From positions 1,736,001 through 1,800,000 of the forward strand of contig NZ_CP101824.1 of assembly GCF_024498195.1 (NCBI RefSeq): a stretch of DNA of 64,000 nt, written 5' to 3'. The translations under genes were made by a program, and so were the position numbers. This stretch comes from Halovivax cerinus. Lineage in GTDB: Archaea > Halobacteriota > Halobacteria > Halobacteriales > Natrialbaceae. A model generated the notes under the pieces. It was not told the DNA's origin and did no database searches. It worked only from the letters and a program-made list of their open reading frames with translations. Shown here in pieces: positions 1 through 64,000 of this stretch. The number at the start of each line of letters is the position of its first letter. Position 1 is the first letter of the stretch.

Positions 1-87
1 TTCCCCACCGCCGGCGCGCTGAACCCCACCCTGACAATCGCCGCGGTCGCGCTCAGGTGCGCCGACCACGTCGAGGCGGCGCTGTGA
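1..87 (+). CDS. GMC-type oxidoreductase, C-terminal end (partial)
   Basis: Only the last 28 codons are in the window, read in frame from base 1 to the TGA at 85-87. The tail begins PTAGALNPTLTIAAVALRCA. A proline-threonine-x-G-x-x-NPTLT stretch followed by an alanine-rich helix is the usual C-terminus of GMC-family FAD-dependent dehydrogenases (glucose/choline oxidase superfamily), where the conserved Asn-Pro lies near the active site. The substrate cannot be told from this fragment. It ends 13 bases before an iron-box-like operator of the next gene, so it is probably a separate transcription unit. Confidence 0.6.
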   Translation, partial: FPTAGALNPTLTIAAVALRCADHVEAAL

Positions 88-100
88 CGCTCAGCGATTG

Positions 101-116
101 TTTAGGCAAACCTAAA
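101..116. promoter_or_regulatory. DtxR/SirR-type iron box in the GT2 promoter
   Basis: Inverted repeat TTTAGG-CAAA-CCTAAA with 6-bp perfect arms and a 4-bp spacer. It directly abuts and overlaps an A/T-rich TATA-like stretch (about 113-121), some 30 bases before the ATG at 149, so a bound protein would block the core promoter. The TTAGG/CCTAA half-sites match the known DtxR/IdeR-type consensus, and DtxR-family proteins (Idr1/Idr2, SirR) control iron genes in haloarchaea. Three sister sites occur at 4662, 5861 and 7036. Confidence 0.75.
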
Positions 117-148
117 AATATAAGGCCGGCCGGCCGAGAGTACCGGCA

Positions 149-1045
149 ATGAGTACCCTCGATGCGGACTCGACGGACGGCGGCACCGACGAAGAACCGA
201 CCGACGCTGGCGGATCGACGCCGGTAGACACCGATCCCGGCACAACCGAGGAAGCAACGAGCACCGAGACGACCGATGCCGGGGTTGGAGCTGCGACGGA
301 CGATACAGGGGCTGGAACCGAGTCAGCCGCTACAGGGGCTGGAGCCGAGACGGCCGCGACGGACGACGCGTTCACCTTCGCCGACGTGAGCGTCGTGATG
401 GGAACCTACAACGAGGAGGCGGCCATCGGCACCGTCCTCGACGACATTGCAGAGGTGACCGACGGCGAGGCCGAGGTAGTCTGCGTCGACGGGTCCAGCG
501 ACCGGACGCCCGAGATCGCTCGCGAGCGCGGCGCCACGGTGATCGAACAGGAACCGCAGGGCTACGGCGTCGCCGTCCGGGAGGCGATCCTGGCACCCGA
601 CCGCCCAATCGTCGTCACGACCGACTGTGACGACACCTACCCGATGGAGCAGCTGCCCGAGTTCCTCGAACTGATCAACGAGGGCTACGACGTCGTCAGC
701 GGTGACCGCCTCTACCACGGCGCCGAGGCGATGCCCGCGTTCAACCGCTTCGGCAACCACGCCTTCGCCGCCGTCGCGAGCGTCCTCATGGGCACTCGCG
801 TCCACGACACCACGACGGGAATGCGCGCGTACCGCCGCACGGTCGTCGAGGACATCGAGTGGACCGAGAACACCGGCCTCTCGGCGGAACTGCTGATTCG
901 GCCCCTGATGCGCGGCTACGATATCCGCGAACACCCGATCGCCTACGGCGAGCGCGCCGGCGAGACGAAACTCGACCCGCTCCAGGGGGGTGCCGCCATC
1001 GCGAAATCCATCGTGAAGGTCGCCCTCGAAGAGCGGTTCCGGTAA
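149..1045 (+). CDS. GT2 family glycosyltransferase (dolichyl-phosphate sugar synthase-like)
   Basis: This 298-aa soluble protein has an unusual ~75-residue acidic, Thr/Asp/Ala/Gly-rich N-terminal tail that contains a short tandem duplication (about 302-356). The GT-A fold starts at about residue 80 (VSVVMGTYNEE) and carries VDGSSDRT and the metal-binding DxD in TTDCDDTYP (D159, D161). The C-terminal part (TGMRAYRR, GLSAELLIR) resembles DPM1-type enzymes that move a sugar from an NDP-sugar to polyprenyl phosphate. There is no membrane segment. It is divergent from, and shares an iron-box promoter with, the glycan cluster on the minus strand to its right. The sugar is not predictable. Start ATG chosen because it lies about 30 bases after the TATA-like element. 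Confidence 0.85.
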   Translation: MSTLDADSTDGGTDEEPTDAGGSTPVDTDPGTTEEATSTETTDAGVGAATDDTGAGTESAATGAGAETAATDDAFTFADVSVVMGTYNEEAAIGTVLDDIAEVTDGEAEVVCVDGSSDRTPEIARERGATVIEQEPQGYGVAVREAILAPDRPIVVTTDCDDTYPMEQLPEFLELINEGYDVVSGDRLYHGAEAMPAFNRFGNHAFAAVASVLMGTRVHDTTTGMRAYRRTVVEDIEWTENTGLSAELLIRPLMRGYDIREHPIAYGERAGETKLDPLQGGAAIAKSIVKVALEERFR

Positions 1046-1156
1046 CCGGTCGCGTCGACGTCGCTGTTTTTGTCCCCTCGACCCGACAGTGCGTCACCTG
1101 TCCCACAGCGACGATTGCAACGACTCGGGCGAGACTCCCGCCTCGTCAACGTCCGT

Positions 1157-3502
1157 TCACTCCCGAACGTCCAGCTCGGTCTCGAAGGAGACGCCGTCGA
1201 GGTACAGGTCGGGCTGTCCGGGGACGTAGGTTCCCTCGTCCGCACACCGCGAGACGAGCGTGCACACGGTTCGCTCCGCCGGCCAGAGCACCTCGACGGC
1301 CTCGTCGGTACTCCGCACGGGGACCTCCTGGCGGTAGGTGAGCGACGACCCGGCCGTCTCGTACATCGTCACCGTGAGGGCCAACTCGTCGACTTCCTCG
1401 AGCGCGACCGACCCGTTCTCGACCGTCTCGGTCGACCCCGCCCCGTTTTCGGCGGACTCAGCCGACTCCGCCCCGTCATCGGCGGACTCGGCCGACTCCG
1501 CTCCATCGCCCGCCGTCTCGTTGGAGCCGGTCCCGTCGTCGACGGTTACCAGTTCGGCGCGACCGTCCGTGACTCGCCACTCGACGGTAACCGCGTCGCC
1601 GGGCTCGTGTACCCGGTGGGTGGCCGTCTCGCCGTCGGACGTTTCGAGGCGTACGATCGCACTCTCGACGGTGGTGAGGGTGCCGACGCGGGTTTCGCCG
1701 TCGACGCTCGTGCCCTCCCGGAGCGTTACCTCCTGGAGCGTCGGCACGTACTCGTCGTCGGGGTCGGGCGACCACTCGCCGTGGGCGGCGTAGCGGTAGT
1801 AGGTGCGCTCGGGATAGGCGTCTAACACCGCGAAGTCTCGTTCGACGCCGCCGTCCAGGGCGTACACCACTTCGCCGTCGAGGCCTGGGTCGTTGCGCAG
1901 CGCCTGGAACGGGTGGCCGAGCCACTGCCCGTACTCCGGCGGGAGGAACACGAGTGCGTTCTCGAGGTCCGCCTCCTCGAACGGTTCGTAGGCCGTCTCG
2001 AACGTCTCGGTGTGTTCGGCGTGGCGCTCGACCGGTGTCGAGACGATCGCGGCGTTGGCGCCGCCGATCGCGAGCGCACTCACGAGCGCGACGGCGATGG
2101 CCACCCGCCGCGCACCGTTCGTTGAGGTGTGCGCGGCCAGCCACGCGTGGACGCGTCCGCGACGGAGGGTCCGCCAGGCTGCGACGAGTGCGACCCCCGC
2201 GAACACCGCGAGGACGGGGAGTGTGTCGAAGTAGTAGTACGGCCCGAACTGCGAGATGAGGCCGTCGGTCGGGTCGGTCATGGTCGCGAGCGCGTTTCGG
2301 TTCCCCCAGAACGCCAGATTCCCGAGAACGACCGCCGGCAGGACACCGGCGAGGAGGACGCCGGCGGTCCGACGGTGACCGGCGTCGTCGGCGCTACCCG
2401 TCGTGAGGATGCCGTCCGGTATCCACCGGCGAACGGCGAGTCCGAGCCCGCAGACGGCCAGGAGTGTGCCGAGCGGGCCCGCGGTCATCCAGCGGGCCGC
2501 GTAGTACTGAAGGACGTACCCGTTCGATTCGAGCGCGAGCGTCGGCGTGTAGTCGATGCTGTGGTCCAGCAACTCCCGACGGCCGAAGCCGGGGCCGTCC
2601 ATGGGGGCGAACGCCTGGTAGGGGAACACGAGCGGCGAGCCGGTGACGCGGGCGTTGTACGCGAGCGTCAGCGCGACGAACGAGAGCCCGAGCACGCCCG
2701 TGAGCACGTTGCGCCGAATCGGATCGGGGAGCGGACGCCGGACGGCGCCGACGCCCTCGCGACGGACGGTCGCCACGACCTGCCACAGCGCGTGGGCGAC
2801 GAACGGTGTGGCGAACAGCACCGCCGTGTACGGTCGGGCGAAAAAGGCCAGCCCGACGGCGACGCCCGCCGCCGCGGCGCTCGGGAGCGAGGCGGTGCGG
2901 ACGCCGCGGAGGTAGGCGACGGCGAACAGCAGGTTCAGGAACGTCGTCGGCGCGTAGGGTAAAAATACCGAGGAGGTGAGCAGCGCGAGCGGCGAAGCGG
3001 CGAAGACGGCTGCGGCGACGACGCCGACCGAGCGGTCGAAGATCGCCGATCCAAGGACGTAGACCAGCGCCGCGTTACCCGCCGCCACGACCGCGAGCGT
3101 CACTCGCGGTTCGCCGAAGAGCGCCATCGAGATTGCGAACATCCCCGAGGGAACCGGACTGTACTTCGGATAGAGGCGGCCGCCGTCCTGGACGAAGAAC
3201 CAGGGACGGACGGCGTCGGCGAGTGGGCCCGCATGGAGCTCCACCTGCCCCTCCAGGAGCATCGCGGCCTGCAGCAGGTAGACGGCCTCGTCGTCGTTGG
3301 TCGAGTGGTACGGAAAGAGGCGCGTGGCGAGGACGAACACCGCCAGCCCCGCGAGGAGTGAGACGGTGAGTGCGAGCAGGCGGTAGCGGTCCGTCGACGT
3401 CAGTTCGCCCGCAACGAGGCGACGGCCGAATCGGCGGCCGCGCCGGACGGACTGGCGACCGCAGTCGAGGAGTAGTCGGGATGGGGAACGGGGCTGGGAC
3501 AC
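1157..3502 (-). CDS. GT-C membrane glycosyltransferase (GT39/ArnT-like)
   Basis: The protein is 781 aa. The first ~490 residues are a multi-pass membrane domain. A short luminal loop after the first helix carries acidic NDDEAVY (D70, D71, E72), the position of the catalytic Asp-Glu in GT-C enzymes of the PMT/ArnT group, which use polyprenyl-phosphate sugars. The remaining ~290 residues are a predicted extracellular domain with a Ser/Glu/Ala/Gly-rich duplicated linker near residues 665-700. It starts 25 bases after the iron-binding-protein gene stop and has no obvious promoter, so it is probably cotranscribed from the iron-box promoter at 4662. Likely role (inference): transfer of a lipid-linked sugar to an outer-surface acceptor. 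Acceptor unknown. Confidence 0.75.
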   Translation of the reverse strand: MSQPRSPSRLLLDCGRQSVRRGRRFGRRLVAGELTSTDRYRLLALTVSLLAGLAVFVLATRLFPYHSTNDDEAVYLLQAAMLLEGQVELHAGPLADAVRPWFFVQDGGRLYPKYSPVPSGMFAISMALFGEPRVTLAVVAAGNAALVYVLGSAIFDRSVGVVAAAVFAASPLALLTSSVFLPYAPTTFLNLLFAVAYLRGVRTASLPSAAAAGVAVGLAFFARPYTAVLFATPFVAHALWQVVATVRREGVGAVRRPLPDPIRRNVLTGVLGLSFVALTLAYNARVTGSPLVFPYQAFAPMDGPGFGRRELLDHSIDYTPTLALESNGYVLQYYAARWMTAGPLGTLLAVCGLGLAVRRWIPDGILTTGSADDAGHRRTAGVLLAGVLPAVVLGNLAFWGNRNALATMTDPTDGLISQFGPYYYFDTLPVLAVFAGVALVAAWRTLRRGRVHAWLAAHTSTNGARRVAIAVALVSALAIGGANAAIVSTPVERHAEHTETFETAYEPFEEADLENALVFLPPEYGQWLGHPFQALRNDPGLDGEVVYALDGGVERDFAVLDAYPERTYYRYAAHGEWSPDPDDEYVPTLQEVTLREGTSVDGETRVGTLTTVESAIVRLETSDGETATHRVHEPGDAVTVEWRVTDGRAELVTVDDGTGSNETAGDGAESAESADDGAESAESAENGAGSTETVENGSVALEEVDELALTVTMYETAGSSLTYRQEVPVRSTDEAVEVLWPAERTVCTLVSRCADEGTYVPGQPDLYLDGVSFETELDVRE

Positions 3503-3527
3503 GAATTGAGTGGGGAGTGACGCTCGC

Positions 3528-4658
3528 TCAGACCGGGACGCCTGCGTCGCGCATGAGTTCGATCGTCCCCTCGACGTCTGAAAGTTGTGTCGGGTCGACG
3601 TCGGGAGTGTTCAGTTCGTCGGCGCTCGGGAGTTCGCCGACGGGGTCGACTCCCTCGATGACGGGGTACTCGTACGTCCGGCCCGCGAAGTACGCCTGGG
3701 CCTCCCCCGAGAGGAGGTGGCGGACGAAATTCTCGGCGAGTTCGGGCTGATCGGACTGGTCGATAACCGTGGCGCCGGCGACGTCGAAGGTCGCGCCCGC
3801 GTCGCCGTCGGTGAACGCCGTCGACACTGGCGCGTCGGGGTTCCCGGCCAGATGGCGCTGGATGTAGTAGTGGTTGGCGAACCCGGCGTCGATCTCGCCG
3901 CTGGCGACCGCCCTGGTGACCTCGGACTCGTAGCTGTACTCCTGGACGCCCGAATCGAGGACGCCTTCGAGCCACGCCTTCGTCGCCTCGTCGCCATCGA
4001 GGATCCGCATGGACGTGACGAAGCCCTGGAACGAGCCGTAGGAGGGCGCCCAGCCCAGCTGACCGTCGAAGTCGCCCGCGAAGGCGTCGATCGAGTCCGG
4101 AATCTCGCTCTCGTCGTAGGCGTCGGTGTTGTAGGGGATCGTTCGGGCTCGTCCGGAGGTCCCGACCCAGTCGTCCGTGGCGAACGTCTCGTTGGCGACC
4201 ATCCCGGTCACGTCACTCGAGAGCGATCGGGTGCGTCCCTCGTCCGCGAGCGTCCCGAGCGCCCCGGAGTTGACGGTGAAGAAGACGTCGGCGGGCGTCG
4301 CCGACCCCTCCTCTAAGATCAGGTTGACGAGGTCGGCCGAGCCGCCGGGATTCTCCTCGACCGTGAAGTCGTCGTACCGGGATTCGAGGTGGGAGAGCAA
4401 TTCGCCGACGAGTGCCTGCCCGCGGGCGTTGTAGAGGACGAGTTCGCCCGCCAGATCTGGCAGGTCGTCCATCGGCGTACCGCCGGGTTCCGGAAAGCCC
4501 CGTCCGGAGCCGATCTGTCCGAAGAAGTCGTCGCCGTCGTCGTCGCCGTCGTCGGGATCGCCGATCAGTCCCCCACAACCGGCCAGCCCGACCGATCCGA
4601 GCGCCGCCGAGCTGGCGAGAAAGGTTCGACGTCCGCCATATCGTCGTTGCTGTGTCAT
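3528..4658 (-). CDS. Fe3+-type ABC transporter substrate-binding lipoprotein
   Basis: This 376-aa exported protein begins with a Tat signal (R10-R11-TFLA) and a lipobox LAGC (C28), so it should be anchored outside the membrane. An acidic DDGDDDGDD linker follows. The mature part reads ELVLYNARGQALVGELL and continues as a type-2 periplasmic-binding fold of the FbpA/FutA (iron) and thiamine group. Tyr-rich stretches such as NHYYIQRH fit tyrosine-based Fe3+ binding. No permease or ATPase gene lies beside it, which is odd for this family. An iron box sits 3 bases upstream of the ATG, supporting iron rather than thiamine as substrate. It heads a probable operon with the GT-C gene downstream. Confidence 0.8.
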   Translation of the reverse strand: MTQQRRYGGRRTFLASSAALGSVGLAGCGGLIGDPDDGDDDGDDFFGQIGSGRGFPEPGGTPMDDLPDLAGELVLYNARGQALVGELLSHLESRYDDFTVEENPGGSADLVNLILEEGSATPADVFFTVNSGALGTLADEGRTRSLSSDVTGMVANETFATDDWVGTSGRARTIPYNTDAYDESEIPDSIDAFAGDFDGQLGWAPSYGSFQGFVTSMRILDGDEATKAWLEGVLDSGVQEYSYESEVTRAVASGEIDAGFANHYYIQRHLAGNPDAPVSTAFTDGDAGATFDVAGATVIDQSDQPELAENFVRHLLSGEAQAYFAGRTYEYPVIEGVDPVGELPSADELNTPDVDPTQLSDVEGTIELMRDAGVPV

Positions 4659-4661
4659 GGT

Positions 4662-4677
4662 TTTAGGTTAACCTAAA
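4662..4677. promoter_or_regulatory. Perfect palindromic iron box before the iron-binding protein gene
   Basis: TTTAGGTTAACCTAAA is a perfect 16-bp palindrome 3 bases upstream of the minus-strand ATG at 4658. The overlapping A/T-rich TTTATTTA on the minus strand looks like the TATA element. A repressor here would cover both TATA and start site. It is the closest of the four sites to the DtxR-family consensus. Confidence 0.85.
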
Positions 4678-4682
4678 TAAAC

Positions 4683-5849
4683 TTATAGCCGTCGATCGAT
4701 CGTCGCGGGTCGGCGTGTTTCGAGCGCGTCGAGGCAGTCGAGCCAGTCTAACATGTACTCGCCGACGTGGGTCAGGAAGTCACCGTTCGTGAACTCGTCC
4801 CACTCGCCACTGGCGAGTTCGCGCCCCATCGCCTCGAAGACCTCGGTGTAGGAGTCGGCACCGTGACCGACATCGTCGATCAGCTCCCAGAGGTGCTCGT
4901 TGAGTTCGAGTCCCGGCACCTCGTTGTTCAGATCGTCGAACGTCGAACGTGGGGCCTTGTTGTGCTTACACAGCGGTGTTCCGTTGTAGATTCGCTTCCC
5001 GAGCACGTCGCAGGCCCGCTTGAGGAAGACGCCCGACCAGATGTCGTCGAAGCGGCCGACGTCCCAGGCGTTGTCGTCCATCGGCAACTGGTAGAACGCC
5101 GGGATCACCTCGCGGCGGAAGGCGAGGTTCATCGAGCAGACTGTGAGGTAGTTCCCGCGCGCGGCGACGAAGTCGTCCCCGAAGTCCGCACGCGTCGTCC
5201 GCGTCTCGGCCTGCCCTTTTAGGTCGCCGTCCATCAGGATCCTGACGGCGTCTAAGTCCGGAACGTTCGTCCACAGTCCTTGCGAGGCGACGACCTCGCC
5301 GGAGTCGATCGTCGTCGTGTCCGTCTCGACAGTCTCGTCCATCGCGGCGTAGGGATACCCACGCGGGTAGAGCCCGTGGTCCTCGGCGTTCTGGTAGAGG
5401 ACGTTCACCCACCCCTCGTCGGAGGATACTTCCTCGATCTCGCCCTCGTAGCCCAGATTCTGCAGGTGCGTTCCGAAGAAGTCCACGTCGTCGTGCGGGA
5501 GGGTATCGTCGTCGATGAAGACGCCGAGTTCGAAGTCCTCGTTCGCCCACATGTAGAGCAGACCGAAACTCGTCTCGGCGTGACTCGCGGCCGGCACGAC
5601 GTGACTGTACTGTTCGATCCCGTGGGATTCGTACCACTCATCGCGTCGACTGCCGTCGAAGACCTCGCCGGAGACGGAGAGCTCGTCGAGCATCGACTGC
5701 ATCTCGTCGGTCTCGCAGAAGTCTTCGGTCACGAGCAGGAAGTGCAGCCGCGAGACGTCGAACCCGTGATCCCGGGCGTTCTCGACGTACGAGCGTACAC
5801 ACTCGTACTCCCGGATCGTCGGGACGATCACACAGATGTCGGGTGCCAT
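4683..5849 (-). CDS. RGP-family protein (UDP-sugar mutase / alpha-1,4-glucan-protein synthase-like)
   Basis: The protein is 388 aa and soluble. It begins ICVIVPTIREYE and has an acidic triad FIDDD (113-115), like the DxD motif of plant reversibly glycosylated polypeptides. Further on come CSMNLAFRREVIPAFYQLP, GRFDDIWSG and a basic LCKHNKAPRSTFDDL stretch, all landmarks of the RGP family (PF03214). Plant members interconvert UDP-arabinopyranose and UDP-arabinofuranose and self-glycosylate. Haloarchaeal members are usually labelled alpha-1,4-glucan-protein synthase without proof. It has its own iron-box promoter and ends 24 bases before the next ATG. A role in making a furanose donor for the neighbouring transferases is inference. 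Confidence 0.8.
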   Translation of the reverse strand: MAPDICVIVPTIREYECVRSYVENARDHGFDVSRLHFLLVTEDFCETDEMQSMLDELSVSGEVFDGSRRDEWYESHGIEQYSHVVPAASHAETSFGLLYMWANEDFELGVFIDDDTLPHDDVDFFGTHLQNLGYEGEIEEVSSDEGWVNVLYQNAEDHGLYPRGYPYAAMDETVETDTTTIDSGEVVASQGLWTNVPDLDAVRILMDGDLKGQAETRTTRADFGDDFVAARGNYLTVCSMNLAFRREVIPAFYQLPMDDNAWDVGRFDDIWSGVFLKRACDVLGKRIYNGTPLCKHNKAPRSTFDDLNNEVPGLELNEHLWELIDDVGHGADSYTEVFEAMGRELASGEWDEFTNGDFLTHVGEYMLDWLDCLDALETRRPATIDRRL

Positions 5850-5860
5850 TACTCACAGGA

Positions 5861-5878
5861 TTTTAGGCCAACCTAAAA
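5861..5878. promoter_or_regulatory. Iron box in the RGP gene promoter, overlapping the upstream stop codon
   Basis: TTTTAGG-CCAA-CCTAAAA has 7-bp perfect arms and the same 4-bp spacer as its sister sites. It lies 11-28 bases upstream of the minus-strand ATG at 5849. The stop codon of the flippase-like gene (5873-5875) is inside it, so coding end and operator share bases. Confidence 0.8.
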
Positions 5879-7012
5879 AGCGTGCCGATCCCTGTCGACC
5901 GGCTCGGAATCTCCACGGACCGCCGCCGCGGAGAGGCCGAGACCGATGGCAGCCAGTGCACCGCCGGCCAGCGTAAGCACGTTCTTTAGCGCGTGGTCGA
6001 GGACGGCTGCGGCGAGTGCGGTCCCCGCACCGACCGGCGCGAGCGCGACCACGATCGCGGTAAAGGCTGCCTCGTAGAGGCCGATTCCGCCCTGTGAGAG
6101 CGGGAGGACCTTCGCGAGGTTGCCGACGCTCACTGCGATCGAACCGACGACGATCACCGACGGGTCGGCGAGTCCGGGTTCGACGGCGAGTAGCACCAGA
6201 ACGGCCGTGGCGACGTCGAGGAGCCAGATCGCGAGGCTCGATGTACCGACGACGAGCAGCGTTCGCGGACGTTCGATCACCTGACCGACGTCGACCGCGA
6301 TCCGACTGAACCACTCGGCTACACTCGACACCCGTGTCGACCCGGCCGCGCGGACGCGAAGCCACGCTCCAACTCGTGTTCCGAGACGGGTCCGCGCCAG
6401 GATCACGAGGCCGACGCAGGCGCCGACGGCCCCAAGCGCCACGGACCCGGCGGCGACGACGATCGGTCCCGACCGATCGGTCGCCGAGACCAGCGTCGCC
6501 GGCTCGGCCCCGCCGCCCAGCAGGAGCCAGCAGACGGCGCCGCCCGCGATCACCGTGATCGCGACAAGGTCGAAGAGTCGTTCGACGACCAGGGCAGCGA
6601 TTCCGGCGCTGTAGGGGACGTCGGCGGATTCGTGTGCGACGTATGCGCGCACGGGATCGCCCGCGCGGGCCGGGACGACGAGGTTCGCCGCCTGACTCGC
6701 GAAGACGGCCGCCGTCGATAGCGCGGTGCCAACGACGGCGGAGAGCGGCGAGAGCAGGTCGGCGTACCGCTGCCCGCGAAGCGGCCACGACGCGGCGTAT
6801 ACGACCGCCGCCAGTGCCACCAGTGCCGGGTCGGCACTCGCCAGCGCGTCGAGGACTGCGCCCTCGCCGAGTCGGCGCGCGGTGACGACGAGCGCACCGA
6901 TCAGGAAGAACGAGCCGAGAACTGGTCCGTACCGACGACCGAGCCGGACCAGCCGGTCGCGTGGCGTCGACTGGTCGGAACGGGCACCCGCTTCCGCCGT
7001 CTGCACGCCCAT
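5873..7012 (-). CDS. LPG-synthase-TM / flippase-like integral membrane protein
   Basis: The protein is 379 aa and about 8 hydrophobic segments span its length. Landmarks include LRGQRYADLLSPLS, ARAGDPVRAYVAH and PLSQGGIGLYEAAF, the last being a signature of the lysylphosphatidylglycerol-synthase transmembrane domain (PF03706/UPF0104), the same domain found in AglD C-termini. Proteins with this domain next to dolichyl-phosphate-sugar synthases are often proposed to flip or help handle lipid-linked sugars. Function here is therefore inference from family and context. It is flanked upstream by its own, slightly imperfect iron box and is read in the same direction as the rest of the cluster. Confidence 0.75.
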   Translation of the reverse strand: MGVQTAEAGARSDQSTPRDRLVRLGRRYGPVLGSFFLIGALVVTARRLGEGAVLDALASADPALVALAAVVYAASWPLRGQRYADLLSPLSAVVGTALSTAAVFASQAANLVVPARAGDPVRAYVAHESADVPYSAGIAALVVERLFDLVAITVIAGGAVCWLLLGGGAEPATLVSATDRSGPIVVAAGSVALGAVGACVGLVILARTRLGTRVGAWLRVRAAGSTRVSSVAEWFSRIAVDVGQVIERPRTLLVVGTSSLAIWLLDVATAVLVLLAVEPGLADPSVIVVGSIAVSVGNLAKVLPLSQGGIGLYEAAFTAIVVALAPVGAGTALAAAVLDHALKNVLTLAGGALAAIGLGLSAAAVRGDSEPVDRDRHAF

Positions 7013-7035
7013 GGTTGGGCTGTCCGTCCCAGATA

Positions 7036-7051
7036 TTTAAGCACACCTAAA
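7036..7051. promoter_or_regulatory. Imperfect iron box in the flippase-like gene promoter
   Basis: TTTAAG-CACA-CCTAAA matches the sister sites except for one base in the left arm and keeps the 4-bp spacer. It lies 24-39 bases upstream of the minus-strand ATG at 7012 and overlaps a TATA-like CTTAAATAT on that strand. Confidence 0.6.
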
Positions 7052-7136
7052 ACGCGACCATGGCCTGGACCGAGCGCTCGTTCGAACGATCTGGCGGTTT
7101 TACCCATGCTCTCGACCGCACTCGCCGTAGCTCGCA

Positions 7137-8060
7137 CTAGTCTTCGAGCAACTCCCGCGTGGCCGTTCTGACCGCCTGGTCGCTCGAGCGCTCGGGCTCC
7201 CAGCCGAGAGCCGCGAGTTTTTCGATCGAGAGGCGCATCTTTGGGACGTCACCGGTCCAGCCCCGATCCCCGCCGGTGTACTCGAACGCCGGGTCGAGCC
7301 CCATTTCGTCGGCGACGATGGCGGCGATCCGATCGACCGACGTGGTCGTCCGGGCCCCAAGGTTGAACGTGTTCATCGCCTCGTCGGCGGTCGCGACCAC
7401 GTGGAAGATGGCGTCGAGACAGTCTTCGACGTGCAGGTAAGACTTCTCCTGGCGCCCGTCACCGAGGATCGTGAGCGATGCCGGGTCTGCCCGCAATTTC
7501 TCGATGAAGTCGGGAATCACGGCGCCGCGCAGTCGTGACCCGACCACGTTCGCGAAGCGGACGTTCCAGACGGTGAGATCGTGACTGTGGGCCCGGACGG
7601 AAAGCAGCCCCTCGTCCGCGAGTTTACTCGCCCCGTAGGCGCTGATCGGCTCGAGCGGCGCGTAGTCCTCGGGCGTCGGGCGGGGTGCCTCGCCGTAGAC
7701 GGTCGACGACGAGGTGTAGAGCAGTTCGGTCACGTCGGCGTCGGCCATCGCCTGGAGCACCGTGCGTGTCATGCGGGTGTTGTCCTCGAACTGTGCGTAC
7801 GGCCGATCGATGTCGACGTGCTTCGAGGCCGCGAGGTGTGCGACCCGGTCGATTCCGGCGAGCCACCCATCGAGCGCATCCGGTTCGCGGAGATCGGCCT
7901 GGACGACCGTGGTCGCGTCGGGAAGTCGGTCCGCGTCACCGTTCGAAAAATCGTCGACGACGGTGACGTCTGCACCGCCGTCGACCAACCGCTCTACCAG
8001 GTGCGACCCGATGAACCCCGCGCCGCCGGTCACGAGGACCCGTCCACTGGAGAGATCCAT
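7137..8060 (-). CDS. NAD-dependent NDP-sugar epimerase/dehydratase (extended SDR)
   Basis: With the ATG at 8060 the protein is 307 aa and opens directly with the Rossmann motif VLVTGGAGFIGSHL. An in-frame extension to 8177 exists but is unlikely because the family starts at the dinucleotide fold. TSSSTVYGE and SAYGASK supply the catalytic Ser/Thr and YxxxK. NVVGSRLRGAVIPDFI is typical of UDP-glucose/galactose 4-epimerase-like enzymes. It should supply a nucleotide sugar to the adjacent glycosyltransferases. No iron box is seen in front of it, so it may be expressed independently. It ends about 125 bases before the flippase-like start. Confidence 0.85.
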   Translation of the reverse strand: MDLSSGRVLVTGGAGFIGSHLVERLVDGGADVTVVDDFSNGDADRLPDATTVVQADLREPDALDGWLAGIDRVAHLAASKHVDIDRPYAQFEDNTRMTRTVLQAMADADVTELLYTSSSTVYGEAPRPTPEDYAPLEPISAYGASKLADEGLLSVRAHSHDLTVWNVRFANVVGSRLRGAVIPDFIEKLRADPASLTILGDGRQEKSYLHVEDCLDAIFHVVATADEAMNTFNLGARTTTSVDRIAAIVADEMGLDPAFEYTGGDRGWTGDVPKMRLSIEKLAALGWEPERSSDQAVRTATRELLED

Positions 8061-8285
8061 ACCCGACCATCGAGGGTCTCGAAAATAGTCCTGCTGTTCT
8101 CTGCAGGACACCGTGATCCGGCGGGTGGACCGCCCCTCTCCTGAACTTAAATCCCTGAATCGACCGGCCGTCCACACGTTCTTCGGAATGCGAATCTTTC
8201 ACAATATTCTCGGCTGTGGTCGTTCAGTCTGCGGGTTTTACGATAGCGAATCTACGCTCGGCCTCGGCTCTCCTGTCCCGAGTAG

Positions 8286-8298
8286 CGAAACCTTTATG
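8286..8298 (+). promoter_or_regulatory. Thermosome core promoter (BRE plus TATA-like)
   Basis: CGAAACCTTTATG combines a purine-rich BRE-like CGAAA with a TTTATG box about 30-35 bases upstream of the ATG at 8328. This spacing gives a leaderless or very short-leader mRNA, as is common for haloarchaeal heat-shock-responsive cct genes. Confidence 0.6.
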
Positions 8299-8327
8299 TA
8301 GAAGGACAAACAACGAATCGTTTGAGT

Positions 8328-9992
8328 ATGAGTCAGCGAATGCAACAGGGACAGCCGATGATCGTCATGAGCGAGGACTCCCAGCGCGTCAAGGACCAGG
8401 ACGCCCAGGAGTACAACATCAGTGCCGCGCGAGCGGTCGCCGAGTCGGTCAAATCGACACTCGGCCCGAAGGGGATGGACAAGATGCTCGTCGACTCGAT
8501 GGGGTCGGTCACCATCACGAACGACGGCGTCACCATCCTCCAGGAGATGGACATCGACAACCCGACGGCCGAGATGATCATCGAGGTCGCCGAGACGCAG
8601 GAGGACGAGGCCGGCGACGGCACCACGACCGCCGTCGCCATCGCGGGCGAACTCCTGAAGAACGCCGAGGACCTCATCGAGCAGGACATTCACCCGACGG
8701 CCATCATCAAGGGCTTCCACATGGCCGCCGAACAGGCTCGCGAGGAAGTCGACGACATCGCGACCGAGGTCGACACCGAGGACGAGGACCTGCTGCGCTC
8801 GGTCGCCGAAACCTCGATGACCGGCAAGGGTGCCGAACTCAACAAGGAGCACCTCTCCCAGCTGATCGTCGACGCGGTTCGTGCGGTCACCGTCGAGACC
8901 GACGAGGGCGAGAACGTCGTCGACCTCGAGTTCCTCAACATCGAGACCCAGACCGGCCGCTCGGCCGGCGAGTCCGACCTCCTCGAGGGCGGCATCGTCG
9001 ACAAGGACCCCGTCCACGACGACATGCCGACCGAGGCCACCGACGCCGACGTCCTCCTGCTCAACGACCCGATCGAGATCGAGGAGGCCGACGTCGATAC
9101 CGAAGTCTCCGTCACCGACCCCGACCAGCTCCAGCAGTTCTTAGACCGCGAGGAGAAGCAGCTGCGAGAGAAGGTCGACCACATCGTCGACGTCGGCGCC
9201 GACGTCGTCTTCTGCCAGAAGGGCATCGACGACCTCGCCCAGCACTACCTCGCGAAGGAGGGCATCCTGGCCGTCCGCCGCGCCAAGAAGTCCGACCTCG
9301 AGTTCCTGCAGGAGGTCGTCGACGCCGCCGTCGTCTCCGACTTAGAGAGCGCGACCGAAGACGACCTCGGCTTCGGTGACGTCACCCGCGACGACGAGGA
9401 CGAACTCTTCTACGTCGAGGGTGAGGACGCCCACGGCGTCACCCTCCTCCTGCGCGGCTCGACCGACCACGTCGTCGACGAACTCGAACGCGGCGTCAAC
9501 GACGCGCTGGACGTCGTCGCCCAGACGGTCTCCGACGGCCGTGTCCTCGCCGGCGGCGGTGCCGTCGAGGTCGAACTCGCCTCCCGGCTCCGCGACTTCG
9601 CCGACTCCGTCTCCGGCCGCGAGCAACTCGCCGTCGAGTCCTTCGCCGACTCACTCGAACTCGTCCCCCGCGTCCTCGCAGAGAACGCCGGCCTCGATTC
9701 CATCGACACGCTCGTCGACCTCCGTGCCGCCCACGACGAGGGCGATCTCCAGGCCGGCCTGAACGCCTGGACCGGCGACGTCGAGAACACCGCCGACGCC
9801 GGCATCGTCGAACCGGCCCACGCCAAGGAGCAGGCCGTGACCTCCGCCTCCGAGGCCGCGAACCTGGTACTCAAGATCGACGACATCATCTCCGCCGGCG
9901 ACCTCTCCACCGACAAGGAAGACGACGACGAAGGCGGCGCACCCGGCGGCGGTATGGGCGGCATGGGCGGCGGTATGGGCGGCATGATGTAA
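8328..9992 (+). CDS. Thermosome subunit (group II chaperonin)
   Basis: The protein is ~554 aa from the ATG at 8328. An in-frame TTG two codons earlier is less likely. The N-terminal [17 protein letters not shown] and the ATPase motif [14 protein letters not shown] are invariant chaperonin signatures, and [13 protein letters not shown] sits in the C-terminal equatorial half. The protein ends in a Gly-Met repeat ([15 protein letters not shown]) that lines the chamber in type II chaperonins. It assembles into double-ring ATP-dependent folding machines in the cytoplasm. It stands alone with its own heat-shock-like promoter, which fits haloarchaea where several cct paralogues are dispersed. Confidence 0.97.
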
Positions 9993-10404
9993 ACCGACCT
10001 TTTACGCTGCTCTCTTGTCGCGCCGGCGGCTTCGCCGCACGGCGCGCCGACGTTCGGTAAAAGGTCGATCAAAAGCACTCCTCCTTCCGTTCTACTCGCT
10101 TCGCTCGTTCCACATCAGTCGTCGGCCCGCTCGGCGACTCACGGGCTGCGCCCGTTCGTCTTCTCGCGGTTCTCATACTAGTGTAGACCAGCCGTTCCTC
10201 GTTGAGCGAAAGCGAAGCTTTCGCGATGCTCGGAAGCGCTTGCGCTTCCGTAGGCTCGCGTGCCCGTTCGGGCACGCTCGCGGCCACCGCGGACGGTGAT
10301 CGGTCGGTGGCGCTGTTGGCCGTAAATCTGTGACCGACTCGATTCCCGGCACTGCCGGCCGATACCGTGGATCGTTTACGGTTCGAAACTGAACTGGAGG
10401 GTCA
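9993..10404. repeat. Hairpin-rich intergenic region after the thermosome
   Basis: No gene is supported in these ~410 bases, but inverted repeats are dense. CGACCTTTTAC at 9995-10005 pairs perfectly with 10057-10067 around a GC-rich inner hairpin, starting right after the stop codon. Further on are three consecutive compact hairpins at 10206-10224, 10231-10250 (9-bp arms) and 10258-10277. The first may end thermosome transcripts. The others resemble dispersed palindromic units. The last 20 bases hold the GGAGG ribosome site of the ABC gene. Confidence 0.6.
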
Positions 10405-12318
10405 GTGAGCGCTTACGACGAGGAGGAGACGCCGTTCGACGCCTATCGAGAGCGCGTCGATCGGCCGCTGACGCGGCTGTTCATGGAGTACGGGACGGAC
10501 CGCCTCGGCTGGTTCTCGGCGGGGATGGTTGCGAACTTCGTCGCGCGGATGGCGAGCCTCGTCGCGCCGTTGCTCCTCGGGACGGCGATCGACGCCGTGT
10601 TCCCGCCGCCGGAGCGGGCGGGAGAGTTCACGCTGCCGGTCGTCCCGAACGCGTGGCTGCCGGTCGAACAGATGCCTCAGTTCTGGTTCTCGGTGACGGC
10701 CATCGCGCTGGCGTTCGTGGTGACTGCGATCTTCACCTGGATCTACGGCGTAACGGCCAATCTCTTCGCCCACGGCGTGATGCACACCGTGCGGGTCGAC
10801 AGCTTCGAGAAGATGCAGCGGCTGGACCAGACGTTCTTCGACGACAAGCAGACGGGCGAGGTCATGGCGGTGCTCAACAACGATACCCAGAATCTGGAGA
10901 TGTTTCTGGACAACGCCCTGATGAACTCGCTCCGGTTGATCGTGATGGTCCTCGGCATCGCCGGCGTGCTCTTCTATCTCAACTGGCAGCTCGCGCTCAT
11001 CACGCTGGTCGCCGTGCCGCTGATGGTCGGCTTTACACTCTGGTTCATGCGTGTGGCCGAACCGCGCTACGTCCGCCAGCGGTCGGCCGTCGCCCGACTC
11101 AATACCCGGCTGGAGAACTCGATCGCCGGGATGGAGCTGACGAAGACGACTGCGAACGAATCCTACGAGACCGAACGCGTCAGGAAGGCCTCGAAGAACC
11201 TCTTCGACCGGACGATCGACGTCCTCAAGCTCACCTACCTCTACCGGCCGGGGATGGAACTGCTCGCCGGCGTCTCCTTCGCCGTCACGTTCCTCGTCGG
11301 CGGACTCTGGCTCACGACCGGGACGGCGCCTGGGCCCCTCTCCGGGAGCCTCTCGGTCGGCGACTTCGTCGTCTTCCTGATGCTGACCCAGCGCATCGTC
11401 GCGCCGCTCGCGGAGGTCTCGAACATCGTCGACCAGTACGAGAACGCCAAGGCCTCCAGCGAGCGCATCTTCGGGCTGATGGACATCCCGGTCGCGATCC
11501 AGGACGACGAAGATCCCGTCTCGCTGCCCGATCCCGACGGACGCGTCGAGTACGACAGCGTCTCCTTCGCCTACGACGATATCATGGCCGACGAGGACCA
11601 CGAGGCCGAGACCGTGATCGACGATGTCTCCTTTAGCGCCGAGCCGGGCGAGATGGTCGCGCTCGTCGGCCCGACGGGTGCCGGCAAGTCGACGATGCTC
11701 AAACTCCTCATGCGACTCTACGACGTCGACGACGGCGAGATCCGCGTCGACGGCCACGACCTGCGGGACGTCGCGATCGAGGATCTCCGCGAAGCAACCG
11801 GCTACGTCGGCCAGGAGACGTTCCTCTTCGACGGGACGATCGCCGACAACATCCGCTACGGCAGCCAGGAAGCATCGATAGACGCCGTCCGCGAGGCCGC
11901 GAAAGCCGCCGAAGCGCACGAGTTCATCCAGGACCTCGAGGAGGGATACGACACCCGCGTGGGTGAGCGGGGGGTCAAGCTCTCCGGCGGGCAGCGCCAG
12001 CGAATCGCCATCGCCCGCACCGTCCTGCAGGACCCGCCGATCCTCGTCCTCGACGAGGCGACCAGCGCCGTGGACACGGAGACCGAACTCGCCATCCAGC
12101 GCTCGATCGAGCGCCTGACCGCGGACCGGACGACGCTCGCCATCGCCCACCGGCTGTCGACGATCCGCGACGCGGACACGATTCTCGTCCTCGAAGCGGG
12201 AGAGGTCGTCGAGCGCGGCGACCACGAGCAGCTGCTCGCCGAAGATGGCCGCTACGCCGCCCTCTGGAACGTCCAGGCCGGCCAGATCGACGAACCGGCG
12301 GAGCTTTCGGGCGACTGA
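10405..12318 (+). CDS. ABC exporter, fused permease-ATPase (MsbA/multidrug type)
   Basis: This 637-aa half-transporter starts at a GTG preceded by a good ribosome site (GGAGG at 10396-10400). It has an N-terminal six-helix type-1 exporter domain to about residue 360. The nucleotide-binding domain follows with Walker A GPTGAGKST, signature LSGGQRQRIAIAR, Walker B ILVLDEAT and switch His in IAHRLST. Such proteins dimerise and export lipids, drugs or peptides. An insertion of acidic residues (YDDIMADEDHEAE) lies just before the Walker A strand. The halocin-like gene is about 600 bases downstream but on the other strand, so a peptide-export link is possible but unproven. Confidence 0.9.
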   Translation: MSAYDEEETPFDAYRERVDRPLTRLFMEYGTDRLGWFSAGMVANFVARMASLVAPLLLGTAIDAVFPPPERAGEFTLPVVPNAWLPVEQMPQFWFSVTAIALAFVVTAIFTWIYGVTANLFAHGVMHTVRVDSFEKMQRLDQTFFDDKQTGEVMAVLNNDTQNLEMFLDNALMNSLRLIVMVLGIAGVLFYLNWQLALITLVAVPLMVGFTLWFMRVAEPRYVRQRSAVARLNTRLENSIAGMELTKTTANESYETERVRKASKNLFDRTIDVLKLTYLYRPGMELLAGVSFAVTFLVGGLWLTTGTAPGPLSGSLSVGDFVVFLMLTQRIVAPLAEVSNIVDQYENAKASSERIFGLMDIPVAIQDDEDPVSLPDPDGRVEYDSVSFAYDDIMADEDHEAETVIDDVSFSAEPGEMVALVGPTGAGKSTMLKLLMRLYDVDDGEIRVDGHDLRDVAIEDLREATGYVGQETFLFDGTIADNIRYGSQEASIDAVREAAKAAEAHEFIQDLEEGYDTRVGERGVKLSGGQRQRIAIARTVLQDPPILVLDEATSAVDTETELAIQRSIERLTADRTTLAIAHRLSTIRDADTILVLEAGEVVERGDHEQLLAEDGRYAALWNVQAGQIDEPAELSGD

Positions 12319-12366
12319 CGGTCGTCGTTACGGGGCTTTTTGCTGCCTCGCGCGAAACGCCGTGAC

Positions 12367-12699
12367 GTGTCCAACGACGCGCCGGTGCTCGTCAGGCGCT
12401 ACTACGACGCGCTCGACGCCCACGAGTACGGCGAACTCGAAACCATCCTCGCACCGTCGTTCGTCCAGCACCGCCCGGATCGAACGTTCGAGGGTCGCGA
12501 TGCGTTCGTCGTGTTCATGCGCGACGAGCGGCCGACGACCGACACGCGTCACGAACTGCTCGAGGTAGTGGGCACCGACGATCACGTTACGGCTCGCGGC
12601 CGGTTGCTCGACGGCGAGGCGGAACCGCTCTTCGAGTTCGCAGACTGTTTCGCGGTCGCAGACGGCCGGATCACTCGGCTCGATACGTACACCCGATGA
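12367..12699 (+). CDS. SnoaL/NTF2-like small protein
   Basis: The protein is 110 aa from a GTG at 12367 (VSNDAPVLVRRYYDALDAHE). An upstream in-frame TTG would add nine residues that do not fit the family. The sequence runs helix (RRYYDALDAHEYGELETILAPSFVQHRP), then FEGRDAFVVFMRDERP, then strands ending FEFADCFAVADGRITRLDTYTR, the classic SnoaL-like cone fold. Members bind small molecules or catalyse isomerase-type reactions. No catalytic assignment is possible here. It follows the ABC exporter by about 50 bases and could be cotranscribed with it. Confidence 0.75.
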   Translation: MSNDAPVLVRRYYDALDAHEYGELETILAPSFVQHRPDRTFEGRDAFVVFMRDERPTTDTRHELLEVVGTDDHVTARGRLLDGEAEPLFEFADCFAVADGRITRLDTYTR

Positions 12700-12862
12700 G
12701 CGCGACGTCGGCCCCGTTTCGTAATTCGGGAGCGAGACACGAGGAGATCGGTCCGGGCCGTCTGGGACCGGCGACTGACGACCGGGCCCCGCCGCGTCGG
12801 AGGATATCGAGCGCACCGGTGTCGGAGCCCGGTTCGACCGTCGAAATCGCCGAGGTCGTGCG

Positions 12863-13698
<836 letters not shown>

Positions 13699-13945
13699 TG
13701 GATTGGACCATCAGGAGAAACAATGCGACTGGAATTAAATCTTACTTCAACCAAACTGTAATTTACTGGACGAGGGTTTACGGGAGCGCGAGGAGAAATC
13801 TACCCTGCAGTGTGGGGTACATTGCAAGGCTGTCCGAGGTGAACGCCCGCTACTTCGTCCCCCAGTCGAATCTAGTGGACCGGTCCGTCGTGAGACGGTC
13901 GTCGAACCTCCTGCGACGAACGAGTGATCGCAGATCGTCCGCCAC

Positions 13946-15142
13946 TCACGCAGAGCAGTTGTTCGGCCCGAGTTCGAGTTCCGTTCGGTCTTCCGGGTCC
14001 ATTTCTCGGACACCGCGGTTGATCTCGATTATCTCCTCGTAGTTAGCTGGCTTCGCACCGGGATCGGCCAGTCGCTCGACGAACGCCTCTTCGTCGAGCT
14101 GGAGGACGTCGATCCCCGTTCGGGCGTCGCGGATCGTCGTGGCGACCGGTTCTCCCGCCTCGCCCCCGCTCACGGCGTTGCCGTTCGCCTTTTCCGAGGC
14201 GGTTCCCGCCTCGCCCACGTCGAACTCACCCTCTTCGGTGACCGTGACGTGGCCCGGAAGCACGGTCAGGGAATCCGGTTCGGCCAACAGCGTCCGGTGG
14301 AGCGACTCGTAGAGCATCCGGGCGCCCTCGTCGCCGTCGTCGTCGCTGAATTCGAGCTCCGTTCGTCCCACGGAATCGACGTGCAGCGTGTCGGCCGTCA
14401 GGGCCGCGTCCTCACCGACGAGGACGGAGATCATCTCGCTCGTGTGTCCGGGCGTGTACAGCGCTTTGAGCGAGAGCTCGCCGACCGCTATCGTCTCGTT
14501 GCGTCCGAGCCCTTCGAACTCCAGGTCGAGGTTGCGTTCTGCGGCCCGCTCACCCAGATAGTACGGCACGTCGAGTTCGTCGGCGAGGCGTCGGCCGCCC
14601 GAGACGTGGTCGGCGTGGACGTGCGTGTCGATCACGGCCGCGATCGTCAGTTCGCCGTCCGTCGCTGCAGCTTTCACCTCGTCTATATCCTCAGTCGGAT
14701 CGACGGCGACGGCCTCGCCGGTCTCCGCACAACCGACGACGTAGGAGAGACAGCCCTTCGCCCGCCGCTGGAGCTGGACCGCGCGGGCGGACTCTCCGAC
14801 GTCGATCTCGACGTGGTCGTAGACGCCGCTCCAGGCTTTCATCCCGCCGTCGACGGCGTTGACCTCACGGTCGTCCAGTTCCTCGGCGAGTTGGGTCGCG
14901 AGAGTTCCAGAGGAGATACCGGTCGCACAGATCGTGACGACGCGATCGTCCTCGCCGACGAGTTCGTCGATCCTGTCGAGGTGGCCGTCGTCGACCGTCT
15001 CGTCCGCTCCGAAGGGATAGTTGACGGCCCCGCGAACGTGCCAGGCGTCGTAACTCTCCTCGGGGCGAGTGTCGAGGAGGGTGAACGCCTCGTCGTCGTC
15101 CAGTAGTTGCTTCAGTCGGTCGGGTGAGATGGTGGTGACCAT
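13946..15142 (-). CDS. Rhodanese-MBL fusion hydrolase (persulfide dioxygenase/CstB-like)
   Basis: With ATG at 15142 the protein is 398 aa. A longer in-frame extension to 15307 is basic and unlike a haloarchaeal protein, so it is rejected. Residues 1-115 form a rhodanese domain with catalytic C72 in VVTICATGISSG. Residues ~125-350 are a metallo-beta-lactamase fold with THVHADH (H174, H176, D178, H179) as metal ligands. MBL-rhodanese combinations oxidise glutathione- or CoA-type persulfides and transfer sulfane sulfur, so a role in sulfide or persulfide detoxification is likely. The order (rhodanese first) and a third ~50-residue C-terminal tail are noteworthy. Confidence 0.8.
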   Translation of the reverse strand: MVTTISPDRLKQLLDDDEAFTLLDTRPEESYDAWHVRGAVNYPFGADETVDDGHLDRIDELVGEDDRVVTICATGISSGTLATQLAEELDDREVNAVDGGMKAWSGVYDHVEIDVGESARAVQLQRRAKGCLSYVVGCAETGEAVAVDPTEDIDEVKAAATDGELTIAAVIDTHVHADHVSGGRRLADELDVPYYLGERAAERNLDLEFEGLGRNETIAVGELSLKALYTPGHTSEMISVLVGEDAALTADTLHVDSVGRTELEFSDDDGDEGARMLYESLHRTLLAEPDSLTVLPGHVTVTEEGEFDVGEAGTASEKANGNAVSGGEAGEPVATTIRDARTGIDVLQLDEEAFVERLADPGAKPANYEEIIEINRGVREMDPEDRTELELGPNNCSA

Positions 15143-15410
15143 GGTGGTCCTCTCACCACGCCGAGGGACGTAAGTCGTTGTCCGCGGATTGTGGATCGGT
15201 CGCCGGGTACGCGGATCGAGCACCGGTTCCGTTCGTCGGATGGCTCGCTCATCGATCCGATCCCGGGCGTTGCTTCGAAATTGCCTGGACTTCGAATTCG
15301 ATCGCACTGGTGCCAGGGGGCAACGCTTCGGCAGAGCTAGACGATCATCACCTGGGCGAATCGACTCAGAAGGTACTTGGTCCGGGGAGGGCGTTTCTCG
15401 AGCGGAGACG

Positions 15411-16310
15411 ATGGTCCTCGATCTCTCCGAGTTCCGGTCACGAATCGATCGCCACCGCGTTCCGGCGTTTCTCCTCGCTGTCTACGGCTGGTCCTGGGGG
15501 TGGGACGCGGTCTATTTCTCGTTCGGCTGGTGGGAGACGCTGCCGGTCTACATCAATTCCTTCCCGCGACAGTGGGGCCTCCCGATCGGCGCGCTGGTAG
15601 TCGTCTGGGCGAGCGACGTCCCGCTTCGGGAGTGGCTCGGTCGCGTGCTCCGGTGGCGACTCCACCCCGGTCTGTATCTCGGCGCGCTCGCCCTTCCCGT
15701 ATTCGTCACCAACGTCCAACCGGCGCTCGCCGCGCTCGGCGGGGGGACGCTTCGCTACTCGCCACCTGCCCCGTTGTCTCTGCTACTGGGATTCTTCCTG
15801 CTCAACGTGGTCCTCTTCGGCGGCGTCGAGGAGTTCGGGTGGCGCGGATTCCTCCAGCGACAGTTTCAGGGCCACTTATCGGTCTTTTCGGCGGGACTCG
15901 CCGTCGGCGTCCTGTGGTGGGCGTGGCACCTCCCGCTCTTTCTCGGCCATCCGAACTTCGCCGCCGACCCGCTGTTCCTCTTCCAGTACACGACGTTCGT
16001 CCTCGGCGCGTCGACCGTCCTCGGTGCGCTCGTCAACGCCACAGACGGCGGCGTACTCCCGGCGGTGGGGATGCACGCCGCGATCAACGTCGGGGCCGTC
16101 CTGGCGGGATCGGGCGGCATCCTGGAGGGAGTGGTGCCGCTCGCACTCGTCGTCGGTTCGGGCGCGTGGTGGCTGCTCGCCGCCGTTCTGGTTGCGCGCT
16201 ACGGACGCTCGATGATACCCGGATCCGCGCTCCAGCCGCTGTCGGAGCCGTCCGATCGTTCGGATCCGAGCCGTCGGTCGGCCTCTCGATCGGTACAGAC
16301 TCGCCGCTGA
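15411..16310 (+). CDS. CPBP-family intramembrane glutamic protease (CAAX/Abi type)
   Basis: The protein is 299 aa from the ATG at 15411 with about eight hydrophobic helices. The three family motifs are visible: EEFGWRG (EExxxR), a histidine in WWAWHLPLF, and MHAAIN near the C-terminus. Members cleave prenylated or other membrane proteins, and some give bacteriocin self-immunity. A halocin-like precursor lies about 2 kb to the left, but the genes are not in an operon, so no link is claimed. The C-terminal ~25 residues are Ser/Arg-rich and unlike the rest. Confidence 0.8.
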   Translation: MVLDLSEFRSRIDRHRVPAFLLAVYGWSWGWDAVYFSFGWWETLPVYINSFPRQWGLPIGALVVVWASDVPLREWLGRVLRWRLHPGLYLGALALPVFVTNVQPALAALGGGTLRYSPPAPLSLLLGFFLLNVVLFGGVEEFGWRGFLQRQFQGHLSVFSAGLAVGVLWWAWHLPLFLGHPNFAADPLFLFQYTTFVLGASTVLGALVNATDGGVLPAVGMHAAINVGAVLAGSGGILEGVVPLALVVGSGAWWLLAAVLVARYGRSMIPGSALQPLSEPSDRSDPSRRSASRSVQTRR

Positions 16311-16446
16311 CCCGACCGATCGCATCGCTCACGACCGGTGGATACCGATCGGTTCGCTCGTGTGATCCTCGTCGTCTGCCCCTCGATTTCTGAAACAGAT
16401 TCCCCTCGAACGGTTCCCGGTCGTGCGAATCGTGCAGTCCACTCGA

Positions 16447-16896
16447 TCACCACGTCCGTGTCGGGAGGAGGTCGATCGCAGGCGCGACCCGATTCTCCCC
16501 ATCGACGGGGACGATGACGCGCATCTCTTCGTTGTAATCGGCCAGCAGTTCCCGGCAGGAGCCACACGGCGGAATTACCCGTACCTCGTCCGTCTCGTGA
16601 GACGGCATCGGGTACGCGACGGCGACGCTGGTTTCGATCTCGTCGTGGCCGTACCCGTCGGCTATCGCGGCGCCGACGGCGATCGGTTCGGCGCACATCG
16701 ACGCGCGACCGACACTCGCCGGGAGACTCACTCCTTCGTAGATCGAGCCGTCCGTCGTCCGCACGCCAGCGGCGACGATGTGGGCGCCGTCGAAGAAGTC
16801 TGGATCGACCGTCCGCTCGTTCGTCGCTGCGACTCGCTCGATGAGGGCTTCGTCTTTCGCCGAGAGCGGTGTCGTCTCCATATCGGGTCGAGTCAT
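16447..16896 (-). CDS. Cytidine deaminase-like zinc hydrolase
   Basis: The protein is 149 aa. Zinc ligands and the catalytic glutamate are in MCAEPIAVGAA (Cys then Glu) and PPCGSCREL (CxxC). The C-A-E form, rather than H-A-E, matches tetrameric cytidine deaminases and blasticidin-S-deaminase-like proteins. It should deaminate (deoxy)cytidine in pyrimidine salvage or a related base analogue. It is a single gene, with no salvage partners next to it. Confidence 0.8.
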   Translation of the reverse strand: MTRPDMETTPLSAKDEALIERVAATNERTVDPDFFDGAHIVAAGVRTTDGSIYEGVSLPASVGRASMCAEPIAVGAAIADGYGHDEIETSVAVAYPMPSHETDEVRVIPPCGSCRELLADYNEEMRVIVPVDGENRVAPAIDLLPTRTW

Positions 16897-17002
16897 GTGA
16901 AGGGGGAAAAGACGGTCGGTCGATGCGGACGAAGGACTCTCCTCCCAACTATGGTACGAAAATCTCCGTACTACTCATTGTGTATTGTGCCGTAGAACGA
17001 GT

Positions 17003-17284
17003 ATGCCGCGCGTCACCACGAAGGGCCAGGTCACCATCCCCAAGGACGTTCGGGACGCACTCGGAATCGAACCCGGCGACGAAATCACGTTCGAGTCCGT
17101 CGACTCCGGCTACAAGATCCAGAAGAAGGAACCAACGGCGGCGGACGGTACTGACCCCTTCGAGAAGTATCGGGGGAGCGCAGAGAGCGACGAATCCATG
17201 CCGGAGCGGATGCGGCGACTCCGGGGCGAATACCCCAGAGTTGTCGACGATGATGAAGGTGTCCCGACGGAGGATGCGTTGTGA
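17003..17284 (+). CDS. AbrB/MazE-type antitoxin (swapped-hairpin DNA binder)
   Basis: The protein is 93 aa from the ATG at 17003, opening PRVTTKGQVTIPKDVRDALG, the textbook AbrB/SpoVT domain. The C-terminal half is acidic and holds a short basic helix (PERMRRLRGEYP) likely to bind the toxin. The stop TGA overlaps the GTG start of a VapC remnant by four bases, the usual layout of a vapBC operon. The toxin partner is broken, so this is now an orphan antitoxin. Confidence 0.85.
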   Translation: MPRVTTKGQVTIPKDVRDALGIEPGDEITFESVDSGYKIQKKEPTAADGTDPFEKYRGSAESDESMPERMRRLRGEYPRVVDDDEGVPTEDAL

Positions 17285-17349
17285 TCACCGCAGTCGACAC
17301 GAACGCGCTTCCCGCGCTGCTGTACGACGACGAACACGCTGCTGTGAGT
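17281..17349 (+). pseudogene. VapC PIN-domain toxin, remnant of the first ~22 codons
   Basis: GTG at 17281 overlaps the antitoxin stop (GTGA). The reading frame gives MITAVDTNALPALLYDDEHA, the first strand and helix of a PIN-domain RNase with its first catalytic Asp (D6). After about base 17349 the frame reads unrelated Cys/Pro/Ser-rich sequence and runs into the 3' end of serS. A PIN toxin needs ~130 residues and three or four acidic residues, so this is a deletion remnant. A Leu-to-Pro change (ALPALL) also weakens the first helix. Confidence 0.75.
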
Positions 17350-17387
17350 GAGTGCTCTCACGTCTGCGGGTACTGCCCTTGCCGTCC

Positions 17388-18767
17388 TCAGTCGTCGCCC
17401 CCTTCTCCCAATGCACTCTCGCCGACCGAGTCGTGTCCCTCGATGACCTCCTGGCCGCCCATGTAGGGTCGAAGCGCCTTGGGGACGGTTATCGTGCCGT
17501 CCTCGTTCTGGTAGTACTCCATGATGGCGACCATCACGCGCGGGACGGCGACGCCGGAGCCGTTCAGCGTGTGGACGTACTCGGCCGATTCGTGGCGTTC
17601 GGGGCGGTACTGAATGCCCGCGCGACGGGCCTGGAAGTCTTCGAAGTTCGAGACCGAGGAGACCTCGAGCCAGCGCCCGCCCTCCGCGGGTCCCTCCTCC
17701 ATGTCGTCGCCCGGCGCCCAGACCTCGATGTCGTACTTCTTGGCCTGGGTGAAGCCGAGGTCACCCGTGCACATCTCGAGGATTCGGTATGGCAGTTCGA
17801 GACGGCGGAGGACCTCTTCGGCCTCGTCGAGCAGCCCCTCGAAGCGGTCGTCACTCTCCTCCGGGCGGACGAAGTTGACGAGTTCGACCTTGTTGAACTG
17901 GTGGACGCGGACGTAGCCGCGGGTCTCGGTGCCGTGTTCGCCCGCCTCGCGCCGGAAGTTCGGCGAGTAGGCGGCGTACTTCAGCGGGAGATCCTCGTCG
18001 ACGAAGATCTCGTCGCGGTGTAAGTTGGTGACCGGCACCTCGGCCGTCGGGAGCAGCCAGAGGTCGTCGTCGCCGTAGGGTTCGTCGTTGTCAGCGCCGA
18101 TCCGGTAGGCGTCCTCGGTGAACTTCGGGAACTGGCCGGTGCCCTGCATCGAGGCGGAGTTGACCGGAATCGGTGGGAAGACGTCGACGTAGCCGCTCTC
18201 GCGGTGGACGTCGAGGAAGAACTGGATCAACGCGTGCTCCAGGCGGGCCCCGTCGCCTTTGAGGAACTGAAAGCCGCCACCGGCGACCTTCGCGCCGCGC
18301 TCGAAGTCGATCAGTTCGAGGTCCTCGCCGATGTCGTAGTGTGGGACGATCTCGCCGGGCAGCTCGCGCAAGTCGTCGAACCCTTCGCGCCGGCGCTCGA
18401 CGTTCTCGCTCTCGTCTGCGCCGACGGGCACCTCGTCGGCCGGGATCTGGGGGAGGCGGAGCAATCCCTCTTCGAGTTCCGCTTCGAGGACTCCGGCCCG
18501 CTGTTCTACCTCTTCGAGTTCGGTCTTCAGATCGTTCGAGCGCTCGATAGCATCCTCGGCTTCTTCGTCCCGTCCATCGCGCTTGAGTTCGCCGATCTGC
18601 TGGCTCACCTGATTGCGTTCGTGACGCAAATCGTCTCCGCGGGCCTTGAGCTCGCGCCACTCCTCGTCGACGGCGAGGAGTCGGTCGAGGTCGAGATCGA
18701 CCCCTTTGTTAGCAAGCGCTGTCCGTACCTCTTCGGGGTGTTCGCGCACGTAGGTCCGGTCGAGCAT
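17388..18767 (-). CDS. serS: Seryl-tRNA synthetase
   Basis: The protein is 459 aa. The N-terminal ~110 residues are the antiparallel coiled-coil tRNA-binding arm (DLDRLLAVDEEWRELKARGDDL, QQIGELKRDGRDEEAE). The class II catalytic core follows: motif 2 FRREAGEHGTETRGYVRVHQF and motif 3 near LNGSGVAVPRVMVAIMEYYQ. It charges tRNA-Ser, is cytoplasmic, and is of the common bacterial-like SerRS type. It is convergent with the broken toxin-antitoxin operon, whose deletion endpoint lies within about 40 bases of the serS stop. Confidence 0.97.
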   Translation of the reverse strand: MLDRTYVREHPEEVRTALANKGVDLDLDRLLAVDEEWRELKARGDDLRHERNQVSQQIGELKRDGRDEEAEDAIERSNDLKTELEEVEQRAGVLEAELEEGLLRLPQIPADEVPVGADESENVERRREGFDDLRELPGEIVPHYDIGEDLELIDFERGAKVAGGGFQFLKGDGARLEHALIQFFLDVHRESGYVDVFPPIPVNSASMQGTGQFPKFTEDAYRIGADNDEPYGDDDLWLLPTAEVPVTNLHRDEIFVDEDLPLKYAAYSPNFRREAGEHGTETRGYVRVHQFNKVELVNFVRPEESDDRFEGLLDEAEEVLRRLELPYRILEMCTGDLGFTQAKKYDIEVWAPGDDMEEGPAEGGRWLEVSSVSNFEDFQARRAGIQYRPERHESAEYVHTLNGSGVAVPRVMVAIMEYYQNEDGTITVPKALRPYMGGQEVIEGHDSVGESALGEGGDD

Positions 18768-18949
18768 TCGTTGTGTGGTGGTTCCGGACGCCTCGCCTAA
18801 ATCGTATCGGAACGCGTGACGCGTTCGCGAGCCGTGATCGATGTCGCTCCGAGTGTCGACGCTCGGACGACTGCCGTGCCCACGGAGTCTCGTGGGACCG
18901 ATCGTGCCGAGCCGAATCGTTATTGGGCTCGCCCGTTCATCCCTCCGCT

Positions 18950-19663
18950 ATGGACGAACATCTCGCCGCGTTGCTCGACGGCAACGACGAGCACGTCGAA
19001 CAGGTCCCCGATGGAACGTTCGAGGTGGTGCAGGACGGTCAGGCCCCCGACGTCGTCTCCGTCTGTTGTTCGGATTCGCGGGTCTCCCAGGAGGGAATGT
19101 GGAGCGTCGACACGCCGGGAGCGCACTTCACGGCGAGCAACATCGGCAACCAGGTCTGGGACGCAGACGTCGGGGAGCGGATCGTCAACGGGAGCGTCCT
19201 GTATCCGATACACCACTGCGGGACGGAGGCGGTGGCGGTCGTGGGCCACACCGGCTGCGGCGCGGTGACCGCGGCGTACGACGTCGTTCGCGGCGAACCG
19301 GCTCCACGCCCGCTCGGCGTCTCGAAATTCGTCGAGTTACTGGTCCCCGTGGTCGAGGACGGCCTGGAAGACGACCGGACGGACGCGGCAGCCGACGGCA
19401 CGCCCGCAGACGACATCGACGAGGAAAATGTTCGCGATCAGCTCGTCGAGTACAACGTGTACGCGCAGGTCGACTTCCTCCGAGACGCGCCCGAGATCCC
19501 CGACGGCGTCGCCGTCTACGGGTTCGTCTACGACTTCCACGGCACGTACGGCGACGACCTGGGGCGGACGTACCTCGTCTCCCTGGACGGTGAGACCGAG
19601 CCGTCGGCGATCCAGGAGTCGCTTCCGGACGCCCATCGTGACGCCGTCGCGAGCCTGCTGTGA
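18950..19663 (+). CDS. Beta-class carbonic anhydrase
   Basis: The protein is 237 aa from the ATG at 18950, with a TATA-like TTATT about 25 bases upstream. Zinc site: C40-S-D42-S-R44 (CSDSR) and H100-TG-C103 (HTGCG), the complete C-D/R-H-C set of beta-carbonic anhydrases. It interconverts CO2 and bicarbonate in the cytoplasm. An acidic Asp/Ala-rich insertion near residues 140-160 (DDRTDAAADGTPADDIDEE) is a halophilic feature. It stands alone, followed by a small membrane protein gene. Confidence 0.92.
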   Translation: MDEHLAALLDGNDEHVEQVPDGTFEVVQDGQAPDVVSVCCSDSRVSQEGMWSVDTPGAHFTASNIGNQVWDADVGERIVNGSVLYPIHHCGTEAVAVVGHTGCGAVTAAYDVVRGEPAPRPLGVSKFVELLVPVVEDGLEDDRTDAAADGTPADDIDEENVRDQLVEYNVYAQVDFLRDAPEIPDGVAVYGFVYDFHGTYGDDLGRTYLVSLDGETEPSAIQESLPDAHRDAVASLL

Positions 19664-19698
19664 GCCCGCCGCGTCGCCACCGTTATAGCACCGCCGTG

Positions 19699-19716
19699 CG
19701 ACTAGTCCACTAGTCG
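19699..19716. promoter_or_regulatory. Inverted repeat abutting the start codon of the small membrane protein
   Basis: CGACTAG-TCCA-CTAGTCG has 7-bp perfect arms and a 4-bp spacer and ends on the base before the ATG at 19717. A TATA-like GTTATAG lies at about 19682-19688. The repeat would cover the transcription start of a leaderless mRNA and thus looks like an operator, or a start-site hairpin. Confidence 0.55.
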
Positions 19717-19941
19717 ATGAGCGCCCTCTTCGAATCTGACCAGGCGTTTTACTACGCGATCGGAGCGTCGACGTTCGCCCTCTTTCTCGTCGGTCTCGGC
19801 GTCCTCGCCCTGCTCAATCCGGACGGCATCGGTACGCACGAACTCGGCGGGTTCGTCGTCGGCTTCGGCCTCTTCATGGTTTCGTACGTCGTCGCGATGG
19901 TCGTCTATCGGTTCGTCCCCGGCGACGCCGATTCTGTGTGA
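19717..19941 (+). CDS. Small two-helix membrane protein
   Basis: The protein is 74 aa. Two hydrophobic segments (about residues 13-34 and 44-65) are joined by a short loop with NPDGIGTHE. The ends are charged and the protein finishes with acidic DADSV. I do not recognise a family with certainty. It has its own TATA-like element and a striking inverted repeat touching the start codon, so it appears to be regulated separately from the carbonic anhydrase gene 53 bases upstream. Confidence 0.7.
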   Translation: MSALFESDQAFYYAIGASTFALFLVGLGVLALLNPDGIGTHELGGFVVGFGLFMVSYVVAMVVYRFVPGDADSV

Positions 19942-20068
19942 TCGCAGACAGTATTTCCGTCCCCCTCAAACGCCGATACTGGTGGCTTCGACCCATCTAT
20001 TGCCCCGTTCGAACGAGACGATCAGAGTCGGAAAGGTTATCAATGGGAAGCCCCTCCGTTCAGAAGCA

Positions 20069-20263
20069 ATGGCGAAAGGAACCGTTGATTTCTTCAACGA
20101 CACTGGCGGCTACGGATTCATCGAGACTGAGGACGCGGACGACGACGTGTTCTTCCACATGGAAGACATCGGCGGCCCGGACCTTGAGGAAGGACAGGAA
20201 CTCGAGTTCGAGATCGAGCAGGCCCCCAAGGGCCCGCGCGCAACGAACGTCGAGCGCCTGTAA
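20069..20263 (+). CDS. cspA: Cold-shock domain protein (CspA family)
   Basis: The protein is 64 aa, a complete single CSD. It opens MAKGTVDFFNDTGGYGFI, with RNP1 (GGYGFI) and RNP2 (DVFFHMEDI) intact for single-stranded RNA/DNA binding. It is strongly acidic, as expected for a haloarchaeal RNA chaperone. The ATG at 20069 is chosen because the CSD always begins at this position. The 3' flank contains a three-unit imperfect repeat. Confidence 0.93.
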   Translation: MAKGTVDFFNDTGGYGFIETEDADDDVFFHMEDIGGPDLEEGQELEFEIEQAPKGPRATNVERL

Positions 20264-20311
20264 GGCGAATTCGCTGAGGTATCGACTCTTGACTGCAGCA
20301 CTTACCCTTCT

Positions 20312-20430
20312 GAGCAGCGGCTGTCCCTCTATGGTGTAACACCACCCTCCAAGCGACGGCTGTTCCGTTGTAGCGACGCACCACCACCCGGCCACACGGC
20401 CGTCCCCCTGTGGTGCCACACCACCCACTG
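20312..20430. repeat. Three ~40-bp imperfect tandem repeats with conserved hairpins
   Basis: Units begin with CGGCTGTCC, CGGCTGTTC and CGGCCGTCC at 20318, 20357 and 20397 (period 39-40) and each ends in CACCACC. Units 1 and 3 can fold as TGGTG-TAA-CACCA and GTGGTG-CCA-CACCAC. Compensating differences between these stems suggest selection on an RNA structure downstream of the cold-shock gene, but they could also be simple duplicated DNA. Confidence 0.6.
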
Positions 20431-20504
20431 CCACGGCCCTGCGGTCCCATCGGACAGCCCGCGAAATCGATCGATCTTTTGACGGTGGCCACCGACGACC
20501 GGGT

Positions 20505-20870
20505 ATGAGCGAGCCGCTTATTCGAGGTGCGGACGACATCGAGTACGAATCGGTCGACGCTGCCGACGGCCTGGCGAAGGGCGTCCTGATCGCCGAGGAC
20601 CACGGTGCGCCGAATTTTGCGATCCGCCGATTCACCCTCGACGCGGGCGCCGAGGTGCCAACACACACGAACGCAGTCGAGCACGAACAGTACGTCCTCG
20701 CTGGCGAGTACGTCGTCGGCGTCGACGACGAGGAGTTCACGGTCGAGGCGGGCGACTCGCTGCTGATCCCGGCGGGCGTCCCGCACTGGTACCGAAACGA
20801 GGGCGACGAGGAGGGAGCCTTCCTCTGTGCGGTTCCCAACGGCGACGACGCGATCGAACTGGTCGAGTGA
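20505..20870 (+). CDS. Cupin-domain protein
   Basis: The protein is 121 aa and forms a single beta-barrel cupin. Motif 1 is in VPTHTNAVEHEQYVLAGEYVV, giving two or three His and one Glu as metal ligands. Motif 2 is in DSLLIPAGVPHWYRNEG with the last His. Many such small cupins bind a metal and act as isomerases, dioxygenases or ligand sensors. The specific function is not evident. It faces the aldo/keto reductase gene convergently with about 20 bases between stops. Confidence 0.85.
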   Translation: MSEPLIRGADDIEYESVDAADGLAKGVLIAEDHGAPNFAIRRFTLDAGAEVPTHTNAVEHEQYVLAGEYVVGVDDEEFTVEAGDSLLIPAGVPHWYRNEGDEEGAFLCAVPNGDDAIELVE

Positions 20871-20891
20871 GCGCGTCGCGACCCCTACCGA

Positions 20892-21869
20892 TCAGTCGTG
20901 CCCGGAGACAGTCACGGGTTCGTAGGGTTCCTCCAGGTACGCCTGGTCACTCGCCGAGAGGTCGATTTCGAGGGCTTCGACGGCCTGTTCCAGGTGCTCG
21001 ACGCTCGTCGTTCCGACGATCGGCGCGTCGACGGCGTCCTGGTGGAGCAGCCACGCCAGCGCGATCTGGGCCATCGTCACGCCCTTCTCGGCGGCCAGCT
21101 CCGCGACGCGCTCGTTGATCTCCGTCCCGCCGCCCTCGCGATAGGGGTGTTCGTACATGTGCTCTTCCGTCTCGCCGCGCGTCGTCGCGTCGATCTCCTC
21201 GTGCGGTCGGGTGAGATAGCCCCGGGCGAGTGGGCTCCAGGGCACGACGCCGATGCCTTCTCGCTCACAGAGGGGCAGCATCTCCCGTTCCTCCTCGCGG
21301 TAGACGAGGTTGTAGTGGTTCTGCATCGTCTGGAAGCGCTCCAGGCCCAGTCGGTCGCTCGTGTGGAGGGCGTCGGCGAACTGGTAGGCCCACATCGAGG
21401 ACGCACCGGCGTAGCGGATTTGCCCGCGCCGGACGGCATCGTCGAGCGCCCTGAGCGTCTCCTCGATGGGTGTGTCGTCGTCGTAGCGGTGGATCTGGTA
21501 GAGATCGATCGTGTCCATCCCCAGCCGCTCCAGCGAACGCTCTAACTCCTGCTCGATCGCCTTCCGGGAGAGCCCGCCGGAGTTCGGGTTCGACTCGTCC
21601 ATCTGGAAGTAACACTTCGACGCGACGACCTGCTGGTCGCGGTCGTACTCCGCGAGAACGTCCCCGAGCACGCGCTCGGACTCCCCATTGGAGTACATGT
21701 TCGCGGTGTCGAAGAAGGTGATCCCCAGGTCGATCGCTCGTTCGATGATCTCGCGGGACTCTTCCTCGCCGAGGACCCACTCACGCCAGTCGCTCGTCCC
21801 GAAGCTCATACAACCCAGGCAGAGTCGGCTAACCTCCACGCCCGTCGAGCCGAGGGTGGTGTACTCCAT
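20892..21869 (-). CDS. Aldo/keto reductase
   Basis: The protein is 325 aa from the ATG at 21869 (MEYTTLGSTGVEVSRLCLG). An upstream in-frame ATG would add 75 basic residues made of DNA repeats and is rejected. The catalytic tetrad is visible: Asp in FFDTANMY, Tyr in MYSNGESE, Lys in VVASKCYF and His in LYQIHRYD. It folds as a TIM barrel and uses NADPH to reduce carbonyl compounds. The sequence is closest in style to the YhdN/IolS (AKR11/Tas) group. Substrate unknown. Confidence 0.9.
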   Translation of the reverse strand: MEYTTLGSTGVEVSRLCLGCMSFGTSDWREWVLGEEESREIIERAIDLGITFFDTANMYSNGESERVLGDVLAEYDRDQQVVASKCYFQMDESNPNSGGLSRKAIEQELERSLERLGMDTIDLYQIHRYDDDTPIEETLRALDDAVRRGQIRYAGASSMWAYQFADALHTSDRLGLERFQTMQNHYNLVYREEEREMLPLCEREGIGVVPWSPLARGYLTRPHEEIDATTRGETEEHMYEHPYREGGGTEINERVAELAAEKGVTMAQIALAWLLHQDAVDAPIVGTTSVEHLEQAVEALEIDLSASDQAYLEEPYEPVTVSGHD

Positions 21870-22267
21870 GCACGAGCTATCGCGTCTACCCTCAAAATAC
21901 TCCGGGATCCGGTAGCCGAGGGTGAGCGAGCGGATCCGGACCTGGAGCGAATCGGCGAACGATCCGACGGACCTGGAGCGAATCAGTCGGTCGACCCGAC
22001 GGGCCTGGAGCAAATCAGTCGGTCGAACCGTCGGGTCTCGAACCGTTCGTCCCACCACGAGACGGACCATGTTTTCGACGTCGGCTGTCGTCATCGAGAC
22101 GGTGGTGGACTGTCTCGACCGATTGGGCGAAGACGAGGCCGGTGTCGTCCGCTGTGCGGTCTCGAAGCGGACGACACGATCGAACTGGTCGAGTAGTTCC
22201 TTCTATCGTCGCCCGGAGAACCACCGCTTTCGACGTCTACTTGAGGCGTCCGTACGCAGGCGTTCGT
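21870..22267. repeat. Intergenic region with three 31-32-bp tandem repeats (21937-22031)
   Basis: Copies beginning CGGACCTGGAGCGAATC (21937), CGGACCTGGAGCGAATC (21968) and CGGGCCTGGAGCAAATC (22000) are followed by diverging CGG/TCG-rich tails, then a partial fourth. No gene is supported in the ~400 bases. The repeat lies upstream of both divergent neighbours (reductase and oligopeptidase) and might be regulatory or simply slippage-derived. Confidence 0.65.
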
Positions 22268-24355
22268 ATGAATCACCCGACAGGTTCGAATCCGCCGCCG
22301 ACCGAGCGGGACCCGGTCACGGAGAAACTCCACGGCGAGGAGATCGTCGATCCGTACCGCTGGCTCGAAGGTGACGACGAGGCCGTTCGCGAGTGGGAGG
22401 CAGCGCAGAACGACTACACCGACGGGTTCGTCGAGACCGACCGTCGCGAAGACCTGCGTCCACAGTTCGAACGCGTCGCCGACCACACGACGTACCAGCT
22501 GCCGGTCGCCAGGGGCGGGCGGTACTTCCAGTTGATCGAGACCGCGGACGCCGATCAGCCGCACTTGACCGTTCGAGCGGAACGGGACGACGAGCCGCGG
22601 ACGCTGGTCGACCCGGCCGAGTTCGGCGAGACGGTCTCGCTCGGCTGGTTCGTCCCGGATCCCGACGGGGAGCGCGTCGTCTACGGGCTGATGGACGGTG
22701 GAACCGAAGAGTTCGACCTGCGCGTCCTCGACGTCGAGACCGGCGAGGTGATCGACCGCGTCGACGGCGTCGGCCGTTGCGGCGAGGTTTCGGTGGCGTG
22801 GACGGGGGAGGGCTTCTACTACCAGTCGACGGGTGCCGCGGCGGACGACGAACTGCTGGACAAGGCGATTCGCTACCACGAGATGGGCGATGGCGGGGCG
22901 GATCGCACCGTCACCGACGACATCCCAGAGTCCCGCTGGCCGAACGTCCAGGTCGACCGAGAAACGGGCCTCGTGCTGGTCGCGCTGGGAGAACTCGCCT
23001 CGGACACCGAACTGTACGTCCTCGAAGACGGCGAACTGGTCCCGCTGCTCACCGACGTCGACGCGTCGCTGGTGCCGCTCGTCCACGACGGCGACGTCTA
23101 TCTCCGGACGAATCACGACGCGCCGCGATTTCGGCTGCTCGGCGTCGCCGCCACCGATCTGGTGGACGGCGGCGCGGCGGCGATCCCGTCGGACGAACGC
23201 GGCCTGGATTCGTTCGAGACCGTGATCCCCGAGAGCGACGACGTACTGTTCGACGTCGCACCGGCCGGCGACGGCCTGGTCGTCCACCGGATCCGGGACG
23301 CCGAATCGATGGTCTCTCTCCACGACGCGGACGGAACGGCCCGCCACGAACTGACACTGCCCGAGCACGCCGGCATCGGCCGCGACGCGATCGGCGGCAG
23401 CAGAGACGCCGACGAGGCGTTCTTCACGCTTCAGGGGTTCGACCGACCGCCGAGCATCGTCCACGCGGACGCGGGACCGGCAGCCGGGTCGGACGACTGG
23501 GAGATCGTGCAGGAACCCGAACTGCCGACGAACCGCGACCCGCGCGTTGAACTGGACCTGACCGTCGACCAGCTGTGGGCCGACTCGCCGGACGGTACGT
23601 CGGTCCCGGTCTTCGTCGTTCACCGGACTGATATCGACCTGGACGGCGACGCGCCGACGGTACTCTACGGCTACGGCGGCTTCCGTATCCCGTTGCTACC
23701 GAGCTTCGACGAGTACCGCCTCCCCTTCCTCGCCGACGGCGGTGTCTTCGCGGTGGCCTGCCTGCGCGGCGGGCTGGAGTTCGGCGAGGCGTGGCACGAA
23801 GCGGGCCACAGGGCTCAAAAGACGAACGTCTTCGACGACTTCGAGGCCGTCGGCGAGGCCCTGATCGACGAGGGATACACGACGGCCGATCGGCTGGCGG
23901 CCTGGGGTGGTTCGAACGGCGGGCTCCTCGTCGGCGCGGCGATCACGCGTCGGCCCGACCTGTTCGGCGCCGCCGTCTGCGCCGTACCGCTGCTCGACAT
24001 GCTCCGGTTCCACAAATTCCTGCTCGGGGCGACCTGGACGCCCGAGTACGGCTCGCCGGACGACCCCGAGGCGTTCGCGTGGCTGCGAGAGTACTCGCCG
24101 TACCACAACGTCGCGGAGACCGAGTATCCGGCGACGCTGTTCCAGACGGCCGCCGGAGACACGCGCGTTCACCCCTCGCACGCCCGGAAGATGACCGCCC
24201 GGGTGCAGGCCGCGACGACGGGCGACGCACCGATCTGCTTTCGCGGTGACGAGGGGACCGGTCACGGCGCGGGGACGGCCACCTCGATCGAGATCGAACA
24301 GCAACTCGACCGCTGGACGTGGGTCGCCGAGATGCTCGGCGTCGATTCGTCGTAA
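22268..24355 (+). CDS. Prolyl oligopeptidase (peptidase family S9A)
   Basis: The protein is 695 aa from the ATG at 22268 (an upstream start at 22142 would add a basic, non-family stretch). Residues ~1-400 read as the seven-bladed beta-propeller opened by DPYRWLEGDDEAVREW. The alpha/beta-hydrolase part contains LYGYGGF, GGLEFGEAWHEAG and the nucleophile S549 in GGSNGG. D631 (GDTRVHPSHA) and H666 (GTGHGAG) complete the triad. It is a cytoplasmic serine peptidase cleaving after proline in short peptides. The length matches the family well. Confidence 0.93.
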   Translation: MNHPTGSNPPPTERDPVTEKLHGEEIVDPYRWLEGDDEAVREWEAAQNDYTDGFVETDRREDLRPQFERVADHTTYQLPVARGGRYFQLIETADADQPHLTVRAERDDEPRTLVDPAEFGETVSLGWFVPDPDGERVVYGLMDGGTEEFDLRVLDVETGEVIDRVDGVGRCGEVSVAWTGEGFYYQSTGAAADDELLDKAIRYHEMGDGGADRTVTDDIPESRWPNVQVDRETGLVLVALGELASDTELYVLEDGELVPLLTDVDASLVPLVHDGDVYLRTNHDAPRFRLLGVAATDLVDGGAAAIPSDERGLDSFETVIPESDDVLFDVAPAGDGLVVHRIRDAESMVSLHDADGTARHELTLPEHAGIGRDAIGGSRDADEAFFTLQGFDRPPSIVHADAGPAAGSDDWEIVQEPELPTNRDPRVELDLTVDQLWADSPDGTSVPVFVVHRTDIDLDGDAPTVLYGYGGFRIPLLPSFDEYRLPFLADGGVFAVACLRGGLEFGEAWHEAGHRAQKTNVFDDFEAVGEALIDEGYTTADRLAAWGGSNGGLLVGAAITRRPDLFGAAVCAVPLLDMLRFHKFLLGATWTPEYGSPDDPEAFAWLREYSPYHNVAETEYPATLFQTAAGDTRVHPSHARKMTARVQAATTGDAPICFRGDEGTGHGAGTATSIEIEQQLDRWTWVAEMLGVDSS

Positions 24356-24432
24356 GCGTCACTCGATCGGCGGGCTCGACCGTCTGGTCTCGGTCCGAAC
24401 CCCTCAAGTACCACAGCCCGCTACGAACGAGC

Positions 24433-26493
24433 GTGTCGAAGCAGCTCCAGGCGGTGGATACCCTCTTCGTCCACCAGGTGGGTGACGACTATCTCGTCAT
24501 CCCCGTCCGTGACGACGAGCGGCTGTTCCGCGCGAAGCTGGGCCTGTCGGAGACCTCGGCCGGTCCCCGACCCGCGAAGTTCCGCCTGAAGCAAGGATCG
24601 AGCGAGGAACCGCGACAGCCCGCCGAGTTCGTCGAGATCGCCCGCCGGGCGGGGCGCATCCGGATCTCCGAACAGACGTCGGCCGAGAAGCGATCGGAAT
24701 TGCTGGCGATGTTCGCCGGCTACCAGCTCGACGAGAAGGCCAAGGCGGTTCGGACCTGCCGGTACTGCGCGTCAGAGGGGCGCTACTCCCCCGTGACGAC
24801 GGAGACGGCCGTAAAGGACGATCGCGACTGGATCTGTCGTGACTGCGCTCGTCAGGAACTCGAGCGCCAGCTATCGTACGCCGGCGGCGTCACCGGCGCG
24901 GCGAAAGAGCGCCTGGAAGAGCTCATGATGGATGTCCAGGACCTGCAGCGCATCGTCAACCTCCTGAAGGGGCAGCTCGATCCGGATCTGACGAAGTTCG
25001 ATACGATCAGTGCGACGACCGACGAGGTGGATCTCGCACCGGTCGACTCGCTCGCCCTGCACGACGATCTGCAGGGGCTGCTCGAGGACCGGTTCGATAC
25101 CTTGCTCCCGGTCCAGAGCCTGGCCGTCGAGAACGGGCTACTGGAGGGGCAGGATCAACTCGTCGTGAGTGCGACGGCGACCGGGAAGACCCTGGTCGGC
25201 GAACTCGCCGGGATAGATCGCGCGTTGAAGGGTAAAGGGAAGCTGCTCTTTCTCGTCCCGCTCGTCGCGCTGGCCAACCAGAAACACGAGGACTTCGAGG
25301 ACGAGTACGGCCACCTCGTCGACGTCTCGATCCGCGTCGGGGCGAGTCGAATCGCGGACTCTGGCAACCGATTCGACCCGAACGCCGACGTGATCGTCGG
25401 CACCTACGAGGGAATCGATCACGCCCTTCGCACCGACAAAGACATGGGCGACATCGGGACCGTCGTCATCGACGAGGTCCACACGCTGAAGGAAGCCGAT
25501 CGTGGCCACCGCCTGGACGGGCTCATCTCCCGTCTGAAGTACGTAACCGAGAACCGATCCAGGGAGCGAAGTGGATACGAGGGGGCGCAGTGGATCTACC
25601 TCTCGGCGACCGTCGGCAACCCGGAGCACCTCGGGGAGACGCTGGAGGCCACCGTGATCGAGTTCGAAGAGCGGCCGGTGCCGATCGAGCGCCACGTCAC
25701 CTTCGCCGATGGGCAGGAGAAGGTCCGCGTCGAGAACAAACTCGTAACGCGCGAGTTCGACACCAAATCCTCGAAAGGCTATCGCGGGCAGACGATCATC
25801 TTCACCAACTCGCGGCGTCGGTGTCACGAGATCGCCCGGAAACTCGAGTACGACGCCGCGCCGTATCACGCCGGGCTCGACTACAGGCGACGCAAGACCG
25901 TCGAGCGGAAGTTCGGCGACCAGGAGCTTGCGGCGGTCGTCACGACGGCGGCGCTGGCCGCCGGGGTCGACTTCCCCGCCTCGCAGGTCGTCTTCGATTC
26001 GCTGGCGATGGGCATCGAGTGGCTCTCCGTCCAGGAGTTCCACCAGATGCTCGGGCGCGCAGGCCGGCCGGACTACCACGACGAGGGGAAAGTCTACGTC
26101 CTCGTCGAACCCGACACCACCTACCACAACTCGATGGAGGGGACGGAGGACGAGATCGCCTTCAAACTTCTCAAAGGCGAGATGGAACCGGTGACGACGC
26201 CGTACGACGAGGCCGCCGCCGTCGAGGAAACCCTGGCGAACGTCACCGTCGGCGGTCGCGACGCAAAGCGACTCAACGACCGCATGCTGGGCGACGTCCC
26301 GACGAAACACGCCATCGGCAAGCTCCTCGAGTACGACTTCATCGATGGGTTCGAACCGACACCGCTGGGTCGCGTAATCACGGAGCACTTCCTCGATCCG
26401 GGCGAGGCGTTCGCCTTACTCGACGGCATCCGCAAGGGGGCCCACCCGTACGACCTCGTCGCCGACATCGAACTGCGCGATCAGGAACTATAG
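24433..26493 (+). CDS. Ski2/Hel308-like DEAD/DEAH helicase with N-terminal zinc motif
   Basis: The protein is 686 aa from a GTG at 24433, where the conserved sequence begins (VSKQLQAVDTLFVHQVGDDY). Residues ~100-140 hold CRYC and CRDC pairs forming a zinc site. The helicase core follows: motif I SATATGKTL, II VIDEVHT (DEVH), III SATVG, and VI QMLGRAGRPDYH. It unwinds nucleic acid using ATP, and relatives act in DNA repair/recombination or RNA turnover. The zinc-bearing N-terminus distinguishes it from Hel308 itself. It begins about 75 bases after the oligopeptidase stop. Confidence 0.88.
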   Translation: MSKQLQAVDTLFVHQVGDDYLVIPVRDDERLFRAKLGLSETSAGPRPAKFRLKQGSSEEPRQPAEFVEIARRAGRIRISEQTSAEKRSELLAMFAGYQLDEKAKAVRTCRYCASEGRYSPVTTETAVKDDRDWICRDCARQELERQLSYAGGVTGAAKERLEELMMDVQDLQRIVNLLKGQLDPDLTKFDTISATTDEVDLAPVDSLALHDDLQGLLEDRFDTLLPVQSLAVENGLLEGQDQLVVSATATGKTLVGELAGIDRALKGKGKLLFLVPLVALANQKHEDFEDEYGHLVDVSIRVGASRIADSGNRFDPNADVIVGTYEGIDHALRTDKDMGDIGTVVIDEVHTLKEADRGHRLDGLISRLKYVTENRSRERSGYEGAQWIYLSATVGNPEHLGETLEATVIEFEERPVPIERHVTFADGQEKVRVENKLVTREFDTKSSKGYRGQTIIFTNSRRRCHEIARKLEYDAAPYHAGLDYRRRKTVERKFGDQELAAVVTTAALAAGVDFPASQVVFDSLAMGIEWLSVQEFHQMLGRAGRPDYHDEGKVYVLVEPDTTYHNSMEGTEDEIAFKLLKGEMEPVTTPYDEAAAVEETLANVTVGGRDAKRLNDRMLGDVPTKHAIGKLLEYDFIDGFEPTPLGRVITEHFLDPGEAFALLDGIRKGAHPYDLVADIELRDQEL

Positions 26494-26696
26494 CACGGGT
26501 GTCTCGACAGTGTCCGTCCGTCCACAGTTCCGGTCTGACTCATCGGTCCGCAGGTCGAAACGGACGGTCGGTCGAGTCACGCGCCGACAGGAGTCGATCT
26601 TCGATGTGTGGACCGAATCCGGGCGGATTCTGGCCGGAAAGGTAAAGGACGCTTCCGCCGAACGTCGTGACAACGCGGGGCAACTCACGCCGACCC

Positions 26697-27404
26697 ATGG
26701 AGCACACACCGTCTTCAGCGATCGACCCACCGGCCAACGTGTTGCTGGTGCACGACTCACAGCGCCGACCAGCGGACTGCGAGTCGCTGTGTTGTGACGC
26801 GGGTCGGACGGCTATCGTCCGCGTCTCGTTCGCCGGTGAGGCGTGCGACGACAAGCCGGTACGCGCGACCGACGCTGCCGTCGGCCTCCTCTCTGTCGGT
26901 GACGTCATCAGGGCGAGCGCGTCGAGCGAGGCCCCGGATTTCACCGGCCCGATCGCCGTCGACACCGTCGCGGATCCGACGGATCTCTCGGCGATCGGCG
27001 TCTCGATCAGCCGATTCTGCGAACACTGGGCCGACGAAGACCTCGGCGTGTGTTTCAATTCACTCGACGCGTTGCTTCGCCAGCGCGATCCGGAGACCGT
27101 CTTCGAGTTCATCTACTACCTGAATCGACGTCTCGAAACCGTCGGCGCGCTCGCTCACTTCCACCTGGACGCCGCTCGTCACGACGATCGCATCGTCGCA
27201 GCCTTCGGTGAGGTGTTCGATGCGGTCGTCGTCGACGAGAGCGCGACCGATTCGATCCCGGAGGCGACGGACGACGACGTCGCTGCGCTGCTTTCGGACG
27301 TCGGAACCGAACCCGATCGCCCGGCGTATCCCTGGGAATCCGGTCAGTTCTCGGAGGCGACCGACGAGGACATCGAGCAAGTCCTCGGTGGGCGTGTCGA
27401 CTGA
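26697..27404 (+). CDS. Haloarchaeal RecA-fold-like regulator (DUF7504-type)
   Basis: The protein is 235 aa from the ATG at 26697. NVLLVHDS opens a Rossmann/RecA-like fold without a functional P-loop. The later FIYYLNRRLETVGALAHFHLDAARHDD and FDAVVVDES are landmarks that I associate with the DUF7504 family, often placed near bacteriorhodopsin/bat-type or HalOD1 regulators. An acidic C-terminal tail has two short repeats (EATDDDVAALL and EATDEDIEQVL). The function is not established. A HalOD1 gene is close by, on the other side of tRNA-Pro. Confidence 0.65.
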   Translation: MEHTPSSAIDPPANVLLVHDSQRRPADCESLCCDAGRTAIVRVSFAGEACDDKPVRATDAAVGLLSVGDVIRASASSEAPDFTGPIAVDTVADPTDLSAIGVSISRFCEHWADEDLGVCFNSLDALLRQRDPETVFEFIYYLNRRLETVGALAHFHLDAARHDDRIVAAFGEVFDAVVVDESATDSIPEATDDDVAALLSDVGTEPDRPAYPWESGQFSEATDEDIEQVLGGRVD

Positions 27405-27457
27405 CCGCCCGTCGACAAACGAAACCCTTTACGCGCTGCCCAAGAAAGATCGGACAC

Positions 27458-27530
27458 GGGACCGTGGGTTAGTCTGGTATACTTCGGGCCTTGGGTGCCC
27501 GTGACCGCGGTTCAAATCCGCGCGGTCCCA
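27458..27530 (+). tRNA. tRNA-Pro (anticodon TGG)
   Basis: This 73-nt cloverleaf has acceptor GGGACCG/CGGTCCC with discriminator A, anticodon stem CGGGC/GCCCG and loop CTTGGGT. T33 and anticodon TGG are at 27492-27494. The T-arm is CCGCGG-TTCAAAT-CCGCG. The D stem is weak (one T-T pair), as in some archaeal tRNA-Pro. There is no intron and no encoded CCA. A TATA-like AAACCCTTTACG lies about 30 bases upstream. Confidence 0.95.
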
Positions 27531-27542
27531 CTGCGCATAAAA

Positions 27543-27569
27543 GTGAATCGGCGGATTTTGCCGATTCAC
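27543..27569. terminator. Perfect 10-bp hairpin after tRNA-Pro
   Basis: GTGAATCGGC pairs with GCCGATTCAC around a 7-base loop GGATTTT, 13 bases after the tRNA. No T-run follows, so it may be a processing or termination structure rather than a bacterial-type terminator. Confidence 0.45.
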
Positions 27570-27793
27570 GCGGCCGTTCTCACACCACCCAGCCGTCGCT
27601 CCGAGGTGGTCGGTGATGCACCGATTCGACCTCGATCATCGCCCGAACCGGTGGCGCAGATGCGGCTCTCACGTACGCCCGCATACGGCGAGCGGTGTGC
27701 GACAGACTCGCCACTGTGACCCCTTCGGTGGCCTCTCGGTACCACTGCAGTACCGGTCGAACGGGGTCTGTCGCCCCGTGTCCGTACGACCGA

Positions 27794-28075
27794 CTACTCG
27801 ACCGCCGTCTCGTGGCCGACTTCGGGCGCGGATGGCGCGTCGAGTGCGTTTTCGACGGTGATGGCCCCGTCCGCGGCGACGGTGACCTCGTACCCGACGT
27901 ACGTGAACGAGACGGATCCCACACAGTCTCGGTCCGTGGTCGGTGTCGGTTCGAACAGCGCTTCCAGTGCGTCGACGTCGACGACGTCCTGTAGCGGTGG
28001 TGTGAGGCCAGTCGGATCGACCCCTTCGCGATCTGCGATCTCGGTGACGATGCGTACCCCAAGGTCCCCCGTCAT
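27794..28075 (-). CDS. HalOD1 output-domain protein
   Basis: The protein is 93 aa from the ATG at 28075. Residues 1-50 (VRIVTEIADREGVDPTGLTPPLQDVVDVDALEALF) are a typical HalOD1 domain, followed by strands with VSFTYVGYEVTVAADGAITVE. HalOD1 domains occur alone or at the end of haloarchaeal histidine kinases and are thought to relay signals. No biochemical role is proven. It is a single gene near the DUF7504-type regulator. Confidence 0.8.
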   Translation of the reverse strand: MTGDLGVRIVTEIADREGVDPTGLTPPLQDVVDVDALEALFEPTPTTDRDCVGSVSFTYVGYEVTVAADGAITVENALDAPSAPEVGHETAVE

Positions 28076-28229
28076 GGCTTCACCGACTGGGAGGTGTGGT
28101 AAAACGGCTCCGATTCGACGAGGGTTCACACGAATTCAGTAACCGAAACGAATGACCGAAACACGTCCTTGAAGGACGCGGTCAGTCCCGTGGACCTGGT
28201 AATGACAGACTACCGCGGGTCCATCGGGA

Positions 28230-30065
28230 TCAGTACGTCTCACGCTCGGCGATCGGGACAGTTACGCCGTCGCGTGAGACGAGGATCCGATCGACCTCGC
28301 CGGTGGTGTCGGTCCTGACGACGAACGAGTCGACGGAACGGGAGGCGTTCGCCTCTGGCACCGGGACGGAGGTGGTGTCACCGTCGTTCGAGATACGAAC
28401 AGTGAATCCCTCGTCGGTCGGGGCGACCTGTACGCTCGCATTTGTGAACTGCACACCGGTTCCGACCGGACCGGAGCTGTACGATCGAGTCACGTCGCCG
28501 TCGACCGCCAGATCGACGACGTAGGCGGTACCGTTGCCCAGCACGTTCCACCCCGATCGTTCCGCGCGGACAGTTTCGTACCAGCCGGGGCCGCCGACGG
28601 CCACCGTGGCCTCGCCCGTGTGTTCGAGGACGGCGGCTCGCTCGCCGACGGTGAACAGCTCCAGTTCGTCGTTCGCGACGAGCAGACCGCCGTAGCTCGT
28701 GTTCGTCGTGTCGTCCGGAAATCCGAGGACGGTGCGGTCGATACTCGCGTTCTCCTCGTACGTGACGGTGTAGTCGTCGACCGTCACGGCGCCGGTGCCG
28801 GTGGGTTGGCCGTCCACGAGGGTGAAGCCGTAGGGGACGGCAACGAGCGCGACGACGGCGGTGATGACACAGAGCGTGAGCACCGCGGCTCCGCGGTAGC
28901 TCGTCGGGCCGCCAGTCACCCGATCCGGGAGGAGCGGTGGCAGGGCCGGGACGGCGAGCAGGGCGAATCCGGTGGCGACGATGCCGAGGGTGAGGCCGGA
29001 CACGTCGCCTGTCGGTAGAACCGAGGCGACGACCGATCCGAGGACGATAGTGAGCGTACCGAGCCAGACGATCGCGAACTGTCTGCGGCTCGGGATCCAG
29101 TCGAACCGCCGGGCGGGACGTGGCAACGGGCGGTCGCTCCCGGCGGCTGCGACGGCGGTGAAAACGGCGAGGGCGAACAGGAACGTGACGCCGATCCCCC
29201 GGTAGAGCGTGTACGTGCCCGCCTCACCGGGCAGGACGAGCAACCAGAGCGACTGGACGAGCCCGACGAGGACGAGTCCGCCGAAGACGGCGTCTGCGGC
29301 GGGTGTGACCCGTCTCCGTCGGAGGACTGCGATCGCACAGAGCGCACCGACGAGAAAGCCGAGGAGGTGGGCCTGAAATCCGACCCCGGCCCAGCTCGGC
29401 GGCGACGGCGGTCCCGTTTCCAGCCCTTCAGTGACGACTGGATTCGTGACGGCGTCGTAGAGGACCGAGACTGCGGAGCTCGCGACCACGCCGCCGACAG
29501 CGAGCCGTGGTGTGGTGAGCAACGTGAATCCGACGATGGCGTAGACGGCGCCGGAGAAACCGAGCCCGGGCCCGAGGGAGAAGACGGCCGTCAGAACGGC
29601 GATGGCGACGAGGACGCCCGGGAAGACGACGAGTGCCCGGACCCACGGCGTCGACAGGGCCCGTTTCCACCGTGGCGTCTGCGCCCCCGTCGTCCGTGAC
29701 GGTGGGTAGTGACCCCACGTGTACTCGGCGATCACGCCGAAGACGAGCGTTGCCGTCGCGTTCGAGACGACGTGCGCGGGCGAACCGTGTGCGACGCCGG
29801 CAGTGAGGAGGCCCGTCGGGTAGCCGTACGACCACGAGATGTACGGGTAGATGAGCGGCTGGTCCCAGTGGTCGAGGCCGTGCTGGGCGACGAGGTAGAA
29901 CCCGAAGAGGACGACGACCGTGACCGCCGTGCCCCAGGGAACCCCGTAGACGAATCGATCGGTCACCCGTCGTCGCCACCGGGCCCGATCGATCACGGAG
30001 CCCAGGTACGCGAGGGCGAGACAGAGTGCCAGCCCGATCGCGACGTGCGTCTCGGAGACGATCAC
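28230..30065 (-). CDS. Rhomboid-family intramembrane serine protease with C-terminal outer domain
   Basis: The protein is 611 aa. After an N-terminal helix, the rhomboid core shows HGSPAHVVSNATATLVFGVIAEY (the H/N region) and the nucleophile in GLGFSGAVYAIVG (GxSG). HLLGFLVGALCA carries the catalytic His. Further helices to about residue 430 are followed by a ~180-residue predicted extracellular beta-rich domain (from about VDDYTVTYEEN) with many Thr/Val residues. Rhomboids cut transmembrane proteins. The added outer domain is a haloarchaeal variation, perhaps for substrate docking (inference). Confidence 0.87.
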   Translation of the reverse strand: MIVSETHVAIGLALCLALAYLGSVIDRARWRRRVTDRFVYGVPWGTAVTVVVLFGFYLVAQHGLDHWDQPLIYPYISWSYGYPTGLLTAGVAHGSPAHVVSNATATLVFGVIAEYTWGHYPPSRTTGAQTPRWKRALSTPWVRALVVFPGVLVAIAVLTAVFSLGPGLGFSGAVYAIVGFTLLTTPRLAVGGVVASSAVSVLYDAVTNPVVTEGLETGPPSPPSWAGVGFQAHLLGFLVGALCAIAVLRRRRVTPAADAVFGGLVLVGLVQSLWLLVLPGEAGTYTLYRGIGVTFLFALAVFTAVAAAGSDRPLPRPARRFDWIPSRRQFAIVWLGTLTIVLGSVVASVLPTGDVSGLTLGIVATGFALLAVPALPPLLPDRVTGGPTSYRGAAVLTLCVITAVVALVAVPYGFTLVDGQPTGTGAVTVDDYTVTYEENASIDRTVLGFPDDTTNTSYGGLLVANDELELFTVGERAAVLEHTGEATVAVGGPGWYETVRAERSGWNVLGNGTAYVVDLAVDGDVTRSYSSGPVGTGVQFTNASVQVAPTDEGFTVRISNDGDTTSVPVPEANASRSVDSFVVRTDTTGEVDRILVSRDGVTVPIAERETY

Positions 30066-30519
30066 TACGGGTCACTTCCGAAGCCGGACTCCTAACTGTT
30101 CGGTTTCCTGACCCCCTGGTGGAACCGTTCGGCGACGCCGCGGGCGCCCCCGCATCACGAATCGAACGGGTCCGCCACGACGAGCCCAGGTCCAACCGTG
30201 GGATGGCGGACGGCTGGTCGGCCCTGACTGCTCGGTCCTGGTGGGTCCTGACAACTCGGTCCTGGTCAGTCCCTACTGGTCGGTCCTGGTGAGTTGGCGG
30301 GTCGGTCCTGATGGAGTAACTAGTCGGTCTCGGTGTGTTGAGTAGTCGGTCTCGTTCGGGATGGCTGGCCGCCTAGGACTGCTGTGTGGTGGACCCGGGT
30401 AGAGATCGGAGTGCGACGCGTAGAAACTCACAATGTGATGGAAATTGGTGCCGGACGTGAGTGGGGTGTGTGGATCGGGTGTAACAAGAGTTAAGGGGGA
30501 TCCTTCCGGGGTCTAGGGC
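30066..30519. repeat. Intergenic region with seven CGGTCCTG/CGGTCTCG repeats (30213-30358)
   Basis: Imperfect copies of a ~15-bp word (GGTCGGCCCTGAC, CTCGGTCCTGGT twice, GGTCGGTCCTGGT, GGTCGGTCCTGAT, AGTCGGTCTCGGT, AGTCGGTCTCGTT) are spaced roughly 18-25 bases apart. No gene is supported in these ~450 bases. They precede the Fe-S protein gene and could be iterated binding sites or decayed tandem repeats. Confidence 0.6.
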
Positions 30520-32736
30520 ATGTTCAGGGCTCTCGACGGTACCGTTCCCCTCGCGACGAGCGAGGCGACCCGCGAGACGTACTGGGGGATCACGAGTACC
30601 GAATACGCGATCTTCTACCTCTTCGCGACGATCGCCATTCTCGTCTTCGCCTACGGCTTCGTGAGCCGGTTCGTTCGGTACGCACGCGCGTCTGAAGATC
30701 CGTTCCCGCGCGTCGACGAGATCCACGAGCGCGTCGTCGACGCCACGAAGATCGTCCTCACGAACGAGAAGCAGTTCAACCGCGACCTCTACGGCGGCCT
30801 GATGCACGCCTTCATCATGTGGGGTTTTCTGACGCTGTTCATCGCGACGGCGATCATCTTCGTCGACGATTATGCCGTCCAGAAGATCTTACACCAGCCG
30901 TCGGTCTGGATCGGCGAGTTCTACCTCTCGTATCAGTTCATCGTCGACGCCATGGGTCTGCTGTTCGTGGTCGGGCTCGGGATGGCGATCTACCGGCGGT
31001 ACTGGGTCGGCAACCACCGGTTGCTCGACCGCCACACCTCCCTCGAGGACGACGTCTTCGTCTGGACGCTCTTCTTCCTCGGCGCGGGCGGCTTCCTGCT
31101 CGAGGGCCTTCGCATCTACTCGATGGGCATCCCCGAGTTCGAACGCGTCAGTTTCGTCGGCTACGCGCTCGCACTCGCGTTCGAGGGAATGGGGCTGTCG
31201 ACGCTCGGGCCGGACGCGGCCGGCTTCAACATGAGCGGGTTCAACGTCGAGAACGTCCACTGGGCGATCTGGTGGCTCCACTCGCTGAACGCCTTCTTCT
31301 TCGTCGCGTGGATCCCCTACGCCAAGCCGTTCCACATGTTCTCCTCGTTCGCGAACGTCATTACGCGCGACGAGAAGGCGGGCAAGCGCCTGCCGAACGT
31401 CCCCTCGGATCTGGACGCGACGAACGCCGAGTCCATCGAGGATTTCACCTGGAAAGAGATGCTCGATCAGGACGCCTGTACGAAGTGCGGTCGCTGTTCG
31501 GCGGCCTGTCCGGCGAAGGCCTCGGATCGCCCGCTCGACCCCCGAAACGTCATCTTGGACCTGAAGAAATATCGCGAGGAACTCGACGCCGGCGAGACCG
31601 ACGAACAGCCGATCGTCGCCGACGGCGGGACGTCGGTCATCGATAGCGAGACGATGGAGTCCTGCATGGCCTGCATGGCCTGTATGGACGCCTGCCCCGT
31701 CGAGATCGAGCACTTGAAGAGCTTCACCAAGCTCAACCGTCAGCTGACCGACCAGGGTGACGTCCGCTCGTCCATGCAGGACGTCTTCCAGAACGTGATG
31801 CAGGACGGCAACACGTTCGGGAACAGCCCACGCAATCGGGCCGACTGGGCCGACGACCTCGAGTTCGACCTCACGGACGCTCGCGAGGAGTCCGTCGACT
31901 ATCTCTGGTACGTCGGCGACTACCCGAGTTACGACGAGCGGAACAAGCAAGTCGCGCGCTCGCTGGCGACGATCTTACAGGAAGCCGACGTCAGCTTCGG
32001 TATCCTCTTCGAGGACGAAAAGTACGACGGCAACGACATCCGCCGCGTCGGCGAGGAGTTCCTCTACGTCGAACTCGCGGGTCACCACGTCGAGACCTGG
32101 GCGGACTGCGACTTCGACAAGATCGTCTGTACCGATCCCCACTCCTACAACACGTTCGAGAACGAGTATCCGGAACTCGACTTCGAGGAGTTCGCCGACG
32201 ATCCGATGATGCCGTTCGAGTACACCGACGAGTGGAACGAAGACGGGGAGATCGACGTCTATCACTGGACGCAGGCCATCGAGGAACTCGTCACCGAAGG
32301 CAAACTCGATCTCACCGGCACGGAACTCGACTACACGGTCACCTACCACGATCCGTGTCACCTCGGGCGGTACAACGACGAGTACGAGGCCCCGCGGGAA
32401 CTCATCCGGGCGACCGGCGCCGACCTCCACGAGATGCCGCGCAACCGCGCGGACTCCTTCTGCTGCGGTGGCGGGGGCGGCGGCCTCTGGATGGACTTCG
32501 AGGAAGAGCCGAAGCCGAGCGAAGAACGCCTCCGCGAGGCCCTCGAAGACACCGAGGCCGGCTCGGCCGTCGAGAAGTTCGTCGTCGCCTGTCCGATGTG
32601 CATGACGATGTACGAGGACGGTCGCAAGACCGGCGGCTTCGAGGACGATATCGAGATCGTCGACGTCGCGGAACTGCTGGTCGAAGCGATCGGAAAAGCC
32701 GACGAGGCGAACGTCGAGATCGCGGCCGCGGACTAG
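30520..32736 (+). CDS. Membrane-bound HdrD/FadF-like Fe-S oxidoreductase
   Basis: The protein is 738 aa. The first ~270 residues contain about six transmembrane segments like a nitrate-reductase-gamma heme domain. Two 4Fe-4S ferredoxin motifs follow: CTKCGRCSAACP (about residue 319) and CMACMACMDACP (about 382). The C-terminal half has two CCG domains, marked by YHDPCHLGRYNDEYE, FCCGGGGGGLWMD and CPMCMTMYED. This layout matches FadF/HdrD-like proteins that pass electrons from electron-transfer flavoprotein or a thiol carrier to the quinone pool. No etf or acyl-CoA dehydrogenase gene is adjacent. It starts at an ATG with its own upstream region. Confidence 0.85.
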   Translation: MFRALDGTVPLATSEATRETYWGITSTEYAIFYLFATIAILVFAYGFVSRFVRYARASEDPFPRVDEIHERVVDATKIVLTNEKQFNRDLYGGLMHAFIMWGFLTLFIATAIIFVDDYAVQKILHQPSVWIGEFYLSYQFIVDAMGLLFVVGLGMAIYRRYWVGNHRLLDRHTSLEDDVFVWTLFFLGAGGFLLEGLRIYSMGIPEFERVSFVGYALALAFEGMGLSTLGPDAAGFNMSGFNVENVHWAIWWLHSLNAFFFVAWIPYAKPFHMFSSFANVITRDEKAGKRLPNVPSDLDATNAESIEDFTWKEMLDQDACTKCGRCSAACPAKASDRPLDPRNVILDLKKYREELDAGETDEQPIVADGGTSVIDSETMESCMACMACMDACPVEIEHLKSFTKLNRQLTDQGDVRSSMQDVFQNVMQDGNTFGNSPRNRADWADDLEFDLTDAREESVDYLWYVGDYPSYDERNKQVARSLATILQEADVSFGILFEDEKYDGNDIRRVGEEFLYVELAGHHVETWADCDFDKIVCTDPHSYNTFENEYPELDFEEFADDPMMPFEYTDEWNEDGEIDVYHWTQAIEELVTEGKLDLTGTELDYTVTYHDPCHLGRYNDEYEAPRELIRATGADLHEMPRNRADSFCCGGGGGGLWMDFEEEPKPSEERLREALEDTEAGSAVEKFVVACPMCMTMYEDGRKTGGFEDDIEIVDVAELLVEAIGKADEANVEIAAAD

Positions 32737-32902
32737 AAGCCGATCGGCTGTTCGGCCCGACGGACCGTCGTGCCCGCGTCGACGGCCCGGCGTCGATCGT
32801 TGCGGGTTTCCACCTACCGGACTGTGACGGCCCAGTCCGTCGAGGGCGTCGCAGGCGTTCGGTTCCGGCAGGTAGAGCGGCTGTCCGGGTCGGGCGATCG
32901 AG

Positions 32903-34536
32903 CTATGGATCGTCACAGCAGCCGTCCGCCGCTAACACCGCGTAGTCTGCAACCCAGCCGTTACGGAGATCTGGATCGCACCACTCGACGTAGTAGCCCT
33001 TCCAGGGGTCGCCGTTGATTTCACAGCAGGTGCCCTCGCGGATGACGCCCTTCGTTCGTTTCGGGATCTGTGTCGCCGTCTCGGCGCACGGTTCATCGTA
33101 GAGTGAGACGCTGTAGCCATACGTGGTGACGCACCGCCCCGGTTCGAACTCCAGGTCACAGTCGCAACAGCGGCCGGACCCGACCACAACCGCCCCGTCG
33201 ACCCACCCGTCGGGAAGGGTCGCGTCGCACCACTCAAGCGCGTAGCGCGGGCGTAACTCACCGTCGACCTCGCAACAGCGGCGGTCGACGATCACGGCTC
33301 GTGCTTCGACTGAGACCGGTTCGGTCGCGCATGCTGAGTCGAAGATCGGCGGTTCGTCGACACGAACCCGGACGCAGTCGTCGACGTCCCACTCGAACTC
33401 ACACGTATCGCAACAATCGCTCGACTGGACGAGGTCCGCCTCGCGGATCCACGAGACGGGGAGATTTGGGTCACACCACTCGACGTAGTAGCCCGGCGTC
33501 GGCCCGGCCGCGGCCTCGCAGCAGTCCCCCTCGAGAATGGTGGCTTGCATCCCCTGGGGAAGGTGTTCGAACGGCTCACCGGCACACTCCTCCTCGAAGA
33601 TCGGGACTCCGTCGGCCGCTGTCTCGACGCACGTTTCTGGGTCCCAGCGCGGTTCACACGCACCGCAGCAGCCGCTCGATTCGACGAGGTCCGCCTGTCG
33701 AATCCACGTGACCGGACGGTCAGGGTCACACCACTCGACGGAGTATCCCGGCGTCGGGCCGACCGGTCCCTCACAACAATCGCCTTCGAGAACGGTCGCT
33801 TGCAGTCCCTGTGGAAGTTGCTCCAGCGGCTCTTCGACGCACGCCTCCTCGAAGATCGGGACCCCGTCGACGGCGGTCTCGACGCACGTATCGGGCGTCC
33901 ATTGGGCTCGCAGTCGCCGCAGCAACCGTTCGACGCGGTGAGATCCGACTGGTCGACCCATCCAGGGGGCAACTCGCCGGTACACCACTCGACGAGGTAG
34001 CGCGGAACCAGGCCTCCGTCCCCCTCACAACAGACGCGTTCGTGGACGATCCCCCTCGCGCCGCTCGTCGTGACGGCCTGGGGATCCGTGGCGCATTCTT
34101 CCTCGTAGATGGGCACCTTGAAGCCGGTGGTTGCGACACAGGTTTCGACCGGCCACCGGAACGAGCAGGAGCCACAGCAGGACGGTGTCCGCTCTAGTGC
34201 TGCTTGGGCGACCAACCCATCGGGATAGTCCGCTTCGCACCACTCGACGTAGTAGTACACGTCGTTCTCCCCACAGCAGGTGTAGTCCCGAAGTAGCGCT
34301 TCCGTGCCGGCCGGAATGGTCGTCCCGCCGTCGTCGCCGCAGCCCTCGAGCAGTAGTGTGTCCTCGACGGTGACGGCGCACGCTTCGGGCTGCCAGCGCG
34401 GCTCACAGGCCGCGTTAGCGGAGGCGGTCGCTCCCGTGAGCCCCGTCGCTCCGACGCCAGCGGCGCCGACACGTCCGAGGACGTGCCGGCGGGAGACCTC
34501 TCCCCGTTCACTATCGGCGGTGCCTGTTGGTAACAT
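32903..34536 (-). pseudogene. Tat-exported Cys-rich six-repeat protein, frameshifted
   Basis: Start ATG 34536 gives a Tat signal (SRRHVLGRVGAAGVGATGL). Then come six repeats of ~78-80 aa, each with eight Cys: C-x-x-x-W/F-x-P/V-x-x-C, ...EEC, ...DCCE, ...YYVEWC, ...GWV..DL, ...CC. The frame breaks in repeat 3 at a run of three G on the plus strand (33904-33906). One extra base would restore CEPQWTPDTC and a continuous ~545-aa protein down to the stop at 32903. The AT-x-LEGDCCE...YYVEWC-D...W-I/V-ADL pattern resembles bacterial SH3 domains with added disulfides. It may be a real mutation or a homopolymer sequencing error. Function unknown, probably cell-surface. Confidence 0.75.
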
Positions 34537-34704
34537 CACGAAATCTAGGCTCCACAATCAACACTATAAAACCTCGGATCATATGTCTCTCCTACGACGC
34601 GGGTGACACCAATTGCGACTCAGACGGTCGCCGAATCGGTTCGCTCGACGAATCATCGAAGGTGACGTCTAAATTGAGAGTAGCGTCGATATCGTGCTTC
34701 TAGA

Positions 34705-34830
34705 TCACCGCGATGGGACAGGCGTCGGTACAATGGTGTGTGACCGTCCGACCGTCTCCGGCCGTTTTTCAGCCTGAAGCTCTTCGAGTCGGGATTCCGT
34801 CTCGTCCGGTACCCTGACCGAGGCGCTCAC
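34705..34830 (-). pseudogene. Ribbon-helix-helix (CopG-like) regulator fragment
   Basis: GTG at 34830 opens VSASVRVPDETESRLEELQA, the strand and first helix of an RHH DNA-binding domain. After about 25 residues the frame turns into unrelated THTIVPTPVPSR-type sequence and stops at 34705 (41 aa). A complete RHH unit needs a second helix starting with R-x-E-x-I, which is absent, so this looks like a truncated antitoxin or regulator remnant. The rest of the 34537-34927 gap holds only the A/T-rich TATA region (about 34560-34575) of the Cys-rich protein gene. Confidence 0.4.
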
Positions 34831-34927
34831 ATCTCTAGTTGGACTCTCTACTGCGTAAACTACTCTCCTCAGGATGGGTCGGCCTGGGCGTCACCACGAT
34901 TAATGGTGTGCCCGGCAAAGGTCGCTC

Positions 34928-35857
34928 ATGGAACGTGAGTACAGTCCCACCGAGTTGATGGATCGCGACTCGCGGTCGAACCGGTACTACCGGAACGCGG
35001 TCGAGCGCCACTGGGACCCCGCCGAGATCGGTCTGGAGACCGATCTCGAGAACCTGTGCGCCTACGCCGACGACGGCGACGACTTCGACCGGGCTGACCT
35101 GGACGCGCTCGTCACCGGCATCGCCAAGTTCGGGGCGGGCGAGGACGCCGTGACTGAGGATCTGGCGCCGCTCGGCGTCGTCCTCGACGATATCGACGAC
35201 CAGCTGTTCCTCACCACGCAGCTCTACGAAGAGGCGAAGCACGCCGACTTCTTCGATCGGTACTGGCGGACGGTCGTCTGGGGCGTCGAGGACCACCTCG
35301 GCTGGGAGCGGACGAGTCCGCGGGCCGAGCGGTGGTTCGACGACGCCTACCTCGAACTGTTCGAGCGGAATCGACGGGCCATGGACCGGCTCCTCGAGGA
35401 CGATACGCCCGAGAACCGCGCGTTCGCGTACTGTCACTATCACCTCACGGTCGAGGGCATCCTGGCCCAGACCGGCTACTACGGCATGAGTCGCTCCTTC
35501 GGCGGCGAGTTCGACGACCTGCCACAGCTTCCCGGCCTCGTAGAGGGGTTCGACCGTATTCGAAGCGACGAGGGGCGTCACGTCGGCTTCGGGATGAATC
35601 AGCTCAAGTCGCTCGTCGACGCTGGCCAGATCGCGCCGTCTCTGATCGAGGAGGTCGTCGCCGACCTCCTTCCGCTGGTCCAGAGAATCACCGAAGACGA
35701 TCGCTTCGCCCCAGAGGGGGACCCCGTCGGGCTCCAGCCGGGCGAACTCGCCACGTACGCGATGGAGAAACACGGACACCGTCTCACGCAGATCGCCGAC
35801 GCGTCAGCGGACGTTCCCGAGGTCGACGACCTCGTCTCGATCGACAGACCCGATTGA
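34928..35857 (+). CDS. R2-like ligand-binding oxidase (R2lox)
   Basis: This 309-aa ferritin-fold protein looks like ribonucleotide reductase R2 but lacks the R2 radical-transfer C-terminus. All six metal ligands can be read: E72 (GEDAV), E102 and H105 (YEEAKH), E176 (TVEGIL), E215 and H218 (DEGRH). V75 and Y171 sit exactly where R2lox proteins form the Val-Tyr ether crosslink (ligand +3 and ligand -5). R2lox enzymes assemble a Mn/Fe cofactor with a bound fatty acid. No nrdA-type gene is adjacent, supporting R2lox over NrdB. It is a single gene with ATG at 34928. Confidence 0.82.
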   Translation: MEREYSPTELMDRDSRSNRYYRNAVERHWDPAEIGLETDLENLCAYADDGDDFDRADLDALVTGIAKFGAGEDAVTEDLAPLGVVLDDIDDQLFLTTQLYEEAKHADFFDRYWRTVVWGVEDHLGWERTSPRAERWFDDAYLELFERNRRAMDRLLEDDTPENRAFAYCHYHLTVEGILAQTGYYGMSRSFGGEFDDLPQLPGLVEGFDRIRSDEGRHVGFGMNQLKSLVDAGQIAPSLIEEVVADLLPLVQRITEDDRFAPEGDPVGLQPGELATYAMEKHGHRLTQIADASADVPEVDDLVSIDRPD

Positions 35858-36017
35858 TCGGGCGCGTCGCCGGTCGCCGAACGGACGAATCCCTGCGCCT
35901 GATTCCGTCCGGTCTCCCGTCGAGTTCGTGCCCAATCGTCACTCGCGTGCCCACCAGTGTCTCAAATCGTACATAAATCGAAATAATTTTGGTAAATTAC
36001 TCCTATAGCTGGTGAAA

Positions 36018-36644
36018 ATGAATAGACGAACCGTTTTGCAGGTAGTCGGTGCGGCGACGCTCGCGCTCCTCGGGAGTTGCCTCGACCGGGCGGATCGGGG
36101 TCGGCAGTATCAGTCGCTGCTCGATCTCGCGACGGGGAACTCGCGCACCGACGGCCCTCGAACGCCGAACGGCGGGTCGCTCGCACCGACCGATTCGGCG
36201 GGGGCCGCTGACTCGCCCGACGGCGGGAGTGGCTCGCCCGACGACTCTTCGGACGGTTCCGGCGGTTCGAACGATCGACCGTCGGCTGGCGACCTCGGAT
36301 TCGACGCGGAGGCGTTCAAGCGGTCGGTACGCAGTGACGACATCGAACGCGGCGACGCGACGGCCGACGGCGGAACGCTCGTCGTCTCGTTCCGCTCGAC
36401 GGCCGACCACGGCGGGGAACCGACCGATGAGTTGACGCTCGTCCTCGAAGCGCTGAGCGCAGCCGTCGACGATCCCGATGGGTTCGCCCGCTCCGTCGAC
36501 CGGATCGAACTCGTCGTTTCGTCTCCCGACGGTGCGAGGCGGCGAACGATCGATCTGGATCCCACGTGGGTCCTCGCCCACCGCAGGGGCGATCTCACGA
36601 TGGCGGCGTACCTCGACCGTCTTCGGGGGAAAGGCGGCCGCTAG
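36018..36644 (+). CDS. Tat-exported lipoprotein of unknown function
   Basis: The protein is 208 aa from the ATG at 36018 (an in-frame GTG two codons earlier is possible). MNRRTVLQVVGAATLALLGSC gives a twin-arginine motif and a lipobox cysteine (C21). A ~60-residue Gly/Ser/Asp-rich linker follows, then a ~100-residue mixed alpha/beta domain (LVVSFRSTADHGGEPTDEL, IELVVSSPDGARRRTIDLD). I do not recognise the domain with confidence. The upstream ~60 bases are very A/T-rich and hold the promoter (TATAG at about 36004). Confidence 0.75.
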   Translation: MNRRTVLQVVGAATLALLGSCLDRADRGRQYQSLLDLATGNSRTDGPRTPNGGSLAPTDSAGAADSPDGGSGSPDDSSDGSGGSNDRPSAGDLGFDAEAFKRSVRSDDIERGDATADGGTLVVSFRSTADHGGEPTDELTLVLEALSAAVDDPDGFARSVDRIELVVSSPDGARRRTIDLDPTWVLAHRRGDLTMAAYLDRLRGKGGR

Positions 36645-36739
36645 GTGGCAATTGTTGCCAGTAGCGAGAAACGGGCGTGTCCCGTCCGTTTCCGGGCGCG
36701 TGTCAGTAGTATTTTCACCTAGAACCCGAACGGTTCGAT

Positions 36740-37795
<1,056 letters not shown>

Positions 37796-38007
37796 TCGAC
37801 GGTCGGCGGTGCCGAGTGCGTTCCCGGACCGCAAATTGGCGGACTCATTGCTCCCTGGGCGTGCTGTTCGGTAGTGCTGCGGTGACGGCACGCCGAAGTC
37901 GACTGCTGGTATTTCGTGCGCCGAGCCGTCGATACTCCCTCTGAGTGACGTACGAGCGGACGTAGTTCCGGCCGAGCGTCGGTCGGTCTTCCTCGTGAAG
38001 AGAGAGA

Positions 38008-38175
38008 GCCCGACGTCAGGATGAAAAACGGGACGGCGAACCGGTCGACTGCGTTCGTCGCGACGTAACCGGCGTTGCCGGCCACGCCCTCGCCGCGAAA
38101 CACTTCGGCGTGGAGGACGATGAAGCCGATCGCGACGGCCCGGACGACGCCGATACGCGCGATCCGCTCGCTCAT
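38008..38175 (-). pseudogene. Acyltransferase-3 (OafA-like) membrane protein, N-terminal remnant
   Basis: From the ATG at 38175 the first 56 codons read like an acyltransferase-3 start: MSERIARIGVVRAVAIGFIV, then LHAEVFRGEG and NAVDRFAVPFFILTSG (first and second transmembrane helices). After this the frame degenerates. A second frame just downstream (about 37930-37970) reads NYVRSYVTQREYRRL, similar to the loop that normally follows. These enzymes are ~350-400 aa, so only about a fifth remains. The remaining bases between 37796 and 38292 hold no other gene. Confidence 0.6.
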
Positions 38176-38292
38176 TGCCGTGTCACGGTCACAGAAATCC
38201 GATACGACGTTCCAGTTCGACCGTCCGTTCCACCGATCGAACCAGCCAGATCGGTCGGGGACCGTTCGTTCTACGAGTGTCCCCGGGACCCG

Positions 38293-40116
38293 TCACTCAC
38301 GTCTGTTCTCACGACTACCGGCACCGATCAGTCGTTCGATGAACGTCCGTTCGGAGGGGCGCTCGGCGAGGAGCATCGACCCCTCGACGTCGTCCAGGAT
38401 CGAGAGGTGCAACGAATCGGTGACGAGGCGGGAGAGCAACCCGCGCTCGCTGGCCCCGATGATGACCATCGCTCGATCGTGAGCCGCATCGCAGATCGCT
38501 CGTTCGATGTCACCGGACGCGTCGACGACGAGATTCGGCTCTTCGAGGTCGTAGTCGTCGGCCAGTTTGTGGAGGAATCGCTCGCCTGCCTCGCGTTCTG
38601 CCGGCCCGTCGACGACGTGTAGCAGGGTAACCTCGATGTCTGCGGTGGTCTGCAGTATTCCGGCGATCTCGGCGCCGAGATCCGCGTTCGGTCCGCCTGC
38701 CGTCGGGAGGAGGATCTCGTCGGGTTCGAGCCCACGATCTCTGACGATCAGGAAGTCGGTCGGCAACTGGTTGGTGAGTTCGTCGAGCGGCCGTTCGGCT
38801 CGTGCCGACGACCAGACCGTATCACGGCCCCAGCCCATGAGAACGAGGTCGGGACTCAGCCGGTTTGCCGTGTCGAACACGTCTTCGAAGGACCGGGGCG
38901 TGACGACGGTCGACGTCTGGAACTCGACGTCGTGGTGTTCACCCATCGGTTCGAAGGTCTCTAGTTGGCGCTCGGACGCGTCGACGATTCGGTCGTGCTG
39001 CTCGGGGTCGCCGTGGAAGGAACCTCGTTCGGGTGCCTGCACGAAGTGGACCACGTGGACGGCACCGGTCTTTCGTGACCCGGCGAGGGTACACGCCAGT
39101 TTGACCAGGTCCCGTTCGGTTCGGGGGTTCGAAATCGGGACGAGTACGCGGTAGGAATCCGTGTCCCTGACGATCTCTTCGATCGTGTCCACGACCGGGA
39201 CGTACGTCCGACCGGCGAGGCCACCGGCGAGCCACTCTCGCACCGAGAGCTTTCTCGCGTCCTCGAACCGACCGGATTCGAGGCGGTGCTCGCTCGTTTG
39301 ATAATAATTGACGACCGTGAGAAGTACGACGCCGCCGATGGTGTTCCCGAGCAACACCGGGAGTACGAAGTCGGTCATTCCCGGGATGAACGCGATCTGG
39401 TCGGTGACTAACATCGCGAAAATGACCTCCGTGAAGGAGACGACGACGTGGAAGAGATTCCCGAGGGGGATCGTCAGGAAGGCGATGTAGATGAGGACGA
39501 CGCGAGAGATCGTATCGCGGGCCGCGAAGTCGACCCAGACGAGGCCGGCGACGACGAGGCCGGCGAACGCACCCTTGAAGAACAGGTCCCACCGGGCGGT
39601 TGCGACCCCGTCTTGGGCGAACGTGACCGCTGCGTCGACCGCTGCCCCCTCGAAGACGCCGCCGTAGGCGAGTACGATGGCGCCGATCGCCCCGCCCGCG
39701 AAGTTACCGAGGAGGACGATCAGCCAGTGGCGAAGGAGCGAGGGGACGGATGCCAGCCGCTCCAGCGTCAGCAGGACCGGTGGAAGGGTGTTCTCCGTGT
39801 AGAGCTGGTAGCCGCCGATGATGATGTAGATGAATCCGAGCGGGTACAGCAGGACGCGTGCGATCCCGCCGTCGGCCTGTGGGTAGAGCGACGCGTAGAC
39901 GAGAAACGTAATCGAGATCGCGAGTCCGCCGGCTACGGCGCTGAAGAAGAGTTCGCGCGTTCCAGAGGTGATCTCGTGGTCCGCGTCGGCGATGATCCGC
40001 TGGAACAGTTCGTCGGAGGAGAACCGCTCGGGGACGACTTCCCCACTCGTCGGGACGTCTGTCTCCGAGCGCTCGCTGGATTCGCGCGTGTCCGCCGAGC
40101 CGTCGGACGCAGGCAT
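38293..40116 (-). CDS. Formate/nitrite-transporter-family channel fused to two UspA domains
   Basis: The protein is 607 aa. Residues ~35-300 form the FNT pore with six helices (GGLAISITFLVYASLYPQAD, LLGNFAGGAIGA, FFKGAFAGLVVAGLVW, IPLGNLFHVVVSFTEV, LLGNTIGGVVL). About 300 cytosolic residues follow: two UspA-like Rossmann domains (YRVLVPISNPRTERDLV and DEILLPTAGGPNADLG, each ending with an ATP-binding-like loop such as VIIGASERG). FNT proteins pass small anions (formate, nitrite, hydrosulfide). The fused UspA pair probably senses nucleotide or stress state. The reading frame ends with short basic SRENRRE. Confidence 0.88.
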   Translation of the reverse strand: MPASDGSADTRESSERSETDVPTSGEVVPERFSSDELFQRIIADADHEITSGTRELFFSAVAGGLAISITFLVYASLYPQADGGIARVLLYPLGFIYIIIGGYQLYTENTLPPVLLTLERLASVPSLLRHWLIVLLGNFAGGAIGAIVLAYGGVFEGAAVDAAVTFAQDGVATARWDLFFKGAFAGLVVAGLVWVDFAARDTISRVVLIYIAFLTIPLGNLFHVVVSFTEVIFAMLVTDQIAFIPGMTDFVLPVLLGNTIGGVVLLTVVNYYQTSEHRLESGRFEDARKLSVREWLAGGLAGRTYVPVVDTIEEIVRDTDSYRVLVPISNPRTERDLVKLACTLAGSRKTGAVHVVHFVQAPERGSFHGDPEQHDRIVDASERQLETFEPMGEHHDVEFQTSTVVTPRSFEDVFDTANRLSPDLVLMGWGRDTVWSSARAERPLDELTNQLPTDFLIVRDRGLEPDEILLPTAGGPNADLGAEIAGILQTTADIEVTLLHVVDGPAEREAGERFLHKLADDYDLEEPNLVVDASGDIERAICDAAHDRAMVIIGASERGLLSRLVTDSLHLSILDDVEGSMLLAERPSERTFIERLIGAGSRENRRE

Positions 40117-40260
40117 TGGCGACCCTTTCGTACCGTGTCCTAAAACCGTTTAGTCTTCGAACCGGTGTGCCACGTACCGCCGGCGACGACGGCCCGTCCT
40201 ATCGGGTCGCCGACCGATACTGGACGCGAGCGCCGGATCGCGGACGACGGGTGGTCCGGC

Positions 40261-40839
40261 CTAGCGACGCGACGAATCGGGACTCGATTCGGCGTCACCG
40301 TCGTATCGATCGTCGCTCCGCCGGGGCTCGACGTCGATCGTGTCCGCGTACGCCTCTAGATCAGCGTTCGTTCGACGCTGTGATTCGTCGTACGACGCGC
40401 CCAGCGCCACGATGAACCCGACGATCGACGTAACGACAGCGATCGAGCCGATAGCCACGACACCGCCCGCGAAGACCGCTCCGGAGAGGACTTGCGCCGA
40501 AGTCAGCAGCGAGATGGCGGTGACGGCGGCGACGAGGGCGAGGATGCGACCGAATCGGTACATCCGCCGGTTCGCCCGCTCTGCCCCGTCGACGTCGATC
40601 AGTTCGTTCAGGACGCCGTCGTAGTCGGTGGTCGACGCCGACCCCAGCGAGTGTATCGATTGTGAGACCCAGAGGCCGGCGGTGAAGCCGAGCAGTGCGA
40701 CGAACGCGGCGGCGCCGAACTGGCCGTCGACGAGCAATCCGAGCAACACTGCGTTGGCGAAGGCGATGACCATGAGTCCGTGGACCAGCAGTGATCGGTT
40801 GCCGAAATCCTCGAGAACGGACACGTGAGCGAGCTTCAT
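40261..40839 (-). CDS. Four-helix membrane protein of unknown function
   Basis: The protein is 192 aa. Hydrophobic segments lie at about residues 18-36, 42-62, 100-118 and 122-146. A hydrophilic loop (SASTTDYDGVLNELIDVDGAERANRR) separates the two pairs, and the C-terminal 45 residues are acidic and probably cytosolic. I do not recognise the family. It follows the FNT gene on the same strand after about 145 bases and may or may not be cotranscribed. Confidence 0.75.
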   Translation of the reverse strand: MKLAHVSVLEDFGNRSLLVHGLMVIAFANAVLLGLLVDGQFGAAAFVALLGFTAGLWVSQSIHSLGSASTTDYDGVLNELIDVDGAERANRRMYRFGRILALVAAVTAISLLTSAQVLSGAVFAGGVVAIGSIAVVTSIVGFIVALGASYDESQRRTNADLEAYADTIDVEPRRSDDRYDGDAESSPDSSRR

Positions 40840-41404
40840 GGGACGCGTTCACGTTTTCGGGCAATACAACTGTCCCAGGCCTGTGCCACTCCGTGATGCG
40901 GCCCCGTCGATCGATCGGGTCTGGTGGGGTTCTACTGTAGCTCCGCGTGCCAATTCTCACACCACTCGCACGCGTCCCACGTGGGTTCCGACGGTGGTTC
41001 GAGCGAACGTGGTGGTCGGCCATGGGAACCGTCGGGCGAGTCACCACTCAGATGCGATATCGTCGTGCGTCGTCTGCGATACGATATCGCCGGACGTTCG
41101 TCACCCTGATCCGCTGCCGTCTGGCGTGTCCATCACTTGACTGTGCCGCGGGACTGCCGACCGAATCCGTGCGTCGGAACTCGGATTCACTCCGTCGACC
41201 GTCCGGCGTCTGTCGGGATCGGTCCGTTCTCGGCGGAGCACCGGTGGACGCTCGCACAGCGCCGCGCCACGGGATCGGACGATGCGTCGAGTACAGCGAC
41301 CATCGGCACCGTGGACCGTCACGGTACGGACACGGTCTCGCGGTCGTGACGTCGTCGAACACCCGAACAGATGTATTTCCGTCTCGCCTGCGTACGTCCA
41401 TGCC
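40840..41404. other. 565-base gap with a 10-bp inverted repeat (41054-41090)
   Basis: No supported gene. GCGATATCGT at 41054-41063 pairs perfectly with ACGATATCGC at 41081-41090 around a 17-base loop. A short plus-strand reading frame near 40924-41109 is rich in Cys and His (YCSSACQFSHHSHASH) and might be a small zinc-binding protein or a remnant, but nothing else supports it. Confidence 0.5.
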
Positions 41405-42814
41405 ATGGTTTCATCGACCCGCCGACGGTTCCTGGAGGGTGCGACCGTCGGCACGTCGGCCGGTCTCGTCGGTTGCCTGGGATGGTCGGCTCCGGGCCCG
41501 GCGGCAGGTGACGCGACGACTTCTCACCTCCCGGCGTCGGTCGGCCTTCGGACGGTCGTCTCCGGTCTGGACGCGCCGATCGCCGTCTCGTTTCTCCCTG
41601 ATTCGGACCGACGGTACGTCGCAGAGCGCGACGGTCGAGTGCTCCTCCACGGACCGGAGGGGGTCAGGGACGATCCCGTCCTCGACCTCCGCGAGACGAC
41701 CGATACCGATGGAGAGAAAGGGGTACTCGGCCTCGCGTTGGCTCCCTCGTTCGCGGAGTCGCGACGGTTGTTCGTCCGCTACAGCGGTCCGCTACGGGAC
41801 GGGATGCCCGACGACTACAGCCACACGTTCGTCCTGTCGGAGTTCCCGGTGACCGACGACGGGACGCGGGCGCGTCGCGACGAGGAGCGGCGTCTTCTGG
41901 AGATTCCTGAACCGCGCGACCTCCACAACGGGGGTGACATCGCGTTCGGTCCGGACGGCTATCTCTACGTCACCGTCGGGGATAGCGGTGCGTCCACCGA
42001 TGCGAGCTGGCACGACCGACGCGGAGGCGCCCCTGGACAGGCGGTTACGGACGACCTGCTCGGGAGCGTCCTTCGCATCGACGTAGACGGGGCGACGGCC
42101 GGCGATGTCTCGTCTGACGCCGGAGGTGGATCGGGCGCAGACGGAGCCAGCGACTTCGACGGAAGGGGTGACCGTCACGGTGGAGGCGACCACGCTGATC
42201 GGTCGCATGGCCACCGCAGCGGGGACTACGCCATTCCGGAGGACAACCCGCTCGTCGGTCGGGAGGGGTTCGACGAACACTACGCCTGGGGCTTTCGGAA
42301 TCCGTGGCGCCTCTCGTTCGACGGCGAGGACCTGTACGTCGCCGACGTCGGCCAGGCGAGCTACGAGGAGGTCAACCTCGTCGAGAAGGGTGGCAACTAC
42401 GGCTGGAACGTGACGGAAGGAACGCACTGTTTCAAGGCGGACGACTACCCGGACGCGACGCCCGAGCGCGTTCGCGGCGGTGAACCCCTCCTCGACCCGA
42501 TCATCGAGTACCCACACGAAGGCGGGCCGGTGAGCGGCGTCGCGGTCGTGGGCGGCTACGTCTATCGCGGATCCACGATTCCGGAACTGGACGGACACTT
42601 CGTCTTCGGCGATTTCATCCCGAAGGGTCGGGTATTCGTCGCCACTCGCCCGGAGGACGGCGAGGGCCTCTGGGAGACCACTGCGATCGACCTCGCGACG
42701 CCGGAGAAACTGACGCGAGCCCTCTCGTTCGGCCGTGACGGGGAGGGCGCGGTGTACGTCCTCGGTACCGGTTCCGAGGGCGGCGGCCTCTTTCGTCTGG
42801 AGCCAGACGAGTAA
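41405..42814 (+). CDS. Glucose/sorbosone-type sugar dehydrogenase, Tat lipoprotein
   Basis: The protein is 469 aa from the ATG at 41405. RRRFLEGATVGTSAGLVGC supplies a Tat motif (R6-R8) and lipobox (C24), so it acts outside the cell. The body is a six-bladed propeller of the soluble-aldose-dehydrogenase group: GLDAPIAVSFLPD, GLALAPSFAESRRLFVRYS, RDLHNGGDIAFGPDGYLYV and WGFRNPWRLSFD, which carry the Ca and PQQ-site residues. An extra ~45-residue loop rich in Gly, Asp and His (42120-42230) interrupts the fold between SSDAGGGSG and DYAIPEDN. Substrate not predictable. Confidence 0.85.
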   Translation: MVSSTRRRFLEGATVGTSAGLVGCLGWSAPGPAAGDATTSHLPASVGLRTVVSGLDAPIAVSFLPDSDRRYVAERDGRVLLHGPEGVRDDPVLDLRETTDTDGEKGVLGLALAPSFAESRRLFVRYSGPLRDGMPDDYSHTFVLSEFPVTDDGTRARRDEERRLLEIPEPRDLHNGGDIAFGPDGYLYVTVGDSGASTDASWHDRRGGAPGQAVTDDLLGSVLRIDVDGATAGDVSSDAGGGSGADGASDFDGRGDRHGGGDHADRSHGHRSGDYAIPEDNPLVGREGFDEHYAWGFRNPWRLSFDGEDLYVADVGQASYEEVNLVEKGGNYGWNVTEGTHCFKADDYPDATPERVRGGEPLLDPIIEYPHEGGPVSGVAVVGGYVYRGSTIPELDGHFVFGDFIPKGRVFVATRPEDGEGLWETTAIDLATPEKLTRALSFGRDGEGAVYVLGTGSEGGGLFRLEPDE

Positions 42815-42819
42815 TCTCG

Positions 42820-43493
42820 GTCCCGACGGCCGCTCCTGGTAGTTCCGGACGACGTAGATGAGTGCCCCCGGAATCGAGAGCAGGGCGACCACCCAGAACA
42901 GCGTCACGCGGTGGCCGAAAACGGTGTATAACTCGTTCAGTGATCCCGTTTCCAGCCCGTACGTGGTGAGCACGACGCCTCCCGCGCCGACGCCGGGCAC
43001 GCCGCCGAGGGCGCGCTTTAGGTGCTGGAGTCGCGTCTCACCGAGACCCAGCACGCTACCGATCGTCGACGAAAAACGGGTAGCGAGGCCGCCAGCGTGA
43101 TAGCGACGGCACGCCACTCCCCACGGTGGCGACGACCGGCGCGGCGACCGGGATCGCCGGGAGCGCGATACTCAGCCCGACGATACCGACGCCCATCAGG
43201 AGGCTATGCCGGAGCGTGCGGGCGACGACGAGCAGCAATCGCGTCAGCGCGAACCCGAGGACGACGATTCCGGCTTCCAGTACCGATACCTCGATTGGTC
43301 CAGCACCGATTCTGATGCCGAGGGTCTCCGTGAACATGCCGGCGACGAGAACGCTCAACCCCGTCGTGACGAGGTACGTACCGCACTTTCCCTTGGGACG
43401 GCGCCGTCGTCCGATCACGGCGCCCAGCCCGATACCGAGGCGTGACGGCACTGGGAAAACGGTATCGAGCGGGCGACGTCCCTGAACGGGCAC
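42820..43493 (-). pseudogene. Multi-helix membrane protein remnant, probably frameshifted and truncated
   Basis: From ATG 43493 a frame of 145 aa gives three good membrane helices (GTYLVTTGLSVLVAGMF, VSVLEAGIVVLGFALTRLLL, LLMGVGIVGLSIALPAI) and stops at 43056. The adjacent frame (43117 leftward) continues with hydrophobic GGVVLTTYGL and HRVTLFWVVALLSIPGALIY, then runs antisense into the sugar dehydrogenase gene without a natural stop. One frameshift near 43100 would join them. The family is uncertain. The end looks transporter-like. Confidence 0.45.
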
Positions 43494-43924
43494 CGACAGC
43501 GGGTCACCGGATCGGCGAACACCGGTCGGCCCGTTCGGGCCTCGACGATCGAAGCCGATCGAACGCGATCGGAACCCGGGCCGTATTCCGTGGTGAATCC
43601 CTGTCCAGTGCTTTTCGTTTCACGCCCCGTATTCGAGCGGCGTTGAATCGATCGACGCGGACTATTCCACCCTCGAAATCACTTCTGAACGCCTCGAAAT
43701 CGGTTCTGAACGTCGGCGTCGCTCGTGATCGGCCTCTCTGGGTGCTCGAGACGTCTGCCCATGCACCTGCGCCAGCGCTAATTATTGAAATTCAGGATAC
43801 AAAAAGATTAATTGAGGATAGAATACACCGTACTAATTGTGATACACGTGAGCGACTCAGCGCGACGACGGGGATACTGCACTGCGGTCGAGAGTGGAAT
43901 CGACGCCGCCCGGGGGTGGGCGTG
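43494..43924. other. Upstream region of the multicopper oxidase
   Basis: About 430 bases without a supported gene. The stretch 43780-43850 is distinctly A/T-rich and contains several TATA-like words. It may hold a promoter giving a 75-140-base leader for the oxidase gene. Nothing else recognisable was seen. Confidence 0.4.
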
Positions 43925-45673
43925 ATGGGACGATTTTCCAGGCGCCAGTTGCTGCAGCTCGGTGCCGGCGCGTCCATCGCCGGTGCCGTCCCGTCCGCTG
44001 CGCTCGGTCGGGGCCCTGACGATGGATCCGTTCAGGATCACGAGGGGCCGGAACTGGACAAGTGGGTCCAGCCGATGCCGCGGCTGGATATTCGTGAACC
44101 CGACGGCTGGCTGAACGGTGCTCCCTATCACGAGGTCACACAGCAGCAGTTCACGACGTCCCTTCACCCCGATCTGCCGGAGACGACGCTGTGGGGATAC
44201 GACGGCCAGTTCCCCGGTCCCATCATCGCCGGCCGCCGCGGCCGCCCGCTCGCGTTCGAGATGGACAACAGCGAGTTGCCCGACGAGCACCTCTTCACGA
44301 TCGACGAGCGGATCAAGGGGACGACGACCGAGAACTACCCGACGCACGACGGTCCCGTCCCGTCGGTCAGAAACTCGGTCCACTTCCACGGACTAAACGT
44401 CCCGTCGTCGGACGACGGGCAGGCCGACATGTGGATCTCGCCCGACGGCGTGACCGGGCCCCGTCGTACCACGGACGTCCAGGTCATGCCGAACGAACAA
44501 CCGCGTCTGACGACGACGTATCACGATCACACTCGCGGCATCTCGCGGCTCAACAACTACGCGGGGCTCGTCGGGCCGTACTACATCCGCGAGCGAAACG
44601 ACGCCGAACGCCAGCTCCCACAGGGCGAGTACGACGTCACCCTCGTTCTCGTCGATCGCTCGTTCAACGAGGACGGCTCACTCTACTACCCCAACGAGTT
44701 CGTCGCGATGCACGGCGGCGAGAAGGCGCTCGTCAACGGGGCCGTCTGGCCGTACATGGAGGTCGAACCGCGCCGGTACCGGTTCCGACTCCTCAACCCG
44801 TCGAACGGCCGCACCTGGGGGTTGCGCCTGCGAAACGACACCGAGGGCGAGAGCGAACTCCCCGAGATGAAACAGTACTCGGCCGGCCACGGCTACCTCG
44901 AGGACGTCGTGGGAATCGGACCGTACGGCGACGTCGGTACCCTGCTCGTCTCCCCGTTCGAACGCGCCGAGTTCGTCGTCGACTTCTCGGACTTCGCCGG
45001 CCAGACGTTCACGGTCACCAACCACGCCCTCTTCCCGTACCCACACGGCGAACACCACAACCCGAGTTCCGAGGGTAGCCGGACGCCGAATCGCGACCCC
45101 GGTACCGAGAGCCCGGCGCCGGATCTCGACGAAGTCATGCAGTTCCGCGTCACCGAGGAGTCCGTCTCCGACCCGTCCACCCCGACGGAGGAGATCGACT
45201 TCCCGACCACGCCGCGGCCGGACCCGGAGGAGACGGTTACCGAACGCGAGGTGACGATGCAGATGGAGATGATAGACGACGGGACCATGGTCCACCGACT
45301 CAACGGTCGCGCCACCTTCGATCCGATCGAGTTCGAACCCGAACTCGACACCACCGAGACGTGGATCATCAAGAACGACTCGCTGATGTCGCACCCGCTG
45401 CACCTGCACCTGGTCCGATTCTGGGTCGAAGGCAAGAAGGACCTCGGCAGACCCGAGTACAACGACCCGCGACCGGCCGAACGTAGCGAGAAGGACACCG
45501 TGATGATACTGCCGGGCAAGGAGTACAAACTCACCGTCGACTTCGGCGACTATCCGGGTATCTTCCCGTTCCACTGCCACAACTTGGAACACGAGGACCA
45601 CGAGATGATGCGCCCGATGGAGGTCGTCGAGACCGAGGCGTCACTGCACGAGGACGAGTCGGCCGAGGAGTGA
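43925..45673 (+). CDS. Multicopper oxidase (CotA/bilirubin-oxidase-like), Tat-exported
   Basis: The protein is 582 aa from the ATG at 43925 (GTG one codon earlier also possible). RFSRRQLLQLGAGASIAGAV is a Tat signal. Copper-binding motifs are all present: HFHGLN and YHDH in domain 1, HPLHLHLVRF and FPFHCHNLEHEDHEMM in domain 3. The latter contains the T1 Cys-His and the axial Met position. It couples oxidation of phenols or metals to reduction of O2 to water outside the cell. Domain 2 has a Pro/Glu-rich insertion near residue 400. It stands alone. Confidence 0.93.
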   Translation: MGRFSRRQLLQLGAGASIAGAVPSAALGRGPDDGSVQDHEGPELDKWVQPMPRLDIREPDGWLNGAPYHEVTQQQFTTSLHPDLPETTLWGYDGQFPGPIIAGRRGRPLAFEMDNSELPDEHLFTIDERIKGTTTENYPTHDGPVPSVRNSVHFHGLNVPSSDDGQADMWISPDGVTGPRRTTDVQVMPNEQPRLTTTYHDHTRGISRLNNYAGLVGPYYIRERNDAERQLPQGEYDVTLVLVDRSFNEDGSLYYPNEFVAMHGGEKALVNGAVWPYMEVEPRRYRFRLLNPSNGRTWGLRLRNDTEGESELPEMKQYSAGHGYLEDVVGIGPYGDVGTLLVSPFERAEFVVDFSDFAGQTFTVTNHALFPYPHGEHHNPSSEGSRTPNRDPGTESPAPDLDEVMQFRVTEESVSDPSTPTEEIDFPTTPRPDPEETVTEREVTMQMEMIDDGTMVHRLNGRATFDPIEFEPELDTTETWIIKNDSLMSHPLHLHLVRFWVEGKKDLGRPEYNDPRPAERSEKDTVMILPGKEYKLTVDFGDYPGIFPFHCHNLEHEDHEMMRPMEVVETEASLHEDESAEE

Positions 45674-45813
45674 GCGACACGTCGCGTGACCGCAGCAACG
45701 CACTCGACCGATCCGTAGACGTCACGGCCACCGAGATCGAGACCTTCACCGTCAGGGAACCGTCCGTCGAGGATGTCTTCGTCAAACACACCGAAGCCCA
45801 GAAGCGGTGCGCT
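45670..45813 (+). pseudogene. C-terminal tail of an ABC transporter ATPase (remnant)
   Basis: A GTG overlapping the oxidase stop (GTGA) opens a frame whose residues 17-38 read VDVTATEIETFTVREPSVED, then VFVKHTEA. The phrase V-x-E-P-S-L/V-E-D-V-F is the standard end of ABC ATPase subunits of drug/Na+ exporters. No Walker A, signature or Walker B part exists upstream, and the frame continues into unrelated sequence to 45981. Best read as a leftover of a deleted transporter gene. Confidence 0.5.
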
Positions 45814-46099
45814 CGATTCATCCACTCCGTGGGGTCTTTCGACGAATCGAATCGCATCCACAGTGATCGTTCGCTCACCGTCGATGCAATTCTCTGGAGT
45901 GGTCTGGTCGACAGCTCAACTGGTTCGACACCACTCGTCGTCGAGGATCGTTCGTTTCGACGGTGCTTTGAACGATACTAACCGAGCCAGCCCTAATTCA
46001 TACGTATACTGATCATCGTCGTACAGACGATGCTGCTAGAACGTGACGACAGTGTGGACGGTGAAAGCGTAGGGCGAGATACGGTGTTCTGTACGTAGT

Positions 46100-46582
46100 A
46101 TGTCTTCAGGAAAGTCAAAGGGCGTAGACGAGATTTTCTGTCGGTCCTGTGGAGAACCTATCAAGAAGCGAGCGGAACTGTGCCCCCACTGTGGCGTTCG
46201 AAACGAGCACGGAGGTGGCTCGTCTCCGCGTGGGGCAGTATCGAGTCCACCGTCGACACCTCACGACCCATCGCAGTACGAGACGACCGTCTCTGAAACG
46301 TGGTGGTACGGAGTGGCTGGTGGAACTGCGTTGTGGGTATTCGTTTTTATTTTGGCCGCCGCGGTGGGTGATAGTCTGGGCGCGTTCGGTGGATTCTTGA
46401 TCTTCGTCGCCTGGATAGGGTTACCAGCCGCCGCATACTTCGATATGCAATATATACGTGCGAACGGGAAGTGGAATCCAAATACCGTTCTCTGGATCAT
46501 CCTGCTCGCACTGTGGTTGGTTAACATCGTTGCCGGCGCAGTGTACCTCTACCGCCGACACGAGGTGCTTGGCCAACCGTAG
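46100..46582 (+). CDS. Zinc-ribbon membrane protein
   Basis: The protein is 160 aa. Residues 14-34 form a rubredoxin-like zinc ribbon (FCRSCGEPIKKRAELCPHCG). After a Ser/Pro linker come three hydrophobic segments (about 70-90, 92-112 and 128-150). Small zinc-ribbon plus membrane proteins are common in archaea and mostly uncharacterised. The ATG is preceded by a reasonable upstream A/T-rich element. It is the last chromosomal-looking gene before the mobile island. Confidence 0.8.
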   Translation: MSSGKSKGVDEIFCRSCGEPIKKRAELCPHCGVRNEHGGGSSPRGAVSSPPSTPHDPSQYETTVSETWWYGVAGGTALWVFVFILAAAVGDSLGAFGGFLIFVAWIGLPAAAYFDMQYIRANGKWNPNTVLWIILLALWLVNIVAGAVYLYRRHEVLGQP

Positions 46583-47055
46583 ACGAGTCTCTATAGCGTC
46601 GGGGGGTACCTCCTTCGGTGGCACGACTGTTCCGTACGCCACAACGGAGACACATCGGTCAGCACTCGTGGGTCCGGCAACGAGCGGTACGCCGTATTGG
46701 GTTTATATTCCACACACACACACACACTTCATCTATCGCTCGTTGTAGAACACGGACCTGACGGGGTGTCCGCCGACCAGTTGTCTTCGCACGCAGTGAA
46801 TTCTAATCGCGGGGGCCGTACCCGCTCGCGGTACTCTCCCGACCGGTAGAGATGGGGCTTCCCGGATGTGAACCACGCCGAGACGTTCCTGCTCGGCCTT
46901 CGGCCTGCGCGGGCTGCGACTCGTCTACTTCAAATCCGATCGAGAGCATGTTTGTGACGAACGGCTCGCTCCGCTCGCCGTTTTGTTCGTCACAAACATG
47001 CCGCCTCCCGGATATATACCAAGAGTTCAAATGCCTACCGATTCTAAATTAGAGT
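46583..47055. repeat. Gap at the left edge of the island: (CA)8 tract and 17-bp inverted repeat
   Basis: No gene in ~470 bases. A (CA)8 tract lies at 46711-46726. GCATGTTTGTGACGAAC at 46946-46962 pairs perfectly with 46985-47001 around a 22-base loop that contains a second CGGC/GCCG-type stem, 55 bases upstream of the integrase ATG. The sequence at 46864-46882 read on the minus strand (GGTTCACATCCGGGAAGCCCC) recalls a tRNA T-arm but does not fold as one. Confidence 0.6.
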
Positions 47056-48315
47056 ATGCCAAGGTTGCCACCCAAGATCGAAACACTCCACACCCGGATT
47101 GAGAGTTCGGAGACACTGTCACCAGAGGATAAAGACGCCCTCCTCAAATTCTCCTCAGAGCTCGGGGTTCACAACTACTCCGAAGGTCGGTGGACAAAGC
47201 TCCTCCAGCACTGCACGATGATGGCTGGTGATTCGTCCAAATACTCCTCAGATGAACTACCTGAGCCAGATTTAGTAGACATCATCGGAGATTCGGAGAC
47301 GGAGAAAGACGCCGCGAAGAAATACGTCAGTTGGATCAACGCGACCTACGATAGTGAAGAATCGAAGCGTGACCATCGAGTCGCGCTTCGAGTGTTTGGT
47401 GGGCACCTATCAGCAGGGGATTACGAGGAAGAGAAACCATCGAGCGTCGAGTGGATCTCAGCCGACCTCCCTAGAGACTACGATCCAAAACCAGACCCGA
47501 CGAAGATGTGGTGGTGGGACGACCACATAGTTCCCGTTCTGAACAACGCTAAGTACGCACGCAATAAGGCGGCGGTCGCTGTAGACTGGGATGCTGGCCC
47601 ACGATCGGGGGAGTTCCGTGGGCTCACTGTCGGTGACGTTAGTGATCACAAGTACGGGATGGAGATCACCGTGGATGGGAAGCAGGGCCGCCGCTCGGTT
47701 GTACTTATCTCATCAGTTCCATACCTCAAACGCTGGTTAGAGGTTCATCCGCGGGGTAACGAGCCTGACGCGCCGCTTTGGTCGGACTTGGATACTGGGC
47801 GGGAGGTGAGTTACAACATGAAGTTGAAGATGCTCCGGGCACCCGTCAAACGAGCCGTCGATAATGGCGATCTCAGGAAACCGTCGAAGATGGAATTCAC
47901 TCGGATGCGGAAGTCTTCCGCCAGTTATCTCGCGCGAAAGAACGTGTCACAGAACCATATTGAGAACCATCACGGGTGGGTCAAAAATAGCGATGAAGCT
48001 CGACGATACATCGATGTGTTCCGAGAGGACACTGCTCGTGAAGTTGCCCGAGCGCACGGTGTAGATGTTTCGGAGGATGAAATCGAGTCGATCGGACCAG
48101 TACAGTGTCCTCGATGTCAACGCGAAACACCCAGGGGCGAAGTCCAGTGTATGTGGTGTGGTCAGGCGTTGAGTCAAAAAGGTGTCGAGAGGCTCGAAGA
48201 ACGGAGAGAACGCCTGTTCGACTCTGCCCTTGAAGCAGAAGGCGACATGAAAGAACGTGTCAAGAGCATCCAAAGCGAGATCGAAGAGCTCCGTTCACTA
48301 GGACTTGAAATATAA
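47056..48315 (+). CDS. Tyrosine recombinase/integrase with C-terminal zinc ribbon
   Basis: The protein is 419 aa. The N-terminal half is a SAM-like core-binding domain. DAGPRSGEFRGLTVGDV carries the first catalytic Arg. Later come RMRKSSASYLARKNV (second Arg), ENHHGW (His) and EARRYIDVF (nucleophile Tyr). The usual HxxR His is replaced by Thr/Arg. After this, CPRC and CMWC form a zinc ribbon, followed by a coiled coil (RLEERRERLFDSAL to EELRSLGLEI). It is the first gene of the A/T-richer island and preceded by a strong inverted repeat. Likely role: integration or excision of the element. Confidence 0.85.
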   Translation: MPRLPPKIETLHTRIESSETLSPEDKDALLKFSSELGVHNYSEGRWTKLLQHCTMMAGDSSKYSSDELPEPDLVDIIGDSETEKDAAKKYVSWINATYDSEESKRDHRVALRVFGGHLSAGDYEEEKPSSVEWISADLPRDYDPKPDPTKMWWWDDHIVPVLNNAKYARNKAAVAVDWDAGPRSGEFRGLTVGDVSDHKYGMEITVDGKQGRRSVVLISSVPYLKRWLEVHPRGNEPDAPLWSDLDTGREVSYNMKLKMLRAPVKRAVDNGDLRKPSKMEFTRMRKSSASYLARKNVSQNHIENHHGWVKNSDEARRYIDVFREDTAREVARAHGVDVSEDEIESIGPVQCPRCQRETPRGEVQCMWCGQALSQKGVERLEERRERLFDSALEAEGDMKERVKSIQSEIEELRSLGLEI

Positions 48316-48915
48316 TAATATATTAATTCAATGTAATCATTTACTTCAGGAACCAATTCTGTTCGCGCTTGTATCACAACCCTGGTATGAATCTCCGTCT
48401 GTTCGTTTTCGATGTGCAGTCTCTCACAAACGAACTAATTCAGTAAATCTAGAATCGGCATACGGCGGTGGGGTAATATTTCATGAGATTTCGATAGTTA
48501 ACTGACTCACCTAAATTCGATAGATGGCATTTCCGGCTATGATTTCGGAGGGTCCACAAGCCACCAAACTTCCATGGTAAGGGAACTGGTAGTATGGCGT
48601 GGCCAGACTACTGAAGCTAAGATAGGTTACCCTGGTTTCGGACCAACGAGAATCATAGTGTTTCATAGCGCGAGGACGGTATCGGGATCGTTGACGTTAT
48701 TCAATAAGTCAGGTCTCATGGGTCGAGATACCAAGCACCTCAGATCAACCGGCGTCGAAATCAAACCCTCTCAGATGACATGAAGCGTGCCGAACGCGAT
48801 ATCGTTTCTGATCAGATCACTCGATGAAACACGTCTACTACTGAGGCTCTCTCAAGAGATTTTCAGATATCAGCAACCAATGCGAGTGAGTATGCTTACG
48901 TCTCCATCAGAGAAA
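48316..48915. other. 600-base A/T-rich gap inside the island
   Basis: Frames up to ~69 codons are present on both strands but none has family features, a good start context or a neighbour-linked arrangement. This may be decayed mobile DNA between two convergent recombinase genes. Confidence 0.4.
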
Positions 48916-50271
48916 CTACGCGTGGGTGTCGTAATCCTGAATCTTGGACTGTCCGTCGAGTTGTGACTCTTGATCCAATTCGGCTCGGAGCTCAGCAGGT
49001 ATTTCATCGAGATCGAGAACGTCACCGAAATATTGTCGCCCGAGTTCCCGAACGTGATTCCGGTTCTCGACGTTATCGAGATAGTTCTTTTCGTCAACGC
49101 CGGGAGTTTTCGTCCCACCCTCTTCTGACACGAATTTGATCTGATCTCGGTTTTCGTGTAGTGCTCTCTTATATAGTGTCTTCCAGAATTGCCGAAAATT
49201 CTGGATGGTCGGGAATGATCCATCGTCTAATCGAATATCGGCGATCTTACATAACTCCTCCAGCCAATTGTTCAAGGTGGAAGCTCGTCGGGACCCAGAG
49301 GAAGATTGGGGACTGGGGATTAGTTTTCCATTCCCACCAGTCGACTCGATGTAGTCAACGTAGAGTTCAAGCAACCTAGCACCAGTCATTATCGGGACTT
49401 TGTCGGGTCCTTCGTTCCGTCTCAGATTCTTTCGCTCGTCGAACTGGACGTAGGGATCATCACCGAAGTGAAGCTGCGTTCTAACATCGAGTTTTTCGAC
49501 CTCACTTGACCGAGGGCCGACGGCGATTAAAAAGACGAGGAGCACCTTCATCCAGAGCCGCCATTGATCCAAATCGTAGTCCCTCACAGGACAATCCCTA
49601 ATGGCATTTAACGTATTCCACAGAGCCTTCAGTTGTGCTTCAGTTACAGGCTGCGGCTCATTTTCACTCCGATACCACTCAAACTCATCTAATGCTTCTG
49701 TGACCGGATTGAGATTGATGGGGTATCTATTTTTCACTATATTATAGTATTCTTCGAAGTAGAAAGGATAATTCCCCATCGTGCTGTCTGCCAGATTACG
49801 ATCCATGTACTCGATGATGGTGATCGTATGCTGAATATTCTCCACGCGTTCCTTCTCAGAATTGTAGACACCAAGGTCTAGTAACTCTATACCGAGACCT
49901 TCCTCTCTGATCGCCTCGTACACTTTGTTCATCACCGACCTAACGGAATCAATGGTTTTCTCGCTCCACCCTCGTCGATCCTGAGCACTATTGACGTAGT
50001 ATTCAAGAGACTGAATGGTTTCTTCATCATTGGTGGGCCATTTCCCCGTATTGCGAACACCAAACCCCTGTTCTCGAAGAAATTCGAGAAGAGTCTGGCC
50101 GTACAATTCTTTGGACTTGTTGTTCAGACCTTCCGCAGAATACCGGGTGTGCGCGGTAATGTACTCCCAGGAGGGCTCGTGGTCGCGCGGTAGTCCATCT
50201 AACTGAAATTGCTCGTGAAGGACCGCCGGCAACTGTTCTTCGAGTGTTTTCTGGTCGATACGTGATCTCAT
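48916..50271 (-). CDS. Site-specific integrase, haloarchaeal element/virus type
   Basis: The protein is 451 aa. The N-terminal ~200 residues are helical and resemble a SAM-like arm-binding domain (KSKELYGQTLLEFLREQG). The catalytic half includes FLIAVGPRSSEVEKLDV (first Arg), NFRQFWKTLYKRAL (second Arg, with Asn in place of the His of HxxR) and EKNYLDN (likely nucleophile Tyr). The motif is therefore divergent. Its ATG overlaps the stop of a 53-codon gene by four bases (ATGA), and a wHTH gene is divergent upstream, an arrangement I associate with SNJ2-like integrase modules. Confidence 0.75.
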   Translation of the reverse strand: MRSRIDQKTLEEQLPAVLHEQFQLDGLPRDHEPSWEYITAHTRYSAEGLNNKSKELYGQTLLEFLREQGFGVRNTGKWPTNDEETIQSLEYYVNSAQDRRGWSEKTIDSVRSVMNKVYEAIREEGLGIELLDLGVYNSEKERVENIQHTITIIEYMDRNLADSTMGNYPFYFEEYYNIVKNRYPINLNPVTEALDEFEWYRSENEPQPVTEAQLKALWNTLNAIRDCPVRDYDLDQWRLWMKVLLVFLIAVGPRSSEVEKLDVRTQLHFGDDPYVQFDERKNLRRNEGPDKVPIMTGARLLELYVDYIESTGGNGKLIPSPQSSSGSRRASTLNNWLEELCKIADIRLDDGSFPTIQNFRQFWKTLYKRALHENRDQIKFVSEEGGTKTPGVDEKNYLDNVENRNHVRELGRQYFGDVLDLDEIPAELRAELDQESQLDGQSKIQDYDTHA

Positions 50272-50429
50272 TCTGAGCAGTCACCTCGTGCTCGATCCAA
50301 TTCTTCTAAAATGCGTTCGGCGTCGTAGGCGAACGGGAGATCACTCGCTGCGAGTGCCTCCAAATCATCTCGTAAGTCCTCTGCCGTGTCGATGGCCGAC
50401 TGGTATGGGTCGGTCGCCTCAGAACTCAT
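50268..50429 (-). CDS. Small acidic protein translationally coupled to the integrase
   Basis: This 53-aa ORF begins ATG 50429 with MSSEATDPYQSAIDTAEDLR, continues through LEALAASDLPFAYDAERILE and ends CSE at 50268. Its stop overlaps the integrase start in ATGA, implying translational coupling. It is all-helical and strongly acidic with no hydrophobic segment. The product could be a partner or directionality factor for the recombinase. It is shorter than most ORF cut-offs and easy to miss. Confidence 0.7.
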   Translation of the reverse strand: MSSEATDPYQSAIDTAEDLRDDLEALAASDLPFAYDAERILEELDRARGDCSE

Positions 50430-50554
50430 GCCGATCCCGGACACCTCTGTTTGGCCAGTTGTAGCTCAATATCATATCGGTTCTAATTTTGAGTGTATAG
50501 CAGTTTGAATCACTGTAAGTTAAAACCTTGGAGCCACAAGAGAAGGATAACAAT

Positions 50555-51067
50555 ATGCCGAACAACTCTGACGATGAAAGGGAGACTATTGGTAATTTAG
50601 AGGAAAGTAGCAACTCGGGCTCTGTATACCCTGATGATGGCGATATGAGCGTAGACGATACGTCATATGCAGAGCCAGATGAAATCCCTGAGAGAGAACT
50701 CGATACCGCGAAAATCAGCGACTTCTTCGAAAAGAAAGGGGCTGTCGAAATCCTCGCTCACCTCGCTGACGGCCCCAAGCGATTCAATGAGATCGATGGT
50801 GCCCTCGTAGTAAGTCATGGGACAGTTTCCAGTCGTCTCACTGAGGGTGCCAGAATTGGCCTCTGGAAGGAGTATTTCTACTACCCCGACGACGGTGGGA
50901 AAATCAAACTGTATCAACTCAACACTGAAGCGGAAGAATTTGCCGAGCTAGCGCAAAAAGAAGACATTGTCGAAACAATGAAACGCAAACGCCAAGCCAC
51001 CCAACAACATGACCAGGCAGTCTCGAACTTTCAGGAGGAGATCGCATCAGGCGACTCCGAGGAGTAG
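50555..51067 (+). CDS. Winged helix-turn-helix regulator
   Basis: The protein is 170 aa from the ATG at 50555. A TTG at 50528 could add nine residues. The first ~55 residues are acidic and disordered. The wHTH follows: ISDFFEKKGAVEILAHLADG, FNEIDGALVVSHGTVSSRL (recognition helix) and a wing YYPDDGGKIKLYQLN. The last 40 residues are a charged helix. It is divergent from the small-protein/integrase pair, so probably controls excision or its own promoter in the 125 bases between them. Confidence 0.8.
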   Translation: MPNNSDDERETIGNLEESSNSGSVYPDDGDMSVDDTSYAEPDEIPERELDTAKISDFFEKKGAVEILAHLADGPKRFNEIDGALVVSHGTVSSRLTEGARIGLWKEYFYYPDDGGKIKLYQLNTEAEEFAELAQKEDIVETMKRKRQATQQHDQAVSNFQEEIASGDSEE

Positions 51068-51232
51068 TTCACCAGTCTGCTGGGTCTACAGTGCAAAGGA
51101 TCACTTCCTACATCACTCCGTTCTACCTTACCTAGCAATTGGCAGACGAGATCGTCCCGCCCTCAATTGGTCGGATCTCACCATTGGTCCCTCCTTGTGG
51201 GAAACTAAGTGTACTCCTTGATTCTTGTCTCT

Positions 51233-51300
51233 ATGGACTCACACGTCGGTGTTGATTGGGCAAGCGGATCATGGGTCGTTGTCTTGCTTTCACTTTTCAC
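51233..51300 (+). pseudogene. DUF429-like N-terminal remnant
   Basis: A frame from the ATG at 51233 begins MDSHVGVDWASGSWVVVLLS. The V-G-V-D-x-A-S-G-x-W-V-V pattern is the opening beta strands of DUF429/RNase-H-like proteins. After about 20 residues it becomes basic and unrelated. DUF429 proteins are ~230 aa, so if real this is a small fragment. Low certainty. Confidence 0.35.
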
Positions 51301-51404
51301 AGCGAGGTGGTGTCAAGTCAGGGCTCGCATTCGTAGACGGGGCCGAAAGAGGGGCCTGTTGTCTGAGGAAGTTGCCATGCAAGATGCGCGGCCCTTGATT
51401 ACGA

Positions 51405-51746
51405 TTACTGGTCGTTTGCAGCGGGTGTCCCTGTTGCATTGAGTGCGGAATTGAGCTCGAAAAGCTCCTGCACGACTGGACTATCGGCAACTCGGTATCG
51501 GGTTGGTGATGTCTCTGGAACTTCCTCGATTAATTCGACGTCGATGAGCACAGGTAGATGTGAAGTGATCGTCTCTTGGGCGAGGCCGGCGTGCTCTGCG
51601 AACTCGTCAACGTCGAATTCGCGCGACGGAGGATAGTCGAGTAACGCGTCAATGAGGAGCGGGACGTTGTCGTGCTGGAAGAGGTAGAGGATCCCGCTGG
51701 GGTGCTGGTACCGAATGTTTGCCTTATCTCCGGGGTCTTCGACCAT
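51405..51746 (-). CDS. Small wHTH transcriptional regulator
   Basis: The protein is 113 aa. IRYQHPSGILYLFQHDNVPL leads into a winged-helix: LLIDALLDYPPSREFDVDEF (first helices), AGLAQETITSHLPVLIDVEL (recognition helix) and YRVADSPVVQELFEL (wing and last helix). It is typical of haloarchaeal plasmid and provirus regulators. Neighbours are fragments and a SHOCT protein, so its targets are not clear. Confidence 0.75.
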   Translation of the reverse strand: MVEDPGDKANIRYQHPSGILYLFQHDNVPLLIDALLDYPPSREFDVDEFAEHAGLAQETITSHLPVLIDVELIEEVPETSPTRYRVADSPVVQELFELNSALNATGTPAANDQ

Positions 51747-51929
51747 TGTTCTGAAGATATGTTGCCTGCGTGATTAAAGTTACTAGTGTAGTAACACTAA
51801 TTCGCGTGTTGCTGGACCAGTGTCAGGCCATCTGTAGCTGGCCTCTGGGGACATACAATCGGAACCAAACCCTCACTCTTCTAAAGCAGGTCCACTCCTC
51901 TATCACGTTTCCTCTACTTCCGATCAAGA

Positions 51930-52313
51930 TTATATTCTGCGCAAGATCCGCTTTTTCTGCTCTTCGAACTCTGATCTCGTGAGTATGTTATCGTCTTTCA
52001 ACCCTTCGAGCTCTCGTAGCAACTCCAAGGTTGAGTGGGCGTTGGACCGATCGAACGTCTGACTGCCTTGTTCCTCCCTGCTTCCGGTATCGTCGAGGGC
52101 AACGATATTCTCCTTCTCAGGCTCTTGGCCGATTGGGAGTATGTGTTTACGGGAGTGTGAGGAGTAGTCTTCTTTCGAGCACATTGGTAGCCACCGTTCA
52201 CAGCTCAGGCAGAGTCGTCTGTAGGCGTTCCCAGGTCGGCAACTTTGCTCGATTCGCTTATCGAGTACCGGGACCACGTTCGTCAGATTACAGTATCGGC
52301 ACTGGTCTTGCAT
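51930..52313 (-). CDS. Zinc-finger plus SHOCT-domain protein
   Basis: The protein is 127 aa. N-terminal CRYCNLTNVVPVLDKRIEQSC then CLSCERWLPMC gives two Cys pairs that can hold zinc. The C-terminal LRELEGLKDDNILTRSEFEE and KKRILRRI is a SHOCT motif (short amphipathic helix pair often used for oligomerisation). It is typical of mobile-element genes of unknown role. The next supported gene is divergent, with about 170 bases between starts. Confidence 0.7.
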   Translation of the reverse strand: MQDQCRYCNLTNVVPVLDKRIEQSCRPGNAYRRLCLSCERWLPMCSKEDYSSHSRKHILPIGQEPEKENIVALDDTGSREEQGSQTFDRSNAHSTLELLRELEGLKDDNILTRSEFEEQKKRILRRI

Positions 52314-52482
52314 ACTAATCGAACCGAATGAAGCTCGGACCGCGGCCAGATCAATGTATTGTCGTGGGGGATGACTTTCGGAGAGGTTGGATCACTACGG
52401 CCGTCGAAGCCGAAAATCGATACAGAGATCCCCTGCCGAGTTGCGCACAGATTTTTATCACGATGTTCCGATTGGTGCGCAC

Positions 52483-52836
52483 ATGGACGACGGAACGAAA
52501 CCCACCGAAGAATACGACGATACGGTCTCCGTCCGTTTACTCCCCGAGAGTGGCGGTACGGAAGACATTCCGTGTTCTTCGTACACAGAGGCGATCCGGG
52601 TCGTGAGAGCAGAGCAAGAGGCGGTCCCAGCCGCTAAAATCGTCGATCGGGACGGTGAAGTGGTGTTCACATCTGCCGATATGGATATCGACGATTGGGA
52701 AGTCGAGTGGAAACAGGCAAAACGCCGGCTGTCGGTTGATGTCGAAGTGTACGATTGCCCCTACGACAGTGTCGCCTGTTTCGCCGACGATCTTTGTGTC
52801 CAGTGTAAGATGGACAAAGTCCAGAATCAGTACTGA
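52483..52836 (+). CDS. Hypothetical acidic protein with C-terminal Cys cluster
   Basis: The protein is 117 aa from the ATG at 52483. An upstream in-frame ATG at 52387 is less likely because the added part is basic. The first 90 residues form an alpha/beta unit (YDDTVSVRLLPESG, AIRVVRAEQEAVPAAKIVDR, MDIDDWEVEWKQAKRRLSV). The C-terminus has Cys residues in YDCPYDSVACFADDLCVQCK that may bind zinc. Not recognised. It stands upstream of the restriction-modification operon without obvious coupling. Confidence 0.6.
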   Translation: MDDGTKPTEEYDDTVSVRLLPESGGTEDIPCSSYTEAIRVVRAEQEAVPAAKIVDRDGEVVFTSADMDIDDWEVEWKQAKRRLSVDVEVYDCPYDSVACFADDLCVQCKMDKVQNQY

Positions 52837-53113
52837 CAGTGTGAGTGGGGCTAAGCCAGAATGGCGGTGATAGTCCGTCAATTATCGTCGTCCAACAGAC
52901 CTATTGGCGTAATTCTGAGATCAAGCATCTCGGGGGACATATCACAACCAGAGTTCGAGGAAGCTAGCTTCCTGCCTCACTAGCGTCTCATGATATTGTT
53001 TATATTAGCCTCGAACCACCAATAGCCCAAGCAGTTGTCAAAGCTGAAAGTCAAAACCGATATTTGATTGTCCGGGAGAAAGTATTAGTTCCCCTCCCTC
53101 GCAGTCAAAGTTA

Positions 53114-55120
53114 GTGAACGAAGCCGAATTCACCGACGAGGTTAGACAGAAACTTGCTGACCTCTATGGTTCCGAGCGTATTGGTGTGGGTCATTCACTC
53201 GCAAATACGAGACTCAGACCTGATTTAATCATTTACGAAACTCCAGAGAGGGGTAGTATTTTTATAGTTGTTGAGGTGAAAATAGGGAACGAGAGCAACG
53301 AACGTTTCCGGAGCGGGCGCCAGCAACTGATTGAGTATCTTCAGAACACCGAGGCACAGTATGGAGCTGTGCTGACGCCCACTATTGATCATATTTTCAG
53401 TTATGGGTCTTCTGACGAAGAACCAACAATTCTCTCTTCATTTCCTGGCACGCAGGCCAACAACGGAAGCCGGCCGCTGGACTCCGCAGTCGAAGCTAGA
53501 TTCTTACTACGTCAGCTATTGGATGACCTCGAAGTTCACGACCCATACAACTATGGATCCGAACTGAAATCCGACATATTTTTAGCGCTTCTTTATCAGT
53601 TGATCGCCGAAAGAGAGGGGATCCAAATTGACGTTTCCAGCGAACTTGAAGACCAATTAGAGGAACTTCAGAATCCCCTCAAATCATATTTCACGACGCT
53701 AGAAGACATCGACATTGCACCGAGTGATATAGAGACAATCAGAGCAACAATCAATTACTTCGGGAGTTTCGAACTTTCCCAGACTTCCGCAGATGTGGCG
53801 TCTGGCTTTTTTGACGAGCTCGTAGGACGGACAGAGCTTGGGCCTGAACAACTTTCGCGGAAAGTCGCTCGCCCAATGGTTGATTTCGCAGAGGTTGAAT
53901 CAAATGATCGAGTACTTGACCCCGCTAGCGGTTTCGGAGTTCTCTGCCGTGAAGCCGCTAGTCGAGGAGCGAGTGTTACCGGTGTAGAAATTAGCGAGAG
54001 TGCGACGATAGTCGCTGTTTTCCTCAACGAACTTGGAAAGCAGAGTAGTTCTGTGGAGACTGTCTGTGCTGACTTCTTTGATTGGAGCTCAAACGACCAA
54101 ACAGCATCCGATTCTAGCCAAACGCGATTGGGGTCCCATGGTTCAGGTTCTAACTCAGATAATACTGGTAGTTCTGGTGGGAGTGAATTGTTTGAGCATA
54201 TCGTACTGAATCCGCCAATTGGTGACCGGATTTCTGCTGACCGTATTCCTGAACTCCACAGTTCAAGAAGTCGAATTCGGATTGAAGAGGGATTTATTGC
54301 GCGCGCATTATCGCTGCTTAAAGAGGGCGGCACACTAGTCGCTCTGGTTCCCGAATACATTCTTGCAGGGGATCAATCAAGAAATCTCCGAAATTATCTT
54401 CTTCACCAAGCCACAGTAGAAGCCATCATCACGTTTGGTGGAGGTGTTTTCTCTGATGTCAGCTTTAGGGGGGCTGTTATTCGAATCCGTAAATCACGGT
54501 CTCCGTCACATCAAGCGATTGCTACGGTGGATGTCTCTTCCGATTCAGACCAAAATGGACCAAATGACATCTCTACTGCAATCAAGATGGTTGATGATGA
54601 TCGTGCCGACGTCATCCAAATTAACCCCCAAGAGATTCGGACACTTCTCCCGTCTCAAATACAGGGTGAACGAGATGTTCTGGATGAGCTATACAGTCAG
54701 TACGACGCAGTCACCAAGTTGGAGGAGGTCGCGGCTATTGAGTCCGGGACAACGAGAGAGCCAGAGCAAAATGACACCGGCCTTCCATATCTTGACACAA
54801 CCCGTGAGGTCGACATCGGGGATTTATCTCTCCGATCACCCGATGACGTATCCACGGTTGCTACCCCAACAGACGTTCTAATATCGGTCAAAGGCGGAGA
54901 TACTAATGTCCGTCGAGTTGAACGCGACGTCATTCCCTCCTCAAGGTGGGCTGTAGTCAAGTTTGATTCTGACCAGCGGGCTGGCCAGTATCAGTCATTT
55001 TTCGAATCTGAACTGGGGAATAAAATCCTAGAGGCAAATCGAACCGGGAGCGCGATTAGGTATATTACAATAAGTGCATTGCGCGATCTTCCCGTACCGG
55101 ATTTCTCTACGGGGGTGTGA
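53114..55120 (+). CDS. Single-chain nuclease + N6-adenine DNA methyltransferase (type I/IIG-like)
   Basis: The protein is 668 aa from a GTG at 53114. Residues ~1-60 form a PD-(D/E)xK-like nuclease domain (RPDLIIYETPERG, with D37, then IFIVVEVK with E54 and K56). A helical linker follows. The gamma/HsdM-type methyltransferase has SAM motif I at residue 267 (VLDPASGFG) and catalytic motif IV N366-PPI, where NPPY/F is usual, so the fourth position is atypical. The last ~170 residues (AVTKLEEVAAIESGTT, LISVKGGDTNVRR) resemble a target-recognition S half. It could modify and restrict DNA from one polypeptide. It heads a three-gene operon with 4-base spacing to the next gene. Confidence 0.75.
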   Translation: MNEAEFTDEVRQKLADLYGSERIGVGHSLANTRLRPDLIIYETPERGSIFIVVEVKIGNESNERFRSGRQQLIEYLQNTEAQYGAVLTPTIDHIFSYGSSDEEPTILSSFPGTQANNGSRPLDSAVEARFLLRQLLDDLEVHDPYNYGSELKSDIFLALLYQLIAEREGIQIDVSSELEDQLEELQNPLKSYFTTLEDIDIAPSDIETIRATINYFGSFELSQTSADVASGFFDELVGRTELGPEQLSRKVARPMVDFAEVESNDRVLDPASGFGVLCREAASRGASVTGVEISESATIVAVFLNELGKQSSSVETVCADFFDWSSNDQTASDSSQTRLGSHGSGSNSDNTGSSGGSELFEHIVLNPPIGDRISADRIPELHSSRSRIRIEEGFIARALSLLKEGGTLVALVPEYILAGDQSRNLRNYLLHQATVEAIITFGGGVFSDVSFRGAVIRIRKSRSPSHQAIATVDVSSDSDQNGPNDISTAIKMVDDDRADVIQINPQEIRTLLPSQIQGERDVLDELYSQYDAVTKLEEVAAIESGTTREPEQNDTGLPYLDTTREVDIGDLSLRSPDDVSTVATPTDVLISVKGGDTNVRRVERDVIPSSRWAVVKFDSDQRAGQYQSFFESELGNKILEANRTGSAIRYITISALRDLPVPDFSTGV

Positions 55121-55124
55121 ACAG

Positions 55125-55907
55125 ATGGTGTTCGACACTTACACACCGAGTCAATTACTCGATGAACAAATCGAAGACACCCAGGAAGTCGCAGAGACGA
55201 TTATCATCGATGAATTGGAGGAGGGGCCAATCCGGGAAGACTTTGAGAATGCTTTCGCGTCTGCAGTAGAACTAACCCATGCTTCAACTAGTAATAATTC
55301 TGTGGGCCAAGCACTATATTCGAATATAAAACAAATAATAGGTGCGAGTATTCGGCATCAAGGATTCTATGATATGTTGGAATACGAACTTGACCAACAT
55401 AATGACAACGTTGTCAATCTTGTCAGGTGGTTCCGATTGTACGCGAGTGTCTATCTAGAGGAACGGATCAAATTTGAGCAAGAGTTCGTCCTACATCCAT
55501 TTAAGAAGTACCGTGATGATCAAGAACATCCTGGGGAAGAAGGCCCAACAGCCACACCAGGCCAACCCGATCCTCTGCTCACTAGCATGCTGAATTTAAT
55601 TTGGAAAGTGATAGAACAGATTTTGGATTTGTGGCTGCGGATCCTAGAAATGGGTGAGTTCCAGAAATTAGCTAAAGAGGGAGAATTGCTTGGTGAGGAA
55701 GACTATGATGTCGGGTTTGTTGATGTGATCCATGATGACCAAAAAGAGGGTAGGATTAAGACCTACTCACAGGCGGAGCTCGGATACCGGACGAAGTTCA
55801 AGGCACCTCTGGATTTCTTCCCCTCGGAAGGGGACATCGTTAAAGTATACCCCTCTGAGAATCCGCGCAATGAGCCGGCTGACGGTGTCCAGCTGTACGA
55901 TCCATGA
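55125..55907 (+). CDS. Unknown middle gene of the RM-CARF operon
   Basis: The protein is 260 aa from the ATG at 55125, only 4 bases after the methyltransferase stop. Residues ~1-140 are helical and highly charged. Residues ~145-185 contain an amphipathic or membrane-leaning stretch (LLTSMLNLIWKVIEQILDLW). The C-terminus reads as a small beta domain (VDVIHDDQKEGRIKTYSQAE, FPSEGDIVKVYPSEN). I recognise no family. Its stop overlaps the ATG of the CARF-wHTH gene (ATGA), so the three products are almost surely made together. It might be an effector, a specificity factor or a scaffold. Confidence 0.7.
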   Translation: MVFDTYTPSQLLDEQIEDTQEVAETIIIDELEEGPIREDFENAFASAVELTHASTSNNSVGQALYSNIKQIIGASIRHQGFYDMLEYELDQHNDNVVNLVRWFRLYASVYLEERIKFEQEFVLHPFKKYRDDQEHPGEEGPTATPGQPDPLLTSMLNLIWKVIEQILDLWLRILEMGEFQKLAKEGELLGEEDYDVGFVDVIHDDQKEGRIKTYSQAELGYRTKFKAPLDFFPSEGDIVKVYPSENPRNEPADGVQLYDP

Positions 55908-56554
55908 GTGTACATATTGTTCCTCATGGACGGGCAACAGAGCATATCCACCGGGGTCTCCGAGCATTTGGAAGTGTTGAAACGATATACCTTCTCACAA
56001 GTGACGCCTTCCTAAGTACAGGAGAGGAACTGTCGTCGGATCTTGATCAGTTCGGTTATGAGGTCCATCGGCGAACAATTGATGCCTTTGACCTTCGTGA
56101 TGTAGTAGATACAATTGTGAACATCGCAAAGGAGAATCCGGGCAAAGAGATGTACATCAATATAACGGGAGGTACCAATCTCGTTGCTGGAGGCTCGACG
56201 TCGTCTGCCTTCTTTATCGGTGCCACACCATACTATGTACTGGAACCCCAGAATGGCGAAGAATCTATTGATGATCTCGTGATGCGGCTTCCAACGCCAA
56301 AACAACCCCTCACCTTTGAGATTGACGGACTCCAACGAGAGGTGTTGACAATTGTTGGTCGGTGGGATCAACAAGGCCGTACGGGAGTAATTTACCGGGA
56401 TATCGGGGAGGAACTTGGGGAAACCCCTCAAAAAATCAGCTACCACGTTAATCGACTGGTTGACCATGGACTCCTTGAAACAGAAAATGAAGGTCGCAGC
56501 AAACAGGTATACTTGACAGATATGGGGAGATTATATCTTTCTTGGACAGCTTGA
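55904..56554 (+). CDS. CARF-like (HFX_2341/Csa3-type) domain with C-terminal wHTH
   Basis: The protein is 216 aa. The N-terminal ~125 residues form a Rossmann-like unit opening VHIVPHGRATEHIHRGLRAF and containing YINITGGTNLVAGG (residues 84-97), the glycine-rich loop typical of CARF and the haloarchaeal HFX_2341/DUF6293 group. Residues ~145-216 form a winged helix (LQREVLTIVGRWDQQGRTGV, PQKISYHVNRLVDHGLLE). CARF proteins sense cyclic oligonucleotides or related ligands. Whether this one binds any is unknown. It ends the operon and likely regulates it. Distinct from CRISPR loci, as no repeats or cas genes are here. Confidence 0.7.
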   Translation: MSVHIVPHGRATEHIHRGLRAFGSVETIYLLTSDAFLSTGEELSSDLDQFGYEVHRRTIDAFDLRDVVDTIVNIAKENPGKEMYINITGGTNLVAGGSTSSAFFIGATPYYVLEPQNGEESIDDLVMRLPTPKQPLTFEIDGLQREVLTIVGRWDQQGRTGVIYRDIGEELGETPQKISYHVNRLVDHGLLETENEGRSKQVYLTDMGRLYLSWTA

Positions 56555-56573
56555 CCTGTCTATTCCATACTAA

Positions 56574-56816
56574 TCACCAATACGTCCGGGATTGTGCCTG
56601 CTGGCAATAGGACTCCAGTAACTTTACACCGAGTGCTATACCACCGCCGACACTTGTTTCGATTGGCCCTGCAATCTCGACAGAGAACGTTTTAACGAGC
56701 GTGATCGACTCCAAGGGTCCAACAGAAAGCAGAGTGTCGAACACCATAGTCCACAGTTCTTCACAGAAGTAAATGAGGGCGCTTCCTAATAGAAAATTTT
56801 CACCTTTTCCCTCCAT
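56574..56816 (-). CDS. Hypothetical 80-aa protein
   Basis: Convergent with the CARF-wHTH gene. Begins MEGKGENFLLGSALIYFCEE, with a hydrophobic-aromatic N-terminal third and a second hydrophobic patch (VGGGIALGVKLLESY). It starts at an ATG with GGTAG just upstream on the minus strand. No family recognised. It may be real or a chance frame in A/T-rich DNA. Confidence 0.4.
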   Translation of the reverse strand: MEGKGENFLLGSALIYFCEELWTMVFDTLLSVGPLESITLVKTFSVEIAGPIETSVGGGIALGVKLLESYCQQAQSRTYW

Positions 56817-56857
56817 CTACCAATTCTTCTTCGAAGGATTGGTTGGCTATAGGTTTG

Positions 56858-56961
56858 AACTTTGGAGTCTATTTGTGGACTCCAAAGTTAAGGTGGTCGA
56901 GGTCTATATCTGTATATAAAGAGGCTACCTCGAAATGGGTAATTCTGCAAACTCCAAAGTT
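56858..56961. promoter_or_regulatory. 12-bp inverted repeat plus third copy around the recombinase promoter
   Basis: AACTTTGGAGTC (56858-56869) and GACTCCAAAGTT (56878-56889) form a perfect 12-bp inverted repeat with an 8-base spacer. A third copy AACTCCAAAGTT lies inside the gene at 56950-56961 (11 of 12 match). Between them is a strong TATATAAA (56913-56920), about 15-22 bases before the ATG, implying a leaderless mRNA. The three copies look like autoregulatory operators or recombinase arm/core sites. Confidence 0.7.
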
Positions 56962-57552
56962 CGTGCGAAAGTATGGGTGACACCCGACCAAGTTGAGGCA
57001 CTCCGATCAATATGCTACGTGACTGGCGCGGAATACCTCCAACAGCGCAACGAGGCGATCATCGCGTTCATGTACGATACTGGGCTCCGCGTTGGAGAAT
57101 TGGTTCAGGTTGACAAGACATTGCTTCGGAACGGAAACTCGGAACTCTATCTCCCGACAGACATCCAGAAGGATTACCCGAACGAAAACTCGCCTCCACC
57201 AGTGACCCTCTCTCTATCGAAGGACTCGGCGCGATTGCTTTCGGCATATCTCAACTCCCGATGGAAAGACCCGCACGCACTCTATCCGTCTCGATCCTCA
57301 GATCGAATTTCTGAACAGGGCGTTCGAAATATGCTTCACAAAATCGCAGAGGAAGCAGAGGTTCGTCCATACAAGATTGATGGCACCCGAGGTAACGCCA
57401 CTGACGTGACGCCGCACGCACTCCGACATGGCGTTGCCTACAGAATGATGAACGAAGAAGACGAAAACACGCTCTACGACGTCCGAAATAGATTACGTCA
57501 CCGAAGTATTCAGACCACTGAACGGATCTACGACCATATGCTGAAGGTCTGA
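56935..57552 (+). CDS. Compact tyrosine recombinase (catalytic domain only)
   Basis: This 205-aa protein keeps only the catalytic half of the family. TGLRVGELVQVD holds the first Arg, the Lys is probably in DIQKDYP, TPHALRHGVAYRMM gives HxxR, and NRLRHRSIQTTERIYDHML gives the last His and the nucleophile Tyr. The catalytic set is thus complete although the core-binding N-terminal domain is absent. It is flanked by repeated AACTCCAAAGTT sequences, which may be its recognition sites. It is the third recombinase of the island. Confidence 0.88.
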   Translation: MGNSANSKVRAKVWVTPDQVEALRSICYVTGAEYLQQRNEAIIAFMYDTGLRVGELVQVDKTLLRNGNSELYLPTDIQKDYPNENSPPPVTLSLSKDSARLLSAYLNSRWKDPHALYPSRSSDRISEQGVRNMLHKIAEEAEVRPYKIDGTRGNATDVTPHALRHGVAYRMMNEEDENTLYDVRNRLRHRSIQTTERIYDHMLKV

Positions 57553-57692
57553 CTTAGACCAGGGAAGGTAGGAGTATGTTTGCAATCTCTCAGGGTTTTC
57601 GATTGGAACGATTCACTCGAATATGAAGCCACGCAAAGTGGAGATCCAGCGGAACAAACCTATTTACTCGATGATCCGTGAAGTTCAGGCAA

Positions 57693-60600
57693 ATGGTCCC
57701 TGATCAAATTCTCATCTCCCTAGTATACGACATCGGGACTGGTGTCGTTGACCGACTTCGTGATAGTCGTGCCTGCCAGCAAGCTGTAGAGCGCGCAGCT
57801 GAATCGACAGCCGCCGAAGTTGACGGCATCACCAAAGCAGATCTGCTTGATATATTCGGGGCTGAACTTGACGGGGACGCGCTTGCAACCATCGACGTTT
57901 CAGCCACTCGTTCGGATCTCACACACGCTCTAGAGGTACGAGCCAACACTCCCAGAGACATCTCTTATGAGGCTGTTCTCGATTCGTTCCTCCAAGCCGT
58001 CGAGTCGAACTTGATTGAAACCGGTCAGCCCGACGTCGTCTCACGTATCCTCTATGAGTACACGATGGAGACGAACGCGTTGACAGAAACGATCGCAACC
58101 GAAATACAACACCATCACGAACGCTACCACCACGATCTTGAGGCGCTTAGTCGGTGGAGTGACCGACTGGCCCCCGACCCGTCGAGCTACCGACTTCCCG
58201 GGACTGACACACGGGTTGATCTCCCAGGGACCGATGCTATCAACTCCGCTGTTGAATCTGGGGCGAACATCTTAGTCACGGGACCAGCGGGTGTCGGGAA
58301 ATCTGGCGTATTGGCCGAACGCTATCATGAAAAGACAGCGGAGAATCCAGTCTACTTTCTCGACGCCCGGGAGTTTGGTCAATTCGACTCGATTACCGCT
58401 GTAGAGCGCGAGTTGGGCATACAAACCAGTCTCCGTGAAGTATTCGGTGAACTCGCCACCCAGTACGACCGGTGTACGCTCCTAGTTGATCAGCTCGACA
58501 ATGTTCGACCTGAGCCAGTTGCGACCGTCTTCCGAAATCTTTTGCTGGACCTAGCCGAGGTTGACGGACTCACAGTCATTTGTGCCTGCCGACGATGGGA
58601 TCTCGAACAGCCAGCCTATGAACGCTTAGGAGAGGCGGACACGTTCCAGACAGTGACACTAGAGCATCTCGCCGAATCACGAGTCCAGTCCCTCCTTACG
58701 GACATCGGTATTGATAGCGCTGAACAGACAAAGGAAGTCGTAGAATTATGTCAGAGCTTACTGAATCTCTCGCTCCTGGCGGACGTACACGCCTCAGAGG
58801 ATGATTTCGATACGAATGTGCTTTCCTCGCAGGTAGCACTCTGGGACGCTTATCGCGCCTCACTTGACCGGGAAGGAAGTCGAACTAGTGGAGCTGTCCC
58901 CCAGAGCTGGGGGGAAAGTCCTGTCGAACGCGCGGTCGTCCACGCCAGATCGTCGCTACGGGACGGCACAACTACCTTCACGGTAGACGACCGGAACCTA
59001 GGCGACCAGCGCCTAGTCAGCCGTGGAGCAATTAGCGAAGACTGGAAGCGACGCTATCAGTTCCGACATGACCAACTCCAGTCGTACTTCTACGCGTGGG
59101 ACGCCAACGAACGCGGCTGGAGCGTCGAGCAAATCCTCGCGGACGGCGTTGACGAACGCATCGCTGCCGATGTCTTCGACTGGTTGTTACAGTTCTATAG
59201 CGAAGACCCAGCTCGGTGTACATCGTTCGTCCGTGATGGTCTCGGATCGGACTCGCCGCTCGGATTCTACGCTCGCTACGTCCTTGCTGCATCAGCCCGC
59301 GATCTCGGCCCGAACCGCTTGCCCAAAGAAACAGTCGCAGCCATTGTCGATACTCTCCAAACAGATGAGGCACTCGCCCGTGAATTCTACCGTGAACTTG
59401 CCTCACCGGACTGGGCGCGCTACCTTGTCGACGAGCGTCGACTGGTTGACTCCGGACAGTTTGCCGCCAACTATATCACAGGGCTTGCTGACGAACATCC
59501 TGACCTCTTCATTGAAGCACTCGCTGTTGACAAATCACCATCTCAAAGCCACCTTAGAACGTACCTTTCAGTTATCGAAACGCTAGACGAGCAACACCTC
59601 GTGGCGTTCACGAACTACTTCGTTGAACAACTCCCGTCCATAGAACCCGACACGGTTCAGCGGTTAGAACGGGACCTACGCAGTTTGGTCGAAGAGCTGC
59701 TGACGGTCGATCGTGCCGATGCTGCGCAAGAATTGATGGCGATCTTGACTGAACCGACCGGGCGGGAAGCAGAAGAGCGGGAGCTCGCAGGCCACACTAC
59801 TGTCGACGTGACTATCGGGAGCCGGGTGAGGCCACAGGCACTGCAGTCACTATTCGACGAGCTAGGTGAGGCACTGATCGAAACCTGCGGCGCATCTCTC
59901 GTGTCCATCTTGAATAACCACTTACAGAGGTGCTTGGACCACTTGGCGACGGACTACGCTGGCGATATAGCTCCTGAGCGAGCATTACGCAGACAGCCAT
60001 CGCTGGTGTCGACGAATCCGACTCGTATTGAGGTCGTCCTACTTGGAGCACTAGAGTCATCGCTTGAACACCTCCTTACGACCGATCCAACCGCCGCGCG
60101 CGAATACCTTCGGGAGTACCGATCGAAGGGCGGTGTGTTCAGGCGAACCGCACTGGCCGTACTCGCGTCCGCCCCTTACAAGGCCAAAGACCAAGTCCGA
60201 GAAGTCTTGACAGAACCATCGAACCTCGATGATGATGTCATTGCGACCGAGTTCATCACACTCCTCGGCGAAGGGTTCGCCGTATTGTCTGCTGACGAAC
60301 AGGCGACTCTATTGGACCGAATCTTGGCCGGACCCAACGAGGACGCGATTCGAGAGATAGTTAGTGAGCATTCCGATATCGAATCCGATGATGAACTGGA
60401 CCGTGTGGTCCACGTCCGCGCTGAGCGCTGGCAGCTCCGCCGACTCTACCAAGTCCGTGACGAGATCGCAGACCCCTATCGATCCAAGGTCAAACAACTA
60501 ATCGAGCGCCACGGCGACATCGAGTATAGTCCGGGATCGGGCTATCATGTACCGATGTCGATTGGAGACGAACAAGACGAAACGACACTGGACGTTGCCG

Positions 60601-62258
60601 GCCTCGACGCCCAGGCGTTTGTCACAGCATGTATCGAACACGCCAGACAGTACCAGCCCGAAACCGAACAAGATACCTTCACGACCGGGCCGCGGAATCG
60701 ACTCGAAGAGGCGCTTTACGACCGCATTCGTGACACACCAGATACGCACCTTGCTTTCTTCCCACAACTGGTCGAAACGGGAGATGAGGTGTTCGTCGAG
60801 AGGGCCGTCGCAGCACTCCGGTCACTTATTACGAACGTGGACTACGAGGACACGACGATCAATGACTGGCAACCGGTGGTTGAAGGACTGGTCGCGTTTT
60901 GCGCCTCCGATTCGCTCGACACAGCCTGGCCGCGAGACTGTCGACAAAGTGTGGCAGAACTCCTCCACACAATCATCGGTCACGAACGCAGCACACTCCC
61001 CGTTGTTGAGCATCAAACCGACTTGGCAACCGTGCTTGCAGCGCTCCTTGACGACCCAGACCCCGACGGGCCAACCGACACTTGGAACAACCCCATCGGA
61101 AACGAACGCACTGTGTACGTTACCGGGGTTCGCTCAACGGGTGTCGTCGCTACCTCGCACTTCCTTCGCGTACTCGACAAAGAGCCAGATAGCCAGGATC
61201 ATCAAGCCCTGTGGGACCGACTCGCGGAACTCCGATCGGATCCCGCGCGTCCGGTTCGTTTTGCCTTCGGAAAACGACTCACAGGCCTGTACGCTCTGGA
61301 CGAGTCGTTCGTTACGTCTCACCTCGATACGCTACTCCCAGAAGGCGAGGATCGGGAGGCACTCTCACGGTTCACGGCGGTCTGGGAAGGGTATCTCGCA
61401 ACCCAGCGACTCCATCCCGACCTGTTCGCAGCTTTTCGACCGAAGTATAACCACGCCATCGACATCCACAAACGGTCCGTTGAGGACGAAATCGAGGGTC
61501 AAGAAACCAGTGATGATGGAGAATCTGACGCTGAATCAGAGTCGCCCTTAAATGACCTCTACGGCGATTTGGGACCGAGGCCGACTCAAGCAACCTACGA
61601 TGCACGTGCCTTCGAACCACTTTGTGCGCATCTCGCATGCGCATACGCTGGTTCCAGCCTTGACTTAACTGACGGTCTCATCCAAGCTGTTTTGACCATC
61701 GATCCCTCTGACCTATCGGCAGAGGATCCACCCTCCGCAGATCGTGTGTTCGCTAATACGTTCTCCGATCTTCTAGCGAACGCCGGAACCCCTGAATCTG
61801 AAAAACAGTACTGGGAGCAGACAACGGCGTTCTGGACCGATCGCTTGGAAGAGACGAACAACACTGTCCCGACCGCTCTTGGCCAGTATGCGGATGTCTT
61901 GACGAACGCACCACCAACTGCGTCGCTTGACGACGTAGTCGAACTACTCGTTAATACCGCACCAACAATGACAGATTCACTCCGTTTCCGGCGTGTTTTA
62001 GAATTCTTAGCTACTGAAGTCGAAGATGGAGGCGAAACGGCAGCCTGTGATGCGATGACTGTCTTAGACGCACTAGTTGATCACGCCGAACAGTCCTACC
62101 GTTTCACCGCCCCTGACAAGCGCTGGACCGTCGTCACTGAAGCAGCAGCAGCCGGTGATGAACGAGCGCTCCGAAATGCAGAACAGTTCTTCCAGCAAGG
62201 AGAATCAGAGTATGAGCGAGTCATCGAACGCCACAAGACCGACTCTGGGTCTGTCTAG
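57693..62258 (+). CDS. Giant STAND-type P-loop ATPase (possible defence NLR-like protein)
   Basis: This ~1521-aa protein starts at ATG 57693, with GTG 57678 as an alternative. Residues 1-150 are helical with no recognised effector. GPAGVGKSG at residue 197 is Walker A, TLLVDQLDN at about 262-270 is Walker B-like, and CACRRWDLEQP may be sensor 1. From about residue 430 it is composed of long helical repeats of HEAT/ARM type, typical ligand-binding C-termini of STAND proteins. An acidic linker lies near residue 1280. Bacterial and archaeal STANDs (Avs, bNACHT) detect phage proteins. Here the trigger and effector are unknown. It has its own upstream A/T-rich promoter (CCTATTTACTC). Confidence 0.7.
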   Translation: MVPDQILISLVYDIGTGVVDRLRDSRACQQAVERAAESTAAEVDGITKADLLDIFGAELDGDALATIDVSATRSDLTHALEVRANTPRDISYEAVLDSFLQAVESNLIETGQPDVVSRILYEYTMETNALTETIATEIQHHHERYHHDLEALSRWSDRLAPDPSSYRLPGTDTRVDLPGTDAINSAVESGANILVTGPAGVGKSGVLAERYHEKTAENPVYFLDAREFGQFDSITAVERELGIQTSLREVFGELATQYDRCTLLVDQLDNVRPEPVATVFRNLLLDLAEVDGLTVICACRRWDLEQPAYERLGEADTFQTVTLEHLAESRVQSLLTDIGIDSAEQTKEVVELCQSLLNLSLLADVHASEDDFDTNVLSSQVALWDAYRASLDREGSRTSGAVPQSWGESPVERAVVHARSSLRDGTTTFTVDDRNLGDQRLVSRGAISEDWKRRYQFRHDQLQSYFYAWDANERGWSVEQILADGVDERIAADVFDWLLQFYSEDPARCTSFVRDGLGSDSPLGFYARYVLAASARDLGPNRLPKETVAAIVDTLQTDEALAREFYRELASPDWARYLVDERRLVDSGQFAANYITGLADEHPDLFIEALAVDKSPSQSHLRTYLSVIETLDEQHLVAFTNYFVEQLPSIEPDTVQRLERDLRSLVEELLTVDRADAAQELMAILTEPTGREAEERELAGHTTVDVTIGSRVRPQALQSLFDELGEALIETCGASLVSILNNHLQRCLDHLATDYAGDIAPERALRRQPSLVSTNPTRIEVVLLGALESSLEHLLTTDPTAAREYLREYRSKGGVFRRTALAVLASAPYKAKDQVREVLTEPSNLDDDVIATEFITLLGEGFAVLSADEQATLLDRILAGPNEDAIREIVSEHSDIESDDELDRVVHVRAERWQLRRLYQVRDEIADPYRSKVKQLIERHGDIEYSPGSGYHVPMSIGDEQDETTLDVAGLDAQAFVTACIEHARQYQPETEQDTFTTGPRNRLEEALYDRIRDTPDTHLAFFPQLVETGDEVFVERAVAALRSLITNVDYEDTTINDWQPVVEGLVAFCASDSLDTAWPRDCRQSVAELLHTIIGHERSTLPVVEHQTDLATVLAALLDDPDPDGPTDTWNNPIGNERTVYVTGVRSTGVVATSHFLRVLDKEPDSQDHQALWDRLAELRSDPARPVRFAFGKRLTGLYALDESFVTSHLDTLLPEGEDREALSRFTAVWEGYLATQRLHPDLFAAFRPKYNHAIDIHKRSVEDEIEGQETSDDGESDAESESPLNDLYGDLGPRPTQATYDARAFEPLCAHLACAYAGSSLDLTDGLIQAVLTIDPSDLSAEDPPSADRVFANTFSDLLANAGTPESEKQYWEQTTAFWTDRLEETNNTVPTALGQYADVLTNAPPTASLDDVVELLVNTAPTMTDSLRFRRVLEFLATEVEDGGETAACDAMTVLDALVDHAEQSYRFTAPDKRWTVVTEAAAAGDERALRNAEQFFQQGESEYERVIERHKTDSGSV

Positions 62259-62354
62259 CTGGGCCCGAAATCGCTACGTCCCCCAGTTACAAATTCCCTT
62301 CCTCACCAGACCGTTTCACACTCGTGAGAGTGACGCGTTCTACCGATATACCGC

Positions 62355-63086
62355 TCACCCATCGGAGCCACGACGAACCGGCCCAAGTCGCGTGATCTTC
62401 CCGTCCTCAACAAGCCGTTCAAGTCCGTCTCGCCTCGGGAATCCGAAGGTCCCCGTTTCGACAGTTCGCCCAGGGGCAACGCAGCGAAAGTACTTCCCGT
62501 ACGGGTCTTCCGCAAGAATCCGGCGTTGACACCCAGCCAAGTCGAACATACCAAGATCATACGCGCCGTCTCGCTGAGAAATATATGCCGCACCGCTCCG
62601 ATACCCGAGGTGATCCCGGGCTACGAACTCCCCCATTGACTCCACCGGGAACGCGTAATTCTTGAACGTTAATGGGTCACCCACTGCCAACGTGTCATTC
62701 AACGGATCGTACTCACCGAACCGGAACGGGCGCTCTAATTCCGGAAAGAGTGCCTCTCGGGCATCGCGCATCTGATCTCGGTGGTCGGTATGGAACACCC
62801 AGTGAATCACGAATCCCAGACGCAACGCCTCCCGCGTTTTCTCGCGGTACGGTTGATCAGAGCCAGCAACGAATTCGATCCACCAATTCAACCTGTCGCC
62901 AAGCACAAAACAATCCGGGACGCGATCAGCAACCGTTCTTTCGAACCGATACTCCCCTGGAAACCACGGCTCCCGTTCAGCCTTCCGTCGACGATCCAAC
63001 TCTACTTTCGGCCACAAATGCTTCTCCGATTCCTTCCCCGCCGTTCGAAACCGATCGACATCACCCCAAATCTCGAATGAAGTCAT
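62355..63086 (-). CDS. CoiA-like nuclease-fold protein
   Basis: The protein is 243 aa. WPKVELDRRRKAEREPWFPG leads to TVADRVPDCFVLGDRLNWWI then EFVAGSDQPYREKTREALRL. This D58...E71 arrangement with the following IHWVFH resembles the CoiA/PD-(D/E)xK-type nuclease domain of competence-related proteins. It is the last gene of a tightly packed operon and convergent with the STAND gene (about 95 bases between stops). It could process incoming DNA of the element or act in defence. The assignment is by motif only. Confidence 0.5.
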   Translation of the reverse strand: MTSFEIWGDVDRFRTAGKESEKHLWPKVELDRRRKAEREPWFPGEYRFERTVADRVPDCFVLGDRLNWWIEFVAGSDQPYREKTREALRLGFVIHWVFHTDHRDQMRDAREALFPELERPFRFGEYDPLNDTLAVGDPLTFKNYAFPVESMGEFVARDHLGYRSGAAYISQRDGAYDLGMFDLAGCQRRILAEDPYGKYFRCVAPGRTVETGTFGFPRRDGLERLVEDGKITRLGPVRRGSDG

Positions 63087-63093
63087 GCCTCAC

Positions 63094-63285
63094 TCACCTG
63101 CTGACCCTGATACTGTCATCTCTTGTGGGCCGACTCAGCAATGCGGCCGTTCGATCCGTACCCAGCGGCACTGTATCGTTGACCCGCACCCCAGCAACCC
63201 GATCACGAGCCGCCGCTTGCGACCGGCCACGCAGTATATTCACGTCCGGCCTATACACCGCGACTACCGGTGCTACATGAATCAT
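63094..63285 (-). CDS. Small hypothetical protein, operon gene 3
   Basis: The protein is 63 aa. Its ATG at 63285 overlaps the preceding stop in ATGA, and 7 bases separate its stop from the CoiA-like ATG. It starts MIHVAPVVAVYRPDVNILRG with alternating basic and polar residues and has no obvious domain. Its reality rests on the operon packing rather than on sequence similarity. Confidence 0.5.
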   Translation of the reverse strand: MIHVAPVVAVYRPDVNILRGRSQAAARDRVAGVRVNDTVPLGTDRTAALLSRPTRDDSIRVSR

Positions 63286-63527
63286 AGCCTCGCTGTCACC
63301 CGACTCATGCCCAGCGGCCGCACTCTCTGCCGACGAACAGCATCGCCACCCCGAACCCCATCCGACTCCACCATATCACCGTCATCACCTGTGCCATCAG
63401 CATCACCTGCACCGGGCTGGCTCTGTGCTGACTGCGGCGACGAAATTGGGTGGACCTCATCCAAATCCTCACCCGCTTCCAGATCTTCATCGTTACCATT
63501 ACCGTCAGCTTCGTCCGACCTCGTCAT
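63282..63527 (-). CDS. Small acidic hypothetical protein, operon gene 2
   Basis: The protein is 81 aa. Stop-start overlaps of four bases exist at both ends (ATGA with the upstream zinc-finger gene and with the downstream small gene). The N-terminal half is very Asp/Glu/Gly-rich (TRSDEADGNGNDEDLEAGED), the C-terminal half is basic (RRQRVRPLGMSRVTARL). This charge split suggests a DNA- or partner-binding tail. Not recognised. Confidence 0.5.
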   Translation of the reverse strand: MTRSDEADGNGNDEDLEAGEDLDEVHPISSPQSAQSQPGAGDADGTGDDGDMVESDGVRGGDAVRRQRVRPLGMSRVTARL

Positions 63528-63898
63528 GCGAACTCACCTTCCCACACATCGCAAGGCATCGGCTGGTCATCATCGCAAGCAGCCGTCCACGCCTGTAACA
63601 CACGAACGAACACCCCACGAATAGCACACGGTTGTGATGCTAACAGTACTGGCCACGATGATTCGGTTGCCTGCTCACTGTGCGTGCCGATGCGGCCATC
63701 CATCACGAGTTCCCGCACGCCGGCCGTGAAGTACTCTGTCGACTCGTACCGACACTCAGTGCATTTCACGTGCTCTATCTGGAAGGCTGGCTGATCGATC
63801 GACCGGAAAGCGGACGCAACGAAAGAAGCGCCTTCCCGCAGGTTTTCACCGCAGCCTTCACATATCACGGCTCCTTCTCCGATCACAACATATTGCAT
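63524..63898 (-). CDS. Zinc-finger-type hypothetical protein, operon gene 1
   Basis: The protein is 124 aa. ICEGCGENLREGASFVAS gives the first Cys pair and VKCTECRYES the second, separated by ~30 residues as in small zinc-ribbon proteins. A Trp/Cys-containing C-terminal helix (AWTAACDDDQPMPCDVWEGE) follows. Upstream (63899-64000) is an A/T-rich promoter region. It begins a four-gene operon with ATGA overlaps, so is likely expressed with the CoiA-like protein. The function is unknown. Confidence 0.65.
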   Translation of the reverse strand: MQYVVIGEGAVICEGCGENLREGASFVASAFRSIDQPAFQIEHVKCTECRYESTEYFTAGVRELVMDGRIGTHSEQATESSWPVLLASQPCAIRGVFVRVLQAWTAACDDDQPMPCDVWEGEFA

Positions 63899-64000
63899 TT
63901 GTAATACATTTCAATTAATCGATTGTCGATGGGTTTCTGCGTCGTTTGTATTGAGTTGGTTATGGACTCTTTCACAACCCTGTGGATCACCCGATCCGGG

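Follow-up and report, generated by a model that had tools for sequence, protein, structure and literature searches.

The window, a 64,000-nucleotide stretch of the Halovivax cerinus genome (a single 3.9 Mb contig), carries on its minus strand, from 34536 to 32903, a gene that can be read as an ATG start with a twin-arginine (Tat) signal peptide followed by nothing but six tandem Cys-rich units. Two plus-strand genes flank it and lie outside the system described here. The features of the locus are as follows.

30520–32736, plus strand: flanking gene, a 4Fe-4S / CCG-domain oxidoreductase, conserved in all five Halovivax species
34928–35857, plus strand: flanking gene, an R2-like ligand-binding oxidase type protein
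34560–34571, minus strand: TATA-box-like element TTTTATAGTGTT, about 30 nt upstream of the ATG
34411–34536, minus strand: ATG start and Tat signal peptide (SRRHVLG ... ASANA/A), from sequence reading
34168–34407, minus strand: unit 1, 80 aa, eight Cys (unit count, profile matches)
33913–34167, minus strand: unit 2, 85 aa, eight Cys (unit count, profile matches)
33659–33912, minus strand: unit 3, 85 aa, eight Cys summed across the frame break; the relatives are in frame here
33904–33906: the single frame break, GGG on the plus strand (frame reading, three-way DNA alignment)
33404–33658, minus strand: unit 4, 85 aa, eight Cys; structure predicted for this unit
33161–33403, minus strand: unit 5, 81 aa, eight Cys (profile matches)
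32903–33160, minus strand: unit 6, 85 aa, eight Cys, with the stop codon; missing in H. asiaticus

The sequence-only reading of this locus had given units of about 79 aa with eight Cys each and 48 in total; the Cys count holds exactly, and the measured lengths are 80–85 aa. These Cys make up 9.6% of a mature chain of about 501 aa, against a median of 0.8% in 279 non-overlapping ORFs from the surrounding 400 kb. The eight positions, which include two CC pairs and form clusters of the type CC ... WC ... CC, recur identically in all units of three Halovivax species, so the pattern is not a product of chance, and a one-unit profile recovers all six units in the window (E = 1e-37 to 7e-27). The twin-arginine motif and an AxA cleavage site are plainly legible, in line with the Tat export that had been claimed, and TAT signal models give weak matches below their cut-off; Tat export is a strongly supported prediction. 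The six units alone fill the mature chain, which has no catalytic Pfam match. The protein sequence shows no surface anchor, and a secreted protein of this kind may simply diffuse away. Upstream of the gene, TTTATAGTGTT is identical in the window, in H. asiaticus, and in a further Halovivax genome (G261), within surroundings that differ, and a TATA-like promoter element belonging to the Cys-rich gene itself is strongly supported by this sequence comparison.

The reading frame is broken once. Frame 0 encodes the Tat signal, units 1 and 2, and the first residues of unit 3; the remainder of unit 3 and units 4–6 follow undamaged in the other frame, between 33904 and the stop codon at 32903–32905. 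A mechanical listing returns two ORFs, one of 421 aa, about 200 aa of which are a frame-shifted tail, and one of 361 aa that lacks the signal. A lone break at this GGG, with clean continuation in the other frame, is what had been read from the letters, and our analysis confirms it as the only one. The search for homologues with an intact frame, proposed as a check, was also successful, since H. asiaticus and G261 are free of the break at the same site. In every pairwise comparison among the three Halovivax genes, and on both sides of the break, dN/dS is 0.14–0.24; purifying selection on the gene is strongly supported. The intact orthologues, the dN/dS values, and the conserved TATA element together indicate that the gene is real and that its break is either recent, as a loss of function, or an error of the sequence or assembly. 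On the break, as a question separate from function, we give slightly less than an even chance to the idea that it stems from an error in sequencing or assembly and that the strain shares the working gene of its relatives: selection is purifying in both halves, no further stop or shift occurs in 333 codons, and two relatives have the gene unbroken, but the rest of the assembly is of good quality (one other apparent split among 109 well-matched genes from 400 kb) and a run of three bases is not a typical site of homopolymer error. The other apparent split is artefactual and arises from a start placed too far upstream; the idea that the assembly suffers from indels in general was rejected, as no further true split occurs among these genes. 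A programmed frameshift was likewise rejected, because the site has no canonical slippery heptamer and the two intact relatives are read without a shift. Were the break real, the protein would be lost, or at most units 1 and 2 plus the frame-shifted tail would be exported.

The intact genes of H. asiaticus (five units, without unit 6) and G261 (six units) sit between the same two flanking genes as the window gene. Between the window and H. asiaticus, dS is 0.24–0.29 in units 1–3 and 0.96–1.10 in units 4–5, with values of 0.35 and 0.42 in the flanking genes. This abrupt step in synonymous divergence at the unit 3/4 border (window 33161–34407) suggests intragenic recombination, and the gene is probably a mosaic whose 3′ part was exchanged in one lineage near that border. 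In G164, the same slot holds a pair of open frames, in which a weak ribbon-helix-helix match precedes a PIN-domain protein (E = 8e-11), and a similar PIN-type frame occupies the slot in G377; a PIN-type toxin-antitoxin-like pair is thus present in G164 and apparently in G377 (L017:8330–9036 and L137:6573–7004). The behaviour of the Cys-rich gene is that of an accessory gene occupying a chromosomal slot whose contents are exchangeable.

The structure of unit 4 was predicted with AlphaFold2 from an alignment of 17 units (pLDDT 93.2, pTM 0.82). The model consists of beta strands apart from a short helix that precedes the final one, as in SH3 domains, and a small SH3-like beta barrel is strongly supported as the predicted fold of the unit. 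Foldseek searches of the PDB return mostly SH3b and SH3 domains (TMq about 0.4–0.62, probability mostly >0.9) with E-values of 0.06–0.4, values above 0.01 being normal for small barrels; the matches include the SH3b domains of YrvJ (9a7d) and of the NlpC/P60-type endopeptidases 2evr, 2hbw, and 3npf, as well as InlB (1m9s), all at TMq 0.56–0.62 and probability 0.96–1.00. In a viral structure library, the unit model matches SH3, CHAP-domain, and endolysin proteins. The earlier proposal that the units are SH3-like is therefore borne out by the predicted fold and its structural matches. The stable scaffold suggested along with it is not, as far as rigidity is concerned: a four-unit model has nearly the same strand order in each unit, but the mutual orientation of the units is undefined (pTM 0.39), and the five models, built on a shallow alignment, vary widely.

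Up to E = 10, direct sequence comparison with SH3_3 (PF08239) matches neither half of the gene and none of 16 units. Against a small profile of haloarchaeal SH3_3, the best unit scores 15.7 bits versus a maximum of 11.7 bits among 4554 shuffled units; in the reverse direction, the units show no excess over shuffles, and hhalign places units and SH3_3 in the expected register with marginal significance (P = 0.005, probability 7%). Of 61 genomes from the same family, 8 (two other Halovivax included) have SH3_3 itself above the Pfam cut-off; it sits mostly on proteins of hydrolase-like character, of which many are Tat-exported. The statement of the sequence-only reading that such a combination is unfamiliar from haloarchaea was thus too strong; what is unusual is the eight-Cys tandem form without an enzyme, which belongs to no domain-library family, its novelty being reduced because SH3b domains already occur in haloarchaea. 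The window protein resembles the haloarchaeal SH3_3 proteins of amidase_2, M23, and NlpC/P60 type in its predicted fold, in Tat export (common to many of them), in having tandem copies, and in a weak, marginal in-register profile match over the second half (motif ...VEW..D...GW). It differs from them in lacking a Pfam match and a catalytic domain and in having eight Cys per unit and six copies. Eight Tat-exported haloarchaeal proteins (L128, L129, L130, L131, L132, L133, L135, and L136) combine amidase_2- or M23-like parts with one to four SH3_3-like domains; they are candidate bacteria-directed hydrolases, the Pfam comparison covering L136.

The tandem form occurs in three of the five Halovivax species in our set, and when proteins were searched in 392 genomes of the order, all matches fell within this genus. 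The unit profile adds single-domain Tat-exported proteins from three genomes of another genus (L021–L023, E = 1.6e-4 to 1.5e-3), and a second-round profile run on 125 genomes of the family adds one more (L141, E = 8e-6), each of them matched before its inclusion in the profile. Beyond Halovivax, the relatives are thus a single Tat-exported domain with 2–4 Cys in four other genomes of the family. A weak profile match in G034 (L024) was dropped as a shadow of a large ORF that runs on the opposite strand, as were most further search matches, in which the similarity was limited to the Tat signal. A pattern scan over contigs of 84,980 species, sensitive to close relatives only, matched H. asiaticus alone. 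Plasmids, phages, and viral contigs yielded no relatives, which leaves an origin in a mobile element unsupported. Sequence searches of Pfam, NCBIfam, and the PDB, run with each half, with single units, and with the unit profile, gave no meaningful match, and the literature held nothing specific on Cys-rich or SH3 secreted haloarchaeal proteins.

The single-domain relatives share C25 and C46 with the window protein in addition to the profile match, and differ from it in having one domain and no tandem. Equivalents of C25 and C46 are the only Cys in L141 (2 Cys), L021–L023 add C10 and C83 (4 Cys), and the Halovivax units have all eight, a series that suggests a stepwise gain from 2 to 4 to 8. 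That the number per unit is even and conserved points, if only as a suggestion, to disulfide pairing. On the simplest reading of the alignment, a core disulfide C25–C46 would have come first, followed by an end clamp joining C10 to C82 or C83, and then by two more, so that four disulfides per unit (C25–C46, C10–C82/C83, and a lineage-specific set) would close outside the cell. Alternatively, the Cys clusters could bind metal or exchange thiols outside the cell. The eight conserved Cys with two CC pairs per unit would suit such a metal- or redox-active protein, as would the Tat route, which can export folded cofactor proteins. Most exported haloarchaeal proteins, however, travel by Tat without a cofactor, and relatives with 2 or 4 Cys fit the stepwise addition of structural disulfides better than the loss of a metal site; we regard this alternative as quite improbable. 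The Cys content also brings to mind a halocin-like antimicrobial precursor, given that precursors of the halocin C8 type leave the cell by Tat and have a Cys-rich part, and that a halocin C8-like candidate lies in the same window. The likeness to halocin C8-like proteins (TIGR04449) ends with Tat export and Cys richness: the model does not match the window protein, whose architecture is a different one, with six equal domains filling the mature chain rather than a precursor with a processed peptide. An antimicrobial precursor is accordingly a very improbable explanation.

SH3b domains, bacterial as well as haloarchaeal, serve mostly as binding modules on wall hydrolases. As haloarchaeal SH3b domains sit on exported enzymes of wall-hydrolase type, a binding role fits the fold, and as the enzyme is missing and the module multiplied, a multivalent binder is our best guess. 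We put about even odds on the window protein being an exported, non-enzymatic, disulfide-stabilised surface binder, a putative role in which the protein would fold before or during Tat export and a row of SH3b-like modules would hold a repeated ligand on an outside surface by avidity, without cutting it. The putative ligand could belong to the cell itself (S-layer or glycans) or to neighbouring bacteria (their wall). The GW/SH3-like repeats of InlB are surface-binding SH3-like modules without an enzyme and are not Cys-rich; they match in fold (1m9s) and have no sequence match with the window protein. A rival reading, which we consider unlikely, takes the protein for a peptidoglycan-hydrolase-type weapon reduced to its wall-binding part, deprived of its enzyme and sticking to neighbouring bacteria. 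The family's normal SH3b domains do sit on Tat-exported amidase_2, M23, and NlpC/P60-type proteins, and archaeal peptidoglycan hydrolases able to kill bacteria are documented (PMC12352652); against this, there is no catalytic domain in the protein or adjacent to it, and the eight-Cys units are distant from those normal domains.

The most far-reaching reading, to which we assign a probability of roughly 0.4, is that in this haloarchaeal lineage an SH3b domain became a disulfide-locked module (with 0 or 2, 4, then 8 Cys), that six such modules were strung together as an enzyme-free secreted binder found in no domain library, and that the gene is an accessory one, exchanged in a chromosomal slot that holds a toxin-antitoxin-like pair in sister species. 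If this is true, an undescribed cysteine-armoured form of a bacterial-type SH3 module would join the archaeal secretome, and the graded series of 2, 4, and 8 Cys would allow the build-up of disulfides in a small barrel to be followed. A protein with 48 Cys also raises the question of how oxidation proceeds on the Tat route, an exporter of folded proteins. The frame break as such is of minor importance.

Elsewhere in the window, the minus-strand gene at 12895–13698 encodes a 267-aa Tat-exported protein with a Cys-rich C terminus, to which the halocin C8 model aligns over its full length below the cut-off (E = 0.18), making it a possible divergent halocin C8-like precursor. From 46001 to 64000, the G+C content drops from about 0.65 to 0.48–0.57, and this part of the window is possibly an island.
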